In this document: positions 1-64,000 of the stretch, piece by piece | How the letters are laid out: every line of letters begins with the position of its first letter | Numbering within the stretch: the first letter of the stretch is position 1 | Origin: an uncultured Sphingomonas sp. | Lineage (GTDB): Bacteria > Pseudomonadota > Alphaproteobacteria > Sphingomonadales > Sphingomonadaceae | Assembly (NCBI RefSeq): GCF_913774285.1 | Contig: NZ_CAJYHX010000008.1 | Span: 62,001-126,000, forward strand | Direction of reading: 5' to 3' | DNA length: 64,000 nt | Notes under the pieces: model-generated | Told to the model about the DNA's origin: nothing | What the model saw: the letters and a program-made list of their open reading frames with translations, nothing else | Databases searched by the model: none | Translations under genes and position numbers: made by a program

Positions 1-1358
1 GCGACATAATCGGGGTGACGCGCGACCATGTCCGCGTTCAGCCGCACCAGGGCGGCACGCATCTCGCTGGCATGATCCTGATCGACGCAGAAGACGATCG
101 TCTTCGCGTAGCGATCGGTGTTCCTCAGGAAATCGGTGAGGTGCCGGGCGATGGCTTCGGTGCGCGCACGGAGCGCAACGGTGCGCTCGAAATCGCGGGT
201 CTGATATTCCTCGTCCGGCACCGCGCGGCCGAACCGGTCCAACTCGCCCGCGCTGGGTCGCCAGCCAACGGCGTCGAGATCGGTTACGATCCGGTGCACG
301 CGGTATGGGGCCAGGAAGCCGTCGGCGATGCCCTGCGCCAGGCTGTAGGTATAGAGCGCGTCGCCGAAATAGCGGTAGGTGTCGCGGCTCTCTTCGCGCA
401 GCGGCGTCGCCGTCATGCCGAGCTGATAGGCTGGTTCGAACCATTCGAGGATCTCGCGCCAGCTGCTGTCGGATCGGGCGCTGCCGCGGTGGCATTCGTC
501 GATGACGATCAGGTCGAAGAAGTCGCGGGCGAACTCGTGGTAGAGGCCGGGGCGCCGCTCGTCTGCGGCGATGGCTTGGTAGGTGGAAAAATAGATGTCG
601 CGGCCATGACTGACCGCGCCTGCGCCGAGCTTCCACCGGGCATCGCCGAACGGGATGAAGGTCTTGTCCTTGGGATCGTCGACCAGAATGTTGCGATCGG
701 CGAGAAACAGGATCTTCGGCCGCCGGTGGTCCCCGCGCTTGTTCCAGCTGGCGGACCAAAGCCGCCAGCAGATCTGGAACGCAACGGCGGTCTTTCCGGC
801 GCCAGTGCACAGGTTGAGCAGGAGGCGTCGCTGGCCACCATGGATCGCCTCCAGCGAGCGGTTGACCGAAATCTCCTGATAGTAACGCAGCGGTCGCTCG
901 GCATCCGGGAAGCCGGGCTCGAGCACACGGTCGGCTACGGGTTCAGGAAGGTCCAGCCGCTCCCGGAGCCGCTGCCACAGTTCGTCCGGCGATGGGAAGT
1001 CGGCGCGCACCGCTTCGGTGCCCGCGACCATGTCGATCTCGATGATCTCATGCCCGTTGCTGGCATAGGCGAAGCGCAATCCCAGCACTTCGGCATAGTC
1101 CCGCGCCTGTTGAACCCCATCCTGCGCCGATCGATACCCAGCCTTGGCCTCGATGACCGCGATCGGATAATCTGGACGATAGCGCAGGATGTAGTCGGCG
1201 CGTTTCTTCTGTCCGCGGCGCGGGGTTCCGCCGACGAACATCACCCGCCCATCGGTGAAGGTGCGCTGCTCCTGAATCGCGCAAGGCGCATCCTCCCATC
1301 CGGCTGCTTGCAACCGAGGAACGATCAACTTCCGGCAGGTATCGGCTTCTGTAATCAT
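1..1358 (-). CDS. hsdR: Type I restriction endonuclease R subunit (HsdR), 3' part outside window
   Basis: This is the motor and nuclease subunit of a type I restriction system. It translocates DNA using ATP and cuts unmethylated DNA. The first 452 codons are present; the C-terminus runs off the left edge. Residues 55-72 carry a PD-(D/E)xK-like nuclease core (D55, E70-A-K72). Walker A CTGAGKT lies near residues 184-190, the DECH box at 287-290, and GMTATP near 314-319. The ATG at 1358 was chosen because the protein then begins in the usual EcoEI-type R-subunit way (MITEADTC); the frame is open further upstream but without a better site. The M and S subunits are not in the window and would lie to the left. 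Identification of the family is secure; specificity cannot be read. Confidence 0.88.
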   Translation of the reverse strand, partial: MITEADTCRKLIVPRLQAAGWEDAPCAIQEQRTFTDGRVMFVGGTPRRGQKKRADYILRYRPDYPIAVIEAKAGYRSAQDGVQQARDYAEVLGLRFAYASNGHEIIEIDMVAGTEAVRADFPSPDELWQRLRERLDLPEPVADRVLEPGFPDAERPLRYYQEISVNRSLEAIHGGQRRLLLNLCTGAGKTAVAFQICWRLWSASWNKRGDHRRPKILFLADRNILVDDPKDKTFIPFGDARWKLGAGAVSHGRDIYFSTYQAIAADERRPGLYHEFARDFFDLIVIDECHRGSARSDSSWREILEWFEPAYQLGMTATPLREESRDTYRYFGDALYTYSLAQGIADGFLAPYRVHRIVTDLDAVGWRPSAGELDRFGRAVPDEEYQTRDFERTVALRARTEAIARHLTDFLRNTDRYAKTIVFCVDQDHASEMRAALVRLNADMVARHPDYV

Positions 1359-1463
1359 CGCTTGGAAGTTCTTTTGGCGCGAACGCAGAGCGCAGGCAAC
1401 CTCGCGCGGAAGCGGCGGACTGTGAATCGGCTTCTCTGCCACGAGTAGCAATATGGCAGGCGA

Positions 1464-1673
1464 TCAGCGAACGTCGTCTACATGGTAGAAGATGGGATTG
1501 TGCATCCACTCGTTGACGGCGGATTCCCGCCAGCCGGCGCAGCGGGTGGCGATGCGCACCTGCTTGGGGAAGGTCCCCTTCTGGATCTTCCGGTAGAGCG
1601 TCGCGCGAGACAGGCTGGTCCTGCGGAGCACCTCCTTGAGGCGAAGGAAGCGGTCAGGTTGCTGTTGGATCAT
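1464..1673 (-). CDS. AlpA-family helix-turn-helix regulator
   Basis: This is a 69-residue DNA-binding protein of the AlpA/MerR-like excisionase fold, typical of integrated mobile elements, where such proteins control excision or integrase expression. The recognisable core is a helix-turn-helix near residues 12-30 (LKEVLRRTSLSRATLYRKI) followed by a wing with RIATRCAGWRESAVNEW, the usual AlpA signature. It lies about 100 bp upstream of hsdR on the same strand and could be co-transcribed with it. No integrase gene is adjacent inside the window, so its target cannot be named. Confidence 0.82.
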   Translation of the reverse strand: MIQQQPDRFLRLKEVLRRTSLSRATLYRKIQKGTFPKQVRIATRCAGWRESAVNEWMHNPIFYHVDDVR

Positions 1674-2249
1674 GGTTCAGTCTCCTGTGTCTTGCGGGGT
1701 CCTTTTGTGCTTGTCGGAGACAGAGTTGGGGTGACGATCGCCGTCGTCAATGGCATGAAAATTGGCTGTTTTACGGGAGTTTGTCCCTAGACGTTCCCAT
1801 TCGTCCGCTACCGTTCCAAAAGTGCGGGAAAATTACTTTGAGGGCGGATGACGTGGCGCCTCAGGCTGTTCCAGCCTGACCGCGCTCTACTTCCGCGTGC
1901 CGCTCCAGCCGAGCCGCCTTGCGGCGTCTCGGCGGCTTCGCCGTGACGATCGCATGACGCTGACCGGTCCGCGTCGCTGACCGGTCGGCATGGGCGCCAT
2001 GCCTCTGGCGGTCGCCGCGCCGGTGGCGCGGCGGCGCGGTGCCTTCGGCGTCATGGTGGCAGGGGGCGTCACGGCCCTGTAGCCCCGCCTCGGCGCGGCG
2101 CAACCCGGCAGCCTTGCTGCCGGGTCATCCACGTTCGTTCCTGCCCTTCGGGTGCGCCCCGCCTTCGTCCGGCGGGGCTGTCGGTCCGCTCCTGCCGCCC
2201 CTCGCCACCCCGGCGCCGGTCGATGGCGGTTTTAGGAAGGAGCAAGGAG
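1674..2249. repeat. Gene-free stretch with a cluster of short GC-rich hairpins
   Basis: No credible gene is seen between the AlpA-like gene and ardC. The first part is the promoter side of the AlpA-like gene. From 1861 on there are perfect inverted repeats with tiny CTT or TTC loops: 1861-1868/1872-1879, 1913-1917/1921-1925 and 2103-2112/2116-2125 (10-bp stem), plus 2156-2163/2171-2178 with a 7-nt loop. None is followed by a T-run, so ordinary terminators are unlikely. A short direct repeat (GCTGACCGGTC) occurs twice near 1958-1985. The ardC ribosome site AGGAAGGAG is at 2234-2242. Confidence 0.6.
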
Positions 2250-3137
2250 ATGCAGAGCAACGAACGTCAGAGCCTCTACGGCGAGGTGACCGCCCGGATC
2301 ATCGCGGAGCTGGAGCAAGGCCGGTTGCCGTGGGTACAGCCCTGGGATGCGGCGCGGTGCCCCTGTACCATGCCGAGGAACGCCGTATCGGCCCGAGCCT
2401 ATTCGGGGATCAATGTGCTGATCCTGTGGGCGGCGGCGATCGATGGCGGCTATGCTGGCCAGCGCTGGCTGACCTACCGGCAGGCCGAAGCGGCGGGCGG
2501 GCACGTTCGGCGCGGCGAAAAGGGCACGGTGGTCTGCTATGCGGACCGCTTCACCCCGAAGGACGAGGCCGAGAAGGCCCAAGGCGAAGACCGGGAGGCG
2601 CGGACCATTGCCTTTCTGAAGCGCTTCACCGTGTTCAATGTCGACCAGTGCGACGGCCTGCCCGAGGCGATGACCAGCATTCCGGTTCTGCCCGATCCCG
2701 TTTTGGCGATTGCCGAGGCGGATCGGGTGATTGCAGCCAGCGGCGCGGATTTCCGGATCGGCGGGAGCGAGGCCTATTATTCGCCATTGCAGGACGTCGT
2801 GCAGGTGCCGCCGCAGGCCGCCTTCCATGATCCAGTGAACTGGTACCGGACGGCGCTGCACGAGCTTGGCCATTTCACCGGCCATCGGAGCCGCTTGGAC
2901 CGCGACCAGTCCGGTGCCTTCGGATCGGCGTCGTACGCAAAAGAGGAACTCGTCGCGGAAATGTCGGCCGCGTTCACCTGCGCGTCTCTCGGCATTGTGC
3001 CCAGCGTCCGGCACAGCGACTATATCGGGTCGTGGCTCGCGGTGCTGCGCGGTGACGAGAAGGCGATCTTCCGGGCTGCCAGTGCGGCGAGCAAGGCGGC
3101 GGACTTCCTCCTTTCCGGTGGGGAGGCACGGTCATGA
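2250..3137 (+). CDS. ardC: ArdC-like anti-restriction / zincin metallopeptidase-domain protein
   Basis: This 295-residue protein has an N-terminal ssDNA-binding ArdC/DUF1738-type domain (MQSNERQSLYGEVTARII) and a C-terminal zincin-like domain carrying the zinc motif HELGHFTGH near residue 208. ArdC proteins enter the recipient with transferred single-stranded DNA and protect it from restriction. The ATG at 2250 is preferred over the one at 2223 because AGGAAGGAG at 2234-2242 sits 7 nt before it. The stop overlaps the start of the next gene as ATGA, indicating translational coupling. Location beside transfer genes and a type I restriction gene fits the role. Confidence 0.87.
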   Translation: MQSNERQSLYGEVTARIIAELEQGRLPWVQPWDAARCPCTMPRNAVSARAYSGINVLILWAAAIDGGYAGQRWLTYRQAEAAGGHVRRGEKGTVVCYADRFTPKDEAEKAQGEDREARTIAFLKRFTVFNVDQCDGLPEAMTSIPVLPDPVLAIAEADRVIAASGADFRIGGSEAYYSPLQDVVQVPPQAAFHDPVNWYRTALHELGHFTGHRSRLDRDQSGAFGSASYAKEELVAEMSAAFTCASLGIVPSVRHSDYIGSWLAVLRGDEKAIFRAASAASKAADFLLSGGEARS

Positions 3138-3379
3138 CCGGGCGGCTTCCACCCCATGTCTTCCGACGCCGGGGCTTTCGTGCCCTTCGTCGGATGACCG
3201 AGCGGCAGCGCGCGATCTTCTGGGCGATGCGGTTCGAGGAGATCGACTATCCGACGCTTGGGCGACGCCACGGCATCAGCGCGGAGGAAGTGGAGGCGGA
3301 ATTTGCTGCCGCCCTCACCCTTTTCATGCGGATCATCGATACGCCGGAACCGTGGTGGCGCCGGCTTTGGCCTTGGTGA
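3134..3379 (+). CDS. Small sigma-factor region 4-like HTH protein
   Basis: This is an 81-residue basic protein. The segment from residue 21 (MTERQRAIFWAMRFEEIDY) through the predicted recognition part (LGRRHGISAEEVEAEF) resembles sigma-70 region 4, the helix-turn-helix that contacts the -35 element. No region 2 is present, so it cannot act as a complete sigma factor. It starts inside the ardC stop codon (ATGA), so the two are co-translated. Likely a transcription regulator of the element; the exact target is unknown. The C-terminus is Trp-rich (WWRRLWPW). Confidence 0.72.
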   Translation: MTGRLPPHVFRRRGFRALRRMTERQRAIFWAMRFEEIDYPTLGRRHGISAEEVEAEFAAALTLFMRIIDTPEPWWRRLWPW

Positions 3380-3456
3380 TCGCCGGCATTCGAACAGACC
3401 GCTTGCCGCCGGGTGGCTTGCCATCGGGCGGCAAGCCCGACAGGGTAGCTTCCGCC

Positions 3457-4386
3457 ATGCGCAGCAATCTCGATCATCTTCCGCCTGCCAAGCAGCGCGA
3501 GCTGGAGCGCGTGGTGCAGATCGTCTTCGAGGAATTCGATGACGCCTTCGCCCTCGCCAGCCACGAGTGGAAGAAGAAGGGCCGCATCCTCAAGGTCATC
3601 CTGTACGGCAGCTACGCGCGCGGCAACTGGATCGACGAGCCGCATACCGCCAAAGGCTACAAGTCCGATTATGACCTGCTGATCATCGTCAACGACAAGC
3701 GCCTGACCGACCGCATCAAATATTGGGCGAATGTCGATGATCGGCTGATGCGCGAATTTGGCATCACCGGCAGCATCAAGACCCCCGTCAATTTCATCGT
3801 TCACAGCCTGCAGGAGGTGAACGACGGGCTCGCCCATGGCCGCTATTTCTTCATGGACGTCGCCCGCGACGGCATCGCGCTCTACCAGAGCGACAAGAGC
3901 GAGCTGCACCAGCCCAAGCCGAAGTCGCCGCATGCGGCGCTCACCTTGGCGAAGGAGTATTACGACGAGTGGTTTCCCAGCGCGCTGGTCTATTTGGCAA
4001 CTGCTCGCGATCTCGTCGCCCAAGGACGAACCAAAGAGCCGGCGTTCATCCTTCACCAGTCCGCCGAGCGCCTATATCACTGCGTCCTATTGGTGGTGAC
4101 CTTCTACACGCCGCACGTTCACAATCTGGCCTTCCTGCGTACCCAAGCCGAACGACTTGACGCGCGCCTGACGCATGTCTGGCCCGGCGACAACCGCAAG
4201 CAGCGTGGCATGTTCGAGAAGCTCAAGGAAGCCTATGTGAAGGCGCGATATTCGAAGCATTACCGGATCAGCATCGAGGAGCTGACTTGGCTCGTAGAGC
4301 GGGTCGAGGAACTGGGCCGCGTCGTGCAAGAAATTTGCTCGGAGCGCATCGCCCAGCTGGAGGCGACCGCACGGAATGCAGGATGA
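3457..4386 (+). CDS. Fused nucleotidyltransferase-HEPN protein
   Basis: This 309-residue protein has two parts. Residues about 40-130 form a polymerase-beta-type nucleotidyltransferase with GSYARG and, about ten residues on, SDYDLLIIV (the G-S...D-x-D metal-binding pattern). Residues about 165-300 form an all-helical HEPN domain (KEYYDEWFPSALVYLATARD). As separate genes, MNT and HEPN modules make a toxin-antitoxin pair in which the nucleotidyltransferase AMPylates the HEPN RNase; here both lie in one chain. The ATG at 3457 begins the recognisable protein; the frame is open upstream but there it is antisense or out-of-frame relative to ardC. No strong ribosome site is visible. Whether it acts as toxin, defence or housekeeping factor cannot be told. 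Confidence 0.82.
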   Translation: MRSNLDHLPPAKQRELERVVQIVFEEFDDAFALASHEWKKKGRILKVILYGSYARGNWIDEPHTAKGYKSDYDLLIIVNDKRLTDRIKYWANVDDRLMREFGITGSIKTPVNFIVHSLQEVNDGLAHGRYFFMDVARDGIALYQSDKSELHQPKPKSPHAALTLAKEYYDEWFPSALVYLATARDLVAQGRTKEPAFILHQSAERLYHCVLLVVTFYTPHVHNLAFLRTQAERLDARLTHVWPGDNRKQRGMFEKLKEAYVKARYSKHYRISIEELTWLVERVEELGRVVQEICSERIAQLEATARNAG

Positions 4387-4399
4387 TGCGGGGCTAGCC

Positions 4400-5239
4400 A
4401 TGAGCCTGACCTTCGGTGATGCCTTGGCGAAATGCGGCTTGGCGCGTTCCGATGTGCGCCTATTGCGTCACCAGGCCAAATCGCCTTCGGGCCGCACGCC
4501 CTATCTCCTCTGGCGCGATCAGCGGACCGCCTTTGACGAATATCAGTCCGTGCAGAGCGACGCGAACCGCGCGAAACTCGCGGCCCCGTTCTGGGCAAGC
4601 TTCGTGGTCCCGGCAAATGGTGGCACCCTGTTTTCCGGGCTCTACCTCGCCGAGCGGATCGGGCCAGCGGCGAGCGACTGGGTCGACCCGCTGTACGAGA
4701 GACCCGGTAGCGAACTGACGACAAGCCAACTCGATCGATATCGCGTGACGCCTTCGCCGTTGCTCGTCAGTTACGTCGGCAAGCTTTGGATCGAATGGGG
4801 CGCCGGCACTCGGAGTTGGATCCAGCGAGCCGACAACCAGGACAAGGCAATCGTTCAGCTCACACGGGAATTCCGCGAAGATGCATTCCCGGGATACGAT
4901 CGGTTCATCGCAAACGTCTCGGACGTTGCCACGCTTCCGCTCGGCTGGGTCGAGGCGCTGCGGGCGGCACGCGGTGTCTATCTGCTGACATCGGCACGTA
5001 CGAAAGAACAGTATGTTGGATCGGCTACCGGCGAAGGAGGATTCTACGCCCGTTGGCTCAACTATGCATCGGACGGGCATGGCGGCAACATCGGCCTGAA
5101 AAGCGCCGATCCAAGCGATTATCAGATCGCCATTCTCGAATGTGCCGGGTCGGCTGCGAGCTACGAACAGGTTCTTTTCCTCGAAAGCCTATGGAAGCGG
5201 AAGCTGCAAAGTCGCGAGATGGGCCTCAATCGGAACTGA
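4400..5239 (+). CDS. GIY-YIG nuclease family protein
   Basis: This 279-residue protein has a C-terminal GIY-YIG fold from about residue 195: GVYLLT, then YVGSA, and a conserved Arg in FYARWLNY. GIY-YIG domains are divalent-metal-dependent DNA-cutting modules. The N-terminal 190 residues match no family I recognise; they may supply target recognition. An alternative ATG at 4376 overlaps the stop of the MNT-HEPN gene; 4400 is preferred for its more protein-like start (MSLTFGDALAKCG). It follows the MNT-HEPN gene by 13 bp and probably shares its transcript. Confidence 0.75.
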   Translation: MSLTFGDALAKCGLARSDVRLLRHQAKSPSGRTPYLLWRDQRTAFDEYQSVQSDANRAKLAAPFWASFVVPANGGTLFSGLYLAERIGPAASDWVDPLYERPGSELTTSQLDRYRVTPSPLLVSYVGKLWIEWGAGTRSWIQRADNQDKAIVQLTREFREDAFPGYDRFIANVSDVATLPLGWVEALRAARGVYLLTSARTKEQYVGSATGEGGFYARWLNYASDGHGGNIGLKSADPSDYQIAILECAGSAASYEQVLFLESLWKRKLQSREMGLNRN

Positions 5240-5259
5240 AGGCGTAGCGCCAGCAACGG

Positions 5260-5487
5260 TCAGCGCGGGCCCACCTCATCTTCGCTGAACGCGCGGCGTC
5301 CCCGCCTGCGCCAGATGGCGACCAATTGCTCGCGGTCGGCGCCGTCCCTCGCGCGAAGTTTCGCCGCCGCTTCGATCAAGATCCCGAGGATTGCCGCACG
5401 GTCGTCGTCGGTCAGCTCGACCAGCCCCGCCTTAGCCACAAGCCCGCCCAGCTCAATCAGCTGCCGCGTGCGTTCGCGCCGTTTCAC
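5260..5487 (-). CDS. traD: Conjugal transfer protein TraD (small, Ti-type)
   Basis: A 75-residue charged protein (MKRRERTRQLIELGGLVAKA) of the type found between traC and the coupling-protein gene in Agrobacterium Ti and Ri plasmids and related elements. TraD is an accessory factor of DNA transfer with no known catalytic role. It lies 54 bp downstream of traC on the same strand and divergent from traA, the classic arrangement around oriT. The coupling protein gene traG that usually follows is not present here; the GIY-YIG gene faces it instead, so the transfer set is incomplete in this window. Confidence 0.78.
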   Translation of the reverse strand: MKRRERTRQLIELGGLVAKAGLVELTDDDRAAILGILIEAAAKLRARDGADREQLVAIWRRRGRRAFSEDEVGPR

Positions 5488-5541
5488 CTGCCATTTACGG
5501 CGACATGCCGCGCCTGCTTCGCCTGGAGTCGATTCCGCGCC

Positions 5542-5826
5542 TCAGTCACTCGCCGCAGCGCCGCCCGGCTCGCGGCCAGTGCGGCCGCCAGCGCCTTGCT
5601 GTTTACGCTGAAAGAAAGCGGCGCCCCGTTTGCGCCACGCCTCCCGCGTCGCTGCATCGATGCCTGCTGCATGGAGCAACGCGCCGGCCAGTTCCTCTAC
5701 GCCCAGCGTATCCGCGCCGGTCGCCATCACCAGTTCGCCGAGCTGGTTCTGTTTGCGCGTTTTCAGTTGGCGCGCCTTGTCGGCGAGCGCTTTCAGGTCC
5801 ACATCATAGTCTCGGGGCTTTCGCAT
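5542..5826 (-). CDS. traC: Conjugal transfer protein TraC (Ti-type relaxosome accessory)
   Basis: A 94-residue protein starting MRKPRDYDVDLKALADKARQ and containing the typical TraC core QLGELVMATGADTLGVEELA. TraC-type proteins help load the relaxase at oriT. The ATG at 5826 is preceded by GGGAAGGAC; a longer frame open to 6000 would run through oriT and is rejected. Divergent from traA, with oriT in the 172-bp gap. The Ala/Gly-rich C-terminus (GGAAASD) is lineage-typical. Confidence 0.82.
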   Translation of the reverse strand: MRKPRDYDVDLKALADKARQLKTRKQNQLGELVMATGADTLGVEELAGALLHAAGIDAATREAWRKRGAAFFQRKQQGAGGRTGREPGGAAASD

Positions 5827-5941
5827 CGTCCGGTCCTTCCCTTGTGTCGGTCGGACAGACCAGATATCGCTACAGCCAGAACACGCCAATAGCCTGAAAC
5901 TTCGTGAGATCTCGCGGTCCAGAGAGCGATGAAATCGTTCG

Positions 5942-5969
5942 AGGGCGCGCTTATACGTCGTGCCGACGT
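5942..5969 (-). other. oriT: oriT: nic-like site with adjacent inverted repeat
   Basis: In the traC-traA gap the minus strand reads TAAGCGCGCCCT (5953-5942), one base different from the TAAGTGCGCCCT core of RSF1010/Ti-class nic sites. One base upstream on that strand is a perfect 6-bp inverted repeat ACGTCG/CGACGT with a 3-nt loop (5955-5960 and 5964-5969). Inverted repeat followed by nic core is the architecture of MobQ-family origins, and the neighbouring TraA is a MobQ-type relaxase. The nick would be expected inside the GCG|CCC part by analogy. Position and layout are seen; function is inferred. Confidence 0.75.
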
Positions 5970-5998
5970 GCACTTTTAGGCGTATCTGGTGCGTCGTC

Positions 5999-8833
5999 AT
6001 GGCGATCTACCACTTCTCGGCCAAAGTCATGTCCCGCGCTGCCGGATCGAGCGCAGTGGCGGCTGCGGCCTATCGGTCGGCATCACGGCTGCACGATCAG
6101 CGGCTAGGCCGGGACCATGACTTCTCCAACAAGGCCGGCGTCGTGCACAGCGAAGTGCTGCTGCCCGAGAACGCGCCCGAGGCGTGGCGCGACCGCGAGC
6201 CGCTGTGGAACGCTGTCGAGGCCGCCGAGCTGCGCAAGGACGCGCAGCTGGCCCGCGAAATCGAGTTCGCCCTTCCACGCGAGATGCAGCAGGCCGATGG
6301 TATTGGACTAGCTCGGTCGTTCGTCCAGCGCGAATTCGTCGATCGCGGCATGGTCGCCGATCTCAATGTCCATTGGGATATCGGCGCCGATGGACTGGTG
6401 AAGCCCCATGCGCATGTGATGCTGGGACTTCGCGGTGTCAGCGAAAATGGGTTCGGCGCGAAGGTCCGCGACTGGAACCGGACCGAGCTGCTGACCCACT
6501 GGCGCGGAGCCTGGGCGGAGCACGTCAATCAGCGCCTCGCCGAACTCGATATCGACGCGCGGGTCGATCACCGCAGCCTGGAAGCGCAGGGCATCGATCT
6601 GGAGCCCCAGCACAAGATCGGCCCCGCCGCGTCGCGCATGGTGACGCAGGGGCGTTTCAGCGAGCGGCTCGAAGAACATCACGCCATCGCCCTCACCAAT
6701 GGCGAGAAGATCCTTGGCAATCCCAGCATCGCGCTCGACGCGATCACCCACAACCAGGCAACCTTCACCACCCGCGATCTGGCGATGTTCGTGCACCGGC
6801 ATAGCGAGGGGAAGGACCAGTTCGACCAGGTGATGGCGGCGGTGCGAGCATCGCCCGAGCTGGTGAACCTGGGCAAGGACGGGCGCGGCGACGATCGCTT
6901 TACCTCACGCGCGATGCTGGAAACCGAACAGCGGCTCCAACACGCCACTGCGACGCTCGATGCGCGCCGTCACCATGCGGTTGCCGAGCGCCATCTGGAA
7001 CGCGCGCTCGGCGTCGCCGAACAGCGCGGGCTTCGCCTCTCGCCCGAACAGCGTGGCGCGCTGGAGCAGGTGACCGCCGCGAGGGGCATCAGCAGCGTCA
7101 TCGGCTATGCCGGCACCGGCAAGAGCGCGATGCTCGGCGTCGCACGTGAGGCGTGGGAAAAGGCGGGCTATTTTATTCACGGCGCGGCGTTGTCCGGCAT
7201 CGCCGCGGAGAATCTGGAAAGCGGCTCGGGCATCGCGTCGCGCACCATCGCCAGTCTGGAGCATCAATGGGGCCAGGGTCGCGAGTTGCTGACCGACAAA
7301 TCCGTCCTCGTCATCGACGAGGCCGGGATGATCGGCACGCGGCAGATGGAGCGCATTATCCGCGAAGCAGAGAAGCGCGGCGCGAAGGTCGTGCTGGTCG
7401 GCGATCCGCAACAGCTCCAGGCGATCGAAGCGGGTGCTGCGTTCCGCTCGATTGCCGAGCGGCATGGCGCTGTGGAAATCACCACCATCCGCCGCCAGTC
7501 CGAAGACTGGCAGCGCGATGCAACACGACAGCTCGCGACCGGCCGCACCGCCGAAGCGCTGGCCGCCTATACGGAGGCTGGCCATGTCCATGCCGCCGAG
7601 ACGCGCGAAGCTGCTCGTGAGGTGCTGATCGAACGCTGGGACAACGACCGGCAGGCTGCCCCGGAGACCAGCCGCATCATCCTCATCCACACCAATGACG
7701 AAGTGCGCGAGTTGAACACGGCAGCGCGTGACCGGATGCGGGCGGCGCAGATGCTGGGCAGCGACGTTGATCTCGTCGTCGAACGGGGACGCCGATCGTT
7801 TGCGGCGGGCGACCGCATCATGTTCCTCAAGAATGAGCGCAGCCTGGAGGTGAAGAACGGCACGCTGGGCACGATCGAACAGGTCAGCGGAATCGCGATG
7901 CGCGTGCGCACCGATGACGGGCGAAGTGTCGCCTTCGACCTCAAGGATTATGCCCATGTCGATCACGGCTATGCCGCGACCATCCACAAGGCGCAGGGTA
8001 TGACCGTCGACCGTGTCCATGTGCTCGCAACGCCGGGGCTGGACCGTCACGCTGCCTATGTCGCGCTGTCGCGTCATCGGGAGCGTGTCGATCTGCATTA
8101 TGGCCGGGATGATTTCGCCGATGCCGGGCGGCTGGCCCGCACGCTGGCGCGCGAACGCGGGAAGGACATGGCGTCGGACTATACCCGCGCGCCCGACGTG
8201 CAGCCGGCGCTATCGCCAGCGCCGACCCCGCCCCGTCGCGGGATGTTCGACGGGCTGAAGCTCAGCAGCGCGCCAATCCGCATGCCGACCCGGCCCAGTC
8301 CGCTCGAACAGGCGGTGCAGCGATTTGGCCGGGCGGCGCAGGACATCGTCGGCATGAAGCGTCAGGGCTTCGAGCCCCTGCCCCACCAGCGCGAAGCCTT
8401 TGGCAGCGCCCGCAAGGAGATCGAGGCACTTCGCCCCGGCGGCGGCGAAGACATGCGCGTCGCGATGAACAAGGACCCTGCCCTTATCAGCGAAGCCGCG
8501 AATGGCCGCACCTGTCGCGCTATCCAGGCGATGATCGCCGAGGGCGAAATCCGCATCGATGCCGCCAACCGCGCCGACCGCTTCGTCGCCGATTGGCAGA
8601 ACAAGGCGCAGCAGCTGAAAACTCTGGAGCGGAGCGGCGATTACGATGCCGCGCGGTCCACCAGGGATGCCATGACCACGATGGCCAAAGCGCTCCACCG
8701 CGACCCCCAGCTCGAGTCGCTGCTGCGCAATCGCGCACTGGAGCTGGGTTTGAAGTCTCAGGGTGGCGCGTCGATGTCTCACGACCTCCACGAATGGCTC
8801 GGCCGCTCGCGCGGCCTCAACATTGGGATGTAG
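5999..8833 (+). CDS. traA: Ti-type conjugative relaxase-helicase TraA
   Basis: This 944-residue protein nicks oriT, stays bound to the 5' end and unwinds the strand for transfer. The N-terminal MobA/MobL relaxase has the start MAIYHFSAKV, the catalytic tyrosine expected at Y25 (AAAAYRSAS) and the metal-binding histidines H125, H137 and H139 (KPHAHVML). A RecD/TraI-like helicase follows, with Walker A GYAGTGKSAM near residue 370, Walker B LVIDEAGMIG, and the late motif TIHKAQGMTVD. The ATG at 5999 is the family-standard start; upstream codons would enter oriT. It is shorter than the roughly 1100-residue Agrobacterium TraA, mainly in the C-terminus. DUF6118 follows 10 bp on. Confidence 0.93.
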   Translation: MAIYHFSAKVMSRAAGSSAVAAAAYRSASRLHDQRLGRDHDFSNKAGVVHSEVLLPENAPEAWRDREPLWNAVEAAELRKDAQLAREIEFALPREMQQADGIGLARSFVQREFVDRGMVADLNVHWDIGADGLVKPHAHVMLGLRGVSENGFGAKVRDWNRTELLTHWRGAWAEHVNQRLAELDIDARVDHRSLEAQGIDLEPQHKIGPAASRMVTQGRFSERLEEHHAIALTNGEKILGNPSIALDAITHNQATFTTRDLAMFVHRHSEGKDQFDQVMAAVRASPELVNLGKDGRGDDRFTSRAMLETEQRLQHATATLDARRHHAVAERHLERALGVAEQRGLRLSPEQRGALEQVTAARGISSVIGYAGTGKSAMLGVAREAWEKAGYFIHGAALSGIAAENLESGSGIASRTIASLEHQWGQGRELLTDKSVLVIDEAGMIGTRQMERIIREAEKRGAKVVLVGDPQQLQAIEAGAAFRSIAERHGAVEITTIRRQSEDWQRDATRQLATGRTAEALAAYTEAGHVHAAETREAAREVLIERWDNDRQAAPETSRIILIHTNDEVRELNTAARDRMRAAQMLGSDVDLVVERGRRSFAAGDRIMFLKNERSLEVKNGTLGTIEQVSGIAMRVRTDDGRSVAFDLKDYAHVDHGYAATIHKAQGMTVDRVHVLATPGLDRHAAYVALSRHRERVDLHYGRDDFADAGRLARTLARERGKDMASDYTRAPDVQPALSPAPTPPRRGMFDGLKLSSAPIRMPTRPSPLEQAVQRFGRAAQDIVGMKRQGFEPLPHQREAFGSARKEIEALRPGGGEDMRVAMNKDPALISEAANGRTCRAIQAMIAEGEIRIDAANRADRFVADWQNKAQQLKTLERSGDYDAARSTRDAMTTMAKALHRDPQLESLLRNRALELGLKSQGGASMSHDLHEWLGRSRGLNIGM

Positions 8834-8843
8834 GCTCGCGCGC

Positions 8844-9419
8844 ATGAACGATATTTCCCGCCAATATGGCATCGCCGATGATCCCACCCAGGCCTTCGAA
8901 AGCCTGCGGCAGGAGATTTCGCTCCTCCACACAGCCATCCAGGGACTGACCGCCGCGCGCGAGAAAATACCGGATTACAGCCCGACGCTGGGCGCCATCA
9001 GTCGGCAGCTCGCCGCAGTGACCGAAGGCATCGCCCGCATCGAGCAGGCACCGGCCGTGAAACTTACCCCATCCATGATGGTCCAGCAGCTGGCGAAGGC
9101 GGCGGCCGATGCGAGGGCGGATGATAAGCGTCAGATGGATGACGCGCGTGCCGACCTACATAAAGTGATCGGACGGATGGATGGGCTAGTCGTTCGGGCG
9201 CGGTCGACCGATCTCCAGCGTAAGCGCGAGCTACGGATGATGCTCGGCGCATTCCTCTTCGGGATTCTGCTTTGGTCTTTCTTGCCAGGGGTGGTGGCGC
9301 GGTCTCTTCCCGGCAGCTGGCATGTACCGCAGTGGATGGCGGCGCGGACGCTGGGGACGGAACACGCCACTCGCGATAATCGCGTCGCCGACAATGACCA
9401 CATACCTGAGAAAAATTGA
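8844..9419 (+). CDS. DUF6118 family membrane protein
   Basis: A 191-residue protein: a helical N-terminus (MNDISRQYGIADDPTQAFES), probable coiled coil up to about residue 125, one membrane segment near residues 133-152 (MLGAFLFGILLWSFLPGVVA), and a short polar tail. DUF6118 genes regularly follow traA in sphingomonad mobile elements, and this one begins 10 bp after the traA stop. The function is unknown; a membrane-anchored accessory of transfer is a reasonable guess. Confidence 0.78.
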   Translation: MNDISRQYGIADDPTQAFESLRQEISLLHTAIQGLTAAREKIPDYSPTLGAISRQLAAVTEGIARIEQAPAVKLTPSMMVQQLAKAAADARADDKRQMDDARADLHKVIGRMDGLVVRARSTDLQRKRELRMMLGAFLFGILLWSFLPGVVARSLPGSWHVPQWMAARTLGTEHATRDNRVADNDHIPEKN

Positions 9420-9836
9420 CTGCCTCTGGGACCAAACACCTAGCCACCCTCGCTTGCGACCGGCTCTGCCCGACACGTTGAAGCCGAAACGAAAGCTTCC
9501 CGCTCTGTTGGGGACCAGGCAGGCGATCGTGCACCATGGACCGAAGCCGTTAGCCATGCCCCACTCCGCGAGACCTTAAGAAAACCACCCTTTAACGCTA
9601 CCTGGCGAAATTGGTGCGGCTTAAACGGACGCTCTGCCTGCATGGTTGGCAAATCCAAGTGTTTGGCGCATTAGGGTGATTAAGAAAGGTTCTCCTATAT
9701 GCGATCAACATTACCCTTGTTCAGTGAAACTGTAACCAAATCTAGTTTTAGGAGCAGGATAAAATTTTACAGGCGAAGCCTTCTTTTGAGCTCGAACTTG
9801 ATCGGGGCCAGCCAATTATTGAAAGGCGAGTTTGAC
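9420..9836. other. Intergenic stretch, base composition changes
   Basis: No gene is seen. The left part is GC-rich like its neighbours; from about 9560 on the DNA becomes clearly more AT-rich, continuous with the following gene. It should hold the promoter of that gene. The ribosome site AAGGCGAG is at 9823-9830. No repeat or hairpin of note was found. Confidence 0.5.
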
Positions 9837-11348
9837 ATGCTCAAGCCAGACGTGTCATTTGGAACGTCGGCCGCGATTGCAGCCCGTTACAGGTTTGCTA
9901 AACCAGAAGAATTGAGGAAGGTACTATATCAATTCTGCATCGACCTTGACATAGATGAACCAATTTCCATCGCCCTAATGGAAGAAAACAAAGTATTCCA
10001 CAGCAATCTTGTGAAGTTCCTTGAAAATCGCAAAGAATACTTCGCTCCCAGCCCAGCACGGGATTCCCTAGGTCAATCGGCAGCCAACTTTATGGCGGCG
10101 CAGAGTTTCTCACTACTGTTTGACATCGATAACTTTGAAGCAGGAGGCGCTATCTCGGTTCCCCTGGTGCACAAGGTCATGCAGCTTGGCGCTCACGGCC
10201 TCTACCAGCTCGGATGCGCGCAGTTCGAGTCACTGGCGCAGGTCGCCGTTGATATCGCTGAGTGGATTTGCCACAGCCGATACGGCAAGGTGGTTCTTAT
10301 TGAGGCTCCACTTGGGAATACGGTGCCCGTTGCCGTCCTTGCAAGTGTACTTCGTACAAAGGGGGTCATTGTCGATGTCGTAGAATGGGGATGCCCGCGC
10401 AATGATCGCGCTCTTCTTGGGAATACAGTAGCGATTTCGGCTAAAGACCTAGCGACAATCGATTTGATCAAAGAAGCCTCGTTCGTCGTTTACATCGACG
10501 ATGCTATCACAGGAAGTCGCTTCAGCAAAATGGCTGAAGCCCTTCGCAGGGAAATCGGCGCGTCAAGATTTGGAGCGATTGCCCTGCGCGTCCGCATGAA
10601 CGCTAGCGCCGTGCGCGAGACTAGACATGTCCGAGATCTTACTAAGATAAAGCGATGGGCCAATGAAATCGGCATGCCATTCGGTGTAGAAGTTCTTCCT
10701 GACATGCCTCTATTTAACATAGACAGTCACTTGCCAGCTTTGCTTAGCACTCCTTTGGCATGGGGAGACGCCGGGCACGCCGCAGGAAAAAAGAAGATCA
10801 ATCTCCTATTTTATATGATCGATCGATTCGAAGCCATTAGCAAAGAACTTGGTCGAGCTGGGCATAGCGAAGCGAGAGACTTCCTGCACAAACATATTTG
10901 GAGTGAGGATGTAAATGGTGCACAATGGATGGTTTTACCCCATGTGGCTGAAGAAATGCATCGCAGAATAATTAATTCACTTCCGTCCGATTTCTTTGCT
11001 AAAATTCGAGACTCGGCGAAGCGTAATTTCCCTGATGATTACCTGGGCAGGGCAGTTACCATTGCTGAGCTAAGGACACGATCTGACTGGCTAGCATTTT
11101 GTATCCGCGATGCTGCTCTTGAATACATTGGCTCTGAAGACGCCAATTTTTTAAATCGTGCCGTCAACAATCTCAGCCAAGCCGGCTATACGGCAGGGTT
11201 AGACGCGCCGCCTAGAGACCATGATTATGGCCTCTACACTGTTCCGTTAAGTTCCGGTGAAGATATTCTCCATCGCGAGCTGGTACGGCTAACCGTGGCG
11301 CATGCCTCGACGCTTTCTGCACGACTACGCCATAAAGATAATCCATAA
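9837..11348 (+). CDS. Unrecognised protein with phosphoribosyltransferase-type motif, AT-rich
   Basis: I do not recognise this 503-residue protein as a named family. Residues about 172-240 look like a type I phosphoribosyltransferase core: a beta strand VVLIEAPLGN, then at 217-226 VVYIDDAITG, matching the hydrophobic-DDxxTTG pattern that binds PRPP, with Asp221-Asp222. The N-terminal 150 and C-terminal 250 residues are mostly predicted helix. No signal or membrane segment is seen. The ATG at 9837 has AAGGCGAG six nt upstream; the frame is open to an ATG at 9699. Codon use is visibly more AT-rich than the neighbours, indicating recent import. It lies beside the HNH/NACHT operon in a convergent arrangement and is probably also accessory or defence cargo. 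Confidence 0.6.
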   Translation: MLKPDVSFGTSAAIAARYRFAKPEELRKVLYQFCIDLDIDEPISIALMEENKVFHSNLVKFLENRKEYFAPSPARDSLGQSAANFMAAQSFSLLFDIDNFEAGGAISVPLVHKVMQLGAHGLYQLGCAQFESLAQVAVDIAEWICHSRYGKVVLIEAPLGNTVPVAVLASVLRTKGVIVDVVEWGCPRNDRALLGNTVAISAKDLATIDLIKEASFVVYIDDAITGSRFSKMAEALRREIGASRFGAIALRVRMNASAVRETRHVRDLTKIKRWANEIGMPFGVEVLPDMPLFNIDSHLPALLSTPLAWGDAGHAAGKKKINLLFYMIDRFEAISKELGRAGHSEARDFLHKHIWSEDVNGAQWMVLPHVAEEMHRRIINSLPSDFFAKIRDSAKRNFPDDYLGRAVTIAELRTRSDWLAFCIRDAALEYIGSEDANFLNRAVNNLSQAGYTAGLDAPPRDHDYGLYTVPLSSGEDILHRELVRLTVAHASTLSARLRHKDNP

Positions 11349-11690
11349 TAAGGGATGATATAAACCGACCTTCCGGGCGCAGCACCGGAGCGGCGTATAT
11401 TGGTCGACTGCTGCCGGAAGTGGGAGGACGTGCATTGGGACGAAGCCGTCGTTCGTGAGGGTGGCCGTGAAGGTCGGGTTTCGGTTAAACCTAAGGTTTG
11501 CGACCACCCGACGGTTGGCTGAGAACGACCGACGCTGGGCAGGTTGCGGACTGTCACGTTTTGGGCAATCGTTTTGCGAAAGCTGCCATAATCTCTGCTG
11601 CTCCAATACTCGCGCGGAGGCGTCCCACGAAGCAACGCCTATGGTCTCGATGGCGCGGCGTAATGGTAGATCGAGCGCATTGTGGGATAT
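11349..11690. other. Intergenic stretch between convergent cargo genes
   Basis: This lies between the ends of two converging genes. Short open frames on both strands have no protein-like composition and no ribosome sites. Clauses such as GGGCAGGTTGCGGACTGTC recall degenerate intergenic repeats of sphingomonads, but I cannot prove a repeat within this window. No convincing terminator hairpin was found. Confidence 0.4.
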
Positions 11691-12653
11691 CTAGGACACT
11701 CCGGCGCCGCCAGCAACGGGCAAGGTTCCCGCGAACTGGACGACAAATTGGTTGAACCATGCCGCTGCCATTGATGAGTAAGGCGCATCATCAGCTTTGG
11801 CAGCCTTTATCTCCGCAAGAGTGCGGTCGCGCAGCAGGCGCAGCCGTGTCGCGACGCCCGCCGCCGGTGTTCCTGCGAGCTTGACCGCGACCGCAGGCTC
11901 TTCGAGCTCTTGGATCGATGCGGCAAGATCAATCACCATGTCACCGAGGTATTCGAGACGACGCAGTAACCGGGTTCGATCCTCGACGAGCTTCTGGCGA
12001 TTAAGACCGTAGACTTGAATAGACACGGCTCCGCGTTCGGCCTGGGCTTGCGGCCCCGTTGGCAAAATCAGCCCGGCGGGATGATTGGGGTCGAAGCTGT
12101 AGGCGAGGCTAGCCGCTGGATCGTCAATGCACGGATTGAGCAAGAGCGCATGTTCGCCGCTGAAATCGGTCGCATCGTAAATCGCCCGTGCGCCGGTTCC
12201 TGCAAGCGGGAAGCTATCCTTCTTACCGGCCTGTCTGCTGATCGGCTTCGAGGTACGGGCAAGTTCTTCCAGGTTGGTCGAGACCACGAAGACCTGCTGC
12301 CCGCGTTTCCGATTACAATCGATGCAACTGGGGAGGAGATTTGCCCAGTCCATCGCTAACCACCAATAACCGCCATGCGCGGCGTCTTCAGCAACGGCGC
12401 CCTTGGGACGATAGTGTTCGATGTCCACTGGCGCCGTCGCCGCATAGGATGTTTCGCAATAGGCGCATTTGCCGTGAAACAGGAGCTCCAGCGCAAGGCG
12501 GACATCGGCGCGCTTGTACGCCTTATATTCGAACGCCTTCTTGGGGGACGGTTCGTTGCGATGCGCGATCGCATCCGCGAGTTCTTTCGGTCCGGCTGCA
12601 CCCGGCAGCATCGATTTGGGAGTATCGACCGTGTCGCGTTCAACCTTGCGCAT
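11691..12653 (-). CDS. HNH endonuclease (TIGR02646 / PtuB-like)
   Basis: This 320-residue protein has an HNH zinc nuclease core at residues 63-114: CAYC (63-66), DIEHYRPKG with His80, then WANLLPSCIDCNRKRG with Asn105 and Cys110/Cys113. This pattern is that of HNH proteins paired with an ABC-type ATPase in Septu (PtuB) and in some retrons. It is the last gene of a minus-strand operon, starting 2 bp after the stop of the HNH-ATPase gene. The C-terminal half is helical and unassigned. All nuclease residues are intact, so it is probably the DNA- or RNA-cutting effector of the system. Confidence 0.85.
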   Translation of the reverse strand: MRKVERDTVDTPKSMLPGAAGPKELADAIAHRNEPSPKKAFEYKAYKRADVRLALELLFHGKCAYCETSYAATAPVDIEHYRPKGAVAEDAAHGGYWWLAMDWANLLPSCIDCNRKRGQQVFVVSTNLEELARTSKPISRQAGKKDSFPLAGTGARAIYDATDFSGEHALLLNPCIDDPAASLAYSFDPNHPAGLILPTGPQAQAERGAVSIQVYGLNRQKLVEDRTRLLRRLEYLGDMVIDLAASIQELEEPAVAVKLAGTPAAGVATRLRLLRDRTLAEIKAAKADDAPYSSMAAAWFNQFVVQFAGTLPVAGGAGVS

Positions 12654-12655
12654 TG

Positions 12656-14989
12656 TTAAATAGTCTCCAGGGCGCGCAGGATGTCGGCCTTGGCTTCGGC
12701 ACGCAGTTTCGCCAAGGTCTTGCTGCTCGCGTCGCGGCGGTTCTTTAGATAATCCGCCACTGCGCTTTGAACGAGTTGGTGGATTTCACTCGAGCCGACC
12801 GGTAGTGCGCTGGCGATATCTTCCTCGAATTTCTTCAACACAGCTGCGTCGCTGCCGCTCAAAGCGTTGGCACGCTTGTCGCGGATCAGCTCGGCGATAT
12901 GCGCGAGCCGACGGTCGGAATCGGCATCATCACTCGACAGCAGTTGAAAGAAGTCAGAGGTTAGCAACTGCTCGATACGCAGGGTAGCGACCTCGGGCAG
13001 GTCCGGGATTTGTTCGACCAGGATCGGCAGGTTGCTCGCCTGATCGCTGTCGGACGCAGCAACGCGCTGAAGCACGCAAACCTCGCCTTCTCCCATTCCA
13101 CGCAAGCAGAGCGGATCATGGGTCGTGACGATGAATGTCATGCCTGGCAATGCGCTGCGCAAGCTGGTCATCACCTGCACTTTCCAGCGCGGATGGAGGT
13201 GCGCCTCAATCTCGTCGATCAGCACAATGCCCTGCGCGGTCTCGAAGCTCTCGAACTTTTCATAGACCTGCGGATCTAGAAGCCCGCGCATGATGTCACA
13301 CACCATCGCCAGCATCGAGCGGTAGCCCGACGAGACCGACTGCAGCGGCGCCCTGTTGAACCTCACTTCGCCATCCGGATCGGTAATCGACGTGACCATG
13401 CGCAGCTGGCTGCCGACCTTCTGAATCACATCGAACTTGCCCTCGATCGAAAGCAGATCATGGAGAGTGCGGATCACCAGATTGAATGTGTCGGCAGGCA
13501 GGCTCTTCAGCCATGGTTCGGGATTGGAGAGCGTGCTACCGTCGAACAGATTGCGGATATGCTTGTGCGGCGCCGCACGACGCGTCTGCGTCAGATAGCG
13601 CCGAAACGCACCATAGGCGAATACCGGCACTTGCTGATTTCCGAATTCACTGCGGACAATGGGCGAGCCCTGATCGATCATTAGTCTAACTGACTGATCG
13701 TTGACCAGCGTGACCCTCACCTCAGCGCGCTTTGGACTGTCGCGTCGTTCCCCGCCCATTTGCGATGCATCGAGCACCAGGCTCGACCATGGAATATCAA
13801 GCGCGGTACGCGCTGGCCCGCTCGCGAGCGCGAGCGCGATCCCTTCTAGGATCGAGCTTTTGCCGGTGGCGTTCTCGCCGAGAATGACGAGCGATGGCGC
13901 ATTTGGTCCCGGTGCCTCAGGGTTCGGCTGCCGGGGTGCCGTGAACTTCAGGTGAAGCTTCTCAATTGCCTTGAAGTTAGTCAGTTCGACTTCTGAGATC
14001 GGCGTGCGCAGCGAGTAAATCGACGCAAGTCTCCAGCGACCGGAGCGCAGGCCTTCGTCCTCTCGAGCCATGGCGGCGAGGGCATTTTGCACAACATCGG
14101 TTGCGTCGTCGGTGGCGCTGAGCCGTATGAAGAAAGCGCGGATAAATTTGCGAGACGTGCGCCAGCGCACCCCCCTCGACCCGCCGACCCAACGCGCGAT
14201 CCGGCGCAGCATCAGGAACCAACTGCCGCCGAATTCCATCGCATTGAAATCGAACAAAGCCTGCCAGTCCTCGGCATCGGCGTTTGGCGCCTCTTCGGCG
14301 ACCAGGGTCAGCAGCCGATCGATCCGCTCCGCGTAGATCTGGTAGCGCTGACCTCTGCGCTCTTCGCGGTTGAGGTCATAGACCGCCGTGGTGATCTCAC
14401 CACGGCGGGATTCGCCTACGATCTCGCCGTTGAGCTTAGGAATGAGATGCCGCTCAAACCCCCAGTCTTGCACGGGATCGAGGAGGAGCGGTTCTTCCTT
14501 GGGCGGAAACGATGGCCACAATCCGTCGCCGCGCTCGAGATAGTTGTTGATCTGGCGTTTTTGCGGGAGCTGTGTGCGCTCACCTGCAATCGGAAACTGC
14601 GTTTCCAACGGCAGACAGCCTCGGCAGATCGGATAAAGGTTCTGCCATGCATCGGACAGCCATAAGTAATAGAGATGCGCGATGTTCTTGTTGTCGGACA
14701 GCGGTAGCGCATTGCCGGACGGGCGAAAGCGGTGTGCGATCAGATCGTCTCGGGCCTCGCAGAACGCGCATTTCGCCGCCGACATGTCAGCCAGCGCGTC
14801 AACGAGTTCACTGTCATCACTCCGCAGGCCGGGCGGAGGAACCGGTGACTGGGCACGCTGCGAGGGCGGCAAAGCGAAGAACGCCCGCATGCGTTCGCGC
14901 CCCGCGATTGCAGCCTTTGAACGGAGAACGGTCGGGACGTTGTCAGGACGTTCAATCTGTTGCACCTGCCCCTCCCATTCAATCGTCAC
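12656..14989 (-). CDS. ABC-type ATPase with N-terminal HNH-like zinc module (PtuA-like)
   Basis: This 777-residue protein has an N-terminal Cys4/HNH-like part at residues 74-125 (CAFC, IAHRFRPSG with His86, WQNLYPICRGC with Asn117) and a C-terminal SMC/ABC-like ATPase: Walker A GENATGKSS (371-379), signature-like SVSSGYRSML (551-560), Walker B IVLIDEIEAHLHP (588-600) and H-loop TTHDPL (622-627). Septu PtuA proteins share the ATPase type; the extra HNH-like front end is unusual. The start is GTG at 14989, overlapping the NACHT gene by 11 nt, so the two are translationally coupled. The third catalytic HNH residue is not obvious, so the N-terminal module may bind rather than cut. Confidence 0.83.
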   Translation of the reverse strand: MTIEWEGQVQQIERPDNVPTVLRSKAAIAGRERMRAFFALPPSQRAQSPVPPPGLRSDDSELVDALADMSAAKCAFCEARDDLIAHRFRPSGNALPLSDNKNIAHLYYLWLSDAWQNLYPICRGCLPLETQFPIAGERTQLPQKRQINNYLERGDGLWPSFPPKEEPLLLDPVQDWGFERHLIPKLNGEIVGESRRGEITTAVYDLNREERRGQRYQIYAERIDRLLTLVAEEAPNADAEDWQALFDFNAMEFGGSWFLMLRRIARWVGGSRGVRWRTSRKFIRAFFIRLSATDDATDVVQNALAAMAREDEGLRSGRWRLASIYSLRTPISEVELTNFKAIEKLHLKFTAPRQPNPEAPGPNAPSLVILGENATGKSSILEGIALALASGPARTALDIPWSSLVLDASQMGGERRDSPKRAEVRVTLVNDQSVRLMIDQGSPIVRSEFGNQQVPVFAYGAFRRYLTQTRRAAPHKHIRNLFDGSTLSNPEPWLKSLPADTFNLVIRTLHDLLSIEGKFDVIQKVGSQLRMVTSITDPDGEVRFNRAPLQSVSSGYRSMLAMVCDIMRGLLDPQVYEKFESFETAQGIVLIDEIEAHLHPRWKVQVMTSLRSALPGMTFIVTTHDPLCLRGMGEGEVCVLQRVAASDSDQASNLPILVEQIPDLPEVATLRIEQLLTSDFFQLLSSDDADSDRRLAHIAELIRDKRANALSGSDAAVLKKFEEDIASALPVGSSEIHQLVQSAVADYLKNRRDASSKTLAKLRAEAKADILRALETI

Positions 14990-17900
14990 GCGAGCCTAAA
15001 CGTCGCGCCAGCGCAGCCACATTATCTACACTCCATGCCGCAAGATCGCCGTCGGCGACCGCGTGCGAGTAGGCATAACCTGCCATCGTATCCCGGTAGC
15101 GCGGTACGGGGTGCGTCTCGGCAAGTTCACGGATCGCATCATAGGCCATCGGGCCGGGAATCTGGTCTAGCAGCTGGAACAGACGCTCGCGCGCATCCTG
15201 AGCGTCATCTCGAGCATTGGGTGAGTAGACTCCGGTGCCGGCGCGATGCAGGTCGTCCGCTACCGGGATTTCGCGGTGCATCAGCAGGTAAAGCTGCTTG
15301 AGATATGTCGGCGTCTTGAAAAGCCCGAAGCTATGCGTCGGACTGGTATCGCTCCGCCCCCCCAGCAGCGCATTCACGAACGCCATTGCGAACCGAAGGT
15401 TGTCGGCAAGCGTACCACCCGCGAGGAGGCGATCGAGCGACGCAACGGCCGCCCCCGGCTCGCTGTCGACCCATATTGCGTACCAAGTCGGCCGTTGGTC
15501 ATCAGGTGTCGCGCTATCCGCCAATTTTTGACGGGCGAGCAAGGCGACATCGAAGGATGTAGCACCCTTTCCGCTCATGACGATAGTGCGCAGATAGCGC
15601 AGCGTGCCGAGGCTTGGTGCCTGACTTACCTTCAGCCAGTCGAACAGAGGCGCTGCCAAATCGGCATGGAGCCACGGCGCGTAATAGACGAGTTTGCTCA
15701 GCACATAGTGGAGCGCTTCGTTGGCAGGCGTGTTAGAAAGTTCCCACGCAATCTCTGTCCAGATGAATTCGAACCCAAGTTTGGGCCGAGACCGATAAAG
15801 CGTCTGAAACCAGCGTGGAAATCCGTTTAGCTCCCACATCGCATAGCGCAATGCGCGACGAACATGCGGGACGCTAAGGTTGGCCGCGGCGCCCTTGATC
15901 GACAGTTCGATATCGAGGCCCGCCATGGCGAAGATCAACGCATAGGGAATTTGATTGGTGTCGGCGCCTTCCGAGCGCAGTCCGGGCTTGTACCCACGCC
16001 AAAATGCGATCGCTGCGTCACGATAAGCTTCGGCGACGTCGCGACCAAACTCTGGAATCAGCGAAGTCCAGTTGGAGCCTTGCGCGCGACTTTCACGCAG
16101 CCCCTCGCCCTCCACCAAGCGCAGCAGATTATAGTGGATCCGCGCGAATTGCCCTTGTTTGATACCCGGGGGGTTGCGCACCCGACCGGAATCGGCGGTG
16201 AGTTCAGCAACGAACATCGCGCGATTGCGTTTCTCGCGGCGCTCTCGCTTTGCGCGCTCCCGCTGATGCCGGCGCTCCCAAGCCGCATGCTGCCGGCTCG
16301 ATTCCGTCTCCGGCGGGGCGACTTTCGCTGCCAGCGCAGCCTCAAGCACTGGGTCGCCGCTGACTACGGCCTTCATCGCTGCCAGCCAAGTGTCAGGCCG
16401 ACCGTTCTGCACGTAAGTCGTAAACGAGCGTGCCAGGGCAACCTGCCGGTCGTCGGGAAGTTCGCGCGAGGTCACCCAAGCGAGCGTGCGGTCGAAGCTG
16501 GGGCCATCGAAAAACCAGAAATGGCCGATAAAGTTGATCGGCCAGTCATCGGTAAGTTGACCGCCAGTCGCGCTCTTCGCCGCCCGATAGGCGGCGACGG
16601 TATGCCAGAAGAGCGCATCGTTTAGTGCGGTCCATGCCGGCACCAAAACATCGACGGTGGATTTGCGTTCCTGATAATCGTCTGCGCGCCAGAACCGCAG
16701 CGCCGGCACCGACGCAAGAATGAACAAAGCTGACTCGGACATCGCATATGCAGAGCGAAGCGTAATGAGCCGTTCGACGATGTGGAGCGCGGGGCTCATA
16801 AGCCACTGGAATTCTTCAGACACGTGACATTCGCCGCGCTCGACATATGGGGGTCGCTCGAACAACCTGCGAAAGCCGTCTGCCAGTTGTCCGATCACTC
16901 CGCCGGTCGCCTCTCCGCCATCCATCTGAGCGCGCTCGATGAAGTGGTTGATCGCGTGCGTGAGGCCTGTCGCTTCGAACTGCTCCCGGGCTTCCAGACG
17001 TTCGATTGATGCAAGCAACAGGTCGACCGACTCTCGATCGACTACGGCATATTCGGCGAACTCGGCTAGCAACCGGCGCGGCATCGCCCCCCTGTTCGCA
17101 TTCACCGCAGCCCAGAGCGCATGAATTTGATCGGCGCTGCCAATCGTGGCAACTGCGCGAACCGATACAAGGCGCGCGTAAATACCACGCGTCGAGTCCG
17201 CCGCGACAGCAATCAGCGGGGGCAGGCAAGAAGCTAGTTCACCTTGCCAGACGAGCCGGCCGAGCACGAAGATCGCATCGTCGTTTTCGCGATACCTTTC
17301 TATCAGAGTCAGGACGAACCCTTCCAGGTCAGTCTGCGCAATGCGCGCGATGGCAGCATTGTCGAGGCCGTGCATCAGCGAGGCCGGGTCGACTACATGT
17401 TGCATGAGCGTCGCCAGCAGGGCTTCACGCGGCGCAAGCTCGAGGCTCGCGGCGTCGCCGCCCTCGATCGCGACTTCGGGATGCATTTTCAAAACACGCT
17501 CGCGGACGATGGCATCGAACAGGATCAGCCACGGTAACAACGGGCGGAGGCGCGGCGTGAGCGTGTCTACACCATAGGGCGCAGCGTAAATCAGTCTTTC
17601 GATCTCTGCACGCCCAACATCGTTGCTGAATTGCGTGCTGGCCCACTCGGCGGCTAACAGATCGCGGACTTCGCGGTGACGAAAACGCACCTCACCGAAA
17701 ACCGGATCGCCGAACACACCGCTCCCCAGCAGCAGGCTGATCCTCGGTTTGTCCCACCGCGACAGCAAGGGTTCAGCGTCTATTGCTCCCTGGCCGCCTA
17801 GCCCTGGCAAACGGATGTTGGATTTGCCAGTCAGGCTAGTTGCGATCGCCAATAGTCGTGCGGCAGCAAGCGCCGCTTCGTGCTGCTGGTCACCTAAACT

Positions 17901-18854
17901 GGCATCCCTCAGCAGACGCCGTACGCTTCCGCGCAACACATCAAGACGATTGCCAAGAGCTCCATCGGTGGCCCACGCCTCAATCAGATCGCGCAAATCG
18001 AATGGCGAACGTGCCAGCGCGAGCAGATTGCGATGCTCCAACGCTGCCAAGAACGCATCAAGGTCGGGGATCCCAGCGGCCGCAGCAAACTGGCGGATAT
18101 CGTCATCGCTAAGTGGTGCCAGGATATAGACCGACAATTCGCCTTTGGGCGCGTCGCCGCTGTCACTGTTCCCGTCTCCGCTGGTCTGAAGGGGATGGTC
18201 GTCGCCCTGATTGTCCTCTTCAGGCGCTTCTACACCGCGCTCAACGACATCGACCGCGCCAGCCACTCCGTCGAAACCGCCGTCGTCCTCGTCGTCGCTA
18301 GTACCGCCAAGCTTCTGCTCGACGAGCGGCTGGTGCGGCAGTATCTCGTTGACGAGAGCACGGTCCAGAGACGTTCGCCACGCATAGGGCCGACTGGTGA
18401 TGTAGATGTGCGCCCGCTGGAGCGCGCCTGCCAGCCGGTTAGCGAACGCCCGTATCGCAGCTTCGAACGCGCGAGGCTCAGACAGGCGTAATTCGTCGAC
18501 GGAATCGAGGAAGAACCATGCTTCGCCCGAGCCGGTCAACCAAGTCTCGAACGCGTCCGTCGAGCCGATCTCGAACGCTTCGCCGAATGCCGCATTGATA
18601 TCCTCCAGCCTTAGGAAAAAGGCCAATTTTCCCAGGCTCAACTGCTGTATCGCCGCGCCGCGCAGCTCGTGCGTCTTGCCCGCGCCGGCGTCGGCCAAGA
18701 TTATCACGCGGTACTCGCCGAGCAAATTAGCCCAACGCTTGCGCTCTCCCCGCGACAAGCCCGGCCACAGTTCCTCGATCGGCACATCCTCTGCTTGATA
18801 AGGTGATGGAACGGGCGTGAAATGTCGGGCGATGGGAACAGCGTCACTTATCAT
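14979..18854 (-). CDS. NACHT/STAND-like NTPase, large
   Basis: This 1291-residue protein has a P-loop signalling NTPase at its very N-terminus: Walker A ILADAGAGKT (52-61), Walker B FFLDSVDELRLS (114-125), sensor ITSRPYAW (152-159). A strongly acidic low-complexity insert lies at about 185-245. The remaining 1000 residues are helical-repeat-like, the usual sensor part of STAND proteins. There is no effector domain in front of the NTPase, so output may come from the HNH partners. The ATG at 18854 follows AAAGGCGG by 8 nt; a TTG at 18878 in the same frame has no clear ribosome site. It is first gene of the three-gene operon. NACHT-type ATPases are known phage sensors in bacteria; the sensed molecule here is unknown. 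Confidence 0.8.
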   Translation of the reverse strand: MISDAVPIARHFTPVPSPYQAEDVPIEELWPGLSRGERKRWANLLGEYRVIILADAGAGKTHELRGAAIQQLSLGKLAFFLRLEDINAAFGEAFEIGSTDAFETWLTGSGEAWFFLDSVDELRLSEPRAFEAAIRAFANRLAGALQRAHIYITSRPYAWRTSLDRALVNEILPHQPLVEQKLGGTSDDEDDGGFDGVAGAVDVVERGVEAPEEDNQGDDHPLQTSGDGNSDSGDAPKGELSVYILAPLSDDDIRQFAAAAGIPDLDAFLAALEHRNLLALARSPFDLRDLIEAWATDGALGNRLDVLRGSVRRLLRDASLGDQQHEAALAAARLLAIATSLTGKSNIRLPGLGGQGAIDAEPLLSRWDKPRISLLLGSGVFGDPVFGEVRFRHREVRDLLAAEWASTQFSNDVGRAEIERLIYAAPYGVDTLTPRLRPLLPWLILFDAIVRERVLKMHPEVAIEGGDAASLELAPREALLATLMQHVVDPASLMHGLDNAAIARIAQTDLEGFVLTLIERYRENDDAIFVLGRLVWQGELASCLPPLIAVAADSTRGIYARLVSVRAVATIGSADQIHALWAAVNANRGAMPRRLLAEFAEYAVVDRESVDLLLASIERLEAREQFEATGLTHAINHFIERAQMDGGEATGGVIGQLADGFRRLFERPPYVERGECHVSEEFQWLMSPALHIVERLITLRSAYAMSESALFILASVPALRFWRADDYQERKSTVDVLVPAWTALNDALFWHTVAAYRAAKSATGGQLTDDWPINFIGHFWFFDGPSFDRTLAWVTSRELPDDRQVALARSFTTYVQNGRPDTWLAAMKAVVSGDPVLEAALAAKVAPPETESSRQHAAWERRHQRERAKRERREKRNRAMFVAELTADSGRVRNPPGIKQGQFARIHYNLLRLVEGEGLRESRAQGSNWTSLIPEFGRDVAEAYRDAAIAFWRGYKPGLRSEGADTNQIPYALIFAMAGLDIELSIKGAAANLSVPHVRRALRYAMWELNGFPRWFQTLYRSRPKLGFEFIWTEIAWELSNTPANEALHYVLSKLVYYAPWLHADLAAPLFDWLKVSQAPSLGTLRYLRTIVMSGKGATSFDVALLARQKLADSATPDDQRPTWYAIWVDSEPGAAVASLDRLLAGGTLADNLRFAMAFVNALLGGRSDTSPTHSFGLFKTPTYLKQLYLLMHREIPVADDLHRAGTGVYSPNARDDAQDARERLFQLLDQIPGPMAYDAIRELAETHPVPRYRDTMAGYAYSHAVADGDLAAWSVDNVAALARRLGSRDD

Positions 18855-20007
18855 CTCGGCAACCGCCTTTTTGGGCAAGCGTAACCATTGACGTGGGCGC
18901 GCACCGCCGTGTTCAATCGGGCGTCGTTGCGCCTCTTCCTTTCACTCTGCACTGCTCTGTTTCCCCAACTCCGTCACAACCTAACATCTTCGCGCGTGGT
19001 GACCAGACAGGACGTCAAATTTCCACCAAATTGGGATATTCTAGTTAAGCTTCTGCGTCATCGATTGCGTACAAGCTATTGCGGGCTGCCGATTTTAGAC
19101 TCTGGATCCACAGCGGATCCACCCGCTCGCGTTCTTGCGCGAGTGACTCGAGCGGAGGAAGATGACCACTGGAAGGAACTGCAGCGCGTCGCGGACGGAC
19201 GCTGGTGAGATCTCGCAAGCATCGTGCCGATCCGCCATAAGCCCGGCTCAGCCAAGATGTCCTGCAACCGACTCCCCATGCCAAACTTCATAGGTCGGCT
19301 TGTTGGCCCCGTTCAGCGCCTCGATGCCGTCAGGTTGCGCTTTGGCGCATTCTGGCTCGAAACGACACGGCGGCAGCTTTTGAGCTTCCGCCGAACGGCG
19401 CGAACGGCCGATGTTGAAACGCAAAGCCGACCGGCTGGTTCGCGCAATACGAATGGCGGATTTCAGCGAGAGCCGGCACTCACGTCAATGACGCTGGATG
19501 TCTTGAGCTGGTCGGTCGCGGCGGTGCAGAACTGCGGCACACGCTTCTGAAAATTTCCGTGCCGCAATGAAACCGCATTCCGGCTATTCTTCCAGGAAGG
19601 CATTTTCCACGCTTGTGCTTCGAACCCGATTTACAGAAAGGGAGTGGGGCCACCCGCTAGGGCCAAATTTTTCGCTGCAGCGCAGTATTTCTCGCTGTTT
19701 CAATAGGTTGCAATCGCGTTTCGATTCCCTTCACCGCTCCATTTCGCGATCCCAAGGAATCCCATAGCCTTTTGTAAGTCGCGGTAATTTCGGCGTTGCG
19801 GGGCGCGTACTCATCGCCCGTTCTTCCCCACAGGATGTCATCACCCAGGCGCCTGCGAAGGCCGGGTCCGCAGGAGGCTTCAGCGCTTGCGCCCCCTCCC
19901 CGCTGGATCGTGAGGATCAGCCGAACAGGGAGGGCGATCGCTGCGGCGGCTTCCTCGGGCTGGGCGGGCGATGCCGACGCGAACATCGAGGCGCGATCGA
20001 CGTTCGA
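18855..20007. other. Gene-free stretch at the probable element-chromosome junction
   Basis: About 1.15 kb with no convincing gene. Short frames on both strands (for example 19224-19550 plus, 19657-19986 minus) lack ribosome sites, family signatures and codon bias. The left end should carry the promoter of the NACHT operon. The right end joins normal chromosomal genes. A stretch near 19720-19745 resembles a tRNA 3' end but does not fold (see rejected items). No integrase, direct repeat or IS end was recognised. Confidence 0.45.
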
Positions 20008-20400
20008 TCACAGCCACCCGAGTGCGCGGAAGCTGACGACGTGATCGCTGCCGATCACCAAATGGTCGAGCAGGCGAACATCCACCGGATCCAGTGCCAC
20101 GAGCAGCCGCCGGGTCGTCGCGCGGTCGGCCGCGCTCGGCTGCGGATCGCCACTCGGATGATTATGCGCCATCACCACGCCGGCGGCGTCGAAGGCCAGC
20201 GCGTCCGCCACCACCTGCCGCACCGGGACATCGACAGCATCCACCTCGCCGCCGTGCATGTGCCGCATGCCGAGCAGGCGGCCATCGCGCGCCAGATAGG
20301 CGAAGGCGGCGATTTCGCTGCGTGCTTCTGCCAGGCCGCCAAACAGCGCACGCGCGGCGCCGAAGTCCAGGATATACGGTTCCGGAGAAACAACCGACAT
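20008..20400 (-). CDS. JAB (RadC-like) domain protein, short
   Basis: This 130-residue protein consists of the JAB/MPN metalloprotease-like domain of RadC with the metal motif [13 protein letters not shown] near residues 77-89. The helix-hairpin-helix N-terminus of full RadC (about 220 residues) is absent. It begins [16 protein letters not shown] and is divergent from thyA with 115 bp between starts. RadC-like proteins occur in housekeeping and mobile contexts and have no firmly established function. It could be the first chromosomal gene beyond the element or a relic of it. Confidence 0.8.
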
Positions 20401-20515
20401 GTCCCGGCTTGCCACCCCGTGCCGCCAACGCGAACCGCAACCCGATCCAGTTCGGTTCTCCGAAACGGCGCGAAGCCGGATGACTCGCGCGGCGCTGCCC
20501 GCTAGGTTCCGGACG

Positions 20516-21310
20516 ATGCACCAGTATCTCGACCTGATGGCCCGCGCACTGAACGACGGCGTGGAGGTGATGGACCGCACCGGCACCGGCACGCGCAGCG
20601 TGTTCGGCGCGCAGATGCGCTTCGACCTGCGCAAGGGCTTCCCGCTGCTGACCACCAAGAAGCTCCACCTCCGCTCGATCCTGATCGAGCTTTTGTGGTT
20701 CCTACGCGGCGACACCAATGTCCGCTGGCTGCAGGAGCGCAAGGTCAGCATCTGGGACGAATGGGCCGATGAGAACGGCGATCTCGGCCCGGTCTACGGC
20801 AAGCAGTGGCGCGACTGGGAGGCCACCGATGGCCGCCACATCGACCAGATCGCCGAGCTGATCGAGACGCTGAAGACCAATCCCGCCTCACGCCGGATGG
20901 TGGTCTCCGCCTGGAACCCGGGCGAGCTGGGCGCGATGGCGCTGGCGCCGTGCCATTGCCTGTTCCAATGCCATGTCGCCAACGGCCGGCTGAGCCTGCA
21001 GCTCTACCAGCGCTCGGCCGACATCTTCCTCGGCGTGCCGTTCAACATCGCCAGCTATGCGCTTCTCTCCCATCTGCTCGCGCAGCAGGCGGGGCTCGAG
21101 GTCGGCGACTTCATTTGGACCGGCGGCGACTGCCACCTCTATCTCAACCATCTCGAGCAGGCGCAGGAACAGCTCCGCCGCACGCCCGGCCCGCTGCCGC
21201 GGCTGGAGATCCTCCGCAAGGCGCCGTCGATCGACGCCTATGAATATGAGGATTTCGCGATCCACGACTATGTCGCGCAGCCGCACATCAAGGCACCCGT
21301 CGCGGTATGA
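20516..21310 (+). CDS. thyA: Thymidylate synthase
   Basis: This 264-residue enzyme methylates dUMP to dTMP using 5,10-methylene-tetrahydrofolate. Length equals the E. coli enzyme. It shows the catalytic Cys in [12 protein letters not shown], the phosphate-binding [12 protein letters not shown] and the C-terminal APVAV end. ATG at 20516 gives the canonical start [12 protein letters not shown]. The stop overlaps the folA start (ATGA at 21307), coupling production of the two enzymes that cycle folate. Confidence 0.97.
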
Positions 21311-21783
21311 TCAGCTTCCACCTCGCGCGCGCGGACAATGGCGTGATCGGCCGCGACGGCCAGCTGCCCTGGCGGCTGCCTGCTGACCTGAAGCGTTTCA
21401 AGGCGCAGACGGTGGGCCGGCCGATGATCATGGGCCGCAAAACCTTCGAGTCCTTCCCCGCCCCCCTGCCCGGCCGGCGCCACATTGTCCTGACCCGCGA
21501 TACTGGCTGGCAGGCAGAGGGCGCAGAGGTGGCGCATGACGTGGAGCAGGCGTTGGCGCTGGCAGGCGAGGACGTGGCGGTGATCGGCGGCGCGGAGGTT
21601 TTCGCGCTGTTCCTGGATCGGGCCGATCGGATCGAGCTGACCGAGGTGCACCTCGAAGCCGGGGGCGACGCGCATGTCCCTGCCTTCGCCCCCGCGGATT
21701 GGGAGGAAACCGCACGCGAGCCGCATCCGGCGGACGGCGACCGCCCCGCCTATGACTTCGTGACGCTCCTCCGGCGGCGATGA
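21307..21783 (+). CDS. folA: Dihydrofolate reductase
   Basis: A 158-residue enzyme that regenerates tetrahydrofolate from the dihydrofolate made by ThyA, with NADPH. Typical motifs are [12 protein letters not shown] (active-site loop), [13 protein letters not shown] (NADPH site) and VIGGAEVF. It starts inside the thyA stop and ends inside the next start codon, so it is the centre of a tightly packed three-gene operon. Confidence 0.96.
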
Positions 21784-22949
21784 AGCGCCCGATCCTGATC
21801 GGCGTCGCGGCGGTACTGGCCATCGCGGCGTTCGGCTTTTTCGGGATCGCCCCGGCGGCGGTGGAGGCGGGCATGAACCGCGTCGTGCCGGTGTCCCTCC
21901 CCCATGTCACGCCGCAGACCCGCGCGCTGCATACCAGCCTCGCCATCGCCGACATGCATGCCGATACGCTGCTCTGGCGGCGCAACCTGCTCGATCGCGC
22001 CAATCGCGGCCAAGTCGACCTGCCGCGGCTGCAGGCGGGCAATGTCGCGCTCCAGGTCTTCTCCTCGGTCACCAAGACGCCGCGGCACCAGAATTATGAT
22101 GCCAATGGCGCGGACAGCGACAACATCACGCTGCTCGCCATCGCCCAGTTGCAGCCGCCCCGCACCTGGGGATCGCTGCTCCAGCGCTCGCTCTGGCATG
22201 CGGAGAAGCTGGAGCGCGCGGCGGCGGCCTCGAACGGCGCGCTGCGCGTGATCCGCACCCCCGCCGAGCTCGACCGGTTGCTCGCGGATCGCGCCGCTGG
22301 GCACAAGGTGACCGGCGGGTTGCTCTCGATCGAGGGGCTCCAGGACCTGGAGGGCAACCCCGCCAATCTCGATCGCCTCTACGCGGCCGGGTTCCGCATG
22401 GCCGGGTTCGCGCATTTCTTCGACAACGCAGCGGCGGGCTCGATGCATGGGCAGGCCAAAGGCGGGCTGACGCCGCTCGGCCGGCAGGTGCTGCGGCGGA
22501 TGGAGGTGCTGGGCATGGTGGTCGACGTCGCCCATGCCAGCCATGCGGCGGTGGCGGACATCCTCGCCATGGCGCGGCGGCCGGTGGTCTCCAGCCATGG
22601 CGGCGTGCAGGCGACGTGCAAGGTCAACCGCAACCTCACCGACGACGAGATCCGCGGCATCGCCCGCACCGGCGGGGTTGTCGGGATCGGCTATTGGGAG
22701 GCCGCGGTCTGCTCGACCAGCCCCAAGGCAGTCGCGGCGGCGATCGCGCATGTCCGCGATCTGGTGGGGATTGATCATGTCGGGCTGGGCTCGGACTTCG
22801 ACGGTGCGGTGACCACGGGGTTCGATGCGTCGCAGCTGGTGGTGGTCACCCAGGCGCTGGTCGATCGCGGATTTTCCGAGCAGGAGATCGCCAAGGTGAT
22901 GGGCGGGAATGTATTGCGCGTGCTGCGGGCGGGGATGAAGAGCTCTTAG
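21780..22949 (+). CDS. Membrane dipeptidase (peptidase family M19)
   Basis: This 389-residue zinc dipeptidase is anchored by an N-terminal hydrophobic segment (residues 4-25). Metal-site motifs of the renal dipeptidase family are ADMHADTL (57-64), the bridging region LLSIEG, VVDVAHAS, VSSHGG and GSDFDG. It likely acts in the periplasm on dipeptides, possibly from peptidoglycan turnover. The ATG overlaps the folA stop (ATGA). The link with folate genes is positional rather than metabolic. Confidence 0.9.
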   Translation: MKRPILIGVAAVLAIAAFGFFGIAPAAVEAGMNRVVPVSLPHVTPQTRALHTSLAIADMHADTLLWRRNLLDRANRGQVDLPRLQAGNVALQVFSSVTKTPRHQNYDANGADSDNITLLAIAQLQPPRTWGSLLQRSLWHAEKLERAAAASNGALRVIRTPAELDRLLADRAAGHKVTGGLLSIEGLQDLEGNPANLDRLYAAGFRMAGFAHFFDNAAAGSMHGQAKGGLTPLGRQVLRRMEVLGMVVDVAHASHAAVADILAMARRPVVSSHGGVQATCKVNRNLTDDEIRGIARTGGVVGIGYWEAAVCSTSPKAVAAAIAHVRDLVGIDHVGLGSDFDGAVTTGFDASQLVVVTQALVDRGFSEQEIAKVMGGNVLRVLRAGMKSS

Positions 22950-22973
22950 CCCCTCCTACTTCGAAGAGGGGCT
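22948..22973 (+). terminator. Hairpin after the thyA-folA-dipeptidase operon
   Basis: AGCCCCTC (22948-22955) pairs perfectly with GAGGGGCT (22966-22973) across a 10-nt loop, starting in the dipeptidase stop codon. The following bases TAAGTGTTTG are only moderately T-rich, so it is a weak intrinsic terminator. Confidence 0.5.
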
Positions 22974-23035
22974 TAAGTGTTTGCGCGCTCCCCCACCCCA
23001 TTGGCATCGCCCCGGCCAATCCCTATAGCCACGCC

Positions 23036-23965
23036 ATGCAGCGGCTGGACGGCGGCTCGGCGGTTCCGCCTCCTCTCCGGGGCGCGATCGTCGCGCTCGG
23101 GAATTTCGATGGCTTCCATCTTGGGCACCAGGCGGTGGTCGGCCGCGCGGTAGCGCGTGCGCGTGCCGAGGGGCGCCCGGCGATCGTCGCCACCTTCGAC
23201 CCGCATCCGCGCCGCTTCTTCCAGCCCGACGCCCCGCCCTTCCGGCTGACCACGCTCGACCAGCGCGAGCGCCTGTTCGCCGCCGCGGGCGCCGACGGCA
23301 TGCTGGTCTTCCACTTCGACGCCACCCTTGCCCGCCTTACCGCGCGGCAGTTCGCCGAGCAGCTGGTCGACACGGTCGGTGCCGCCGGTGTGGTGACCGG
23401 CGAGGACTTCACCTTCGGCAAGGGCCGCGAGGGCAGTGTCGCGACGCTCGCCACGCTCGGCGAGGAGCTCGGTTTCGCCGCCGAGGCGGTGGGCGCGGTA
23501 GCACTGGACGGCCAGATCGTCTCGTCCAGTCGCATCCGCGACGATCTGAAGGCCGGCAACCCCCGCGGGGCGGCCACGCTGCTCACGCGGCCTTTCGTGA
23601 TCGCAGCCGAGGTGGAAGCTGGCGCCAAGCTGGGGCGCCAGCTCGGCTACCCGACCGCCAACATGCGGCTCGGCAAATATCTTCGCCCGAAATACGGCAT
23701 CTACGCCGTCCGCGGGCGCCTGCCCGACGGGCGCCTGCTGGACGGGGTGGCGAACCTGGGCATCCGCCCGAGCTTCGATCCCCCAATCGAACTGCTGGAG
23801 AGCTTCTTCTTCGATTTCAGCGGCGACCTGTACGGCCAGACGCTGGAAGTGGGGCTGATCGACTATCTGCGCCCCGAGGCCAAGTTCGACAGCCTGGAAG
23901 CGCTGACCGCCCAGATGGACGAGGATGCGGCGCGGGCGCGGGCATTACTGACGCCGGGCGGCTAA
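23036..23965 (+). CDS. ribF: Bifunctional riboflavin kinase / FAD synthetase
   Basis: A 309-residue enzyme making FMN and then FAD from riboflavin. The N-terminal adenylyltransferase shows GNFDGFHLGHQ (nucleotide-binding) and a SSSRIR motif (174-179); the C-terminal flavokinase shows GYPTANM and GVANLGIRPSF. Length matches the family. It is monocistronic here, with cinA-like facing it 10 bp beyond its end. No FMN riboswitch is seen in the 60-bp leader. Confidence 0.95.
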   Translation: MQRLDGGSAVPPPLRGAIVALGNFDGFHLGHQAVVGRAVARARAEGRPAIVATFDPHPRRFFQPDAPPFRLTTLDQRERLFAAAGADGMLVFHFDATLARLTARQFAEQLVDTVGAAGVVTGEDFTFGKGREGSVATLATLGEELGFAAEAVGAVALDGQIVSSSRIRDDLKAGNPRGAATLLTRPFVIAAEVEAGAKLGRQLGYPTANMRLGKYLRPKYGIYAVRGRLPDGRLLDGVANLGIRPSFDPPIELLESFFFDFSGDLYGQTLEVGLIDYLRPEAKFDSLEALTAQMDEDAARARALLTPGG

Positions 23966-23975
23966 GGCGCCTTCC

Positions 23976-24731
23976 TTAGATCCCGCCGTCGACTGATTCG
24001 AAGCCGCGCGCTTCCAGTCCATCGGCGAGCACTGCGATGACCTGGTCGACGAGCGTCGAATCTGTTGCGCGCACCACGAAATTCGCGCCGACGCACCCTT
24101 CGCGGAAGAACGGGTAGCTGCCGATCGACACCCCCTCGTGCGCACGCTCGGTTTCGCCCAGCAGATCGGCGATCTCGCTCTCCGCCACCCAGCAGCCGAT
24201 CGTGCGCGAGACGACCGGCAGGCCGCCCTCCAGCGTGCCGGTCAGCGCATCAAGCATGCCCGCGGCGATGTGCGGCACGCCCGCGAGGATGAAGATGTTG
24301 CCCCAGCGGATTCCCGGTGCGCCCGACATGCGGTTGACGATCAGCTCGGCGCCCTCCGGCACCCGCGCCATCCGCAGCCGCGCCTCGGTGAGCCCGCCCT
24401 TGCTGGCATAATAGTCGGCGAGCGCCGCGCGTGCACCGGCATGCACCACCACCGGCACCGACAGCGCCGCGGCGATGGCATCCACCGTGATGTCGTCATG
24501 GGTCGGCCCGATGCCGCCGGTCGTGAAGCAGTAATCGTTGCGGCCGCGCAGCGTGTTGACCGCCTCGACGATCGCCGCCTGCTGGTCGGGAACCACCCGC
24601 ACCTCGGCGAGTCGGATGCCTTGCGCATTCAGCCAGGTTGCGAGCTGCGCGATATTCTTGTCCTGGGTGCGACCCGACAGGATTTCGTCGCCGATCACCA
24701 CCAGGGCGGCGGTCCAGATCCGCGGCGCCAT
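23976..24731 (-). CDS. CinA-like molybdopterin-binding domain protein
   Basis: A 251-residue protein containing only the N-terminal MoCF-type half of CinA: IGDEILSGRTQDKN, TTGGIGPTHDD and AGVPHIAAGM. The C-terminal nicotinamide-nucleotide amidase half (PncC) is absent. This short type is common in alphaproteobacteria; biochemical work on related domains points to ADP-ribose or NMN-linked pyrophosphatase activity. ATG at 24731 shares its A with the stop of the upstream GFA gene (TGATG), so they are coupled. Confidence 0.88.
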   Translation of the reverse strand: MAPRIWTAALVVIGDEILSGRTQDKNIAQLATWLNAQGIRLAEVRVVPDQQAAIVEAVNTLRGRNDYCFTTGGIGPTHDDITVDAIAAALSVPVVVHAGARAALADYYASKGGLTEARLRMARVPEGAELIVNRMSGAPGIRWGNIFILAGVPHIAAGMLDALTGTLEGGLPVVSRTIGCWVAESEIADLLGETERAHEGVSIGSYPFFREGCVGANFVVRATDSTLVDQVIAVLADGLEARGFESVDGGI

Positions 24732-25234
24732 CAAAGGCCCTCCGCCCGCTTGCGCTCGGCCAGGGCGCGCATCCGGGCCAGCCGATCGGCCGGCAGGATC
24801 GCGGCCGGATCATAAGCGCCCTCGAACTGCGGCACGCCTTCGGGCAGCGTCACCCACGGCATGCGATCGGCGGTGTAGATGGCCGCGTCCGGCCGGATGC
24901 GCGCGGGTTCGTCCAGCGTCGCTACGCGCACGCCGGCACCCAGTCGACCCAGCCGCGGGTAGAAGCTCCACAGCGCCGTGCTGCACGTCGCGCAGCGGAC
25001 GATCTCGTGCGGGCCGCCGGAGCCTGCCTTCACGACATGGCTGCTGGTCTCGCCCGCGAGCAGTTCCAGCTTCTCGCTTTCGATGAACAGGTTGACCACG
25101 CTGGTCGAGCCGGTCTGGCGCTGGCAGAGGGTGCAGTAGCAATTGTTGACCAGGATCGGATCGGCGGCAACGCGGTAGCGCACCTCGCCGCAGGCACATC
25201 CGCCTTCCAGCCACGCCGCGCTCGATTCCTGCAT
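24731..25234 (-). CDS. GFA family (glutathione-dependent formaldehyde-activating-like) protein
   Basis: A 167-residue zinc protein of the GFA/CENP-V fold. The zinc cysteines are visible as GGCACGEVRY, CYCTLCQRQTGS and RCATCSTAL. Members bind glutathione adducts, but the exact substrate is usually unknown. The ATG at 25234 has GGGAGGA six nt upstream and was preferred over ATGs at 25240, 25249 and 25288. Divergent from map. Confidence 0.88.
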   Translation of the reverse strand: MQESSAAWLEGGCACGEVRYRVAADPILVNNCYCTLCQRQTGSTSVVNLFIESEKLELLAGETSSHVVKAGSGGPHEIVRCATCSTALWSFYPRLGRLGAGVRVATLDEPARIRPDAAIYTADRMPWVTLPEGVPQFEGAYDPAAILPADRLARMRALAERKRAEGL

Positions 25235-25290
25235 CCGCATTCCTCCCATGCCCCCTCGCCCTTTGCGCCCGGGGCGCCTATATCGCAAGC

Positions 25291-26115
25291 ATGACCGAAT
25301 ATGTGAACGTGACGGCGGACATGCCGCAGGCGCGCAGCCATGCGATCAAGCTCCATGGCCCGGGAGGCTTCGAAGGCATGCGCAGGGCCGGCCGCCTCGC
25401 CGCCGAGATCCTCGATGCGCTGGTGCCGCACGTCGTCCCCGGCGTGACGACGCAGGAGCTGGACGACATCGTCCGCGCGATGACCGTGGCTGGCGGCGGC
25501 GTGCCCGCGACGCTCGGCTATCGCGGCTACACCCATAGCTGCTGCATCTCGATCAACCATGTCGTCTGCCACGGCATCCCCGGCGACCGCGTCCTCAAGG
25601 ACGGCGACATCGTCAATATCGACGTGACCCCGCTGCTCGGCGGCTGGCACGGCGATACCAGCCGCATGTATCTCGTCGGTGACGTGCCGATCAAGGCGCG
25701 CCGGCTGGTCGACGTGACCTACGAGTGCCTGATGCTCGGCATCGAGCAGGCCAAGCCCGGCAACCATCTCGGCGACATCAGCCATGCGATCCAGCGCCAT
25801 GCCGAGAAGCATCGGTACGGCGTGGTCCGCGATTTCTGCGGGCACGGCCTCGGCCAGGTGTTCCACGATGCGCCCGAGGTGGTGCATGTCGGCCGCCCCG
25901 GCACCGGCCCCGAGCTGCGCCCGGGCATGTTCTTCACGATCGAGCCGATGATCAATATCGGCCGCCCGGACGTGAAGCTGCTCGACGACGGCTGGACGGC
26001 GGTAACGCGCGACCGCTCGCTTTCGGCGCAGTTCGAGCATTCGATCGGCATCACCGAGACAGGCTGCGAGATCTTCACCACCAGCCCCAAGGGCCTGCAT
26101 CAGCCGCCGTACTGA
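25291..26115 (+). CDS. map: Methionine aminopeptidase type I
   Basis: A 274-residue enzyme that removes the initiator Met from new proteins. Metal ligands are visible in NIDVTPLL and HGDTSRM (two Asp), FCGHGLG (His), TIEPM (Glu) and QFEHSI (Glu). The N-terminus MTEYVNVTADMPQ is typical of sphingomonads. It starts 57 bp from the divergent GFA gene. A REP-type palindrome follows the stop. Confidence 0.96.
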   Translation: MTEYVNVTADMPQARSHAIKLHGPGGFEGMRRAGRLAAEILDALVPHVVPGVTTQELDDIVRAMTVAGGGVPATLGYRGYTHSCCISINHVVCHGIPGDRVLKDGDIVNIDVTPLLGGWHGDTSRMYLVGDVPIKARRLVDVTYECLMLGIEQAKPGNHLGDISHAIQRHAEKHRYGVVRDFCGHGLGQVFHDAPEVVHVGRPGTGPELRPGMFFTIEPMINIGRPDVKLLDDGWTAVTRDRSLSAQFEHSIGITETGCEIFTTSPKGLHQPPY

Positions 26116-26140
26116 GGTCGGCTGACCCAGACCAAAACCT

Positions 26141-26237
26141 CGTCATTCCCGCGAAGGCGGGAATCCATTCGCCTGTGCGCCGGGGGCAAGAACCGCGGGT
26201 TCAGCGCCAATGGATCCCCGCCTTCGCGGGGATGACG
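26141..26237. repeat. REP doublet (REPIN-like), copy 1
   Basis: Two hairpins in opposite orientation: CGTCATTCCCGCGAAGGCGG at the left (stem 26145-26164) and its mirror ending GGGGATGACG at the right (stem 26213-26232), with ATCCATT/AATGGAT flanks inside. The second copy is at 43841-43936 and a single arm at 59357-59385. Confidence 0.8.
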
Positions 26238-26352
26238 GTGATAATGTGACGCGGGCGCGCCCAACTGCAAATGGCGCTCCGCAACAATCTTGCGCCCCCT
26301 CGCAACTTCCGCTATCCGCGCCGCCAGCATCAAGAGTCGGGCCGACGCCCGG

Positions 26353-26439
26353 CACCAACCTGCCCCGTGCAAGGTGGTGCCTCCATGACCAAGTGGAGGG
26401 ATGTGGCCGAACCCGGCAACACGGTGTCCACGCCACATC
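26353..26439 (+). promoter_or_regulatory. Structured 5' leader upstream of threonine aldolase
   Basis: Three hairpins abut without spacers: 26353-26361/26372-26379 (8 bp with one bulged A), 26380-26385/26394-26399 (6 bp, 8-nt loop) and 26400-26407/26432-26439 (8 bp, 24-nt loop). They end 47 nt before the GTG start, with ribosome site GGAAGAAGG at 26468-26476. The arrangement suggests a cis-acting RNA. It matches no riboswitch class I can name. Confidence 0.45.
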
Positions 26440-26485
26440 TCCTGTCGTTGCCCCGCCTCCTGGAACAGGAAGAAGGCAGTAGAGC

Positions 26486-27538
26486 GTGACGACCGAAGCC
26501 CAGCAATTCGCCAGCGACAATTATGCCGGAATCTGCCCCGAGGCATGGGCAGCGATGGAAGCAGCCAACACGGGCCACGCCCCCGCTTATGGCGACGATC
26601 GCTGGACCCACACCGCCGCGGATGCCTTCCGCACGCTGTTCGATACCGATTGCGAAGTGTTCTTCGCGTTCAACGGCACGGCGGCCAATTCGCTGGCGCT
26701 GGCGGCCCTCTGCCAGTCCTATCACAGCGTGATCTGCTCGGCCGCCGCGCATGTCGAAACCGACGAATGCGGCGCGCCGGAATTCTTCTCCAATGGCTCC
26801 AAGCTGCTCGTCGCGCAGAGCGAGGACGGCAAGCTGACCCCGGCCGCAGTACGCGCGGTAGCGACCAGCCGCTCCGACATCCACTTCCCCAAGCCGCGCG
26901 TGGTGACGATCACCCAGCCGACCGAGACCGGCCAAGTCTATACGGTGGACGAAGTGAAGGCGCTTTCAGCCGTGTGCCGCGAGCTGGGCCTCAAGCTGCA
27001 CATGGACGGCGCCCGCTTCGCCCATGCCGTGGCGACGCTGGGCTGCGATCCGGCCGACATTACCTGGCGCGCCGGTGTCGACGTGCTCTGCTTCGGCGGC
27101 ACCAAGAACGGCATGGCGGTGGGCGAAGCGGTCCTCTTCTTCGATCGCGCGCTGGCGCAGGACTTCGACTATCGCTGCAAACAGGCCGGGCAGCTCGCCT
27201 CCAAGATGCGGTTCCTGGCGGCGCCCTGGGTTGGGATGCTGGAGAATGGTGCCTGGCTGCGCAATGCACGCCACGCCAATGGCTGTGCGCAGCGTCTGGC
27301 AGGGCAGATCGACGGGCTTCCGGGTATCGAGCTGATGTTCCCGGTGGAAGCCAACGGCGTCTTCGTTCGCGCGCCCGAACCGGTGCTGGAAGGCCTGCGC
27401 GCGCGCGGCTGGCGCTTCTACACCTTCATCGGCGGCGGCGCGCGGTTCATGTTCGCCTGGGATGCCGATCCGGCGCGGGTGGACGAACTGGCGGCGGACA
27501 TCCGCGCCGTGAGCGGGACGACGGCGCTGGCGGCCTGA
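26486..27538 (+). CDS. ltaE: Low-specificity L-threonine aldolase
   Basis: This 350-residue PLP enzyme splits threonine into glycine and acetaldehyde. Family features: the start TTEAQQFASDNYAGI, the glycine-rich FAFNGTAANSLAL, MDGARFAHA and the PLP lysine in CFGGTKNGMAVGEA. The start is GTG at 26486, with GGAAGAAGG nine nt upstream. It is the only gene of its unit. The unusual structured leader just upstream may adjust its expression. Confidence 0.92.
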   Translation: MTTEAQQFASDNYAGICPEAWAAMEAANTGHAPAYGDDRWTHTAADAFRTLFDTDCEVFFAFNGTAANSLALAALCQSYHSVICSAAAHVETDECGAPEFFSNGSKLLVAQSEDGKLTPAAVRAVATSRSDIHFPKPRVVTITQPTETGQVYTVDEVKALSAVCRELGLKLHMDGARFAHAVATLGCDPADITWRAGVDVLCFGGTKNGMAVGEAVLFFDRALAQDFDYRCKQAGQLASKMRFLAAPWVGMLENGAWLRNARHANGCAQRLAGQIDGLPGIELMFPVEANGVFVRAPEPVLEGLRARGWRFYTFIGGGARFMFAWDADPARVDELAADIRAVSGTTALAA

Positions 27539-27546
27539 GTGTTTCC

Positions 27547-27692
27547 TCCTTCGGAGCGCAGCTCCGGGGGAGAGGACCATTTGCGAAGCAAATGGCGGAG
27601 GGGGTTTGCCGGCGGCGGAGGGAATTCTCCCTCCACCACCGCCTTCAGCGACGGTCCCCTCCCCCGCTTCGCGGTGGAGGAGACGCTAGTGG
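27547..27692. repeat. Palindromic CTCC/GGAG-rich intergenic repeat
   Basis: Alternating short inverted repeats, for example GGAGCGCAGCTCC, CATTTGCGAAGCAAATG (27580-27596) and GGAGGGAATTCTCCCTCC (27618-27635), fill the gap between two converging genes. The make-up resembles the other palindromic repeats at 47.7 kb and 51.5 kb. Confidence 0.6.
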
Positions 27693-27704
27693 GTGAATTA
27701 GACC

Positions 27705-28520
27705 TCAGCCGACGAAGGCGCGCTCGATCACGAAATCGCCGGGTGCGTTGTTCGAGCCTTCCTTGAAGCCCTTGCCTTCGAGCAGCGTGGCGAAGTCGCG
27801 GATCATGTCCATCGATCCGCACAGCATCACGCGGTCGGTTTCCGGGTGCAGCACCGGATCGCCCGGCACGCCTTCGAACAGCTTGCCGTTCTCGAGCAGC
27901 GCGCCGATCCGCTCGCTGGTATGAAACGGCTCGCGGGTGACGGTCGGCACATAGTGGAACTGGTGTGCGGCCTGCTCACCGATCAAGGGATCGTCGGCCA
28001 GCTTGGCGGCGAGCTCGTCATGATAGGCGAGATCGCTCACCCGGCGCACGCTGTGCACCGCGATCACCTGCTCGAACCGCTCATAGATCTCGGGGTCGCG
28101 CGCCACGCTGAGGAACGGCGCCAGGCCCGTACCGGTGGAAAGCAGGAACAGCCGGCGGCCCGGCAGCAGCGCATCGGCCACCAGCGTGCCGGTCGACTTC
28201 TTGCCGAGATAGATGTCGTCGCCCGGCACGATCTTCTGCAGCTTCGAGGTCAGCGGACCGTCCTGCACCTTGATCGAGAGGAATTCGAGCTCTTCCGCCC
28301 AAGAGGGGCTGGCGACCGAATAGGCGCGCATCAGCGGCTTGCCGCCCTCGCCTTCCAGCCCGATCATCACGAACTCGCCGGAGCGGAAGCGGAAGCTGGC
28401 CGGCCGCTCGATCGCGAAGCTGAACAGGTGCTCGTTCCAGTGGCGGACCCACAGCACCTTGGCGGTGGCGAAGGCGGGATGTTCGGGAAGCAGCGCGGGC
28501 GCGCGCGTGTCGACGGTCAT
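27705..28520 (-). CDS. fpr: Ferredoxin--NADP+ reductase
   Basis: A 271-residue flavoenzyme exchanging electrons between NADPH and ferredoxin/flavodoxin. It shows the FAD motif MRAYSVASPSW, the nucleotide region LLSTGTGLAPFLSVARD and MLCGSMDMI. It ends in AFVG, as in bacterial subclass FNRs. ATG at 28520 (MTVDTRAPALLP) is preferred to a start 45 nt upstream. Confidence 0.93.
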   Translation of the reverse strand: MTVDTRAPALLPEHPAFATAKVLWVRHWNEHLFSFAIERPASFRFRSGEFVMIGLEGEGGKPLMRAYSVASPSWAEELEFLSIKVQDGPLTSKLQKIVPGDDIYLGKKSTGTLVADALLPGRRLFLLSTGTGLAPFLSVARDPEIYERFEQVIAVHSVRRVSDLAYHDELAAKLADDPLIGEQAAHQFHYVPTVTREPFHTSERIGALLENGKLFEGVPGDPVLHPETDRVMLCGSMDMIRDFATLLEGKGFKEGSNNAPGDFVIERAFVG

Positions 28521-28647
28521 GAAAGCGGGTCCTCGTAACGCTCTGGTCGGCCCGGCCGCCCGCATGGCGGTACCGGGATTGAAATAAATGAAGGCGGCCC
28601 TCTGCCACCAGAAGCCGCCCGCGTCCAGAAAGTAGCGCTTCGGGCCG

Positions 28648-28902
28648 CTAAACGCCGTGTGCGAAGGGCGCGCCGGTCGTCCAGTGCCGCAGCAGCGCCA
28701 TGGTATCCTCGGCGGTCAGCGTCTCGCCATTCGTCTCGATCCAGCAGTCGCCGCGCTGCTCCGGCTGCACCGCGGAAAGGCCATGCGCCAGCAGCACCAG
28801 CGAGCCCCGCGCCACCACCACCGAGCGCGCGCTCGCCGACGCGACGCCATCGACGATCCGCCGTCGCAGCTCGGCTGGCGCATTCATCGGCGGCGACCGC
28901 AT
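28648..28902 (-). CDS. Hypothetical small protein
   Basis: An 84-residue protein I do not recognise. It begins MRSPPMNAPAELRRRIVDGV, contains a hydrophobic strand-rich middle (SVVVARGSLVLLAHGLSAV) and ends THWTTGAPFAHGV-like without Cys or metal motifs. ATG at 28902 has AAGGGAAG upstream. The frame stays open to 29016, which would put the start almost on top of the divergent transducer gene. Confidence 0.5.
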   Translation of the reverse strand: MRSPPMNAPAELRRRIVDGVASASARSVVVARGSLVLLAHGLSAVQPEQRGDCWIETNGETLTAEDTMALLRHWTTGAPFAHGV

Positions 28903-29054
28903 CGAAGCTTCCCTTGTCCAGCGCGTGATCGTTTGCCGGTTAACGTTCACGGGCAGCTTCAGCCGCAAATATGCGAAGATTTCATGGGGGAATGTCGTAA
29001 ACCTGTCATCAAACACTAATCGCTCGTTTACCGCCGTGCCCTACCGAGGCGGCG

Positions 29055-30362
29055 ATGCTCGACATGCCCGCCCATCTCCGCTTCCTCTTCGCGTGGCTTA
29101 CCGAGGCCGAACGCGCGCCGCCCTGGCTGACGCTGGAAACCCCGCTCGGCGAGGCGGTGCGCTGCTTCCAGGATGATCCGACGCTGCGGCTCCTGCCGGT
29201 GCTCGACGCCCGGCACCGGCCGCTGGGCGCGGTGTTCGAAAAGGACGTGCGCCGGCTGCTGCTCAACCCTTATGGTCATGCGCTGCTGCGCAACCCCGCC
29301 TATGGGCGGCGGCTGGAATCGATGGTGCGGCCCTGCCCCGTCGCCGATTATGCCCAGTCGGCACGCGCGCTGGTCGACGCCTATTCGGCCGCCGACGGGC
29401 AGGAAGGCATGATCCTCACCCGCGGGGGGGAGCTGTTCGCCGCGATCAGTAACCGCCGCATCATCCAGCTCGCCGCCGAGGACCGCGTTCGCGAGGCCGC
29501 CGAGCAGACCGCCCGCGCCCGCCGTATCGAAACCGCGAGCGAGCGGATCGAGGCCGAAGTCGGCGCGATGGCCGGGCAGTTGCGTGATCTCGCCGGCACA
29601 CTGCGCGCAGGTGCCGCCGCCACCGTCGAGCGCGCGAGCGCCAACAGCGCCTCGGCCACCGCGCTCGCCGCCGCGGTTGCGCAGAGCCACGACAATCTCG
29701 CCGCAATCGCGCGGGAATCGGAAGCGCTGGCCGCCACGCTCGATGCGATCGGCCGCGACACGGTTACGGCGCGTGCTTCGGCAGCCGAAGCTGTCGCACT
29801 GGTCGACGACAGTCGGCTGGGAACGGCGGAGCTGGACGCCTTCGCCCAGAATGTCGGCGCGGTCACCGCCACGATCGGTGAAATCGCCGGGCAGGTGAAC
29901 CTGCTCGCGCTCAACGCCGCGATCGAGGCGGCGCGCGCGGGCGAGGCCGGGCGCGGCTTCACCGTGGTGGCGAACGAGATCAAGGCGCTGGCGGGCCAGG
30001 TCCGCCACGCCGCGCAGAGCGTCGGCACCAAGGTCGCCGGCATCCGAGCGGTGGTGGACCGCGTCACCACCAACCATGCACGGGTCGAGCAGGCAATCAC
30101 GGGCATTGCGGGCCTCTCCTCCAGCATCGAAGCTGCGGTGCGCGACCAGCACCACGCGACCCACAACATCGCCCGCAACGTCAATGAGAGCGTGTGCGGA
30201 ACGCGCGGTGTGCAGGCGGATATCGAACAGGTCCGCGCCGCCGCACAGGCGGCATCGGGCAATGCCAGTGCGATCGCCGATCTCTCGACCGGCCTGCGCA
30301 CCAAGGCCGAAGCGCTATCCGACGGGATCGACCGGTTCCTCGCCGAGGTCCGCGCGGCCTGA
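29055..30362 (+). CDS. Soluble methyl-accepting chemotaxis-type transducer
   Basis: This 435-residue protein has a C-terminal signalling domain with the MCP hairpin tip EIAGQVNLLALNAAIEAARA (approximately 277-296), GEAGRGFTVVANEIKALA, and long coiled-coil arms. No membrane segment is present. The first 140 residues contain a CBS-like half (LLPVLDARHRPLGAVFEKD) and may sense an internal ligand or cooperate with regulatory partners. No che genes are adjacent. The start may be ATG 29055 or 29064. Confidence 0.85.
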   Translation: MLDMPAHLRFLFAWLTEAERAPPWLTLETPLGEAVRCFQDDPTLRLLPVLDARHRPLGAVFEKDVRRLLLNPYGHALLRNPAYGRRLESMVRPCPVADYAQSARALVDAYSAADGQEGMILTRGGELFAAISNRRIIQLAAEDRVREAAEQTARARRIETASERIEAEVGAMAGQLRDLAGTLRAGAAATVERASANSASATALAAAVAQSHDNLAAIARESEALAATLDAIGRDTVTARASAAEAVALVDDSRLGTAELDAFAQNVGAVTATIGEIAGQVNLLALNAAIEAARAGEAGRGFTVVANEIKALAGQVRHAAQSVGTKVAGIRAVVDRVTTNHARVEQAITGIAGLSSSIEAAVRDQHHATHNIARNVNESVCGTRGVQADIEQVRAAAQAASGNASAIADLSTGLRTKAEALSDGIDRFLAEVRAA

Positions 30363-30385
30363 TCTGCCGCGCGATTGGGCAGGCG

Positions 30386-30867
<482 letters not shown>

Positions 30868-30914
30868 CGAAGGTTCAAGCGACGGCGATGAGGCCGGCGC
30901 ACGAGCAATTTTAT

Positions 30915-30932
30915 TGCCCGATTCGTCGGGCA
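30915..30932 (+). promoter_or_regulatory. UUCG-capped hairpin between glnB and glnA
   Basis: TGCCCGA and TCGGGCA form a perfect 7-bp stem closed by TTCG, a very stable tetraloop. No T-run follows. It lies 28 bp before the glnA start and could set the ratio of glnB to glnA message by processing or attenuation. Confidence 0.45.
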
Positions 30933-30960
30933 GACGAAAGAGAGCGAAAGGGCAACTACG

Positions 30961-32373
30961 ATGGCGAATTCGGCCAGTGACATCCTGAAGATGGTGAAGG
31001 ACCAGGAGATCGAGTGGATCGACCTGCGCTTCACCGACCCCAAGGGCAAGTGGCAGCACCTGACCATGGTCGCGTCGATCCTGGGGGAGGACGAGCTGAC
31101 CGACGGACTGATGTTCGACGGTTCGTCGATCGAGGGCTGGAAGGCGATCAACGAGTCCGACATGATCCTGAAGCCGGATCTGGACGCGGTGTGGATCGAT
31201 CCGTTCTCGGCCACCCCGATGCTGATCCTGGTGTGCGACATCGTGGAGCCCTCGACCGGCGAGCTCTATGCCCGCGACCCGCGCTCGACCGCAAAGCGCG
31301 CCGAGGCGTATCTGAAGACCACCGGCATCGGCGACACCATCTATGTCGGCCCCGAAGCCGAATTCTTCATGTTCGACGACGTGCGCTTCGAGAACAGCTA
31401 CTCGACCAGCTACTACAAGATCGACGACATCGAGCTGCCGGGCAATTCGGGCCGCGAATATGAAGCCGGCAACCTCGGCCACCGTCCGCGCGCCAAGGGC
31501 GGCTATTTCCCCGTCGCGCCGGTCGACAGCGCCGTCGACATCCGCGGCGAAATGGTTTCGACCATGCTGGAGATGGGCCTGCCCTGCGACAAGCACCACC
31601 ACGAAGTCGCCGCCGCGCAGCACGAGCTGGGCCTGACCTTCGGCACGCTGGTGACCACCGCCGATCGCATGCAGATCTACAAGTATGTCGTGCACCAGGT
31701 CGCCCAGGCCTATGGCAAGACCGCGACCTTCATGCCGAAGCCGATCAAGGAAGATAACGGCTCGGGCATGCACACCCACATGTCGATCTGGGAGAAGGGC
31801 AATCCGCTGTTCGCCGGCAACGGTTATGCGGGTCTGTCGGACACCTGCCTCTACTTCATCGGCGGCGTGATCAAGCACGCCAAGGCGCTCAACGCCTTCA
31901 CCAACCCGTCGACCAACAGCTACAAGCGCCTGGTCCCGGGCTATGAGGCGCCGGTGCTGCTCGCCTATTCGAGCCGCAACCGTTCGGCTTCGTGCCGCAT
32001 CCCGTACGGTACCGGCAGCAAGGCGAAGCGCGTCGAGTTCCGCTTCCCGGACGCGCTGGCCAACCCGTATCTCTGCTATTCGGCGCTGCTGATGGCGGGC
32101 CTGGACGGCATCCAGAACAAGATCCATCCGGGCGACCCGATGGACAAGAACCTGTACGATCTGCCCCCGGCCGAGCTGGCCGAAGTGCCGACCGTGTGCG
32201 GTTCGCTCCGCGAGGCGCTGGACAGCCTGGAAGCCGATTTCGACTTCCTGCTGAAGGGCGACGTGTTCTCGAAGGACCAGATCGAGGCCTATATCGAGAT
32301 CAAGCGCGCCGACGTGGCCCGTTGGGAAATGACCCCGAGCCCGGTCGAGTACGACATGTACTATTCGAGCTGA
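30961..32373 (+). CDS. glnA: Glutamine synthetase type I
   Basis: This 470-residue dodecameric enzyme joins ammonia to glutamate. Signature stretches: [13 protein letters not shown], the ATP region [29 protein letters not shown] and the adenylylation Tyr in NLYDLPPAE. Length fits the GSI-beta class that is switched off by GlnE. It is second in the glnBA unit, with a well-formed terminator after it. Confidence 0.98.
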
Positions 32374-32398
32374 TCCTTCCGCGATCCGCTGAAGAAGG

Positions 32399-32431
32399 GG
32401 CGTCCGGAGCGATCCGGGCGCCTTTTCTTTT
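32399..32431 (+). terminator. Rho-independent terminator of glnBA
   Basis: GGCGTCCGGA (32399-32408) pairs with TCCGGGCGCC (32413-32422) through nine Watson-Crick pairs and one G-U, with loop GCGA, followed by TTTTCTTTT. It starts 25 bp after the glnA stop. Confidence 0.85.
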
Positions 32432-32515
32432 GGCACCACGCAGGTGCCGGGAAGCGATTGAGCGCGCCCCGTCACCGTGCTAGCCAGCTACATCACCCAG
32501 AAGGACTCCGCCTCC

Positions 32516-34543
32516 ATGCGTCTTCCGCGTCTCGCAGCGCTGCTGCTCGGCACTTCCCTGCTCGCTTCCCCCGCCCTCGCCCAGACCGCCGACAAAGCCA
32601 AGTACGGCCCATGGGGCGTCGATCTCGCGACGATGGATCGAACCGTGAAGCCGGGCGATGACTTCTACGCCTATGCGCTGGGCAGCTGGCTGCGCGACGC
32701 GCCGATCGCGCCCGACAAGGCGCGGATCGGCTACAACTACGACCTCCCCGACGAGACCGAAGTCGAGGTGCGCAAGCTGATCGAGGATGCCGGCGCCGCG
32801 CCCAGCGATCCGGTGCTCCGCCAGGTCGCGACCTACTACCATGCCTATATGGACGAGGCCGGGATCGAGGCGCGCGGCACCGCGCCGCTGAAGCCCTATC
32901 TCGCTCGCATCGACGCGGTGCAGGACCGCCGGGCGCTGGAGCTGCTGATGGCCGATCACGGCTATGCCAGCCCGATCGGCATCGGCATCTCGGCCGACGA
33001 GAAGGATCCGACCCGCTACACGGTGATGGCCGGTCAGGCCGGACTCGGCCTGCCGACCCGCGATTATTATCTGCTGCCCGGCGAGAAGTACGAGACGATC
33101 CGCAAGGCGTACCGCGCCTATATCGTCAAGATCCAGCAGCTGGCCGACATCCCCGACGCCGAAGCCAAGGCCGATGCGATCCTCGCGCTCGAGACCAGCC
33201 TCGCCAAGGACCAGTGGACGCCCGAGGCGCGCCGCGACCCGCAGAAGACCTACAACCCGATGGACCGCGCCCAGCTCGCCAAGCTGGCACCCGAGTTCGA
33301 CTGGGACGCCGTGCTCGCGCATCAAGGCCTGGGCAAGATGCCGACCGTCGTCGTGCGCGAGACGACCGCCGTCACCGCGGCCGCCAAGCGGCTCGGCGAC
33401 GTGCCGCTCGCCACCTGGAAGGACTGGCTGCGCTTCCGCTTCATCAGCGATCATGCCGCGGTGCTGCCCAAGGCGTTCGATGCCGCACAGTTCGATTTCT
33501 ACGGCCATACCCTGCGCGACGTGCAGGCGCAGTCGGAGCGCTGGAAGCGCGGCGTCCGCGTCGTCAACGGCGCGCTGGGCGAGGCGATCGGCAAGATCTA
33601 TGCCGAGCGCCACTGGGGACCGGCGGCGGAAGCGCTGTCGAAGGAGCTGGTCGAGGATCTGCGCGCATCCTATGCGGACAAGATCAAGGCTGCCGCCTGG
33701 ATGGACGCGCCGACCCGCAAGGAAGCGCTTGCCAAGCTCGCCGCCTTCGATCCGCGCATCGGCCATCCGGACAAGTATATCGATTATGCGTCGATGCCGG
33801 TCAGCGCGACCGATCCGCTGGCCAACGATCTCGCCTCGGATGAATTCGAGTGGAAGCTGCAGCTGTCGCGGCTCGGCAAGCCGGTCGATCGCACCTTGTG
33901 GGACATGACCCCGCAGACGGTGAACGCCTATTACGATCCGGTGATGAACCAGGTGACCTTCCCGGCCGCGCAGCTCCAGCCGCCCTTCTTCGATCCCGCC
34001 GCCGATCCGGCGGTGAACTATGGCGAGACGGGTGCCACGATCGGCCACGAAATGGGTCATGGCTTCGACGACGAGGGCCGCCAGTTCGACGCCGGCGGCA
34101 AGCTGCGCGACTGGTGGACGGCGCAGTCGGCCGAGCGCTACACCGCGCACGCCCAGGCGCTGGTAAAGCAGTTCGACGCCTATGAGCCGATCCCCGGCGT
34201 GCACATCAAGGGCCAGCTGACCCTAGGCGAGAACCTGGCCGATCTCGGCGGGCTCGAAGTCGCCTATGCCGCTTATCGCCGCTATGTCGCCCGCCACGGC
34301 GAACCCAAGGTGCTGGACGGCCTGACCGGCGACCAGCGCTTCTTCCTTGCCTATGCCGCCAGCTGGCAGGGCAAGGCACGCGAAGGCGCCGTGCGGGCGC
34401 AGCTGCTGTCCGATCCGCACAGCCCGGACAAGTACCGCGTCAACGGCATCGTCCGGAACATGGACGCGTGGTACAAGGCGTTTGGCGTGAAGCCGGGCGA
34501 CGCGCTGTACCTCGCCCCCGAAGCGCGCGTGCACGTCTGGTAA
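32516..34543 (+). CDS. M13 family metallopeptidase, secreted
   Basis: A 675-residue neprilysin/PepO-type zinc peptidase. An N-terminal signal peptide (MRLPRLAALLLGTSLLASPA, cut near LAQ) sends it to the periplasm. The zinc site is HEMGH (511-515) with the third ligand Glu in GENLADLGG. Family companions VNAYYDP and FPAAQLQPPFFD are present. ATG 32516 was chosen because it places the signal peptide at the start; an upstream GTG at 32477 would precede it with polar residues. Confidence 0.93.
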   Translation: MRLPRLAALLLGTSLLASPALAQTADKAKYGPWGVDLATMDRTVKPGDDFYAYALGSWLRDAPIAPDKARIGYNYDLPDETEVEVRKLIEDAGAAPSDPVLRQVATYYHAYMDEAGIEARGTAPLKPYLARIDAVQDRRALELLMADHGYASPIGIGISADEKDPTRYTVMAGQAGLGLPTRDYYLLPGEKYETIRKAYRAYIVKIQQLADIPDAEAKADAILALETSLAKDQWTPEARRDPQKTYNPMDRAQLAKLAPEFDWDAVLAHQGLGKMPTVVVRETTAVTAAAKRLGDVPLATWKDWLRFRFISDHAAVLPKAFDAAQFDFYGHTLRDVQAQSERWKRGVRVVNGALGEAIGKIYAERHWGPAAEALSKELVEDLRASYADKIKAAAWMDAPTRKEALAKLAAFDPRIGHPDKYIDYASMPVSATDPLANDLASDEFEWKLQLSRLGKPVDRTLWDMTPQTVNAYYDPVMNQVTFPAAQLQPPFFDPAADPAVNYGETGATIGHEMGHGFDDEGRQFDAGGKLRDWWTAQSAERYTAHAQALVKQFDAYEPIPGVHIKGQLTLGENLADLGGLEVAYAAYRRYVARHGEPKVLDGLTGDQRFFLAYAASWQGKAREGAVRAQLLSDPHSPDKYRVNGIVRNMDAWYKAFGVKPGDALYLAPEARVHVW

Positions 34544-34573
34544 ACGGCAGCCGGGGGCAGTCTGCCCCCGGCC

Positions 34574-35194
34574 TCACCCGGCGCGATAGGCGAATATCCC
34601 GGCGGGCTTGGTGACGCCGGTTTCGGTAACGTCGTAGCGCGCCAACAGCGTCAGCCGATCGACCGGCAGCGGCGACCGCCACGGATCGCCGACCAGCACC
34701 GCCACGCCCGCGGCCACGCAGCGATCGAGGAAGGCGGTGACCCGCGCCGCCACCTCCGGCGCGTAGAACACGTCGCCGACGAGCAGCAGATCGGCGTGGG
34801 GCGCCGGGCCGCCGGTGACGTCCCCGACGATTTCTGCCATCGACACGTCGTTCAGCGCGGCATTGAGCCCGATCGCAACGCGAGCGTCGGGATCCTCCTC
34901 CGAAGCCGTGACCCGCGCCGCTCCGCCGCGCGCAGCGGCGATCCCGACCAGCCCCGACCCCGCGCCGAGATCGACCACACGGCGCCCTGCGACCTGCGCC
35001 GGATGGTCCAGCACGTACCGCGCGAGCGCCAGCCCACCGCCCCACCAATAAGCCCAATAGGGTGCCGCATCGCCCAGCCGGCCGACACCGCTCGCGGGCC
35101 CTGCCTTGTGCAGCCGCAGCTCCGGCACGCCCGGAACCGGCACGACCGGCAGATGCTCCCGGATGAACGCGGCGACGTGCGCGTCCGCGCTCAC
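34574..35194 (-). CDS. Class I SAM-dependent methyltransferase
   Basis: A 206-residue methyltransferase with motif I VVDLGAGSGLVGIAAA (72-87) and the post-I acidic SEEDPD. It resembles the ETFB-lysine/nicotinamide-N-methyltransferase-like group (methyltransferase family 16); the substrate is not known. The start is GTG at 35194, overlapping the S24 regulator stop (GTGA), so it is the second gene of that unit. Confidence 0.82.
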   Translation of the reverse strand: MSADAHVAAFIREHLPVVPVPGVPELRLHKAGPASGVGRLGDAAPYWAYWWGGGLALARYVLDHPAQVAGRRVVDLGAGSGLVGIAAARGGAARVTASEEDPDARVAIGLNAALNDVSMAEIVGDVTGGPAPHADLLLVGDVFYAPEVAARVTAFLDRCVAAGVAVLVGDPWRSPLPVDRLTLLARYDVTETGVTKPAGIFAYRAG

Positions 35195-35808
35195 AGCGCG
35201 CGCCCGAGCCAGGCGACCCGTCCGATCAGCTGAAAACGCCCCGCACGCGCCAGCCGCACCGGATAGGCCGGATTGTCGCTCACCAGCTCCACGCCCCCCA
35301 CCGCCGGCCGCAGCCGCTTGACCAGCAGCTCGCCCTCTACCCGCAGCACGAAGATGCTGCGGGGATCGATCCGGCAGCGATCGCGATCGACCAGAATCTC
35401 GTCGCTGTCGTTCAGCGTCGGCGCCATCGAATCGCCCGCTACGCGCACCATCGAGGCCGCCTCCGGGCGAACGCCGAGCTGGCGCAGCAGCAACGGCGGA
35501 AAGGCGAAGGGCGCCTGAAGCGTCTCGTCTTCCGCCCAGCCACCCGGCCCCGCCGACGCGCCCAGGTCAATCCGCGGCACCGTCACCAGCGCCGCCTGCG
35601 GCCGGCCGCCCAGCAGCGTCTCGTCGACACCCAGATATTCGGCCAGCCGCGCCCGGTCGCGCTCGGGCAGTTCACGCGGCGAACCGCGCATCAGATATTG
35701 CTGCAGATAGGCCGGGTTGCGGCCGAGCACGCGCGACAACGTGGCAAGACGCACTCCCTTGGCGGCCACCAGCTTCGCAAAATTCGCCCGTTGAACATCG
35801 GCTTCCAT
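35191..35808 (-). CDS. S24/LexA-fold repressor with HTH domain
   Basis: A 205-residue regulator: N-terminal helix-turn-helix (LATLSRVLGRNPAYLQQYL) and C-terminal S24 serine-lysine autoprotease fold with VAGDSMAPTL (nucleophile Ser) and GELLVKRL (Lys). Such proteins self-cleave or change state after DNA damage. ATG 35808 follows AAAGAGGG. Paired palindromes stand in the divergent 88-bp promoter, probably its own operators. No prophage genes accompany it, so it is more likely a host stress repressor. Confidence 0.87.
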   Translation of the reverse strand: MEADVQRANFAKLVAAKGVRLATLSRVLGRNPAYLQQYLMRGSPRELPERDRARLAEYLGVDETLLGGRPQAALVTVPRIDLGASAGPGGWAEDETLQAPFAFPPLLLRQLGVRPEAASMVRVAGDSMAPTLNDSDEILVDRDRCRIDPRSIFVLRVEGELLVKRLRPAVGGVELVSDNPAYPVRLARAGRFQLIGRVAWLGRAL

Positions 35809-35825
35809 ACCCTCTTTCCTACACA

Positions 35826-35879
35826 TAGGATTTTTCCTAGGCAAGACTCAGATGAGAACATATCGTGATCATCCGAGTC
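35826..35879. promoter_or_regulatory. Divergent operator region, two inverted repeats
   Basis: TAGGA-TTTT-TCCTA lies at 35826-35839, close to the S24 start. A second interrupted repeat (35845-35855 and 35869-35879, ten of eleven bases complementary) leads into the plus-strand gene. Together they are good candidates for repressor binding in both directions. Confidence 0.5.
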
Positions 35880-35896
35880 GAAGGAGGAGGACATGG

Positions 35897-36127
35897 GTGT
35901 CCTTGCAAGGGGAAATCGAAGCGTTCCTGGAACAGACGCAGATGCCGGCGACGCGGTTCGGGCGCTTGGCGGCGCACGATCCGCGACTGGTCGGCGATCT
36001 GCGGCAGGGCCGCGTACCGGGACCGGAGCTGACGGCGCGGCTGCGCGCCTTCCTCGCCGCCCCGCCGGCCTGGAAGCCCGGGCGGCGCGGCGGCGCGACG
36101 TCGGCGCGCGACTCGAACGCGCGCTGA
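35897..36127 (+). CDS. Small HTH-like protein divergent from S24 repressor
   Basis: A 76-residue protein starting at GTG 35897, six nt after a strong AAGGAGGAGG. The core GEIEAFLEQTQMPATRFGRL followed by AHDPRLVGDLRQGR resembles a short lambda-Cro-like helix-turn-helix. The basic C-terminus (KPGRRGGATSARDSNAR) overlaps the next frame. It is probably controlled by the divergent repressor. A transcription regulator role is inferred only. Confidence 0.6.
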   Translation: MSLQGEIEAFLEQTQMPATRFGRLAAHDPRLVGDLRQGRVPGPELTARLRAFLAAPPAWKPGRRGGATSARDSNAR

Positions 36128-36153
36128 TCGCCGCCGCGGCGGCGGAAGGCTGT

Positions 36154-36396
36154 GTGCTGCGGATCATCGAGGCAAGCTGGGTGCCGTGGGCGAGCATCAC
36201 GTTCAGCGGTGCCCGGCATCGATTGCGGCTGGCGCTGGACGAGAGCGTCGTGGCCCATGCCTGGTTCGTCGCATTACCCGAGCTGGAGCTGCCGCTCGGC
36301 GGTCATCTCCTCGCCGATCTGCACGTAGCGACGCTGGAGACGGCCGACGGGGTGCTGCACGCCGCGATCGAGGCGCTTACCGTCGAGGAGTGCTGA
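36154..36396 (+). CDS. Hypothetical protein, start uncertain
   Basis: An 80-residue protein if started at GTG 36154. It has alternating strands (SITFSGARHRLRLALDES, HAWFVALPELELPLGGHLLADL) and no known family. The frame is open back to 35893, and upstream residues of good helical character (LERALIAAAAAEGC) suggest translation may begin nearer 36110, possibly coupled to the preceding HTH gene. It ends 8 bp from the converging gene. Confidence 0.45.
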   Translation: MLRIIEASWVPWASITFSGARHRLRLALDESVVAHAWFVALPELELPLGGHLLADLHVATLETADGVLHAAIEALTVEEC

Positions 36397-36404
36397 CGCG
36401 CCGC

Positions 36405-37118
36405 TCAGGCTTGGCGGGCGAGACTGCGCAGTGCGGCGAGTGCGTCGTCCAGCCCGCGATCGGTCCGCACGCGTCCGCGCCCTTGGGACGCCTGGTTGCG
36501 GCGGACCACGCCCCGCTCCAGCCGTTCGAGAAGGGCGTGCACCGTGGCGTCAGTTTCGGGGCGCACCAGCCGGTCGCCGGGGTCGCGGCTCGCCGGCGTC
36601 CGCAGCGCGGCGCTCGCGGCGCGCTCGCGACGCGGCGGAACAGGGGGTGGCAGCGGCACCGCCGGGATCGCCTTGGGGTCGAACGCGGCGAGCGGCTGAT
36701 CGAGATCGGCGGGCAAATCGCGTTCGGCAGCGGCGGTTTCCTGCTCCACCGGTACTTTCGGCAGCGCCCAGGCGGGCATGTCGAGGTCGTGGCTAGCCCG
36801 CAGCGGCGGGCGCGGCCGCGCGTCGGGATGGGCATCGGCGCGGCGGATAATCGGCGCCGGCAGGTCATCCAGATCAATCGGCGCGGCGGCGACGGGAGTG
36901 CGTCGCGTGAACCAGTGTGCGGCCAGCGCTCCCGCACCCGCCCCGATCGTGCCGGCGGCGACCGCAAACAAAAACGTGAAAACGCTGCCGGACGGAGCGG
37001 GCGTGCCGATCGCCTCGACCGTCAGTAGATTCAGGTCCGCCGCCGGCAGGGCGGCCACGGCCAGAGCCGATACGCCGCCCAGCAAGAGGGCGGCAAAGGG
37101 GACGAGCGGCACCTTCAT
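36405..37118 (-). CDS. Hypothetical membrane-anchored protein
   Basis: A 237-residue protein with two hydrophobic helices near the N-terminus (about 4-28 and 45-72), then a proline- and acid-rich cytoplasmic region without recognised domains and a charged end (LERLERGVVRRNQASQGRGR). ATG 37118 begins MKVPLVPFAALLLGG. It lies beside the XrtA glycan genes and might be a small envelope factor of that set, though no evidence beyond position supports this. Confidence 0.55.
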   Translation of the reverse strand: MKVPLVPFAALLLGGVSALAVAALPAADLNLLTVEAIGTPAPSGSVFTFLFAVAAGTIGAGAGALAAHWFTRRTPVAAAPIDLDDLPAPIIRRADAHPDARPRPPLRASHDLDMPAWALPKVPVEQETAAAERDLPADLDQPLAAFDPKAIPAVPLPPPVPPRRERAASAALRTPASRDPGDRLVRPETDATVHALLERLERGVVRRNQASQGRGRVRTDRGLDDALAALRSLARQA

Positions 37119-37152
37119 GCGTTCACCCGATACGTGTGCGACCACGTGGTTC

Positions 37153-38355
37153 TCATGCCATCTTTATGGCAAGGTTTTCATACAAACCGTCATAGACGGC
37201 AATATTTACAAACCAGTTGCGCTCGGCCTCGATATACGCGCGGGCCCGTATTTTGCGCACATCCCATTGATCGCGCATACAAAATAGATTTTCAAGCGCC
37301 TTTGCCAGCGCCGCCGGGTCATCGGCGGGAAACAAGGTGCCGGTGACGCCGTCCTCGATCAGCTCGCGGTGCCCGCCCACGTCCGACGCCGCGACCAGCC
37401 GCTGCTGCGCCATTGCTTCCAACGGCTTGAGCGGGGTGACGAGGTCGGTGAGCCGCATCTTCTTGCGCGGATAGACCAGCACATCGATCAGGCTGTAGTA
37501 GCGCTCGACCGCCTCGTGGGGCACGCGGCCGAGGAAATGGATGCGGTCAGCGACGGGGGACGCCGCCGCCTGGGCGCGCAAGGCCGGCTCGGCCGGGCCG
37601 CCGCCGATGAGCAGCAACTGCATCGCCGGGCGTGCCGCAACGAGCGCAGGCATCGCGGCGATCAGCACGTCGAGCCCCTCATAGTCGTAGAAGCTGCCGA
37701 TGAAGCCGATCGTCTCTGCCCCCGACAGTTCCAGTTGCGCAGCAAGCGCGGCATCCTGCGGCACGGGCTCGCCGAACAGGTCCATATCGACGCCGTTGGG
37801 CGAGACCGCGATCTTGGCCGGGTCGATGCCCCGCGCGATCAGGTCACCGCGCAACCCCTCGCAGATCACCGCCACCGCATCGGCCTGGCGGACGGCGTGC
37901 GTCTCCAGCGCCTTGGTCACGCGGTAGCGCAGGCTCCCCTCCCGCCCGGTGCCGTTGCCGACGGCGGCATCCTCCCAGAAAGCGCGGATCTCGTAGAGCA
38001 GGGGCACCCCGCTCCAGCGCCGCACCCGCAGCCCGGCCAGGGCGCAGAGCACCGGCGAGTGCGCATGGAGCACGTCGGGGCGAAAGTTTTTCACCACCTG
38101 GTGAATGCGCTGCGCAAAGGCGTCGATCTCGCGCCATTCGCTCAAGCCGGGCAGCTTGGCTGCGACCGGACCGGTGCGGAAGAAGCGCAGGCCGTCGACG
38201 ATCTCCTCGCCGGCGGGCGCGGGCCCGTGCCGCGGGCCGGTGACCGCCGCCACGTCCCAGCCGCGGGCCAGCTCGGCCTTCAGGATCGCCCGGGTGCGAA
38301 ACGCATAGCCGCTGTGGAGCGGCAGGCCATGATCCAGAAGATGGAGGACTCGCAT
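37153..38355 (-). CDS. XrtA/PEP-CTERM-associated glycosyltransferase (GT4 type)
   Basis: A 400-residue glycosyltransferase of the TIGR04063-like group linked to exosortase A loci. The start MRVLHLLDHGLPLHSGYA is nearly diagnostic. GT4 features: SPNGVDMDLFGEP, FIGSFYDYEGLDV, the E-x7-E-like region KPLEAMAQQRLVAASDVGG. It likely builds the extracellular glycan of PEP-CTERM systems. ATG 38355 was preferred to 38367. The gene is divergent from the O-ligase set at 38.4 kb. Confidence 0.88.
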   Translation of the reverse strand: MRVLHLLDHGLPLHSGYAFRTRAILKAELARGWDVAAVTGPRHGPAPAGEEIVDGLRFFRTGPVAAKLPGLSEWREIDAFAQRIHQVVKNFRPDVLHAHSPVLCALAGLRVRRWSGVPLLYEIRAFWEDAAVGNGTGREGSLRYRVTKALETHAVRQADAVAVICEGLRGDLIARGIDPAKIAVSPNGVDMDLFGEPVPQDAALAAQLELSGAETIGFIGSFYDYEGLDVLIAAMPALVAARPAMQLLLIGGGPAEPALRAQAAASPVADRIHFLGRVPHEAVERYYSLIDVLVYPRKKMRLTDLVTPLKPLEAMAQQRLVAASDVGGHRELIEDGVTGTLFPADDPAALAKALENLFCMRDQWDVRKIRARAYIEAERNWFVNIAVYDGLYENLAIKMA

Positions 38356-38437
38356 GCCCGCCTGCATGCCACGGCGCGCTTAACGGCACGTCAACTGCGC
38401 CTGCGCTAGGGAGGACGCGGAAGGAACGGCCCGCCCG

Positions 38438-38581
38438 ATGATCGACAATCTCTCGCTCGCGCTCACCCATGGGCTGATGCTGCTCGCGGCCTTCCTGCTG
38501 CTCCGCCGGCCCGATCTCGATCGCGAGGACGCCGCGCTTAGGGAAAAGACGCACAGACGCTGGGGCAAGCGCGGTGCGTGA
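38438..38581 (+). CDS. Small membrane protein, 47 residues
   Basis: ATG at 38438 opens MIDNLSLALTHGLMLLAAFL, a single membrane helix, followed by a charged tail ending KHRRWGKRGA-like. GGAAGGAA stands at 38419-38426 as ribosome site. Its stop overlaps the GTG of the O-ligase gene by sharing bases 38574-38581, so the pair is translationally coupled. Too short for routine calling; it is likely a real accessory peptide of the ligase. Confidence 0.6.
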   Translation: MIDNLSLALTHGLMLLAAFLLLRRPDLDREDAALREKTHRRWGKRGA

Positions 38582-39923
38582 CTATGTCTTCGTCCTGTTC
38601 CTGGCGGCACTGTTCGGCAGCGGCTTTCGCAAGCCGTTCCTGTTCGTGCTGGTCTATGCCTATATCGACATCGTCGCGCCGCAGCGGCTGACCTATCTGC
38701 TGCTCAACGCCCTACCGATCTCGGCGATGGCGGCGGCGCTGGCGCTGGGCGGCTTCCTGCTGTTCGACGACAAGCGCGACGTGCGCGTGGCGCCGCGCCA
38801 GCTGCTGATCGTCGCGCTGATCGGCTATTGCTGGTTCACCACGCTCCACGCCGACTTTCCGGTCGAGGCCAAGGACAAATGGGACTGGGCGTGGAAGGCG
38901 CTGGCCTTCGCCGCCTTCCTGCCGCTCACCCTGCGCACGCGGCTGCGCATCGAGGCGCTGCTGCTGTTCATGGTGCTGTCGGCCAGCTCGATCATCATCG
39001 TCGGCGCGATCAAGACCATCCTTTCGGGGGGCGGCTATGGCGAGCTGAACTTGATGGTCTCGAACAATTCGGGGCTGTACGAGGGCAGCACCATCTCGAC
39101 GGTCGCGATCGCGATCCTGCCGCTGATCCTGTGGTTCACCCGCCACGGCACGATCTTCGCGCCCGACTGGCGGATGAAGGCCTTCGCCTATGCGCTGTGC
39201 TTCGCCTGCCTGCTCATCCCGATCGGCACCTCGACCCGCACCGGACTGCTGTGCATCGGGCTGGTCGCGCTGCTGATGCTGCGGGACAGCCAGAAGAAGC
39301 TGCTCTATCTCGGCTGCGTGGCGGCGATGGGCCTGGCCGCCCTGCCCTTCCTGCCTTCCGCCTTCACCGAGCGGATGGGGACGATCAAGACCTATCAGGG
39401 CGACGCCTCCGCCTCCACCCGCCTCGCCGTGTGGCAATGGACGATGGACTATGCCCGCGAGCACCCGCTGGGAGGCGGGTTCGAAGCCTATCGCCAGAAC
39501 CAGATCCGCTACGAGAAGGTGGCGGTGGAGGACCAGGGCGGCGTGGCGGTGGTCGACCGCTCGCTGGAGGTCGACAAGGCGCGGGCCTATCACAGCGCCT
39601 ATTTCGAGATGCTCGGCGAACAGGGCTATCCTGGGCTCGCGATGTGGCTGCTTATCAACCTGGCAGGGCTGCTCCGCATGGAGGTACTGCGCCGCCGCTA
39701 CGCGCGGGCCGAGGGGGGTGAGGCCTGGATCGCGCCGCTCGCCGCTGCGCTGCAGAACGGCCATATCGTGTACCTGCTCGGCGCGGCGTTCGTGGCAATC
39801 GCCTTCCAGCCCTTCATCTACATGCTAATCGGCGCGCAGATCGGGCTCGACACCTATTGCGCCCGCAAGCGCGCGGCGGCGGACTGGCGGCCGCTGCGCA
39901 AGGCGCGCCCCGCCGCCGCATGA
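38574..39923 (+). CDS. Putative O-glycosylation ligase, exosortase A-associated (Wzy/WaaL-like)
   Basis: A 449-residue polytopic membrane protein of the TIGR03097 type: start (GTG) MRDYVFVLFLAALFGSG, about ten membrane helices, and a large periplasmic loop with HPLGGGFEAYRQNQ and YHSAYFEMLGEQGYPGL, the typical O-antigen ligase region. It likely polymerises or attaches the XrtA glycan. Overlaps both neighbours (start with the small ORF, stop with the acyltransferase as ATGA). Confidence 0.9.
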   Translation: MRDYVFVLFLAALFGSGFRKPFLFVLVYAYIDIVAPQRLTYLLLNALPISAMAAALALGGFLLFDDKRDVRVAPRQLLIVALIGYCWFTTLHADFPVEAKDKWDWAWKALAFAAFLPLTLRTRLRIEALLLFMVLSASSIIIVGAIKTILSGGGYGELNLMVSNNSGLYEGSTISTVAIAILPLILWFTRHGTIFAPDWRMKAFAYALCFACLLIPIGTSTRTGLLCIGLVALLMLRDSQKKLLYLGCVAAMGLAALPFLPSAFTERMGTIKTYQGDASASTRLAVWQWTMDYAREHPLGGGFEAYRQNQIRYEKVAVEDQGGVAVVDRSLEVDKARAYHSAYFEMLGEQGYPGLAMWLLINLAGLLRMEVLRRRYARAEGGEAWIAPLAAALQNGHIVYLLGAAFVAIAFQPFIYMLIGAQIGLDTYCARKRAAADWRPLRKARPAAA

Positions 39924-41008
39924 GCGGGCGGGCAGAGCTGCGTGCGCTTACCTCGGCGCGCGGAGTCGCGGCGTGGTGGGTGGTGCTCTACCACCTGCGC
40001 GGCGCGCTCGCGGCCCTGCCCACGGCAGTTGAGGCCGTCCTCGCCAAGGGCTATCTCGCGGTCGACTTCTTCTTCCTGCTGTCCGGCTTTGTGCTGGCGC
40101 TCAGCCATGGCGAGCGATTGCGTGCCGCTGGGCTGGCGGCGGTGCCCGACTTCCTGCGCCGACGGATCGCGCGGATTTGGCCGCTGCACGCGGTCATGCT
40201 CGGCGTTGCGGTCCTGCTGCTGGTCGTACTGCGCGCCAGCGCCCGAGCGGCGCCGGAATTTCCCCTGGCCGCGCTGCCGGCCCATCTGCTGCTCGTCCAG
40301 GCGTGGGGGTTCGCCGAACCGCTGCGCTGGAACGATCCCGCATGGTCGATCTCGTGCGAGCTGGCGGCCTATCTGCTGTTCCCGCTCTGGGCGATGGCGA
40401 TCGACTGGCACCGCCGGGCCACGCCCGCCCTTCTGCGCGCGATCGGGGCACTGCTGCTGACGCTAGGCGCGGCGTTCGCACTGCGGGGTGCCGATACATT
40501 GGGGCAGGATATCCCGCATCTCGGCGTCGTACGCTGCCTGCTGGAGTTTGCGACCGGCACGCTCGTCCATGCCCTTTGGCAGCGATGGCGAGAACGCCGC
40601 GCCGTCCTTGCCAGCTTCAGCATCGCCGCACTGTTCGGCATCGCGTGGCGGCTGGGCGCACCGGAAGCGCTGAGTGTTCCTGCAGCCCTAGCCGCGCTGC
40701 TGTTGGGACTGGCGCTGACCGCCGGCCGCCCGGGCAATCCGCTCGAAGGCACGCTGCTCCACCGCCTCGGCGAGATCAGCTACGCGACCTATCTCAGCCA
40801 CTTCCTGCTGTGGTTCGCCTTCAAGCTCGCCTTTGTCCGCACCGCGACCATCGGCTGGCCGCTCGCGGCATTGTACTTGGCGCTGGTCCTCGCCGCGTCG
40901 GTGGCGCTCCACCGCTGGGTGGAGCGCCCCGCGCAGCGCTGGATCAACCGCCTCGGGTTCAGGCCGGGGCGGTCACGTCTTCCAGCGCGGCGATCACCGC
41001 GCGGTTGA
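39920..41008 (+). CDS. Acyltransferase 3 family membrane protein
   Basis: A 362-residue integral membrane O-acyltransferase: N-terminal LRALTSARGVAAWWVVLYHL with catalytic His, FFFLLSGFVLALSHGERLR, then eight or more membrane helices, with LGEISYATYLSHFLL near the end. It probably acetylates the surface glycan made by the preceding genes. The start overlaps the O-ligase stop; the last 50 bp overlap the converging DJ-1 gene. Confidence 0.9.
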   Translation: MSGRAELRALTSARGVAAWWVVLYHLRGALAALPTAVEAVLAKGYLAVDFFFLLSGFVLALSHGERLRAAGLAAVPDFLRRRIARIWPLHAVMLGVAVLLLVVLRASARAAPEFPLAALPAHLLLVQAWGFAEPLRWNDPAWSISCELAAYLLFPLWAMAIDWHRRATPALLRAIGALLLTLGAAFALRGADTLGQDIPHLGVVRCLLEFATGTLVHALWQRWRERRAVLASFSIAALFGIAWRLGAPEALSVPAALAALLLGLALTAGRPGNPLEGTLLHRLGEISYATYLSHFLLWFAFKLAFVRTATIGWPLAALYLALVLAASVALHRWVERPAQRWINRLGFRPGRSRLPARRSPRG

Positions 41009-41510
41009 ACGCGGGAATGTCGTCGGGCTTGCGGCTGGTGATCAGGTTGCCGTCGGTGACGACTTCCTGATCCACCACATCGGCACCCGCGTTGGCGAGA
41101 TCGGTGCGGATCGACGGCCAGCTGGTCAGCCGGCGCCCGGCGACCACATCGGCCTCGGCGAGCAGCCACGGCGCATGGCAGATCGCCGCGACCAGCCGCT
41201 TCGAATCCATGAAAGTGCGCGCGATCTCGACCGCCTTCTCGTTCATCCGCAGCTTGTCCGGATTGCCGACGCCGCCCGGCAACACCAGCGCGTCGAACTG
41301 ATCGAGCTCGACCTGGTCGAGCGTCGTGTCCGGCGTGATGCTCTTGCCCTTCTCGCCGCCGCTTTCGCCGGTGATCGGGTCGGTCTTGATCGAGGCGAGC
41401 GTCACCTGCGCGCCGGCGTCGAGCAGCGCCTGACGCGGCTCGAACAGCTCCGATTCCTCGAAACCGTCGGTGGCGAGCATCAGCACGCGCGCATTCTGCA
41501 GATTGGCCAT
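40959..41510 (-). CDS. DJ-1/PfpI family protein (type 1 glutamine amidotransferase fold)
   Basis: A 183-residue stress-type protein of the PfpI/YhbO subgroup. The nucleophile Cys lies in VAAICHAPWLLAEA, with VLPGGVGNPDKLR and TSWPSIRTDL as family markers. Reported roles of relatives are deglycase or chaperone activity, which remain debated. ATG at 41510 opens MANLQNARVLMLATDGFEES. It ends inside the 3' end of the acyltransferase gene. Confidence 0.9.
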   Translation of the reverse strand: MANLQNARVLMLATDGFEESELFEPRQALLDAGAQVTLASIKTDPITGESGGEKGKSITPDTTLDQVELDQFDALVLPGGVGNPDKLRMNEKAVEIARTFMDSKRLVAAICHAPWLLAEADVVAGRRLTSWPSIRTDLANAGADVVDQEVVTDGNLITSRKPDDIPAFNRAVIAALEDVTAPA

Positions 41511-41625
41511 GGGGCATCCTTTCCCGTTTCGGAAGATGCCGGGCCAACCCGGAGCCCCTGCCCCTTGTTCCGGAACGAATTGTTGCTGCGGCGCATTTGC
41601 CTAGGCTCTGCCCCAAGGAACCGCG

Positions 41626-42642
41626 ATGGACAGCGCCGACATCGTCTATGTCGAAGACCAGGCCCCCGGCATCACCCGGCGCAAGATGCGCCACGGCTGG
41701 GGCTATTTCGACGCGGACGGCAATCGCATCACCGACCGCGACGAAATCGACCGGCTGAACGCGATCGGCCTGCCGCCCGCCTATGAGAATGCGTGGTTCT
41801 GCCCGGACCCGAACGGTCACATCCAGGCGACCGGCTACGACGTGAAGGGCCGCAAGCAGTATCGCTACCACACCGGCTTCCGCGAGGCGCAGGAGGCGGC
41901 GAAATATGATCGCTGCGGCATGTTCGGCGAACGCCTGCCCCGCCTGCGCCGCAAGGTGGAGGCCGATCTGCGTCTGCGCGGCCTTTGCAAGGACAAGGCG
42001 GTGGCCGCGGTGGTCCGGCTGCTCGACCTCGGCTCGATCCGCGTCGGCAACGAGACCTATGCGCAGGAGAACAAGAGCTTCGGCGCCACCACGCTGCGCA
42101 AGCGCCATGTGAAGGTCGCCGGAGGTACCCTCAAGCTCCAGTTCCGCGCCAAATCCGGCAAGCTGCGGGTGATGACGGTGACCGACAAGTCGCTCAGCCG
42201 CTTCGTCAAGCGCTGCCAGGACTTGCCCGGCCAGAACCTGTTCCGCTGGATCGACGATTCCGGCGAGGCGCACCCCGTCACCTCCAGCGACGTCAACGCC
42301 TATATCCGCGAGGCGATGGGCGAGCATTTCAGCGCCAAGCATTTTCGCACCTGGGGGGCGAGCGTGATCGCCTTCCGCACGCTGGCGCAGGCCGAGGACT
42401 ATGTCGGCCTGAAGACGCTGCTGGAACCGGTCACCGAGGCGCTGGGCAACACCCCCGCCATCGCCCGCAAATCCTATGTCCATCCGCGGCTGATCGAGCT
42501 GGCGCGCGACAAGCCGGGGCAGGCGCTGTTCCGCGCCGGCTTGCGCCTGCCCCGTACGACGCAGTACCTCGACCGCTACGAACGCGGCCTGATCGTCTTC
42601 CTGGAGACCGATCCGGCCGAACAGCCCGTCAAGGCAGCCTGA
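41626..42642 (+). CDS. DNA topoisomerase IB
   Basis: A 338-residue bacterial type IB topoisomerase that relaxes supercoils through a 3'-phosphotyrosine link. Active-site region ARKSYVHPRLIEL carries the Tyr; other markers are YRYHTGFREAQEAAKYDR, RVGNETYAQENKSFGATTL and HFRTWGASVIAF. It is followed 9 bp later by an MscS-type channel gene. Length is normal for the poxvirus-like bacterial group. Confidence 0.93.
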   Translation: MDSADIVYVEDQAPGITRRKMRHGWGYFDADGNRITDRDEIDRLNAIGLPPAYENAWFCPDPNGHIQATGYDVKGRKQYRYHTGFREAQEAAKYDRCGMFGERLPRLRRKVEADLRLRGLCKDKAVAAVVRLLDLGSIRVGNETYAQENKSFGATTLRKRHVKVAGGTLKLQFRAKSGKLRVMTVTDKSLSRFVKRCQDLPGQNLFRWIDDSGEAHPVTSSDVNAYIREAMGEHFSAKHFRTWGASVIAFRTLAQAEDYVGLKTLLEPVTEALGNTPAIARKSYVHPRLIELARDKPGQALFRAGLRLPRTTQYLDRYERGLIVFLETDPAEQPVKAA

Positions 42643-42651
42643 CGAGACCCG

Positions 42652-43818
42652 ATGCTGATCACCGCCCGCACCAAGCCCACCCATTTCGAAAGCCAACTCA
42701 AGGCATTCATCGGCGACACGCCGGACTGGATCGCCGACCATTGGCTGAGCATCCTCGTCGCCACCGGCATCGCGATCGGCATCGCGCTGTTCCTCCACAC
42801 GCTGCGCTCCTGGGGGATGCGGCTGTGTCGGAACAGCGACGGCAATGGCGCCAACTGGTACACGATCTTCGGCCGCACGATCGCACGTACCAACAACTTC
42901 TTCATCGTAATGACGGCGATCCGGCTGGTGGTGAACGTGGCGGAGACCCCGCCGCTGCTCGACAAGACGATCACCTTCCTGTTCACCATCGCGGTGACCT
43001 TCCAGGTCGCGATCTGGATCCGCGAGGTGATCTTCGGGCTGATCGAGCACCGCACCCGCAGCGACAATCCCAGCGAGAGTCTGGCGAGCGCCGTCGGCAT
43101 CATCCGGCTGCTCATCTCGATCGCGCTGTTCGCCATCGCGCTGGTGATGGTGCTCGGCAATGTCGGGGTGAACGTGACCGGCCTGATCGCCGGTCTGGGC
43201 GTCGGCGGCATCGCCATCGGTCTTGCCGCGCAAGGCATCTTCGGCGACCTGATCGCGGCGCTCTCAATCCTGTTCACCCGCCCCTTCCGCGTCGGCGACA
43301 ACATCAAGTTCGACCAGACCAGCGGCACGGTGGCCGAAATCGGCCTCAAATCGACCCGCGTCCGGTCGTTCGACGGCGAGATGCACATCATCTCGAACCG
43401 CCAGCTGCTCGACAAGGAACTGCAGAACCTCACCGATCGCACGCGCATCCGGCTGCCGTTCAAGATCGGCGTGGCGTACGAGACGCCGCCGGAAAAGCTC
43501 GAGCGACTGCACGACATCTTCAAGGAGATCGTCGAGGCGAACGGCGCAACCGCGGTGCGCAACGGCTTTTCGGGCTTCGGCGCGAGCTCGCTCGACTATG
43601 AGCTGATCGCCGAGGTGGCGACCGGCAGCTGGGATGTCGGCCACCCGACCCGCGATCGCATCCTGATCGCGATCGTCCGCAAGCTGGCGGAAGAAGGCAT
43701 CAGCATGCCCTACCCGACGCAGACCACCTACACCGCAGCCCCGGATGGCAAGATCATCATGCCCTATCCGGACGTGACGCCAGTGATGCGCGTGGACAAG
43801 GAAGAAGGCGAGCGCTGA
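42652..43818 (+). CDS. MscS-family mechanosensitive ion channel
   Basis: A 388-residue inner-membrane channel that opens on membrane tension. It has about four membrane helices up to residue 200, the pore-lining helix with GLIAGLGVGGIAIGLAAQGI and the beta-domain entry RPFRVGDNIKF. The cytoplasmic C-terminus ends DKEEGER. Follows topoisomerase IB closely, likely one transcript. Confidence 0.92.
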   Translation: MLITARTKPTHFESQLKAFIGDTPDWIADHWLSILVATGIAIGIALFLHTLRSWGMRLCRNSDGNGANWYTIFGRTIARTNNFFIVMTAIRLVVNVAETPPLLDKTITFLFTIAVTFQVAIWIREVIFGLIEHRTRSDNPSESLASAVGIIRLLISIALFAIALVMVLGNVGVNVTGLIAGLGVGGIAIGLAAQGIFGDLIAALSILFTRPFRVGDNIKFDQTSGTVAEIGLKSTRVRSFDGEMHIISNRQLLDKELQNLTDRTRIRLPFKIGVAYETPPEKLERLHDIFKEIVEANGATAVRNGFSGFGASSLDYELIAEVATGSWDVGHPTRDRILIAIVRKLAEEGISMPYPTQTTYTAAPDGKIIMPYPDVTPVMRVDKEEGER

Positions 43819-43840
43819 GAAGGCGCCACGCCCTTTCAGC

Positions 43841-43936
43841 CGTCATCCCGACGAAAGTCGGGATCCATTCGCCACTCGAGCGTAGCAGGAGCCGATCCGG
43901 CGACCCCAATGGATTCCGGCTTTCGCCGGAATGACG
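43841..43936. repeat. REP doublet (REPIN-like), copy 2
   Basis: Left arm CGTCATCCCGACGAAAGTCG (43841-43860) and right mirror arm ending CGCCGGAATGACG (43924-43936), with ATCCATT/AATGGAT on the inner sides. It is the same design as at 26141-26237 with different stem sequences and a similar overall length, and stands between two converging genes. Confidence 0.8.
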
Positions 43937-43960
43937 AAGGTGGGGTGGAGGACGCAAGCC

Positions 43961-44329
43961 TCAATCATACTTCGTCACCAGCCAGCTCCACACGCCCCAG
44001 GCGAGCAGCGCCCACACTCCCAGCACGATCGCGATCCCGCCCCAGCTCACCGGCCGGTGGCTGGCTTCCTCCGCCGCCGCGCGGTGCTCGGCAAACTGCT
44101 CGGCCGGGATCAGCCGCTCGAACAGCCACACGCCGAGCGGGATCAGGATGGCGTCGTCCACCAGTCCCAGCACGGGGATGAAATCGGGAATGAGGTCGAT
44201 CGGTGACAGCGCATAGGCTGCGACCAGGATGCCAACGATCCGCGCAGCCATCGGCGTACGCGGATCGCGGATGGCGAGCCATACGGCATGCGCCTCGGTG
44301 CGGACGCGGTGTGCGAGCGAAGGACCCAT
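43961..44329 (-). CDS. YkvA family (DUF1232) membrane protein
   Basis: A 122-residue protein with the DUF1232 core AAYALSPIDLIPDFIPVLGL (53-72), followed by DDAILIPLGVWLFERLIP. A C-terminal membrane helix lies near 97-116 (GIAIVLGVWALLAWGVWSWL). The function of the family is unknown. ATG 44329. Confidence 0.88.
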   Translation of the reverse strand: MGPSLAHRVRTEAHAVWLAIRDPRTPMAARIVGILVAAYALSPIDLIPDFIPVLGLVDDAILIPLGVWLFERLIPAEQFAEHRAAAEEASHRPVSWGGIAIVLGVWALLAWGVWSWLVTKYD

Positions 44330-44370
44330 GGCCCTGAATCGCGCGACCGCGTGCCGCCGTCAATCTCGGC

Positions 44371-44850
44371 TCATCGCTCCGCGGTCGTCTCCACCTTGGC
44401 GTGGCTGCCGGTCTCGTCCGACTTGATCGTGCCGCCGAACAGCATCTTCACCTTGCCGGTGAGCGACATGTCCGTCTCCCACAGCTCGGCATCATCGATG
44501 TCGACGCGGAGCAGCGCGAGGTTCGGGTCCTGCTTGCCGCCCGGAAACCAGGCTTCGACCTGGCTGTTCCACAGCTTGTCGATCATCGCGAAGTCGTTGT
44601 CGACGCGCGCGGTGCCCGAGAGGCAGGCGAAGAAATCATGCCCCTTGGACACGAACTGCAGCATCGCCGGACCACCCTTGGCCATGCGATTGTCCTTGCC
44701 GATGAAGAAGAAGATCGTGTCGACCTGGTCCTCGTCGAGCTGCGCGGTCAGCGGCTCGCTGTGCTGGCCGTCCTGCAGGCCCGCCATCATGAAGGGGCTG
44801 TCCGCCAGCTTGGACCAGAAATGCTTCTTCAGTTCGACCTTGTCGGCCAT
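44371..44850 (-). CDS. Pyridoxamine 5'-phosphate oxidase-like (general stress protein 26) family
   Basis: A 159-residue split-barrel FMN-binding protein: PFMMAGLQDGQHSEPLTAQ, TIFFFIGKDNRMA, FFACLSGTARVDND and AWFPGGKQDPNLALLRVD are the usual conserved stretches of general-stress PNPOx-like proteins. No enzyme activity has been assigned to most members. Monocistronic, between YkvA-like and glucokinase-like genes. Confidence 0.87.
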   Translation of the reverse strand: MADKVELKKHFWSKLADSPFMMAGLQDGQHSEPLTAQLDEDQVDTIFFFIGKDNRMAKGGPAMLQFVSKGHDFFACLSGTARVDNDFAMIDKLWNSQVEAWFPGGKQDPNLALLRVDIDDAELWETDMSLTGKVKMLFGGTIKSDETGSHAKVETTAER

Positions 44851-44896
44851 GATCGTCTCCCGAGTTTGGATACTGTCGGGTAACGTGCAGGTCCGC

Positions 44897-45847
44897 TCAG
44901 GCGTTCCGGATCGCGGCGGCGGCGCCGATCAGTTCGAGGTCGGCGCGGTTGACCAGCGCGACCGGCGTTTCGGCGAGCTGGCGGCGAAAGGCGGCGCGCG
45001 CCTCCATCCTCCGGCGGAAACCGGGCTGCTTCAGCTGCGTCTCCAGCGCACGCGCGATCGCGCCGGTGAGGAACACGCCGTCCCAGGCATCGAAGGTCAG
45101 GACGAGATCGCCGACGAACGCACCGAGATGCTCGACGAACATCCGCACGACCGCGGCGGCGATCGGATCGCGCCCCGCATTACGGGTCACGTCCTCCGGC
45201 GCGGGCAGCCGCTTGCCGCCGGACAACGCCTCATAGGCAAGCAGCAGCCCGTTGGCGCTGAGCAGCGTCTCGACCTCGACCAGCCCGCCGCGCGTCTTGC
45301 AGAAGGTGGCGAACCGCTCCTCGTCGCCGGTCTGCGGGGCGAAGCCGATATGCCCCGCCTCGCTCTGCACCGGCACATGGCGGCCATCGGCGCTGATCAG
45401 CGCGGCGACGCCCAGGCCGGTGCCCACGCCGATCACCGCATAATTGCCGCCCGGCGCGATCGGTTTGGGCGCCGGGCCGGGGAGCGCGGTAAACGTTGTC
45501 GGCGGCAATCGGGTGAGCGCCAGCGCATTGGCGGCGCACTCGTTGAGCGCCACCGGCTTCTCGCGCAGCACCGCTTCGACGCCCGCGAGCGAAATGTACC
45601 AGCGGCTGCCGGTCAAGTTGATCAGGTCGCCGCGCACCGCACCGGCCACGGCGAGCACGCTCGGCAGCCGCGCGTCGCGCAGGCCTACGCTGCAAAGATA
45701 CGCCACCAGGGCACTGGTGAAGGTCTGATGATCGCTGTTGGAAAAGCGCTTGACCTCGCGCGGCTCGTCGCCCTCCACGCCCCCGGTGAGGCCGAAGCGG
45801 ACAGATTGTCGGCCAATATCGGCCACCAGCGCTACGCCATGTTCCAT
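44897..45847 (-). CDS. Glucokinase-family protein with altered motifs
   Basis: A 316-residue protein of the bacterial Glk (ROK-unrelated) group. It shows GVGTGLGVAALISADGR, SEAGHIGFAPQTGDEE, GGLVEVETLLSANGLL and GVFLTGAIARAL. Two expected catalytic spots differ: the phosphate-1 motif DxGGTxxR reads DIGRQSVRF (about 11-19), and the N-D pair that provides the base reads LNECAA. It may thus be a weak or regulatory kinase. ATG 45847 opens MEHGVALVADIG. Confidence 0.78.
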   Translation of the reverse strand: MEHGVALVADIGRQSVRFGLTGGVEGDEPREVKRFSNSDHQTFTSALVAYLCSVGLRDARLPSVLAVAGAVRGDLINLTGSRWYISLAGVEAVLREKPVALNECAANALALTRLPPTTFTALPGPAPKPIAPGGNYAVIGVGTGLGVAALISADGRHVPVQSEAGHIGFAPQTGDEERFATFCKTRGGLVEVETLLSANGLLLAYEALSGGKRLPAPEDVTRNAGRDPIAAAVVRMFVEHLGAFVGDLVLTFDAWDGVFLTGAIARALETQLKQPGFRRRMEARAAFRRQLAETPVALVNRADLELIGAAAAIRNA

Positions 45848-45950
45848 CGAGCCCTCTCTCCCCTGCCGGCTTCTTCTCGAGCCTCGGACAGGCGATATCG
45901 CTAACAATGGTTACGGGAGCAATAAATAACCAGCGAACGCTGCTCTTATT

Positions 45951-46442
45951 TCATGCGGTGCGCGGGTCGCTGCCGAAACGATTGGCACCGATCGCCGGCG
46001 ACCAGTAGAGCGCGACTGCCAGGATCGCGAGCGCGACTTGCCCGGCCAGCGGCAACATCGGAACGCCGGGATGTAGTCCGATAGCCACCCGGGTGCGGTC
46101 GAGATCGCCCGCCACGCCGATTGCGGCGAGCAGCAGCCCGGGGATCGCCGGCAGGCCGACATCGTGCAGCCGGCGCACGATCAGCCCGATCAGCGGCACG
46201 AACAGCAGCAGCGCCAGCGCCTCTTCCACCGCGACACGGCGCCAGAAGACGGTGACGCTCAGCGCCGTCGGCGGATGGAAGAAGTGGAAGCCGAGGAACA
46301 GCAGCAGTTCGCCGATCGCGATCAGGATCAGCGCGCTGGTCAGCTCGCTGCGCGTCGAGCGGCCCTGAAACACGAAGCTCTGGCCGATGGCGCGGAGGCC
46401 GTTCCGCAGCGACACCCCGTCGCGATAGCTGGCTGCTGTCAT
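45951..46442 (-). CDS. DUF805 family membrane protein
   Basis: A 163-residue inner-membrane protein with FVFQGRSTRSELTSALIL, the DUF805 hallmark, and LIVRRLHDVGLPAIPGLLL in the middle; four membrane helices. Function unknown. The stop lies about 100 bp from the glucokinase-like start. Confidence 0.87.
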   Translation of the reverse strand: MTAASYRDGVSLRNGLRAIGQSFVFQGRSTRSELTSALILIAIGELLLFLGFHFFHPPTALSVTVFWRRVAVEEALALLLFVPLIGLIVRRLHDVGLPAIPGLLLAAIGVAGDLDRTRVAIGLHPGVPMLPLAGQVALAILAVALYWSPAIGANRFGSDPRTA

Positions 46443-46483
46443 GGCGTGGAGGGTGCAGCGCGCCGCACCCTCCGGTCAAGTGG

Positions 46484-47659
46484 TTACAGCGTCTCGAAAA
46501 GACCCGCAGCACCCATGCCGCCGCCGATGCACATCGTCACGACGACGTACTTGGCACCGCGGCGCTTGCCTTCGATCAGCGCATGGCCGGTCATCCGCGC
46601 GCCCGACATGCCGTATGGGTGGCCGATTGAAATCGCGCCGCCGTTGACGTTGAGCAGCTCATTGGGAATGCCGAGCTTGTCGCGGCAGTAGAGCACCTGC
46701 ACCGCGAAGGCCTCGTTGAGCTCCCAAAGACCGATATCGTCCATCTTCAGGTTGAAGCGCTCGAGCAGCTTGGGGATGGCATAGACCGGGCCGATGCCCA
46801 TCTCGTCGGGCTTGGTACCCGCCACCGCCATGCCGACATAACGGCCGAGCGGGGTGAAGCCGCGCTGCGAAGCCAGCTTCTCCTCCATCAGCACGCACGC
46901 CGAGGAGCCGTCGGACAGCTGGCTGGCATTGCCCGCGGTGACGGTGCCGTTCGGTACCACCGGCTGCAGCGCCTGCAGGCCCTCCAGCGTCGTCTCGGGG
47001 CGGTTGCCCTCGTCCTTGGAAAGCGTGATTTCCTTCTGCGAGACTTCCTTGGTCTCCTTGTTGACCAGGTTCATCGTCGCGGTGACGGGGACGATCTCGT
47101 CGTCGAACTTGCCGGCGGCCTGCGCGGCGGCGGTGCGCTGCTGCGACTGGAAGGCATAGGCGTCGCACGCATCGCGCCCGATGCCATAGCGCGCGGCGAC
47201 CACTTCGGCGGTCTGGAGCATCGGCATATAGGTGTCGTTGTGCATCGCGATCAGTTCGCGATCGGGCTCGACGCGCATCTGCGGGGTCTGCACGATGCTG
47301 ATCGACTCGACGCCACCGCCGAGGGTGATGTCCATATTGTCGACGACGATCTGCTTGGCCGCCGTCGCGATCGCCATCAGGCCCGACGCGCACTGGCGGT
47401 CGATCGACATGCCCGGCACGTCCACCGGCAGCCCGGCGCGGAGCAGCGCGAGGCGGGCGATGTTGGGCGCCTGGCTGCCCTGCTGGAGCGCGGCGCCGAA
47501 CACCACGTCGTCGACCTGGCCCGGCTCGATGCCGGCCCGCTCGACCGCCGCGCGGATCGCGTGCGCGCCCAGCGTCGGCGCCGGGGTGGCGTTGAACGCC
47601 CCGCGATAGGCCCGGCCGATGCCCGTACGGGCGGTGGAAACGATGACTGCGGAGCGCAT
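46484..47659 (-). CDS. Acetyl-CoA C-acyltransferase (thiolase)
   Basis: A 391-residue thiolase, cleaving 3-ketoacyl-CoA or condensing acetyl-CoA. The two active cysteines are in [13 protein letters not shown] and [16 protein letters not shown], with the His in [17 protein letters not shown]. Start [20 protein letters not shown] is canonical. A palindromic repeat separates it from maoC on the same strand, suggesting separate or loosely coupled transcripts. Degradative or PHA-related use cannot be separated from sequence. Confidence 0.93.
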
Positions 47660-47681
47660 TTCCTGTCCTTCCTTCTTCGCT

Positions 47682-47788
47682 CCCCTCCCGCTTGCGGGAG
47701 GGGCTGGGGGAGGGGCTGAGCCCCTCCGGTTCCGTTGTTTCGAGGCTAGACCAGCCCCTCCCCTAACCCCTCCCGCAAGCGGGAGGGG
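47682..47788. repeat. GC palindrome doublet (CCCCTCCCG family), copy 1
   Basis: Two perfect 9-bp hairpins CCCCTCCCG-CTTG-CGGGAGGGG (47682-47703) and CCCCTCCCG-CAAG-CGGGAGGGG (47767-47788) in mirror orientation, with a 63-bp centre. The same doublet occurs inside putA at 49935-50036. Confidence 0.85.
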
Positions 47789-47791
47789 AAA

Positions 47792-48250
47792 TTAGACGTA
47801 AACCAGCGCGATCCACTCGGCGATCACCGCCGGCTTCTCCTCGCCTTCGATCTCGAGCTGATATTCCTGCAACTGTTCCCAGACGCCGGGCTGCCGCTCG
47901 ACGAACTTCCTGAGCGTGAACCGCCCGCGCACCCGCTTGCCCGAGCGCACCGGGGTGAGGAACCGCACCTTGTTCCCCCCATAGTTCACGCCCATCCGCG
48001 CGCCCGCGATCGCCGGCGCATCGGTGCGCGCGGCGAGCATCGGCATCAGCGACAGCGAGAGGAAACCATGGGCGATCGTGCCGCCGAACGGCGTCTCCGC
48101 CGCGCGCACCGGATCGACATGGATGAACTGGTGGTCGCCGGTCGCTTCCGCGAACTGGTCGATCATCGCCTGGGTGACCTCCACCCAGTCCGAGACATGC
48201 TCGGCGCCGATCCGTTCGGCCATCTCCTGCGGGGTGACGGTCGCCGCCAA
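47792..48250 (-). CDS. MaoC family enoyl-CoA dehydratase-like protein
   Basis: A 152-residue hot-dog-fold hydratase. FAEATGDHQFIHVDPVRA contains the Asp/His pair of the (R)-hydratase site, and GTIAHGFLSLSLMPML follows. Substrate chain length is unknown; neighbours suggest fatty-acyl-CoA or PHA metabolism. The start is TTG 48250 (AATVTPQEMAERIG); the ATG at 48223 is a second possibility. Confidence 0.85.
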   Translation of the reverse strand: MAATVTPQEMAERIGAEHVSDWVEVTQAMIDQFAEATGDHQFIHVDPVRAAETPFGGTIAHGFLSLSLMPMLAARTDAPAIAGARMGVNYGGNKVRFLTPVRSGKRVRGRFTLRKFVERQPGVWEQLQEYQLEIEGEEKPAVIAEWIALVYV

Positions 48251-48344
48251 GACTATCCTCTCGCGTAATTATCTTTCATAGGCACGCCATATCTAGTGGG
48301 GCCACCGGCCTCCCTGCAAGCTTTAGCCGACCGGAAACTGGAAA

Positions 48345-51300
48345 ATGCCGACTGCCGTACCGTCACACCACCGCGAATTGATGGCCAAGCTGCATCGTGC
48401 GGCCGAACCCGATGTTCTAAAACCGCTTCTGGAGCGCGCGCGACTCACGCCCGATTCGCGCGAGCGGGTGATGGATCATGCGCTGGCGCTGCTGGCGGAC
48501 CTGCGCGCGGCGCAGACCCGCGGCTGGGTGAACCAGTTCCTCCAGGAATACCGGCTCAACTCGTCCGAGGGCGTCGCGCTGCTCAGCCTCGCCGAGGCGT
48601 TCCTGCGCGTGCCCGATCCCGAAACGGCCGACCTGCTGATCGCCGACAAGATCGGCGATGCCGACTGGAAGGCGCATTCGGGCAAGTCCAATTCGGTGCT
48701 GGTCAATTCCGCCACCTGGGGCCTGATGCTCGGCCGCGCGCTGGTCGGCGACGAGAAGACGGGGGCGCTCCGCCGGCTGATCTCGCGCGCCGGCGAGCCC
48801 TTCGTCCGCCAGGCAGTGGGCGCCGCGATGAAGCGGATGGGCGAGGTCTTCGTGATGGGCCGCACCATCGACGAGGCGATGAAGCGGATGAAGAAGCCAG
48901 AGAACAAGGGCTTCACCGCCAGCTTCGACATGCTGGGCGAGGCGGCGCGGACCAAGGCCGATGCCGAACGCTATTTCCAGGCCTATTTCGAAGCGATCCG
49001 CGCCGTCGGCCGCGATCCCAAGGCGGGGCATTCGATCTCGGTGAAGCTCTCGGCGCTCCACCCCCGCTACGAAGTCGCGCAATATGACCGCTGCGTGCCC
49101 GAGCTGACCGACATGCTGGCGCAGCTCGCCTCGGAGTCCGCCGCGCAAGGCATCCCGCTCACCGTCGACGCCGAGGAGAGCGAGCGGCTGGAAATGAGCC
49201 TCGACATCATCGGCTCGGTCGCGCGGCGGCCGGAGCTCAAGGGCTGGAACGGCTTCGGCATGGCGGTGCAGGCCTATGGCAAGCGCGCCCGCGCGGTGAT
49301 CGGCTGGGCCGACGATCTCGGCCGGCCGATGCACGTCCGCCTGGTCAAGGGCGCCTATTGGGACAGCGAGATCAAGCGCACGCAGGTGGAAGGCCTGTCG
49401 GACTACCCGCTGTTCACCCGCAAGGCGGCGACGGACGTGTCGTACCTCGCCTGCGCGCGCGACATGCTTGCGGCCCGGAACATCGTGCCGGCCTTCGCCA
49501 GCCACAACGCGCTGACCGTCGCCACCATCCTCGACTGGGCGGGCGACAATCGCGACTTCGAGTTCCAGCGCCTCCACGGGATGGGCGAAGGGCTGTACGA
49601 GCGGCTGGTCAACGAACAGGGCTATCACTGCCGCATCTACGCGCCGGTGGGCGGGCACCGCGACTTGCTGGCCTATCTGGTCCGTCGCTTGCTCGAGAAC
49701 GGCGCAAACTCCAGCTTCGTCCACCAGCTCGCCGACGAGCAGCTGAGCGAGGCCGAGCTGCTCGCCGATCCGGTGGAGAAGATCGCGGCGGTGGGCGGTA
49801 CGCGGCACCCGAGCATCCCCCTGCCCGTCGAGCTGTTCGGCGCATGGAAGAATTCGAGCGGCATCGACCTGGCTGAGCGGACGATCCTTGCGGATACCGC
49901 GGCGGCGATTGCCGCAACGCCCGTCCCGAACGTTCCCCTCCCGCTTGCGGGAGGGGCTAGGGGAGGGACTGACGTGGCGAGGGCGGATTCCGCTGCAAGC
50001 ATCCCCTCCCCCGCCCCCTCCCGCAAGCGGGAGGGGAGCGCAGGCGGCGAGGTTCGGTCCGCCATCGACCGCGCCACGGCCGCCTTCCCCGGCTGGGCCG
50101 CGACGCCGCTCGCTACCCGCGCCGCGATCCTCGAGCGCCTTGCCGACTTGCTCGAGGAGAATCGCATCGAGCTGATGGCGCTCGCCGTCAAGGAAGCCTT
50201 CAAGACCATCCCCGATGCGCTCGGCGAGGTCCGCGAGGCGGCCGATTTCTGCCGCTATTACGCGCTCCAGGCGCGCACCGGCCTCGCGCCGATCACCCTC
50301 CCCGGGCCGACGGGCGAGCGCAACGAGCTGCGCATGGACGGCCGCGGCGTGTGGGCGACGATCGCGCCTTGGAACTTCCCGCTCGCGATCTTCCTCGGCC
50401 AGACCGCCGCGGCGCTGGTCGCGGGCAACGCCGTCGTCGCCAAGCCCGCGCCGCAGACGCCCGAGATCGCCCGTGCGGCCGTTCGCCTCGCCCATCAGGC
50501 GGGCGTGCCCGAGGATGCGCTGGTGCTGGTGACCGGCGGCCCGGAGGTGGGCGCCGCGCTCACCTCGGACCCGCGCATCGCCGGCGTGGCCTTCACCGGC
50601 TCGACGCCGACCGCCAAGAAGATCGCCGCGTCGCTCCTCGAAGGCGACGACCGCCCGCTGGTGCCGCTGATCGCCGAGACCGGCGGCATCAACGCGATGA
50701 TCGTCGATTCAACGGCCTTGCCCGAGCAGGTGGTGGCCGACGTGCTCACCTCGGCCTTCCGCTCGGCCGGCCAGCGCTGCTCGGCGCTGCGCCTGCTGCT
50801 GCTGCAGGAAGAGATCGCCGAGGGCGTGATCGAGATGCTGCGCGGCGCGATGGAGCTGCTGATCTTGGGCGACCCCGCCGATCCGCGCACCGATATCGGC
50901 CCGGTGATCGACCAGGCGGCCTATGACAAGCTGATGGCCTATCGCGACAGCGCCAAGGCCCAGTGGATCAAGACCGTGCCGGTCCCCGCGACCGGCCTGT
51001 TCGTGCCGCCGACGATGATCCGCATCGACCGGCCGGAGGACCTGACCCGCGAATGGTTCGGCCCGATCCTCCACGTCGCCACCTGGAAGGCGGGCCAGCT
51101 CGCCGAGACGGTGGCGCGGGTGAACGCCAAGGGCTTCGGCCTGACGATGGGCCTGCACAGCCGTATCGCCCGCTCGGCCGAGCTGGTCGAGGCGGAAGCG
51201 CGCGTCGGCAATCTCTACATCAACCGCTCGATGATCGGCGCGGTGGTGGGCTCGCAGCCCTTCGGCGGCGAGGGCCTGTCGGGCACCGGCCCGAAGGCGG

Positions 51301-51410
51301 GCGGCCCGCACTATCTGCACCGCTTCTGCGCGGAGCGGGCGGTGTCGGTGGATACGACCAGCGCCGGCGGCAACGCGACGCTGCTCAGCCTGGACGAAGG
51401 GGGGATTTGA
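48345..51410 (+). CDS. putA: Bifunctional proline dehydrogenase / glutamate semialdehyde dehydrogenase
   Basis: This 1021-residue enzyme oxidises proline to glutamate. The FAD-linked dehydrogenase occupies about residues 60-500 (GHSISVKLSALHPRY, VRLVKGAYWDSEIKRTQ, ASHNALTV). The aldehyde dehydrogenase fills about 565-1000, with Glu in AETGGINAMIVDS and Cys in RSAGQRCSALRLL. The N-terminal ribbon-helix-helix repressor of long PutA forms is absent. A palindromic repeat is inserted in frame in the linker (residues about 531-564). A divergent maoC start is 94 bp away. Confidence 0.95.
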   Translation: MPTAVPSHHRELMAKLHRAAEPDVLKPLLERARLTPDSRERVMDHALALLADLRAAQTRGWVNQFLQEYRLNSSEGVALLSLAEAFLRVPDPETADLLIADKIGDADWKAHSGKSNSVLVNSATWGLMLGRALVGDEKTGALRRLISRAGEPFVRQAVGAAMKRMGEVFVMGRTIDEAMKRMKKPENKGFTASFDMLGEAARTKADAERYFQAYFEAIRAVGRDPKAGHSISVKLSALHPRYEVAQYDRCVPELTDMLAQLASESAAQGIPLTVDAEESERLEMSLDIIGSVARRPELKGWNGFGMAVQAYGKRARAVIGWADDLGRPMHVRLVKGAYWDSEIKRTQVEGLSDYPLFTRKAATDVSYLACARDMLAARNIVPAFASHNALTVATILDWAGDNRDFEFQRLHGMGEGLYERLVNEQGYHCRIYAPVGGHRDLLAYLVRRLLENGANSSFVHQLADEQLSEAELLADPVEKIAAVGGTRHPSIPLPVELFGAWKNSSGIDLAERTILADTAAAIAATPVPNVPLPLAGGARGGTDVARADSAASIPSPAPSRKREGSAGGEVRSAIDRATAAFPGWAATPLATRAAILERLADLLEENRIELMALAVKEAFKTIPDALGEVREAADFCRYYALQARTGLAPITLPGPTGERNELRMDGRGVWATIAPWNFPLAIFLGQTAAALVAGNAVVAKPAPQTPEIARAAVRLAHQAGVPEDALVLVTGGPEVGAALTSDPRIAGVAFTGSTPTAKKIAASLLEGDDRPLVPLIAETGGINAMIVDSTALPEQVVADVLTSAFRSAGQRCSALRLLLLQEEIAEGVIEMLRGAMELLILGDPADPRTDIGPVIDQAAYDKLMAYRDSAKAQWIKTVPVPATGLFVPPTMIRIDRPEDLTREWFGPILHVATWKAGQLAETVARVNAKGFGLTMGLHSRIARSAELVEAEARVGNLYINRSMIGAVVGSQPFGGEGLSGTGPKAGGPHYLHRFCAERAVSVDTTSAGGNATLLSLDEGGI
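49935..50036. repeat. GC palindrome doublet inside putA, copy 2
   Basis: The same CCCCTCCCG-CTTG-CGGGAGGGG hairpin (49935-49956) and mirror hairpin (50015-50036) as at 47.7 kb, here within the putA reading frame. It is translated as a Pro/Gly/Arg-rich stretch, [11 protein letters not shown] to PSRKREGS, between the two catalytic domains, without a stop or frameshift. Confidence 0.85.
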
Positions 51411-51420
51411 TTGGACCTAT

Positions 51421-51600
51421 CTATCCTCTCCCTTGAGGGAGAGGATAGCGAAGCTTGGCGGCTTGCCGCCTAGCGAAGCTTGGAGAGGGTGAGCGGCGCG
51501 CAAGCGCCGCTTGGCTGCTCGATCGTCGAAGTGCCCCTCTCCCTCCCACTGCCTTCGGCAGCGGGCCCCTCCCTCTCCCCGGTGGGGAGAGGGGGTGGCA
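51421..51600. repeat. Intergenic palindrome array between putA and phaZ
   Basis: The sequence holds several inverted repeats: ATCCTCTCCC-TTGA-GGGAGAGGAT (51423-51446), GGCGGC-TT-GCCGCC near 51457-51470, GGCGC-AA-GCGCC pairs and CTCTCCCC-GGT-GGGGAGAG near 51571-51589. A direct repeat AGCGAAGCTTGG occurs twice (about 51448 and 51472). The first hairpin could end the putA transcript. Confidence 0.6.
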
Positions 51601-51606
51601 ATCGGC

Positions 51607-52839
51607 TCAACCGCCGTGCGTGGCCATCCACTGCTCGACGACCGGCGCGATGCGGTTGCGCCATTTCGAGCCGTTGAAGATGCCGTAATGGCCGACGCCT
51701 TCGGCCAGATGGTACTGCTTGTGCGATTCCGGCAGGTTGGTCGCGATGGTCAGCGCCGCCTTGGTCTGGCCGATGCCCGAAATGTCGTCGCGCTCGCCCT
51801 CGATCGCGAGGATGCCGATGTCCGTGATCGCACCCGGATCGACCTTGCGGCCCCGGTGCAGCATTTCGCCCTTGGGCAGCGCATGCGTCTGGAATACCAC
51901 TTCGATCGTCTGGAGGTAGAACTCCGCGGTCATGTCGCAGACCGAGCGATATTCCTCGTAGAACTTCATCGTCGCATCGGCGCTCTCGTCGTCGCCCTGG
52001 ACGAGATGCTTGAACATCTCCCAGTGCGAGATGAGGTGGTTGCCGAGGTTCATCGTCATGAAGCCGGCGAGCTGCAGGAAGCCGGGGTACACCTTCCGGC
52101 CCGCGCCCGCATAGGTCATCGGCACGGTGGCGATGACGTTGTGCTCGAACCAGCTGTACGGCCGCTCGGTCGCCAGCGTGTTCACTGCCGTCGGGGCTTC
52201 GCGCGTGTCGATCGGGCCGCCCATCATGGTGAGCGTCGCCGGCCGGTTGGGATGGTTGTCCGCGCTCATCACCGCCGCAGCGGCGTAGCAGGGCACCGAG
52301 GGCTGGCACACCGCCAGCATGTGCGGCCGGGGATCGCCCTCGGCGCCGATATGCGCCAGGAAATCGATCACGTAATCGACATAGTCGTCGAGGTCGAACT
52401 TGCCCTCGCTGGTCGGCACCAGCTTGGCGTCACGCCAGTCGGTGATGTAGACATCGGCCACCGGCAGCATCCGCTGCACTGTGCCGCGCAGCAGCGTGGC
52501 ATAATGGCCGGACATCGGCGCGACGATCAGCAGCTTCGGCCCGCCCTCGACACCCTGGCGCACGAAGCGCTTAAGCTGGCCGAACGGCTTGCGCAGCACG
52601 ATCTCCTCGCGAACCTCGACCTTGCGGCCGTCGATCTCGGTGAAGTCGAGCGCGAAGGCTGGCTTGCCACGCGGCGCCGAGGCGTGCGCGAACACCTCCA
52701 GCGCCGAGGCCATCACCGGGCCGCCGCCGAAATAGGCGAACGGGTTGGCCGGATTGTTGAGCAGGCCCGCCCCGAAATTGGCCAGAGCACTCGCACCGGC
52801 GAGCATTGAACGTTGGAATTCGTAAGCGTCGTACAGCAT
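51607..52839 (-). CDS. phaZ: Intracellular polyhydroxyalkanoate depolymerase
   Basis: A 410-residue PHA granule-degrading hydrolase. The lipase-like box has Cys in place of Ser, as in this family: LAVCQPSVPCYAA. The N-terminus MLYDAYEFQRSMLAGASAL is typical. Histidine end EGVGHYGIFNGSKW. ATG 52839 has GAAGGAATTTT just upstream; the same frame continues open far upstream through the antisense of the ABC transporter gene, which is not coding. Confidence 0.94.
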   Translation of the reverse strand: MLYDAYEFQRSMLAGASALANFGAGLLNNPANPFAYFGGGPVMASALEVFAHASAPRGKPAFALDFTEIDGRKVEVREEIVLRKPFGQLKRFVRQGVEGGPKLLIVAPMSGHYATLLRGTVQRMLPVADVYITDWRDAKLVPTSEGKFDLDDYVDYVIDFLAHIGAEGDPRPHMLAVCQPSVPCYAAAAVMSADNHPNRPATLTMMGGPIDTREAPTAVNTLATERPYSWFEHNVIATVPMTYAGAGRKVYPGFLQLAGFMTMNLGNHLISHWEMFKHLVQGDDESADATMKFYEEYRSVCDMTAEFYLQTIEVVFQTHALPKGEMLHRGRKVDPGAITDIGILAIEGERDDISGIGQTKAALTIATNLPESHKQYHLAEGVGHYGIFNGSKWRNRIAPVVEQWMATHGG

Positions 52840-52992
52840 AAAATTCCTTCCCCGTGCCCCGATCCCTGCAGCGGGGGTTGTCTTACCACTTATATAGACG
52901 CGCGCCTTGTGCGCCGCAACGTCGTAGCTATGCGGAACAGAGAGAACCGGAGGTGGTTCCCCTGCCCTGCGAACCGCGCTACGCGGTCCGGC

Positions 52993-54771
52993 ATGGCCGA
53001 CACGACCCCGCCGCCGGCGCCGCGCCGCAAGCTCAGCAGCCTGCTCGTCATCTGGCAGTTCACCCGCCGCTATCCGCTGCAGATCGCCATTGCGATGGTT
53101 TCGCTGCTGACCTCGTCCGCCGCGACATTGTGGATCCCGCGCACTTTCAAGCAGATCGTCGACAACGGCTTTGCCGCGGGCGCCGACACCAGCAGGATCG
53201 GCGTCTATTTCGAGGGCCTGCTGGCGGTGATCCTCGTGCTTTCGATCGCGACGGCGGTCCGTTTCTTCTTCATCTCCTGGGTGGCGGAGCGGACCGTGGC
53301 GGACCTGCGCGTCGCGGTGCACCGCAATCTGCTGCGCCTGCCGCCGAAATGGTTCGAGGAAAACCGCCCGTCGGAGATCGCCTCGCGACTCACCTCGGAT
53401 ACCGCGCTGGTCGAGCAGGTGGTGGGATCGACCGTCTCGATCGCGCTCAGGAACCTGCTGACCGGCATCGGCGGGGTGATCTACCTGTTCGTGCTGTCGC
53501 CCAAGATCGCCGCCTATCTCATTGTCGGCATGCCGCTCACCGTGCTGCCGATCGTGTGGCTGGGCGGGCGCGTGCGGCAATATTCGCGGGCGAGCCAGGA
53601 TCGGGTTGCCGATATTGGCGCGATCGCCTCCGAGACGCTCGGCGCAATGCGGATCGTCCAGGCCTTCGGGCAGGAGCGCCGCGAGGGACAGCGCTTCCAG
53701 GACGCGGTGGTGCGCAGCTTCGCCGCCGCGCAGAAGCGCTTCGCCCTGCGCGCGGTGATGACCGCGCTGGTCATCGGCCTGCTGTTCACCGCGATCACGC
53801 TGATCATGTGGGATGCAGTATCGGGCGTCGCCGCCGGGCAGATCAGCGGCGGCGCGATCACCGCCTTCGTGATCACCGCCGGCCTCGTCACCGGCTCGTT
53901 CGGCGCGCTGACCGAAGTGTATGGCGACCTGCTGCGCGCCTCGGGCGCCGCCAGCCGGCTTGCCGAGCTGCTCCAACAGGAGCCGGACATCGCCCCGCCC
54001 GCCAATCCGGTGGCGCTGCCCAGCCCGGCCGAAGGGGCGATCGCGTTCGACGCGGTGACCTTCCGCTACCCGACGCGGCCCGAAGTCTCGGCGCTGCAGG
54101 ACTTCTCGCTGTTCGTCGCCCCCGGCGAGACGGTGGCAGTGGTCGGTCCCTCGGGCGCCGGCAAGTCGACGCTGTTCCAGCTGCTCCAGCGCTTCTACGA
54201 TCCCGAAAGCGGCGAGATCCGGATCGACGGCGTCGCCATCCCCAAGGCCGATCCGGCGGAGGTCCGCGCCCGCATCGCGATGGTGCCGCAGGAGACGGTG
54301 ATCTTCGCCGCCAGCGCGCGCGACAATTTGCGCTACGGCGCCTGGGACGCCAGCGACGCGGCCATCTGGGCCGCCGCCGAGGCAGCCAACGCCGCCGAGT
54401 TCCTCCGCAGCCTGCCGGACGGGCTCGACACCTTCCTCGGTGAGGGCGGCGCGCGGCTTTCCGGCGGTCAGCGCCAGCGGCTCGCCATCGCCCGCGCGCT
54501 GCTCCGCGACGCGCCGATCCTGCTGCTCGACGAGGCGACCAGCGCACTCGACGCCGAGAGCGAGAAGCTGGTGCAGGATGCGCTCGAGCACCTCATGCAG
54601 GGCCGCACCACGCTGGTGATCGCCCACCGCCTCGCCACCGTGCGCGCGGCGGGACGGATCATCGTGATGGACGGCGGGCGGATCGTCGAGACCGGCACCC
54701 ATGCCGAGTTGGTGGCGCAGGGCGGGCTCTATGCCCGCCTGGCCGCGCTGCAGTTCAGCGAAAGCGCCTAG
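52993..54771 (+). CDS. ABC exporter, fused permease-ATPase (ABCB/MsbA-like)
   Basis: A 592-residue half-transporter: six membrane helices (residues about 20-310), then the ATPase with Walker A VGPSGAGKSTLF, signature LSGGQRQRLAIARALL and Walker B PILLLDEATSALDAES. The group includes lipid and drug exporters; cargo is unknown. ATG 52993 starts MADTTPPPAPRRK; 154 bp separate it from the divergent phaZ. It overlaps the converging EAL gene by 4 bp. Confidence 0.92.
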   Translation: MADTTPPPAPRRKLSSLLVIWQFTRRYPLQIAIAMVSLLTSSAATLWIPRTFKQIVDNGFAAGADTSRIGVYFEGLLAVILVLSIATAVRFFFISWVAERTVADLRVAVHRNLLRLPPKWFEENRPSEIASRLTSDTALVEQVVGSTVSIALRNLLTGIGGVIYLFVLSPKIAAYLIVGMPLTVLPIVWLGGRVRQYSRASQDRVADIGAIASETLGAMRIVQAFGQERREGQRFQDAVVRSFAAAQKRFALRAVMTALVIGLLFTAITLIMWDAVSGVAAGQISGGAITAFVITAGLVTGSFGALTEVYGDLLRASGAASRLAELLQQEPDIAPPANPVALPSPAEGAIAFDAVTFRYPTRPEVSALQDFSLFVAPGETVAVVGPSGAGKSTLFQLLQRFYDPESGEIRIDGVAIPKADPAEVRARIAMVPQETVIFAASARDNLRYGAWDASDAAIWAAAEAANAAEFLRSLPDGLDTFLGEGGARLSGGQRQRLAIARALLRDAPILLLDEATSALDAESEKLVQDALEHLMQGRTTLVIAHRLATVRAAGRIIVMDGGRIVETGTHAELVAQGGLYARLAALQFSESA

Positions 54772-56531
54772 GCGGCCAGCGCCTTGCGCGCTTCGATCCA
54801 CTCCGCGAACGCCGCCACTTCCAGCGGCCGCGCAAACCAATAGCCCTGCGCTTCCTCGCAACCCATGCCGGCGAGGATCGCGGCGGCGGTCTCGGTCTCG
54901 ACTCCCTCGGCCACTACACGGCGGCCGAGCTTATGGAGCAGGCCGACCATCGTCTCGACGAGCACGTAATCGGCGCCCTGCGGGGCCGACAGGCCGCGCA
55001 CGAACGCCTGATCGATCTTCACGACATGCGCCGGCACCTGCTGAAGATAGGCGAGACTGCTATGCCCGGTGCCGAAATCGTCGATCGCCAGCGCAATGCC
55101 CGCCTCAGCCAGCTCGCGCAGCATCGCCAGCGCCTTTTCCGGCTGCGCCATCATCGCGCTTTCGGTGAGCTCGATCTCCAGCTGCGACGGCCGCAGCGGC
55201 CGCGCGATCAGCGCCAGCTGGATGCGCTGGATCAGATCGGCCTCCATCAGATTGGCGGCCGAGATGTTGATCGACAGCGTCAGGTCGAGTCCCGCCGCGC
55301 TCCACGACGCGAGCTGGTCGAGCGCATGCTCCAGCACCCATTGTGTCGCCGGCCGCGCCAGGGCGGTCTGCTCGATGATCGGGATGAACTCGGCAGGCGA
55401 CACTTCGCCCAGCGTGGGATGGCACCAGCGCAGCAGCGTCTCCGCGCCCAGGCACCGGCGGGTGGCGAGATCCACGCGCGGCTGGAAAACCAGCCGCAGC
55501 TGGTCCCCCGCCTCCAGCGCTTCGCCGAAATCCTGCAGCAGGTCGTAATGCCGGCGCATCTCGCTGTCGCGCGTTTCTGAATAGAGCGCGATCGCGCCAT
55601 CGTTCCGCCGCGCGTCCTGCGCCGCACTGGCGGCCCCACGCAACACGTCTTCCGGCGCCACCTCGCCGAGGCGGAACGGCCGCACGCCGATCGCGACGCT
55701 GGTCACGAAGCGCACGCTCGATGTGGCGCGGATCGCCTCGAAGCCGCGCTGGAGCACCGCGACATAGCCCTCGACATCGACCTCCGGCGGCGAAAGGAAG
55801 GCGAATTGAGTGGTGCCGACATGATAGGCCGTGCGGTTCGCGCCAAGCGCGCCCTGGATCGCATGCGCCGCCTCGCGCACCATCTCGTCCAATCGCGCAG
55901 CACCCATCGCCCCGACGATCTTGGCGATCTGATCGTCGCGGGCGAGATCGGCCACCACCGCGATCCGCGCCTGGCCGGGACAGTCGAGGGCAAGATCGGC
56001 GAGATCGTCCCGGAACTGCGCGCGCGTCGGCAGGCCGCTGATCGGATCGATCCGCCCGAAGGAATGCTGCAGCTCGATCTGCTCCATTACCATCGCGGCG
56101 AGATCGGCCAGCGCCGCAAGTTCCCCGGGCGTGGCGACGCGCGGTTCGGTGCCCAGCACGCAGAGCGCGCCGAGCCCATAGCCTTCCTTGGTCACCAGCG
56201 GTGCGCCGGCGTAGAAGCGCGTGCCATGGGCCGCGAGCAGGCTGTCGGCGTAGAAGGGGTGCGTCGCGAAATCCTCGATCACGACCACGTCACGCACTTC
56301 GGCGACCTCGGAGCAGGGCGCCTTTTCGCGCGGGATACTGCAATGGTCGACACCGACGCGCGACTTGAACCATTGCCGGTCCTTGTCGGTCAGCGACACC
56401 GCCGCGATGGGCAGCCCGAAGACGTGCGCGGCCATCCGCGTGATGCGATCGAAATGCTCGCTCGGGGGCGTGTCGAGCAGCTTCAGCTGATGCAGCGCGT
56501 CGAGCCGCGCCGCTTCCCGGTAATCCTGCAC
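54768..56531 (-). CDS. GAF-degenerate GGDEF-EAL cyclic-di-GMP phosphodiesterase
   Basis: A 587-residue signalling protein. A GAF sensor domain lies at about 20-155, a GGDEF-like domain at about 165-320 whose active loop reads TTQFAF rather than GGDEF, and an EAL domain at about 335-580. EAL residues are kept: AETLLRW, SINISAANL, ELTES, IDDFGTGHSSL, VKIDQAFV, AEGVET, QGYWFARP. It should hydrolyse c-di-GMP under GAF control; the GGDEF part is probably regulatory only. No membrane segment. Confidence 0.9.
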   Translation of the reverse strand: MQDYREAARLDALHQLKLLDTPPSEHFDRITRMAAHVFGLPIAAVSLTDKDRQWFKSRVGVDHCSIPREKAPCSEVAEVRDVVVIEDFATHPFYADSLLAAHGTRFYAGAPLVTKEGYGLGALCVLGTEPRVATPGELAALADLAAMVMEQIELQHSFGRIDPISGLPTRAQFRDDLADLALDCPGQARIAVVADLARDDQIAKIVGAMGAARLDEMVREAAHAIQGALGANRTAYHVGTTQFAFLSPPEVDVEGYVAVLQRGFEAIRATSSVRFVTSVAIGVRPFRLGEVAPEDVLRGAASAAQDARRNDGAIALYSETRDSEMRRHYDLLQDFGEALEAGDQLRLVFQPRVDLATRRCLGAETLLRWCHPTLGEVSPAEFIPIIEQTALARPATQWVLEHALDQLASWSAAGLDLTLSINISAANLMEADLIQRIQLALIARPLRPSQLEIELTESAMMAQPEKALAMLRELAEAGIALAIDDFGTGHSSLAYLQQVPAHVVKIDQAFVRGLSAPQGADYVLVETMVGLLHKLGRRVVAEGVETETAAAILAGMGCEEAQGYWFARPLEVAAFAEWIEARKALAA

Positions 56532-56601
56532 AATCGTTCCCTTCGCCGTCCATTATAGACGCCGCGAACGAACGATTCCGCACAGCACTGTATTGTGGTG
56601 G

Positions 56602-58212
56602 TTAATCGGCCATGATGCTGGCCGCGACCGCCTCGGCAACCTTGATGCCGTCGATCGCCGCCGAAAGGATGCCGCCGGCATAGCCCGCCCCCTCGCCCGC
56701 CGGGAACAGCCGCGGCGTGTTCAGGCTCTGGAAGTCCGGTCCTCGGGTGATCCGCAGCGGCGAGGAGGTGCGCGTCTCCACCCCGGTCATCACCGCCTCG
56801 GGATGATCATAGCGCGCGATCTGGCGACCGAACACCGGCAGCGCCTCGCGGAATGCCTCGATCACGAAGTCGGGAAGGCACTGCGCGAGATCGGTGGGTG
56901 TCACCCCCGGCTTGTAGCTCGGCACCACCTGGCCCAGCGCAGTCGAGGGGCGCCCGGCGAGCAGGTCGCCGACCAGCTGACCCGGCGCGTTGTAGTTGGA
57001 GCCGCCCGCGATAAAGGCCGCGTCCTCCCATTTGCGCTGCAGCTCGATGCCCGCGAGCGGACCGCCGGGATAATCGCGCGCGGGATCGATCGCCACGACG
57101 AGGCCCGAATTGGCGTTGAACTCGGCGCGCGAGTACTGGCTCATGCCGTTGGTGACGACGCGACCCTCTTCGGAGGTCGCCGCCACCACCCGCCCGCCTG
57201 GGCACATGCAGAAACTGTAGACGGTGCGGCCATTGGCGCAGTGGTGTGACAGCGCATAGGCAGCCGCGCCCAGATCGGGATGCTTGGCGCAGTTGCCGAA
57301 GCGCGCCTGGTCGATCCAGCTCTGCGGATGCTCGATCCGTACGCCGATCGAAAAGGGCTTGGCCTCCAGGTGCACGCCCGCCTGGTGGAGCATCTCGAAG
57401 GTCGGGCGTGCGCTATGGCCGACTGCCAGCACGACATGGTCCGCATCGAGGAAGCTGCCGTCGTGGAGGTGCAGGCCACGCATCTTGCGCTCGCCGTCGA
57501 GCTCGATCCGGTCGACGCGGGTCTGCCAGCGATATTCGCCGCCCAGTTCCTCGATCGTGCGACGCATGCTCTCCACCATCGTCACGAGGCGGAAGGTGCC
57601 GATATGCGGATGGGCCTGCCACAGGATGTCGTCGGGCGCCCCGGCCTGCACGAACTCCTCGAGCACCTTGCGGCCGAGGAAGCGCGGGTCCTTGACCCGG
57701 CAATAGAGCTTGCCGTCGGAGAAGGTGCCCGCCCCGCCTTCGCCGAACTGGACGTTCGAATCCGGGTTGAGCTCGGAGCGACGCCACAGGCCCCAGGTGT
57801 CCTTGGTCCGCTCGCGCACGATCTTGCCGCGATCGACGATGATCGGGCGGAACCCCATCTGCGCAAGGATCAGCCCGGCGAACAGACCGCACGGCCCCGC
57901 GCCGATCACCACCGGACGCAAGCCATTCCAGCCCTCGGGCGCGTGCACCGGCGGGCGATAGGTCATGTCGGGCGTCGGCCGCACGTCCTTGTCACCGGCG
58001 AGCCGCGCCAGCACCTCGGCCTCGTCGGTCAGATCGACGTCGACCGTATACACCAGCAGGATCGCGTTGCGCCGCCGTGCATCGTTGCCGCGCTTGAACA
58101 CGGTGAAACCGCGCACGTCCGCCGGCGCCACGCTCAGCCGCTGCGCGATCGCAGGCGCGAGCGCATCGGCGGGATGATCGAGGGGCAGGGAAAGTCCGGA
58201 CAGGCGCAGCAT
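56602..58212 (-). CDS. FAD-dependent oxidoreductase, uncharacterised (YgcK/DUF-type flavoprotein)
   Basis: A 536-residue flavoprotein. The dinucleotide fold PVVIGAGPCGLFAGLILAQM starts near residue 100; further motifs are FGEGGAGTFSDGKLY, VLAVGHSARPTF and FPAGEGAGYAGGILSAAIDG. It starts with a small alpha/beta domain (MLRLSGLSLPLDHP). This large NAD(P)/FAD family is widespread in bacteria but has no established reaction. Monocistronic. Confidence 0.88.
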   Translation of the reverse strand: MLRLSGLSLPLDHPADALAPAIAQRLSVAPADVRGFTVFKRGNDARRRNAILLVYTVDVDLTDEAEVLARLAGDKDVRPTPDMTYRPPVHAPEGWNGLRPVVIGAGPCGLFAGLILAQMGFRPIIVDRGKIVRERTKDTWGLWRRSELNPDSNVQFGEGGAGTFSDGKLYCRVKDPRFLGRKVLEEFVQAGAPDDILWQAHPHIGTFRLVTMVESMRRTIEELGGEYRWQTRVDRIELDGERKMRGLHLHDGSFLDADHVVLAVGHSARPTFEMLHQAGVHLEAKPFSIGVRIEHPQSWIDQARFGNCAKHPDLGAAAYALSHHCANGRTVYSFCMCPGGRVVAATSEEGRVVTNGMSQYSRAEFNANSGLVVAIDPARDYPGGPLAGIELQRKWEDAAFIAGGSNYNAPGQLVGDLLAGRPSTALGQVVPSYKPGVTPTDLAQCLPDFVIEAFREALPVFGRQIARYDHPEAVMTGVETRTSSPLRITRGPDFQSLNTPRLFPAGEGAGYAGGILSAAIDGIKVAEAVAASIMAD

Positions 58213-58302
58213 CGAAACGGGGGTTCCAACAGATTTCGGGGATTGATTGCTCCCCTTAGCCGCATGGGCGCGCGCGGCAAACCGGGGATTGGTGCGTAGC
58301 GC

Positions 58303-58734
58303 TCAGTCGCGGGCGAGCGAGTCGCGCAGCGCCTGCGCCTCGCGATTGAGCTGCGCCAGCCGCTCCAGCGTCAGGTCGGTCTTCTCCAGCACTGCCTCGC
58401 CCAAGCAGCCGCATTCCTCGCGGATCGCCTGGCCCTGGCCGGTGAGGAACACCTGCACCTGCCGCTCGTCCTCCGGATTGCGCTTTCGTTCGACCAGCCT
58501 GGCAGCCTCCAGCCGCTTCACCAGCGGGGTGATCGTGCTCGATTCGAGCGCGAGCCGCGCACCGATCGCGCCGACGGTGCGGCCGTCCTTCTCCCACAGC
58601 GCGTGGAGCACCAGATATTGCGGATAGGTGATCCCCAGCCGATCGAGGATCGGCTTGTAGACGCGCGTGATCGCCATGCTCGCGCTGTACAGCGAGAAGC
58701 AGAGCTGGCCGTCGAGCGGAAGCGGGGCAGGCAT
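58303..58734 (-). CDS. ohrR: MarR-family peroxide sensor OhrR
   Basis: A 143-residue repressor whose reactive cysteine is Cys12 in LDGQLCFSLYSAS; a CxC pair in REECGCLGE (about 112-120) may form the disulfide partner as in two-cysteine OhrR. Winged helix: YPQYLVLHALWEKDG, LALESSTITPLVKRLEA. Organic hydroperoxides oxidise it and free the ohr promoter. Divergent from ohr with two identical operators between. Confidence 0.94.
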   Translation of the reverse strand: MPAPLPLDGQLCFSLYSASMAITRVYKPILDRLGITYPQYLVLHALWEKDGRTVGAIGARLALESSTITPLVKRLEAARLVERKRNPEDERQVQVFLTGQGQAIREECGCLGEAVLEKTDLTLERLAQLNREAQALRDSLARD

Positions 58735-58778
58735 GGGCAGAAACTCCTCCCCGCCGAACTGTGGCGGGACGAAACATA

Positions 58779-58842
58779 TATCGCGATAAATAATTCTCTG
58801 GACAAGAGGGACAACCTCGCCTATCTATCCATTATCGCGATA
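58779..58842. promoter_or_regulatory. Two OhrR operators (TATCGCGATA)
   Basis: The perfect palindrome TATCGCGATA occurs at 58779-58788 and 58833-58842, 54 bp apart, within AT-rich flanks. The first is 45 bp from ohrR, the second 34 bp from ohr, so one repressor can govern both directions. Confidence 0.85.
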
Positions 58843-58875
58843 ACGATTGTCGCTACATTAATAAGGAGACATCCG

Positions 58876-59301
58876 ATGTCGGTCGATGTGAAGTACACCA
58901 CCAAGGCTACTGCAACCGGCGGTCGTGACGGCAGCGCACGGTCGGAGGACGGCGTTCTCAACGTAAAGCTCTCCACCCCGAAGGAACTGGGCGGCGCGGG
59001 CGGCGACGGCACCAATCCGGAGCAGCTGTTCGCGGCGGGCTATTCGGCCTGCTTCATCGGCGCGCTCAAGGCGGTCGGCGCAGGCATGAAGATCAAGGTC
59101 CCGGCGGAGACGACGGTGACCGCGACGGTCGGCATCGGCCCGCGTTCGGAAGGCGGCTTCGGCATCACCGCCGATCTGCTGGTCACCCTGCCCGGCCTCG
59201 ACCGCGAGGAAGCGCAGAAGCTGGTCGACGCCGCGCACCAGGTGTGCCCGTATTCCAACGCGACCCGCGGCAATGTGAATGTCGGACTGACGCTGGCGTG
59301 A
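58876..59301 (+). CDS. ohr: Organic hydroperoxide resistance protein Ohr
   Basis: A 141-residue thiol peroxidase that reduces organic hydroperoxides. The two catalytic Cys stand in AAGYSACFIGAL and HQVCPYSNATRGN; the Arg is in TGGRDGSARS. ATG 58876 follows AAGGAG by 7 nt. Under OhrR control through the operators upstream. Confidence 0.96.
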   Translation: MSVDVKYTTKATATGGRDGSARSEDGVLNVKLSTPKELGGAGGDGTNPEQLFAAGYSACFIGALKAVGAGMKIKVPAETTVTATVGIGPRSEGGFGITADLLVTLPGLDREEAQKLVDAAHQVCPYSNATRGNVNVGLTLA

Positions 59302-59311
59302 TCACGCGATG

Positions 59312-59333
59312 CCCTCTCCCTCCGGGGAGAGGG
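59312..59333 (+). terminator. Hairpin after ohr
   Basis: CCCTCTCC (59312-59319) and GGAGAGGG (59326-59333) form an 8-bp stem with a 6-nt loop, 10 bp after the ohr stop. The tail TTATCCC is weakly T-rich, so termination would be partial. Confidence 0.5.
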
Positions 59334-59356
59334 TTATCCCCCAGGGCACTCTACTC

Positions 59357-59385
59357 CGTCGTTCCCGCTTTCGCGGGAAGGACGA
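59357..59385. repeat. Single REP arm, copy 3
   Basis: CCGTCGTTCCCGC-TTTC-GCGGGAAGGACGA has the same hairpin core (TTCCCGC/GCGGGAA, 59362-59379) and CGTC/GACG borders as the doublets at 26 and 43.8 kb, but only one arm is present. Confidence 0.7.
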
Positions 59386-59407
59386 TTGAGAAGCGGGCCG
59401 CCCCTCC

Positions 59408-59824
59408 TTAGACCCGCATGTCCAGCAGCGAGCCCATCATCCGGTCCTCGGTCTTGATCACCGAAAGGTTCGCGCGAAACGAGAACAGCGCCTTGCGCTG
59501 CTCGACATCCTCGCTGGCGAAATCGACGTCTGGCGCCTCGATGTTCCCATCCTCATCGGCATCCTGCGATTCCGGATCGTAGCGGGGCCCCGTGCCCGGC
59601 ACCGTCGGCACCGGCTTGGCATTGACGCCGCCCGCCGCGGCCGCGGCCTGGTAGATCGCGATCGGCTGATAGGCATGGTTGATCGTCTTGCCGATCGCAT
59701 TCGCCGCCGTCACCGCCTTGGCGGTCTCGCCAGTGGTATTGGCGTTGGCGACGTTCTGCGCGCTGACGTTGATGCGCGTAACGCTGGCCTGGACCCCCGA
59801 TAGGGCAATGTTGGTGGCGATCAT
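59408..59824 (-). CDS. Orphan flagellar basal-body rod-like protein
   Basis: A 138-residue protein whose first 35 residues carry the flagellar rod/hook N-terminal helix pattern (SGVQASVTRINVSAQNVANA with NTTGETA). The C-terminus (FRANLSVIKTEDRMMGSLLD) resembles the rod C-terminal helix. The middle is Pro/Asp-rich. It is FlgC-sized, but no other flagellar gene lies near. It might be a relic or a moonlighting copy. ATG 59824. Confidence 0.75.
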   Translation of the reverse strand: MIATNIALSGVQASVTRINVSAQNVANANTTGETAKAVTAANAIGKTINHAYQPIAIYQAAAAAGGVNAKPVPTVPGTGPRYDPESQDADEDGNIEAPDVDFASEDVEQRKALFSFRANLSVIKTEDRMMGSLLDMRV

Positions 59825-60006
59825 GGCGCTACTCCGATGCGCCAGTGTCGCAGCAGTATGTGAACGAGCGGTTGCCGAACATGCTTAACTGCCCGCAGAC
59901 TCAACAACAGCCACAGCTGCCGCGCCCGCTCCGGACCCTTGGCGATCCTGTAGCGCACGCAGCATGCACGATCGGCTGCGGAATGGCCGGTGCGTTTTGT
60001 CGCAGG

Positions 60007-60900
60007 TCAGCCCTCGAGGAACGCGGCCAGTTCCTCCGGCGTACCGTTGGGGAAGGCCGCCTTCAGATAGTCGAGGAACGCCGACACTCGCGCGCTCAGC
60101 AGTCGCCGCGACGGATACAGCGCCCATAACGCCACCGCCGCGCCGGCAAGATCGCCCCAATGGACGAGACGGCCGCTGGCGATGTCGCCGCTTACCAGCG
60201 ACAGCGGCAGCCGTGCCGCGCCGACTCCCATCCGCACCGCGTCGCGCAGCATCATGTTCGACGACATGGCCAGCACCGGTGCCACCGGCAGTTCAACGGG
60301 GCCGTCGGGCGTTGCCAGCTTCCACACCTCTGAGCCGCCCAGCGCCCCGCGCACCAGCGCCGGTACCGTCTCTCCCGACGCCGGCCGCGCCAACCCGGGC
60401 GCTGCAACCACCACCTGCCGATCGTGAAGGAAGGCGCGGCCGACCAGAGCAACATCCGGCTGCGGATTGACGCGGATCACGAGGTCATAGGATTCTTCGA
60501 CCATGTCGACAGCGCGATCCTCGACGATGATTTCCGGCCGCACCTCGGGATAGGTCAGCGCAAAGCCGGCTGCGATCTTGCCCATCGCCGCCTGGGAGAA
60601 CAGCAACGGCGCGCTGATCCGCAGGCGCCCGCGCGGACGATCGCCACCCGAGGCAATTGCCGCCGTCGTTTCCTCCAGTTCGGTGAGCAGTTGGCCGGTG
60701 CGCGCGAACAACGCCCTGCCTTCCTCGGTCAGCTGGAGGTTGCGGGCGCCGCGCTCGAACAATCGCAGAGCCAGCGCCGCCTCCAGCTCGGCAACACGCC
60801 GCGACAGCGTCGCCTTGGGCCGGCCAGTCGCCCGCGCCGCCTTGCCGAAGCCGCCATGCCGGGCAACGAGGTTGAAATCGGCGAGCGCCAACAGATCCAT
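60007..60900 (-). CDS. LysR-family transcription regulator
   Basis: A 297-residue regulator: N-terminal winged helix (LLALADFNLVARHGGFGKAA, then KATLSRRVAELEAAL) and a substrate-binding fold behind it. It belongs to the CrgA/DsdC-like group with a short C-terminus (GTPEELAAFLEG). ATG 60900. Divergent from the DUF1857 and ene-reductase genes, which it probably regulates; the 107-bp AT-rich gap holds both promoters. Confidence 0.9.
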   Translation of the reverse strand: MDLLALADFNLVARHGGFGKAARATGRPKATLSRRVAELEAALALRLFERGARNLQLTEEGRALFARTGQLLTELEETTAAIASGGDRPRGRLRISAPLLFSQAAMGKIAAGFALTYPEVRPEIIVEDRAVDMVEESYDLVIRVNPQPDVALVGRAFLHDRQVVVAAPGLARPASGETVPALVRGALGGSEVWKLATPDGPVELPVAPVLAMSSNMMLRDAVRMGVGAARLPLSLVSGDIASGRLVHWGDLAGAAVALWALYPSRRLLSARVSAFLDYLKAAFPNGTPEELAAFLEG

Positions 60901-61007
60901 ATCGTTCCACCTACGAGACACTGCGTCCATATATAGCGTCTATTGGATCGCCTGCGGATCACTAATTTTGGGGTCAGCCAAGCAACGGCCAGCAAAGGAC
61001 CTCCGCC

Positions 61008-61481
61008 ATGATCTATTCGACCGCCACCGTCCCGGTGAACCCCGCCGGCGAAACCCCACTCACCCGCGATCAGGTGTGGAAGGGTCTGGAAGCCAAGGCG
61101 CGCGACGCCCGCCTGTTCCTCCCCGAAGGTCTGTGCACCGGCTGCGACGTGACCGAGGAGAGCGCCACCCATTTCGTCCGCGAGGCGACCATCGCCGGCG
61201 CCGATCTGCGCGAGATCATCGTGCTGGAGCCGAAGCGCAAGATCACCTTCTTCCAGGCGACCGGCCCGCGGGAAGGCGCGATCGTCAACGAACTGTTCGA
61301 GGACCCGGACGGCGCGCTCCAGCTGCGCTTCTATTGCCACCTCGGCCTGCGCGACCGCGCACCTGGCGGCCCCGAGGAACAGGCCGAGCAGGCCAGCTTC
61401 GACAGCGAGCGCGGCTACAAGGCCGCCCTGCTCTCCACGCTCGAGCGCACCCGCGAACTGCTGGCCGACGGCCGCCTCTGA
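61008..61481 (+). CDS. AtaL-like / DUF1857 SRPBCC protein
   Basis: A 157-residue START/SRPBCC-fold protein: MIYSTATVPVNPAGETPLTR start, TRDQVWKGLEAKARDARLF and GAIVNELFEDPDGALQLRFY. DUF1857 members have no proven role; they often stand with NAD(P)-linked reductases, as here with an ene-reductase 29 bp downstream. It is first gene of the LysR-divergent unit. Confidence 0.83.
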   Translation: MIYSTATVPVNPAGETPLTRDQVWKGLEAKARDARLFLPEGLCTGCDVTEESATHFVREATIAGADLREIIVLEPKRKITFFQATGPREGAIVNELFEDPDGALQLRFYCHLGLRDRAPGGPEEQAEQASFDSERGYKAALLSTLERTRELLADGRL

Positions 61482-61510
61482 TCACCTCTTCGCCCGCAAG
61501 GAGACACCAC

Positions 61511-62581
61511 GTGACCGACATCTGGACCCCGCTCGCCACCAGCACGCTGCAGCTCCCGCACCGGCTGGCCATGGCGCCGATGACGCGCAGCCGCGCCAAG
61601 CCCGACGGCACCCCCGGCGACCTCGCGCCGCTCTATTACACCCAGCGCGCCGGCTTGGGGCTGCTGATCACCGAAGGCACCCAGCCTTCGGACGATGGCC
61701 AAGGCTATCTCGCCACGCCCGGCATCTACACCGATGCCCATGTTGCCGGCTGGCGGACGGTGACCGATGCCGCCCACGCCGCCGGCGCGCGGATCTTCCT
61801 CCAGCTGATGCATGTCGGCCGCCGCGCGCATCCCGACAATACACCGCACCATCGCCAGCCGGTCGCCCCCTCGGCGATCGCGCCGGGCGAGGACATGTTC
61901 ACCCTGGGCGGCATGCGGCCGATCCCCGAACCGCGCGCGCTGACCACTACAGAAGTGGAGCAGACCGTCGCCGACTTCGCACACGCCGCGAAACGCGCGA
62001 TCCAAGCCGGTGCCGACGGCGTCGAGATTCACGGCGCCAATGGCTATCTGGTGCACCAGTTCCTTGCCACCGACGCCAACCGGCGCAGCGACCGATATGG
62101 TGGATCGATGGAGAATCGCGCGCGCTTCGCGATCGAGGTGGTGCGCGCCGTCGCCGATGCGATCGGCCCCGAACGCACCGCGATCCGGCTGTCGCCCGGC
62201 GTCCCGACCGGCGGCATCGCGGAGGGGGCCGGCAACGACGATCTCTACCGCTATCTGGCGACCGAGTTTGACACGATGGGCCTCGCCTATCTGCACCTGC
62301 TGTTCGTCCGCGGCGAGGATCCGCTGCTCGCCGCGCTGCGCGAGCGGTTCCGCGGCACGCTGGTGCTCAACCGCCCCGGTCGGCAGCGCGACCGAATCGG
62401 GGCGGATGTGGCGGCCGGACTCGCCGACGTGGAAGCATTGGGCGTGCTGGCGCTGGCCAATCCGGACCTGGTCGAGCGGTTGAAGCGCGGGGATGCGTTC
62501 AATTCGGTACGCCCGGCGCTATTCTACGCGGGCGGCGGTGCGGAGGGGTATACGGACTATCCGACGCTCGACGCAGGATGA
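61511..62581 (+). CDS. Alkene reductase (old yellow enzyme family)
   Basis: A 356-residue FMN ene-reductase using NADPH to reduce activated C=C bonds. Motifs: RLAMAPMTRSRAKPDG (FMN site), LQLMHVGRRAHPDN, GADGVEIHGANGYLVHQFL with active residues, NRRSDRYGGSMENRARF. The start is GTG 61511 with AAGGAGA upstream. A LysR regulator stands divergent. Substrate unknown; detoxification of unsaturated carbonyls is usual. Confidence 0.93.
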   Translation: MTDIWTPLATSTLQLPHRLAMAPMTRSRAKPDGTPGDLAPLYYTQRAGLGLLITEGTQPSDDGQGYLATPGIYTDAHVAGWRTVTDAAHAAGARIFLQLMHVGRRAHPDNTPHHRQPVAPSAIAPGEDMFTLGGMRPIPEPRALTTTEVEQTVADFAHAAKRAIQAGADGVEIHGANGYLVHQFLATDANRRSDRYGGSMENRARFAIEVVRAVADAIGPERTAIRLSPGVPTGGIAEGAGNDDLYRYLATEFDTMGLAYLHLLFVRGEDPLLAALRERFRGTLVLNRPGRQRDRIGADVAAGLADVEALGVLALANPDLVERLKRGDAFNSVRPALFYAGGGAEGYTDYPTLDAG

Positions 62582-62756
62582 AGGGAAAGGCGGGTGCAGC
62601 CTATGGCTCGCCCGCCGGCTTTTCAGCCCAAATACTCGGAAGAATCTGGATGTAGCAAGCGCCTCGATCGACGCATGCAGTCCCGAGCAAAACAACGCGG
62701 CCAAGGCGGCGGCGGGGCCCCGAAGGGCGGTTTTCAGATCGGAAATTCCGGGGAAA

Positions 62757-62832
62757 TGGTGGAGCCGAGGGGGATCGAACCCCTGACCTTCGCAATGCCA
62801 TTGCGACGCTCTCCCAGCTGAGCTACGGCCCC
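62757..62832 (-). tRNA. tRNA-Ala (GGC anticodon)
   Basis: The minus strand folds as a cloverleaf: acceptor GGGGCCG pairs with CGGCTCC, including the G3-U70 pair that defines alanine tRNAs. D-arm AGCTCAGCTGGGAGAGC, anticodon loop with GGC, T-arm AGGGGTTCGATCCCCCT, discriminator A, and an encoded CCA end (62757-62759). It serves GCC and GCU codons. Confidence 0.96.
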
Positions 62833-62914
62833 ATTCCCCGGGAAGGCGGCCCCTCTATAAGGGCCTTGCGGGGTTGGCAAGCGCCTTTTTCGCGCTTGCC
62901 AAATTTTTTCGAGC

Positions 62915-63241
62915 TTACTGCTCGTCGTCGTCGCTGACGGTCTCGACGCCCAGGTCGTCGTCGCCGCCCAGATCAACGTCGTCGTCCGGCGAGGGCTCCT
63001 CGTCGTCCGCCCCGATGTCCAGATCGTCATCGCCCACCAGATCCGAATCCTCGGCTTCCGGCTTGTCGGCATTGGCCTTCACTGCCTCGAACGGCAGCGG
63101 CTGCTTCGACTTCAGGATGGGCTCAGGCTCCCAGGCGAAACCGCAGTTGATGCAGGTGACCGGCTCGTCCTTGGTCAGATCATAGAAGCGCGTACCGCAC
63201 TTCGGGCAGCTGCGCTTGGTGCCCCATTCCGGCTTCACCAT
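62915..63241 (-). CDS. TIGR02300 (FYDLN acid) zinc-ribbon protein
   Basis: A 108-residue protein with two CxxC pairs (RSCPKCGTRFYDL and VTCINCGFAWEP) forming a zinc ribbon and a very acidic Asp-rich tail (about 68-108). FYDLN proteins are specific to alphaproteobacteria; function unknown, possibly nucleic-acid or protein contacts. ATG 63241 (MVKPEWGTKR); the longer frame to 63316 has no ribosome site. Confidence 0.92.
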   Translation of the reverse strand: MVKPEWGTKRSCPKCGTRFYDLTKDEPVTCINCGFAWEPEPILKSKQPLPFEAVKANADKPEAEDSDLVGDDDLDIGADDEEPSPDDDVDLGGDDDLGVETVSDDDEQ

Positions 63242-63288
63242 GTGTTGCCTCTTCGCCTTTCGCTGTGTTCGGAGATTTCGGGATGTGA

Positions 63289-64000
<712 letters not shown>

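Follow-up and report, generated by a model that had tools for sequence, protein, structure and literature searches.

A NACHT protein lacking its relatives' predicted nuclease is encoded with a Septu PtuAB pair: a candidate three-gene defense system

The window analyzed here, a 64,000-nucleotide stretch of a contig from an uncultured Sphingomonas sp., carries three minus-strand genes in the order NACHT-PtuA-PtuB (11691..18854; Table 1). The same trio is found in four other bacteria, and in all five loci the gene order is kept and the NACHT protein is without the C-terminal tail of its relatives. From this recurrence we consider it probable that the NACHT protein, a receptor without the nuclease of its relatives, senses phage and would switch on the Septu nuclease PtuAB, which would cleave nucleic acid and halt the infected cell. 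We conclude, with the gating of PtuAB read from genome organization alone, that the receptor appears to have lost its own nuclease and would use PtuAB as its effector.

Locus organization

Table 1. Features of the trio (window coordinates)
Feature	Position	Strand	Remark
NACHT STAND NTPase, 1291 aa, HyoA-like, without C-terminal predicted nuclease	14979..18854	-	predicted sensor and switch
NACHT Walker A, LADAGAGKT, residues 53-61	18672..18698	-	
NACHT Walker B, FFLDSVDE, residues 114-121	18492..18515	-	
PtuA, Septu-kind ABC-type ATPase, 769 aa (P0121), conserved start GTG 14965	12656..14965	-	
PtuA N-terminal PtuB-like zinc module, residues 59-236 (777-aa numbering)	14282..14815	-	PDLC00316, 74 bits
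PtuA ATPase module: GENATGKS, SSGYRS, IVLIDEIEAHLHP, TTHDP; ~residues 332-646 (777-aa numbering)	13052..13996	-	
PtuB, HNH endonuclease, 320 aa	11691..12653	-	predicted effector
PtuB intact HNH core CAYCE..EHYRPK..CIDCN, residues 63-114, H80 and N114	12312..12467	-	

The first-pass annotation had described three tightly ordered minus-strand genes; both their existence and their order hold, with a gap of 2 nt between PtuA and PtuB. It had also placed an 11-nt overlap between the NACHT gene and PtuA (14979-14989) by starting PtuA at the GTG at 14989 (777 aa). This is probably the wrong start codon: the conserved start lies 24 nt further downstream, and the overlap was therefore rejected as a sign of coupling. 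The distance from the NACHT stop to the PtuA start is +13 nt in the window and -14, -14, -14, and +19 nt in the four other loci, and PtuB begins 1 to 3 nt past PtuA in all five. The three genes are presumably co-transcribed.

A gene encoding 549 aa with low third-position GC adjoins the trio (window 9699-11348, +). A phosphoribosyltransferase-like stretch was recognized in it by eye; the gene had no Pfam or PADLOC match, and its NCBIfam match was at chance level only.

The NACHT protein and its missing tail

The description of the first product as a NACHT-like STAND NTPase of 1291 residues was confirmed, but the protein is not nameless. It matches the NCBIfam model of the NACHT domain-containing antiphage protein HyoA (NF058534) with 1157 bits, aligned over residues 9-1285, which is 43 bits below the curated cut-off of 1200. 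This cut-off does not separate the forms of the family, since a Fic-linked tail-less relative passes it with 1244.7. The N-terminal NACHT module of the model is present in the window protein; the match stops at model position 1246, with the final 184 positions (about 1246-1430) absent. The protein stops where its relatives bear a tail of ~190 residues, and the tail HMM found no such tail in it.

The NACHT fold match begins at residue 1 and therefore leaves no room for an N-terminal effector; no effector domain was recognized at either end of the protein. With neither N-terminal room nor a tail, its assignment to the effector-bearing bNACHT proteins was rejected. The predicted fold of the protein resembles that of animal inflammasome receptors. 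Its fold matches include Avs4 and EfAvs5, which reflects the common STAND fold only, and it had no match at E up to 0.1 among the models of PADLOC-DB 2023, AVAST/Avs included.

The tail of the relatives is a predicted PD-(D/E)XK nuclease. A residue set of nuclease type, E53, E77, D87, E102-x-K104, Q122, and Y127, is without exception in the 30 tails that were chosen out of 60, and the same set is invariant in the 35 tails first aligned. The structure model of the tail is confident (pLDDT 86.8, pTM 0.85); after realignment, BamHI, OkrAI, EcoT38I, and Can2 are on top of its fold matches, with McrC, EcoRV, and FokI lower.

On a Burkholderia glumae plasmid (L006:6818-12913) the tail is in a separate frame behind an ISNCY transposase gene, and a tail-less relative of 1363 aa (P0037) has a precomputed PF04255 domain, which we take to be DUF433. 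By eye this domain is C-terminal, and it is possibly a further fused partner.

Tail and partner genes among relatives

We compared the best 80 of 134 loci of relatives, counting as partner a gene on the same strand and within 3.5 kb of the NACHT gene. The tail is present in 60 loci, 11 are tail-less and judgeable, and nine are not judgeable (in six the protein is cut at a contig end, in L081 and L083 the contig stops after another 101 and 424 nt, and L077 has an unmatched 264-residue tail). A second count of the 80 loci gave identical classes. Among the tailed loci, 58 have the tail only and two have tail and Fic, the Fic gene being adjacent in L088 (70% identity) and distant in L047 (31%, 1.8 kb off). 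The 11 judgeable tail-less loci have either PtuA and PtuB (four: L020 Sphingobium vermicomposti, L021 Pseudomonas sp. PSB18, L022 P. syringae, and L049 Caulobacter sp. AP07) or Fic (seven: L023, L041, L043, L062, L066, L067, and L069). PtuAB in operon position accompanies 0/60 tailed and 4/11 tail-less loci (Fisher p = 3.4e-4), and one or the other partner is present in 11/11 tail-less versus 2/60 tailed loci (p = 3e-11).

Tail and partner are not strictly exclusive, as seen in L088, L047, and L080. The last of these, a tailed locus, has ~3.6 kb downstream and on the opposite strand a distant PtuA-like gene (29%) with a small gene for a putative HNH protein (L080:16886-18798, -). L083, a distant tail-less member, has no Fic gene upstream, and its next frame before the contig end is not PtuA; it perhaps represents a tail-less form with neither partner. 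L111 (tail) and L113 (Fic), neighboring stretches of one genome, suggest that tail and Fic occur together there as in L088. Both cases possibly represent an intermediate form.

The NACHT protein has no recognized effector domain and its relatives have a predicted nuclease or a partner gene; the earlier proposal of a sensor without an effector of its own, coupled to a Septu-like pair, is therefore the best reading by comparison. The roles might also be reversed, with PtuAB sensing phage as in Septu and activating the NACHT protein as a downstream effector. Septu PtuAB acts without a receptor (PMC13096335), which would suit such an arrangement; however, the tail-less NACHT protein has no recognizable effector domain, and it is with the members lacking the tail that a nuclease or Fic partner is found. 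We regard reversed roles as highly improbable.

Nine tail-less HyoA-like NACHT genes are preceded by a Fic gene (L003:5727-10630, L008, L023, L041, L043, L062, L066, L067, and L069), and in 9/9 tail-less Fic loci checked a 4-nt overlap joins the Fic stop to the NACHT start. The partner is a Pfam Fic protein (L003, L023), and that of L003 matches PADLOC SoFic with 83.7 bits. A Fic protein and a tail-less NACHT protein possibly form a second system of receptor plus borrowed toxin. Since these other tail-less members stand behind a SoFic-related gene, the HyoA-like family appears to recruit otherwise independent defense toxins as exchangeable effectors. In L062, L066, and L067 (about 9001-12713) the NACHT gene is split at about the same place into two overlapping frames (~446 and 790 aa), perhaps a natural two-subunit receptor.

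Distribution and phylogeny of the trio

A search across genomes, which the first-pass annotation had suggested, is the source of the four additional trios; their NACHT-PtuA junctions range from -14 to +19 nt, and their NACHT proteins are 45-56% identical to that of the window. No other gene family is shared between the examined flanks of the five loci (64 flanking ORFs, 0 cross-locus pairs).

Further trios were inferred from longest-contig sizes common to the NACHT and PtuA protein matches, at least 19 such sizes being found among the 120 listed of 647 NACHT matches and the 120 listed of 242 PtuA matches. Among the matches listed, 19/82 tail-less versus 0/38 tailed proteins have a size-matched pairing (p = 7e-4). 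One inferred pair has neighboring locus tags (EON59_03620, EON59_03615), and contig 25121, which is among the 19, is locus L049. The inferred hosts include Blastomonas fulva, Brevundimonas, P. vranovensis, P. aeruginosa, and Rhizobium ruizarguesonis.

A FastTree phylogeny of 174 NACHT proteins places all 24 PtuAB-linked rows in a single 47-row clade (support 100); 19 of these 24 trio labels, here and in the PtuA tree, rest on identical contig sizes and not on adjacency read. These 24 are the rows of the clade with a known context, and no row of it is labeled tailed or Fic. A tail-less clade of 38 rows, one of them a known Fic member, is sister to it; the rhizobial Fic group lies apart. The tree left out the tailed proteins P0091-P0120 and split or short proteins (L062, L066, L067, and loci without a frame >1190 aa). 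Loci without PtuAB or Fic were labeled as tailed, including L018 and L077, which had no tail-HMM match; L047, with tail and distant Fic, was given the same label, and L083 was unlabeled. In the PtuA tree, the trio members again form one group (24 rows, support 100), and the stand-alone plasmid PtuAs fall outside it. The FastTree supports are local values, and several rows are long-branched.

The distances between the NACHT proteins correlate with those between the PtuA proteins (r = 0.93 over 23 trios; 0/2000 shuffles gave a value as high), in a comparison made without L049, the same locus as contig 25121, and with the L020 PtuA cut at a wrong in-frame start. The clustering in the trees and the mirrored distances reflect joint inheritance, not contact.

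These data bear on the alternative that the locus juxtaposes two independent systems, one a Septu pair and the other a HyoA-like protein with an unrecognized effector activity of its own. Septu pairs and HyoA-like proteins each exist alone, and defense genes often cluster. Against this, order and close junctions persist in four loci with NACHT proteins 45-56% identical to that of the window, PtuAB is in operon position beside none of the 60 tailed relatives, the loci have no other neighbor in common, and the trio members form single NACHT and PtuA clades. Independence of the two systems therefore seems quite unlikely to us.

PtuA and PtuB

The Septu-like ATPase/HNH pair of the first-pass annotation is upheld by full-length profile matches of two adjacent genes, PtuA to PDLC00291 (1022 bits) and PtuB to PDLC00329 (404 bits). 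The ATPase motifs of PtuA, including GENATGKS and IVLIDEIE, are intact in the alignment. PtuB had been called an intact HNH nuclease, and its aligned HNH core is indeed complete, with H80 and N114; CxxC, the His of EHYRPK, and CxxCN are kept in the five trio loci. When these five loci were read directly, the active-site motifs of both the PtuA ATPase and PtuB were intact. The N-terminal HNH-like zinc module ascribed to the ABC-type ATPase is present, but its HNH motif is degenerate and the final Asn is absent: the cysteines are kept, the His is kept in the aligned trio members, and the Asn is replaced by Leu, Ile, or Val. We predict that this degenerate module is not a nuclease.

For Septu EcB88, PMC13096335 describes that the Walker motifs of PtuA and the H and N of the PtuB HNH motif are needed and that tRNA-Tyr is cut. 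According to PMC11555353, PtuAB of retron-Eco7 depletes tRNA-Tyr, that of Eco4 does not, and another Septu is reported to target nicked DNA. By analogy, candidate targets of PtuAB in the trio would be tRNA, as for retron-Eco7 and Septu EcB88, or DNA, as for the other Septu.

Ten loci (nine plasmid, one E. coli) hold PtuAB pairs with an HNH-fused PtuA and no NACHT relative, this absence being judged within the stretches examined and, for the E. coli locus, from the two largest other frames only. PtuAB may therefore not need the NACHT protein. In L100, L104, and L105 (Rhizobium and Paracoccus plasmids) a gene for a patatin-like phospholipase directly follows PtuB; for L100 and L105, Pfam confirms this assignment.

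A retron was rejected as identity of the locus: the window's genome (one genome, completeness 99.96) has no RVT_1 match, and window positions 9000-20500 have no match to a known retron RNA family (msr-msd) at E up to 0.5. PtuA has an equivalog score of 99.7 against a cut-off of 500 in the retron type I-A comparison.

The retrons also supply the strongest rival to activation by the NACHT protein, in which the latter would hold a toxic PtuAB silent, as reverse transcriptase (RT) and msDNA do in retron-Eco7, until phage damage or binding frees it. According to PMC11555353, PtuAB of retron-Eco7 and of Eco4 arrests growth if the retron is not expressed with it, and msrmsd and RT neutralize the Eco7 pair. 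The position of the NACHT gene, first in the cluster, would also suit a keeper. However, the fused predicted nuclease or Fic partner of the relatives fits a general activating switch, and stand-alone PtuAB pairs persist without a keeper; we consider silencing an unlikely role for the NACHT protein.

Genomic setting and frequency

Beside the locus are a MobA/MobL relaxase (5960-8833) and an ArdC gene (2223-3137), and an integrase domain is located 7 kb to the left of the window (contig position 54457). The third-position GC of the longest frames is 0.5-0.8, then mostly >0.8 past 20.4 kb. The location inside a conjugative element given at first pass was not borne out: despite the relaxase and the nearby integrase, the contig of the locus has no VirB4 match. 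With VirB4-type matches on another contig only, a conjugative element was rejected as established fact. The setting is consistent with an integrated and probably mobilizable element. Near the relaxase and beside the ArdC-type antirestriction gene is a frame with nucleotidyltransferase and HEPN domains (window 2866-4386, +).

Under the E-value limits set, the HyoA family was found in 9/385 genomes of the class, the NACHT protein in 4/249 of the family and 6/398 of the phylum, and PtuA in 3/396 of the order. No trio outside the window's own genome was seen in these four overlapping surveys (396, 385, 249, and 398 genomes). The trio is rare.

Discussion

Under the reading that we prefer, activation of PtuAB by the NACHT receptor, the NACHT protein would use its long C-terminal half to sense a phage product, the NACHT module would oligomerize on ATP, and the oligomer would activate PtuAB; the activated pair would then cut nucleic acid, with abortive infection as the outcome. 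A bolder version, to which we give somewhat less than even chances, is that an NLR-type receptor has shed its PD-(D/E)XK nuclease and that PtuAB assembles on the activated NACHT wheel in the manner of an inflammasome, the effector being a whole other defense system.

If this is true, PtuAB would be a portable toxin wired in three ways: on its own, controlled by reverse transcriptase and msDNA, or controlled by a NACHT receptor. Sister receptors would do likewise with a SoFic-type Fic toxin.

The trio makes it possible to test how an NLR-like immune receptor may exchange its effector, with one family having three likely outputs, a fused nuclease, PtuAB, and Fic, and with the position of the switch given by a tree. 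It also bears on the modes of PtuAB control. Genome scans aimed at Septu alone, such as PADLOC-DB 2023, which is without a model that matches the NACHT protein, would likely record such loci as ordinary Septu and overlook the receptor.

The first-pass annotation knew of no described system with this combination. No description of the trio turned up in full-text searches combining NACHT with Septu, PtuA, or PtuAB, whose coverage did not extend to most subscription papers, bioRxiv's own preprints, or the paper behind the name HyoA; the NACHT protein itself, however, has this family name.

Comparison with known systems

With HyoA (NF058534) the window protein shares the N-terminal NACHT module and the long C-terminal half; it differs in lacking the last 184 model positions, which are the predicted PD-(D/E)XK nuclease in the relatives, and in having PtuAB as partners. 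The NACHT module is also common to bNACHT25 and other bacterial NLR-related proteins, and a C-terminal sensor would be so by analogy. In a canonical bNACHT the effector domain is N-terminal of the NACHT module, and the window protein is without one. The effector of bNACHT25 is its own N-terminal nuclease, inside the same protein (PMC12169576), whereas the likely effector of the window trio is two separate proteins.

Septu type I, like the trio, has adjacent full-length PtuA and PtuB with intact ATPase and HNH motifs. It is a two-gene system, however, whereas the trio has a NACHT gene in first position that is inherited with the pair; the degenerate N-terminal HNH-like module of the trio PtuA is present in the stand-alone pairs too. 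SoFic stands alone, whereas the SoFic-like Fic partner (the match being that of the L003 protein) is encoded ahead of a HyoA-like NACHT gene, the two genes overlapping by 4 nt. In retron type I-A (Ec78/Eco7, Ec83/Eco4), PtuAB is under the control of a further component, and in the trio the extra component is the NACHT protein.
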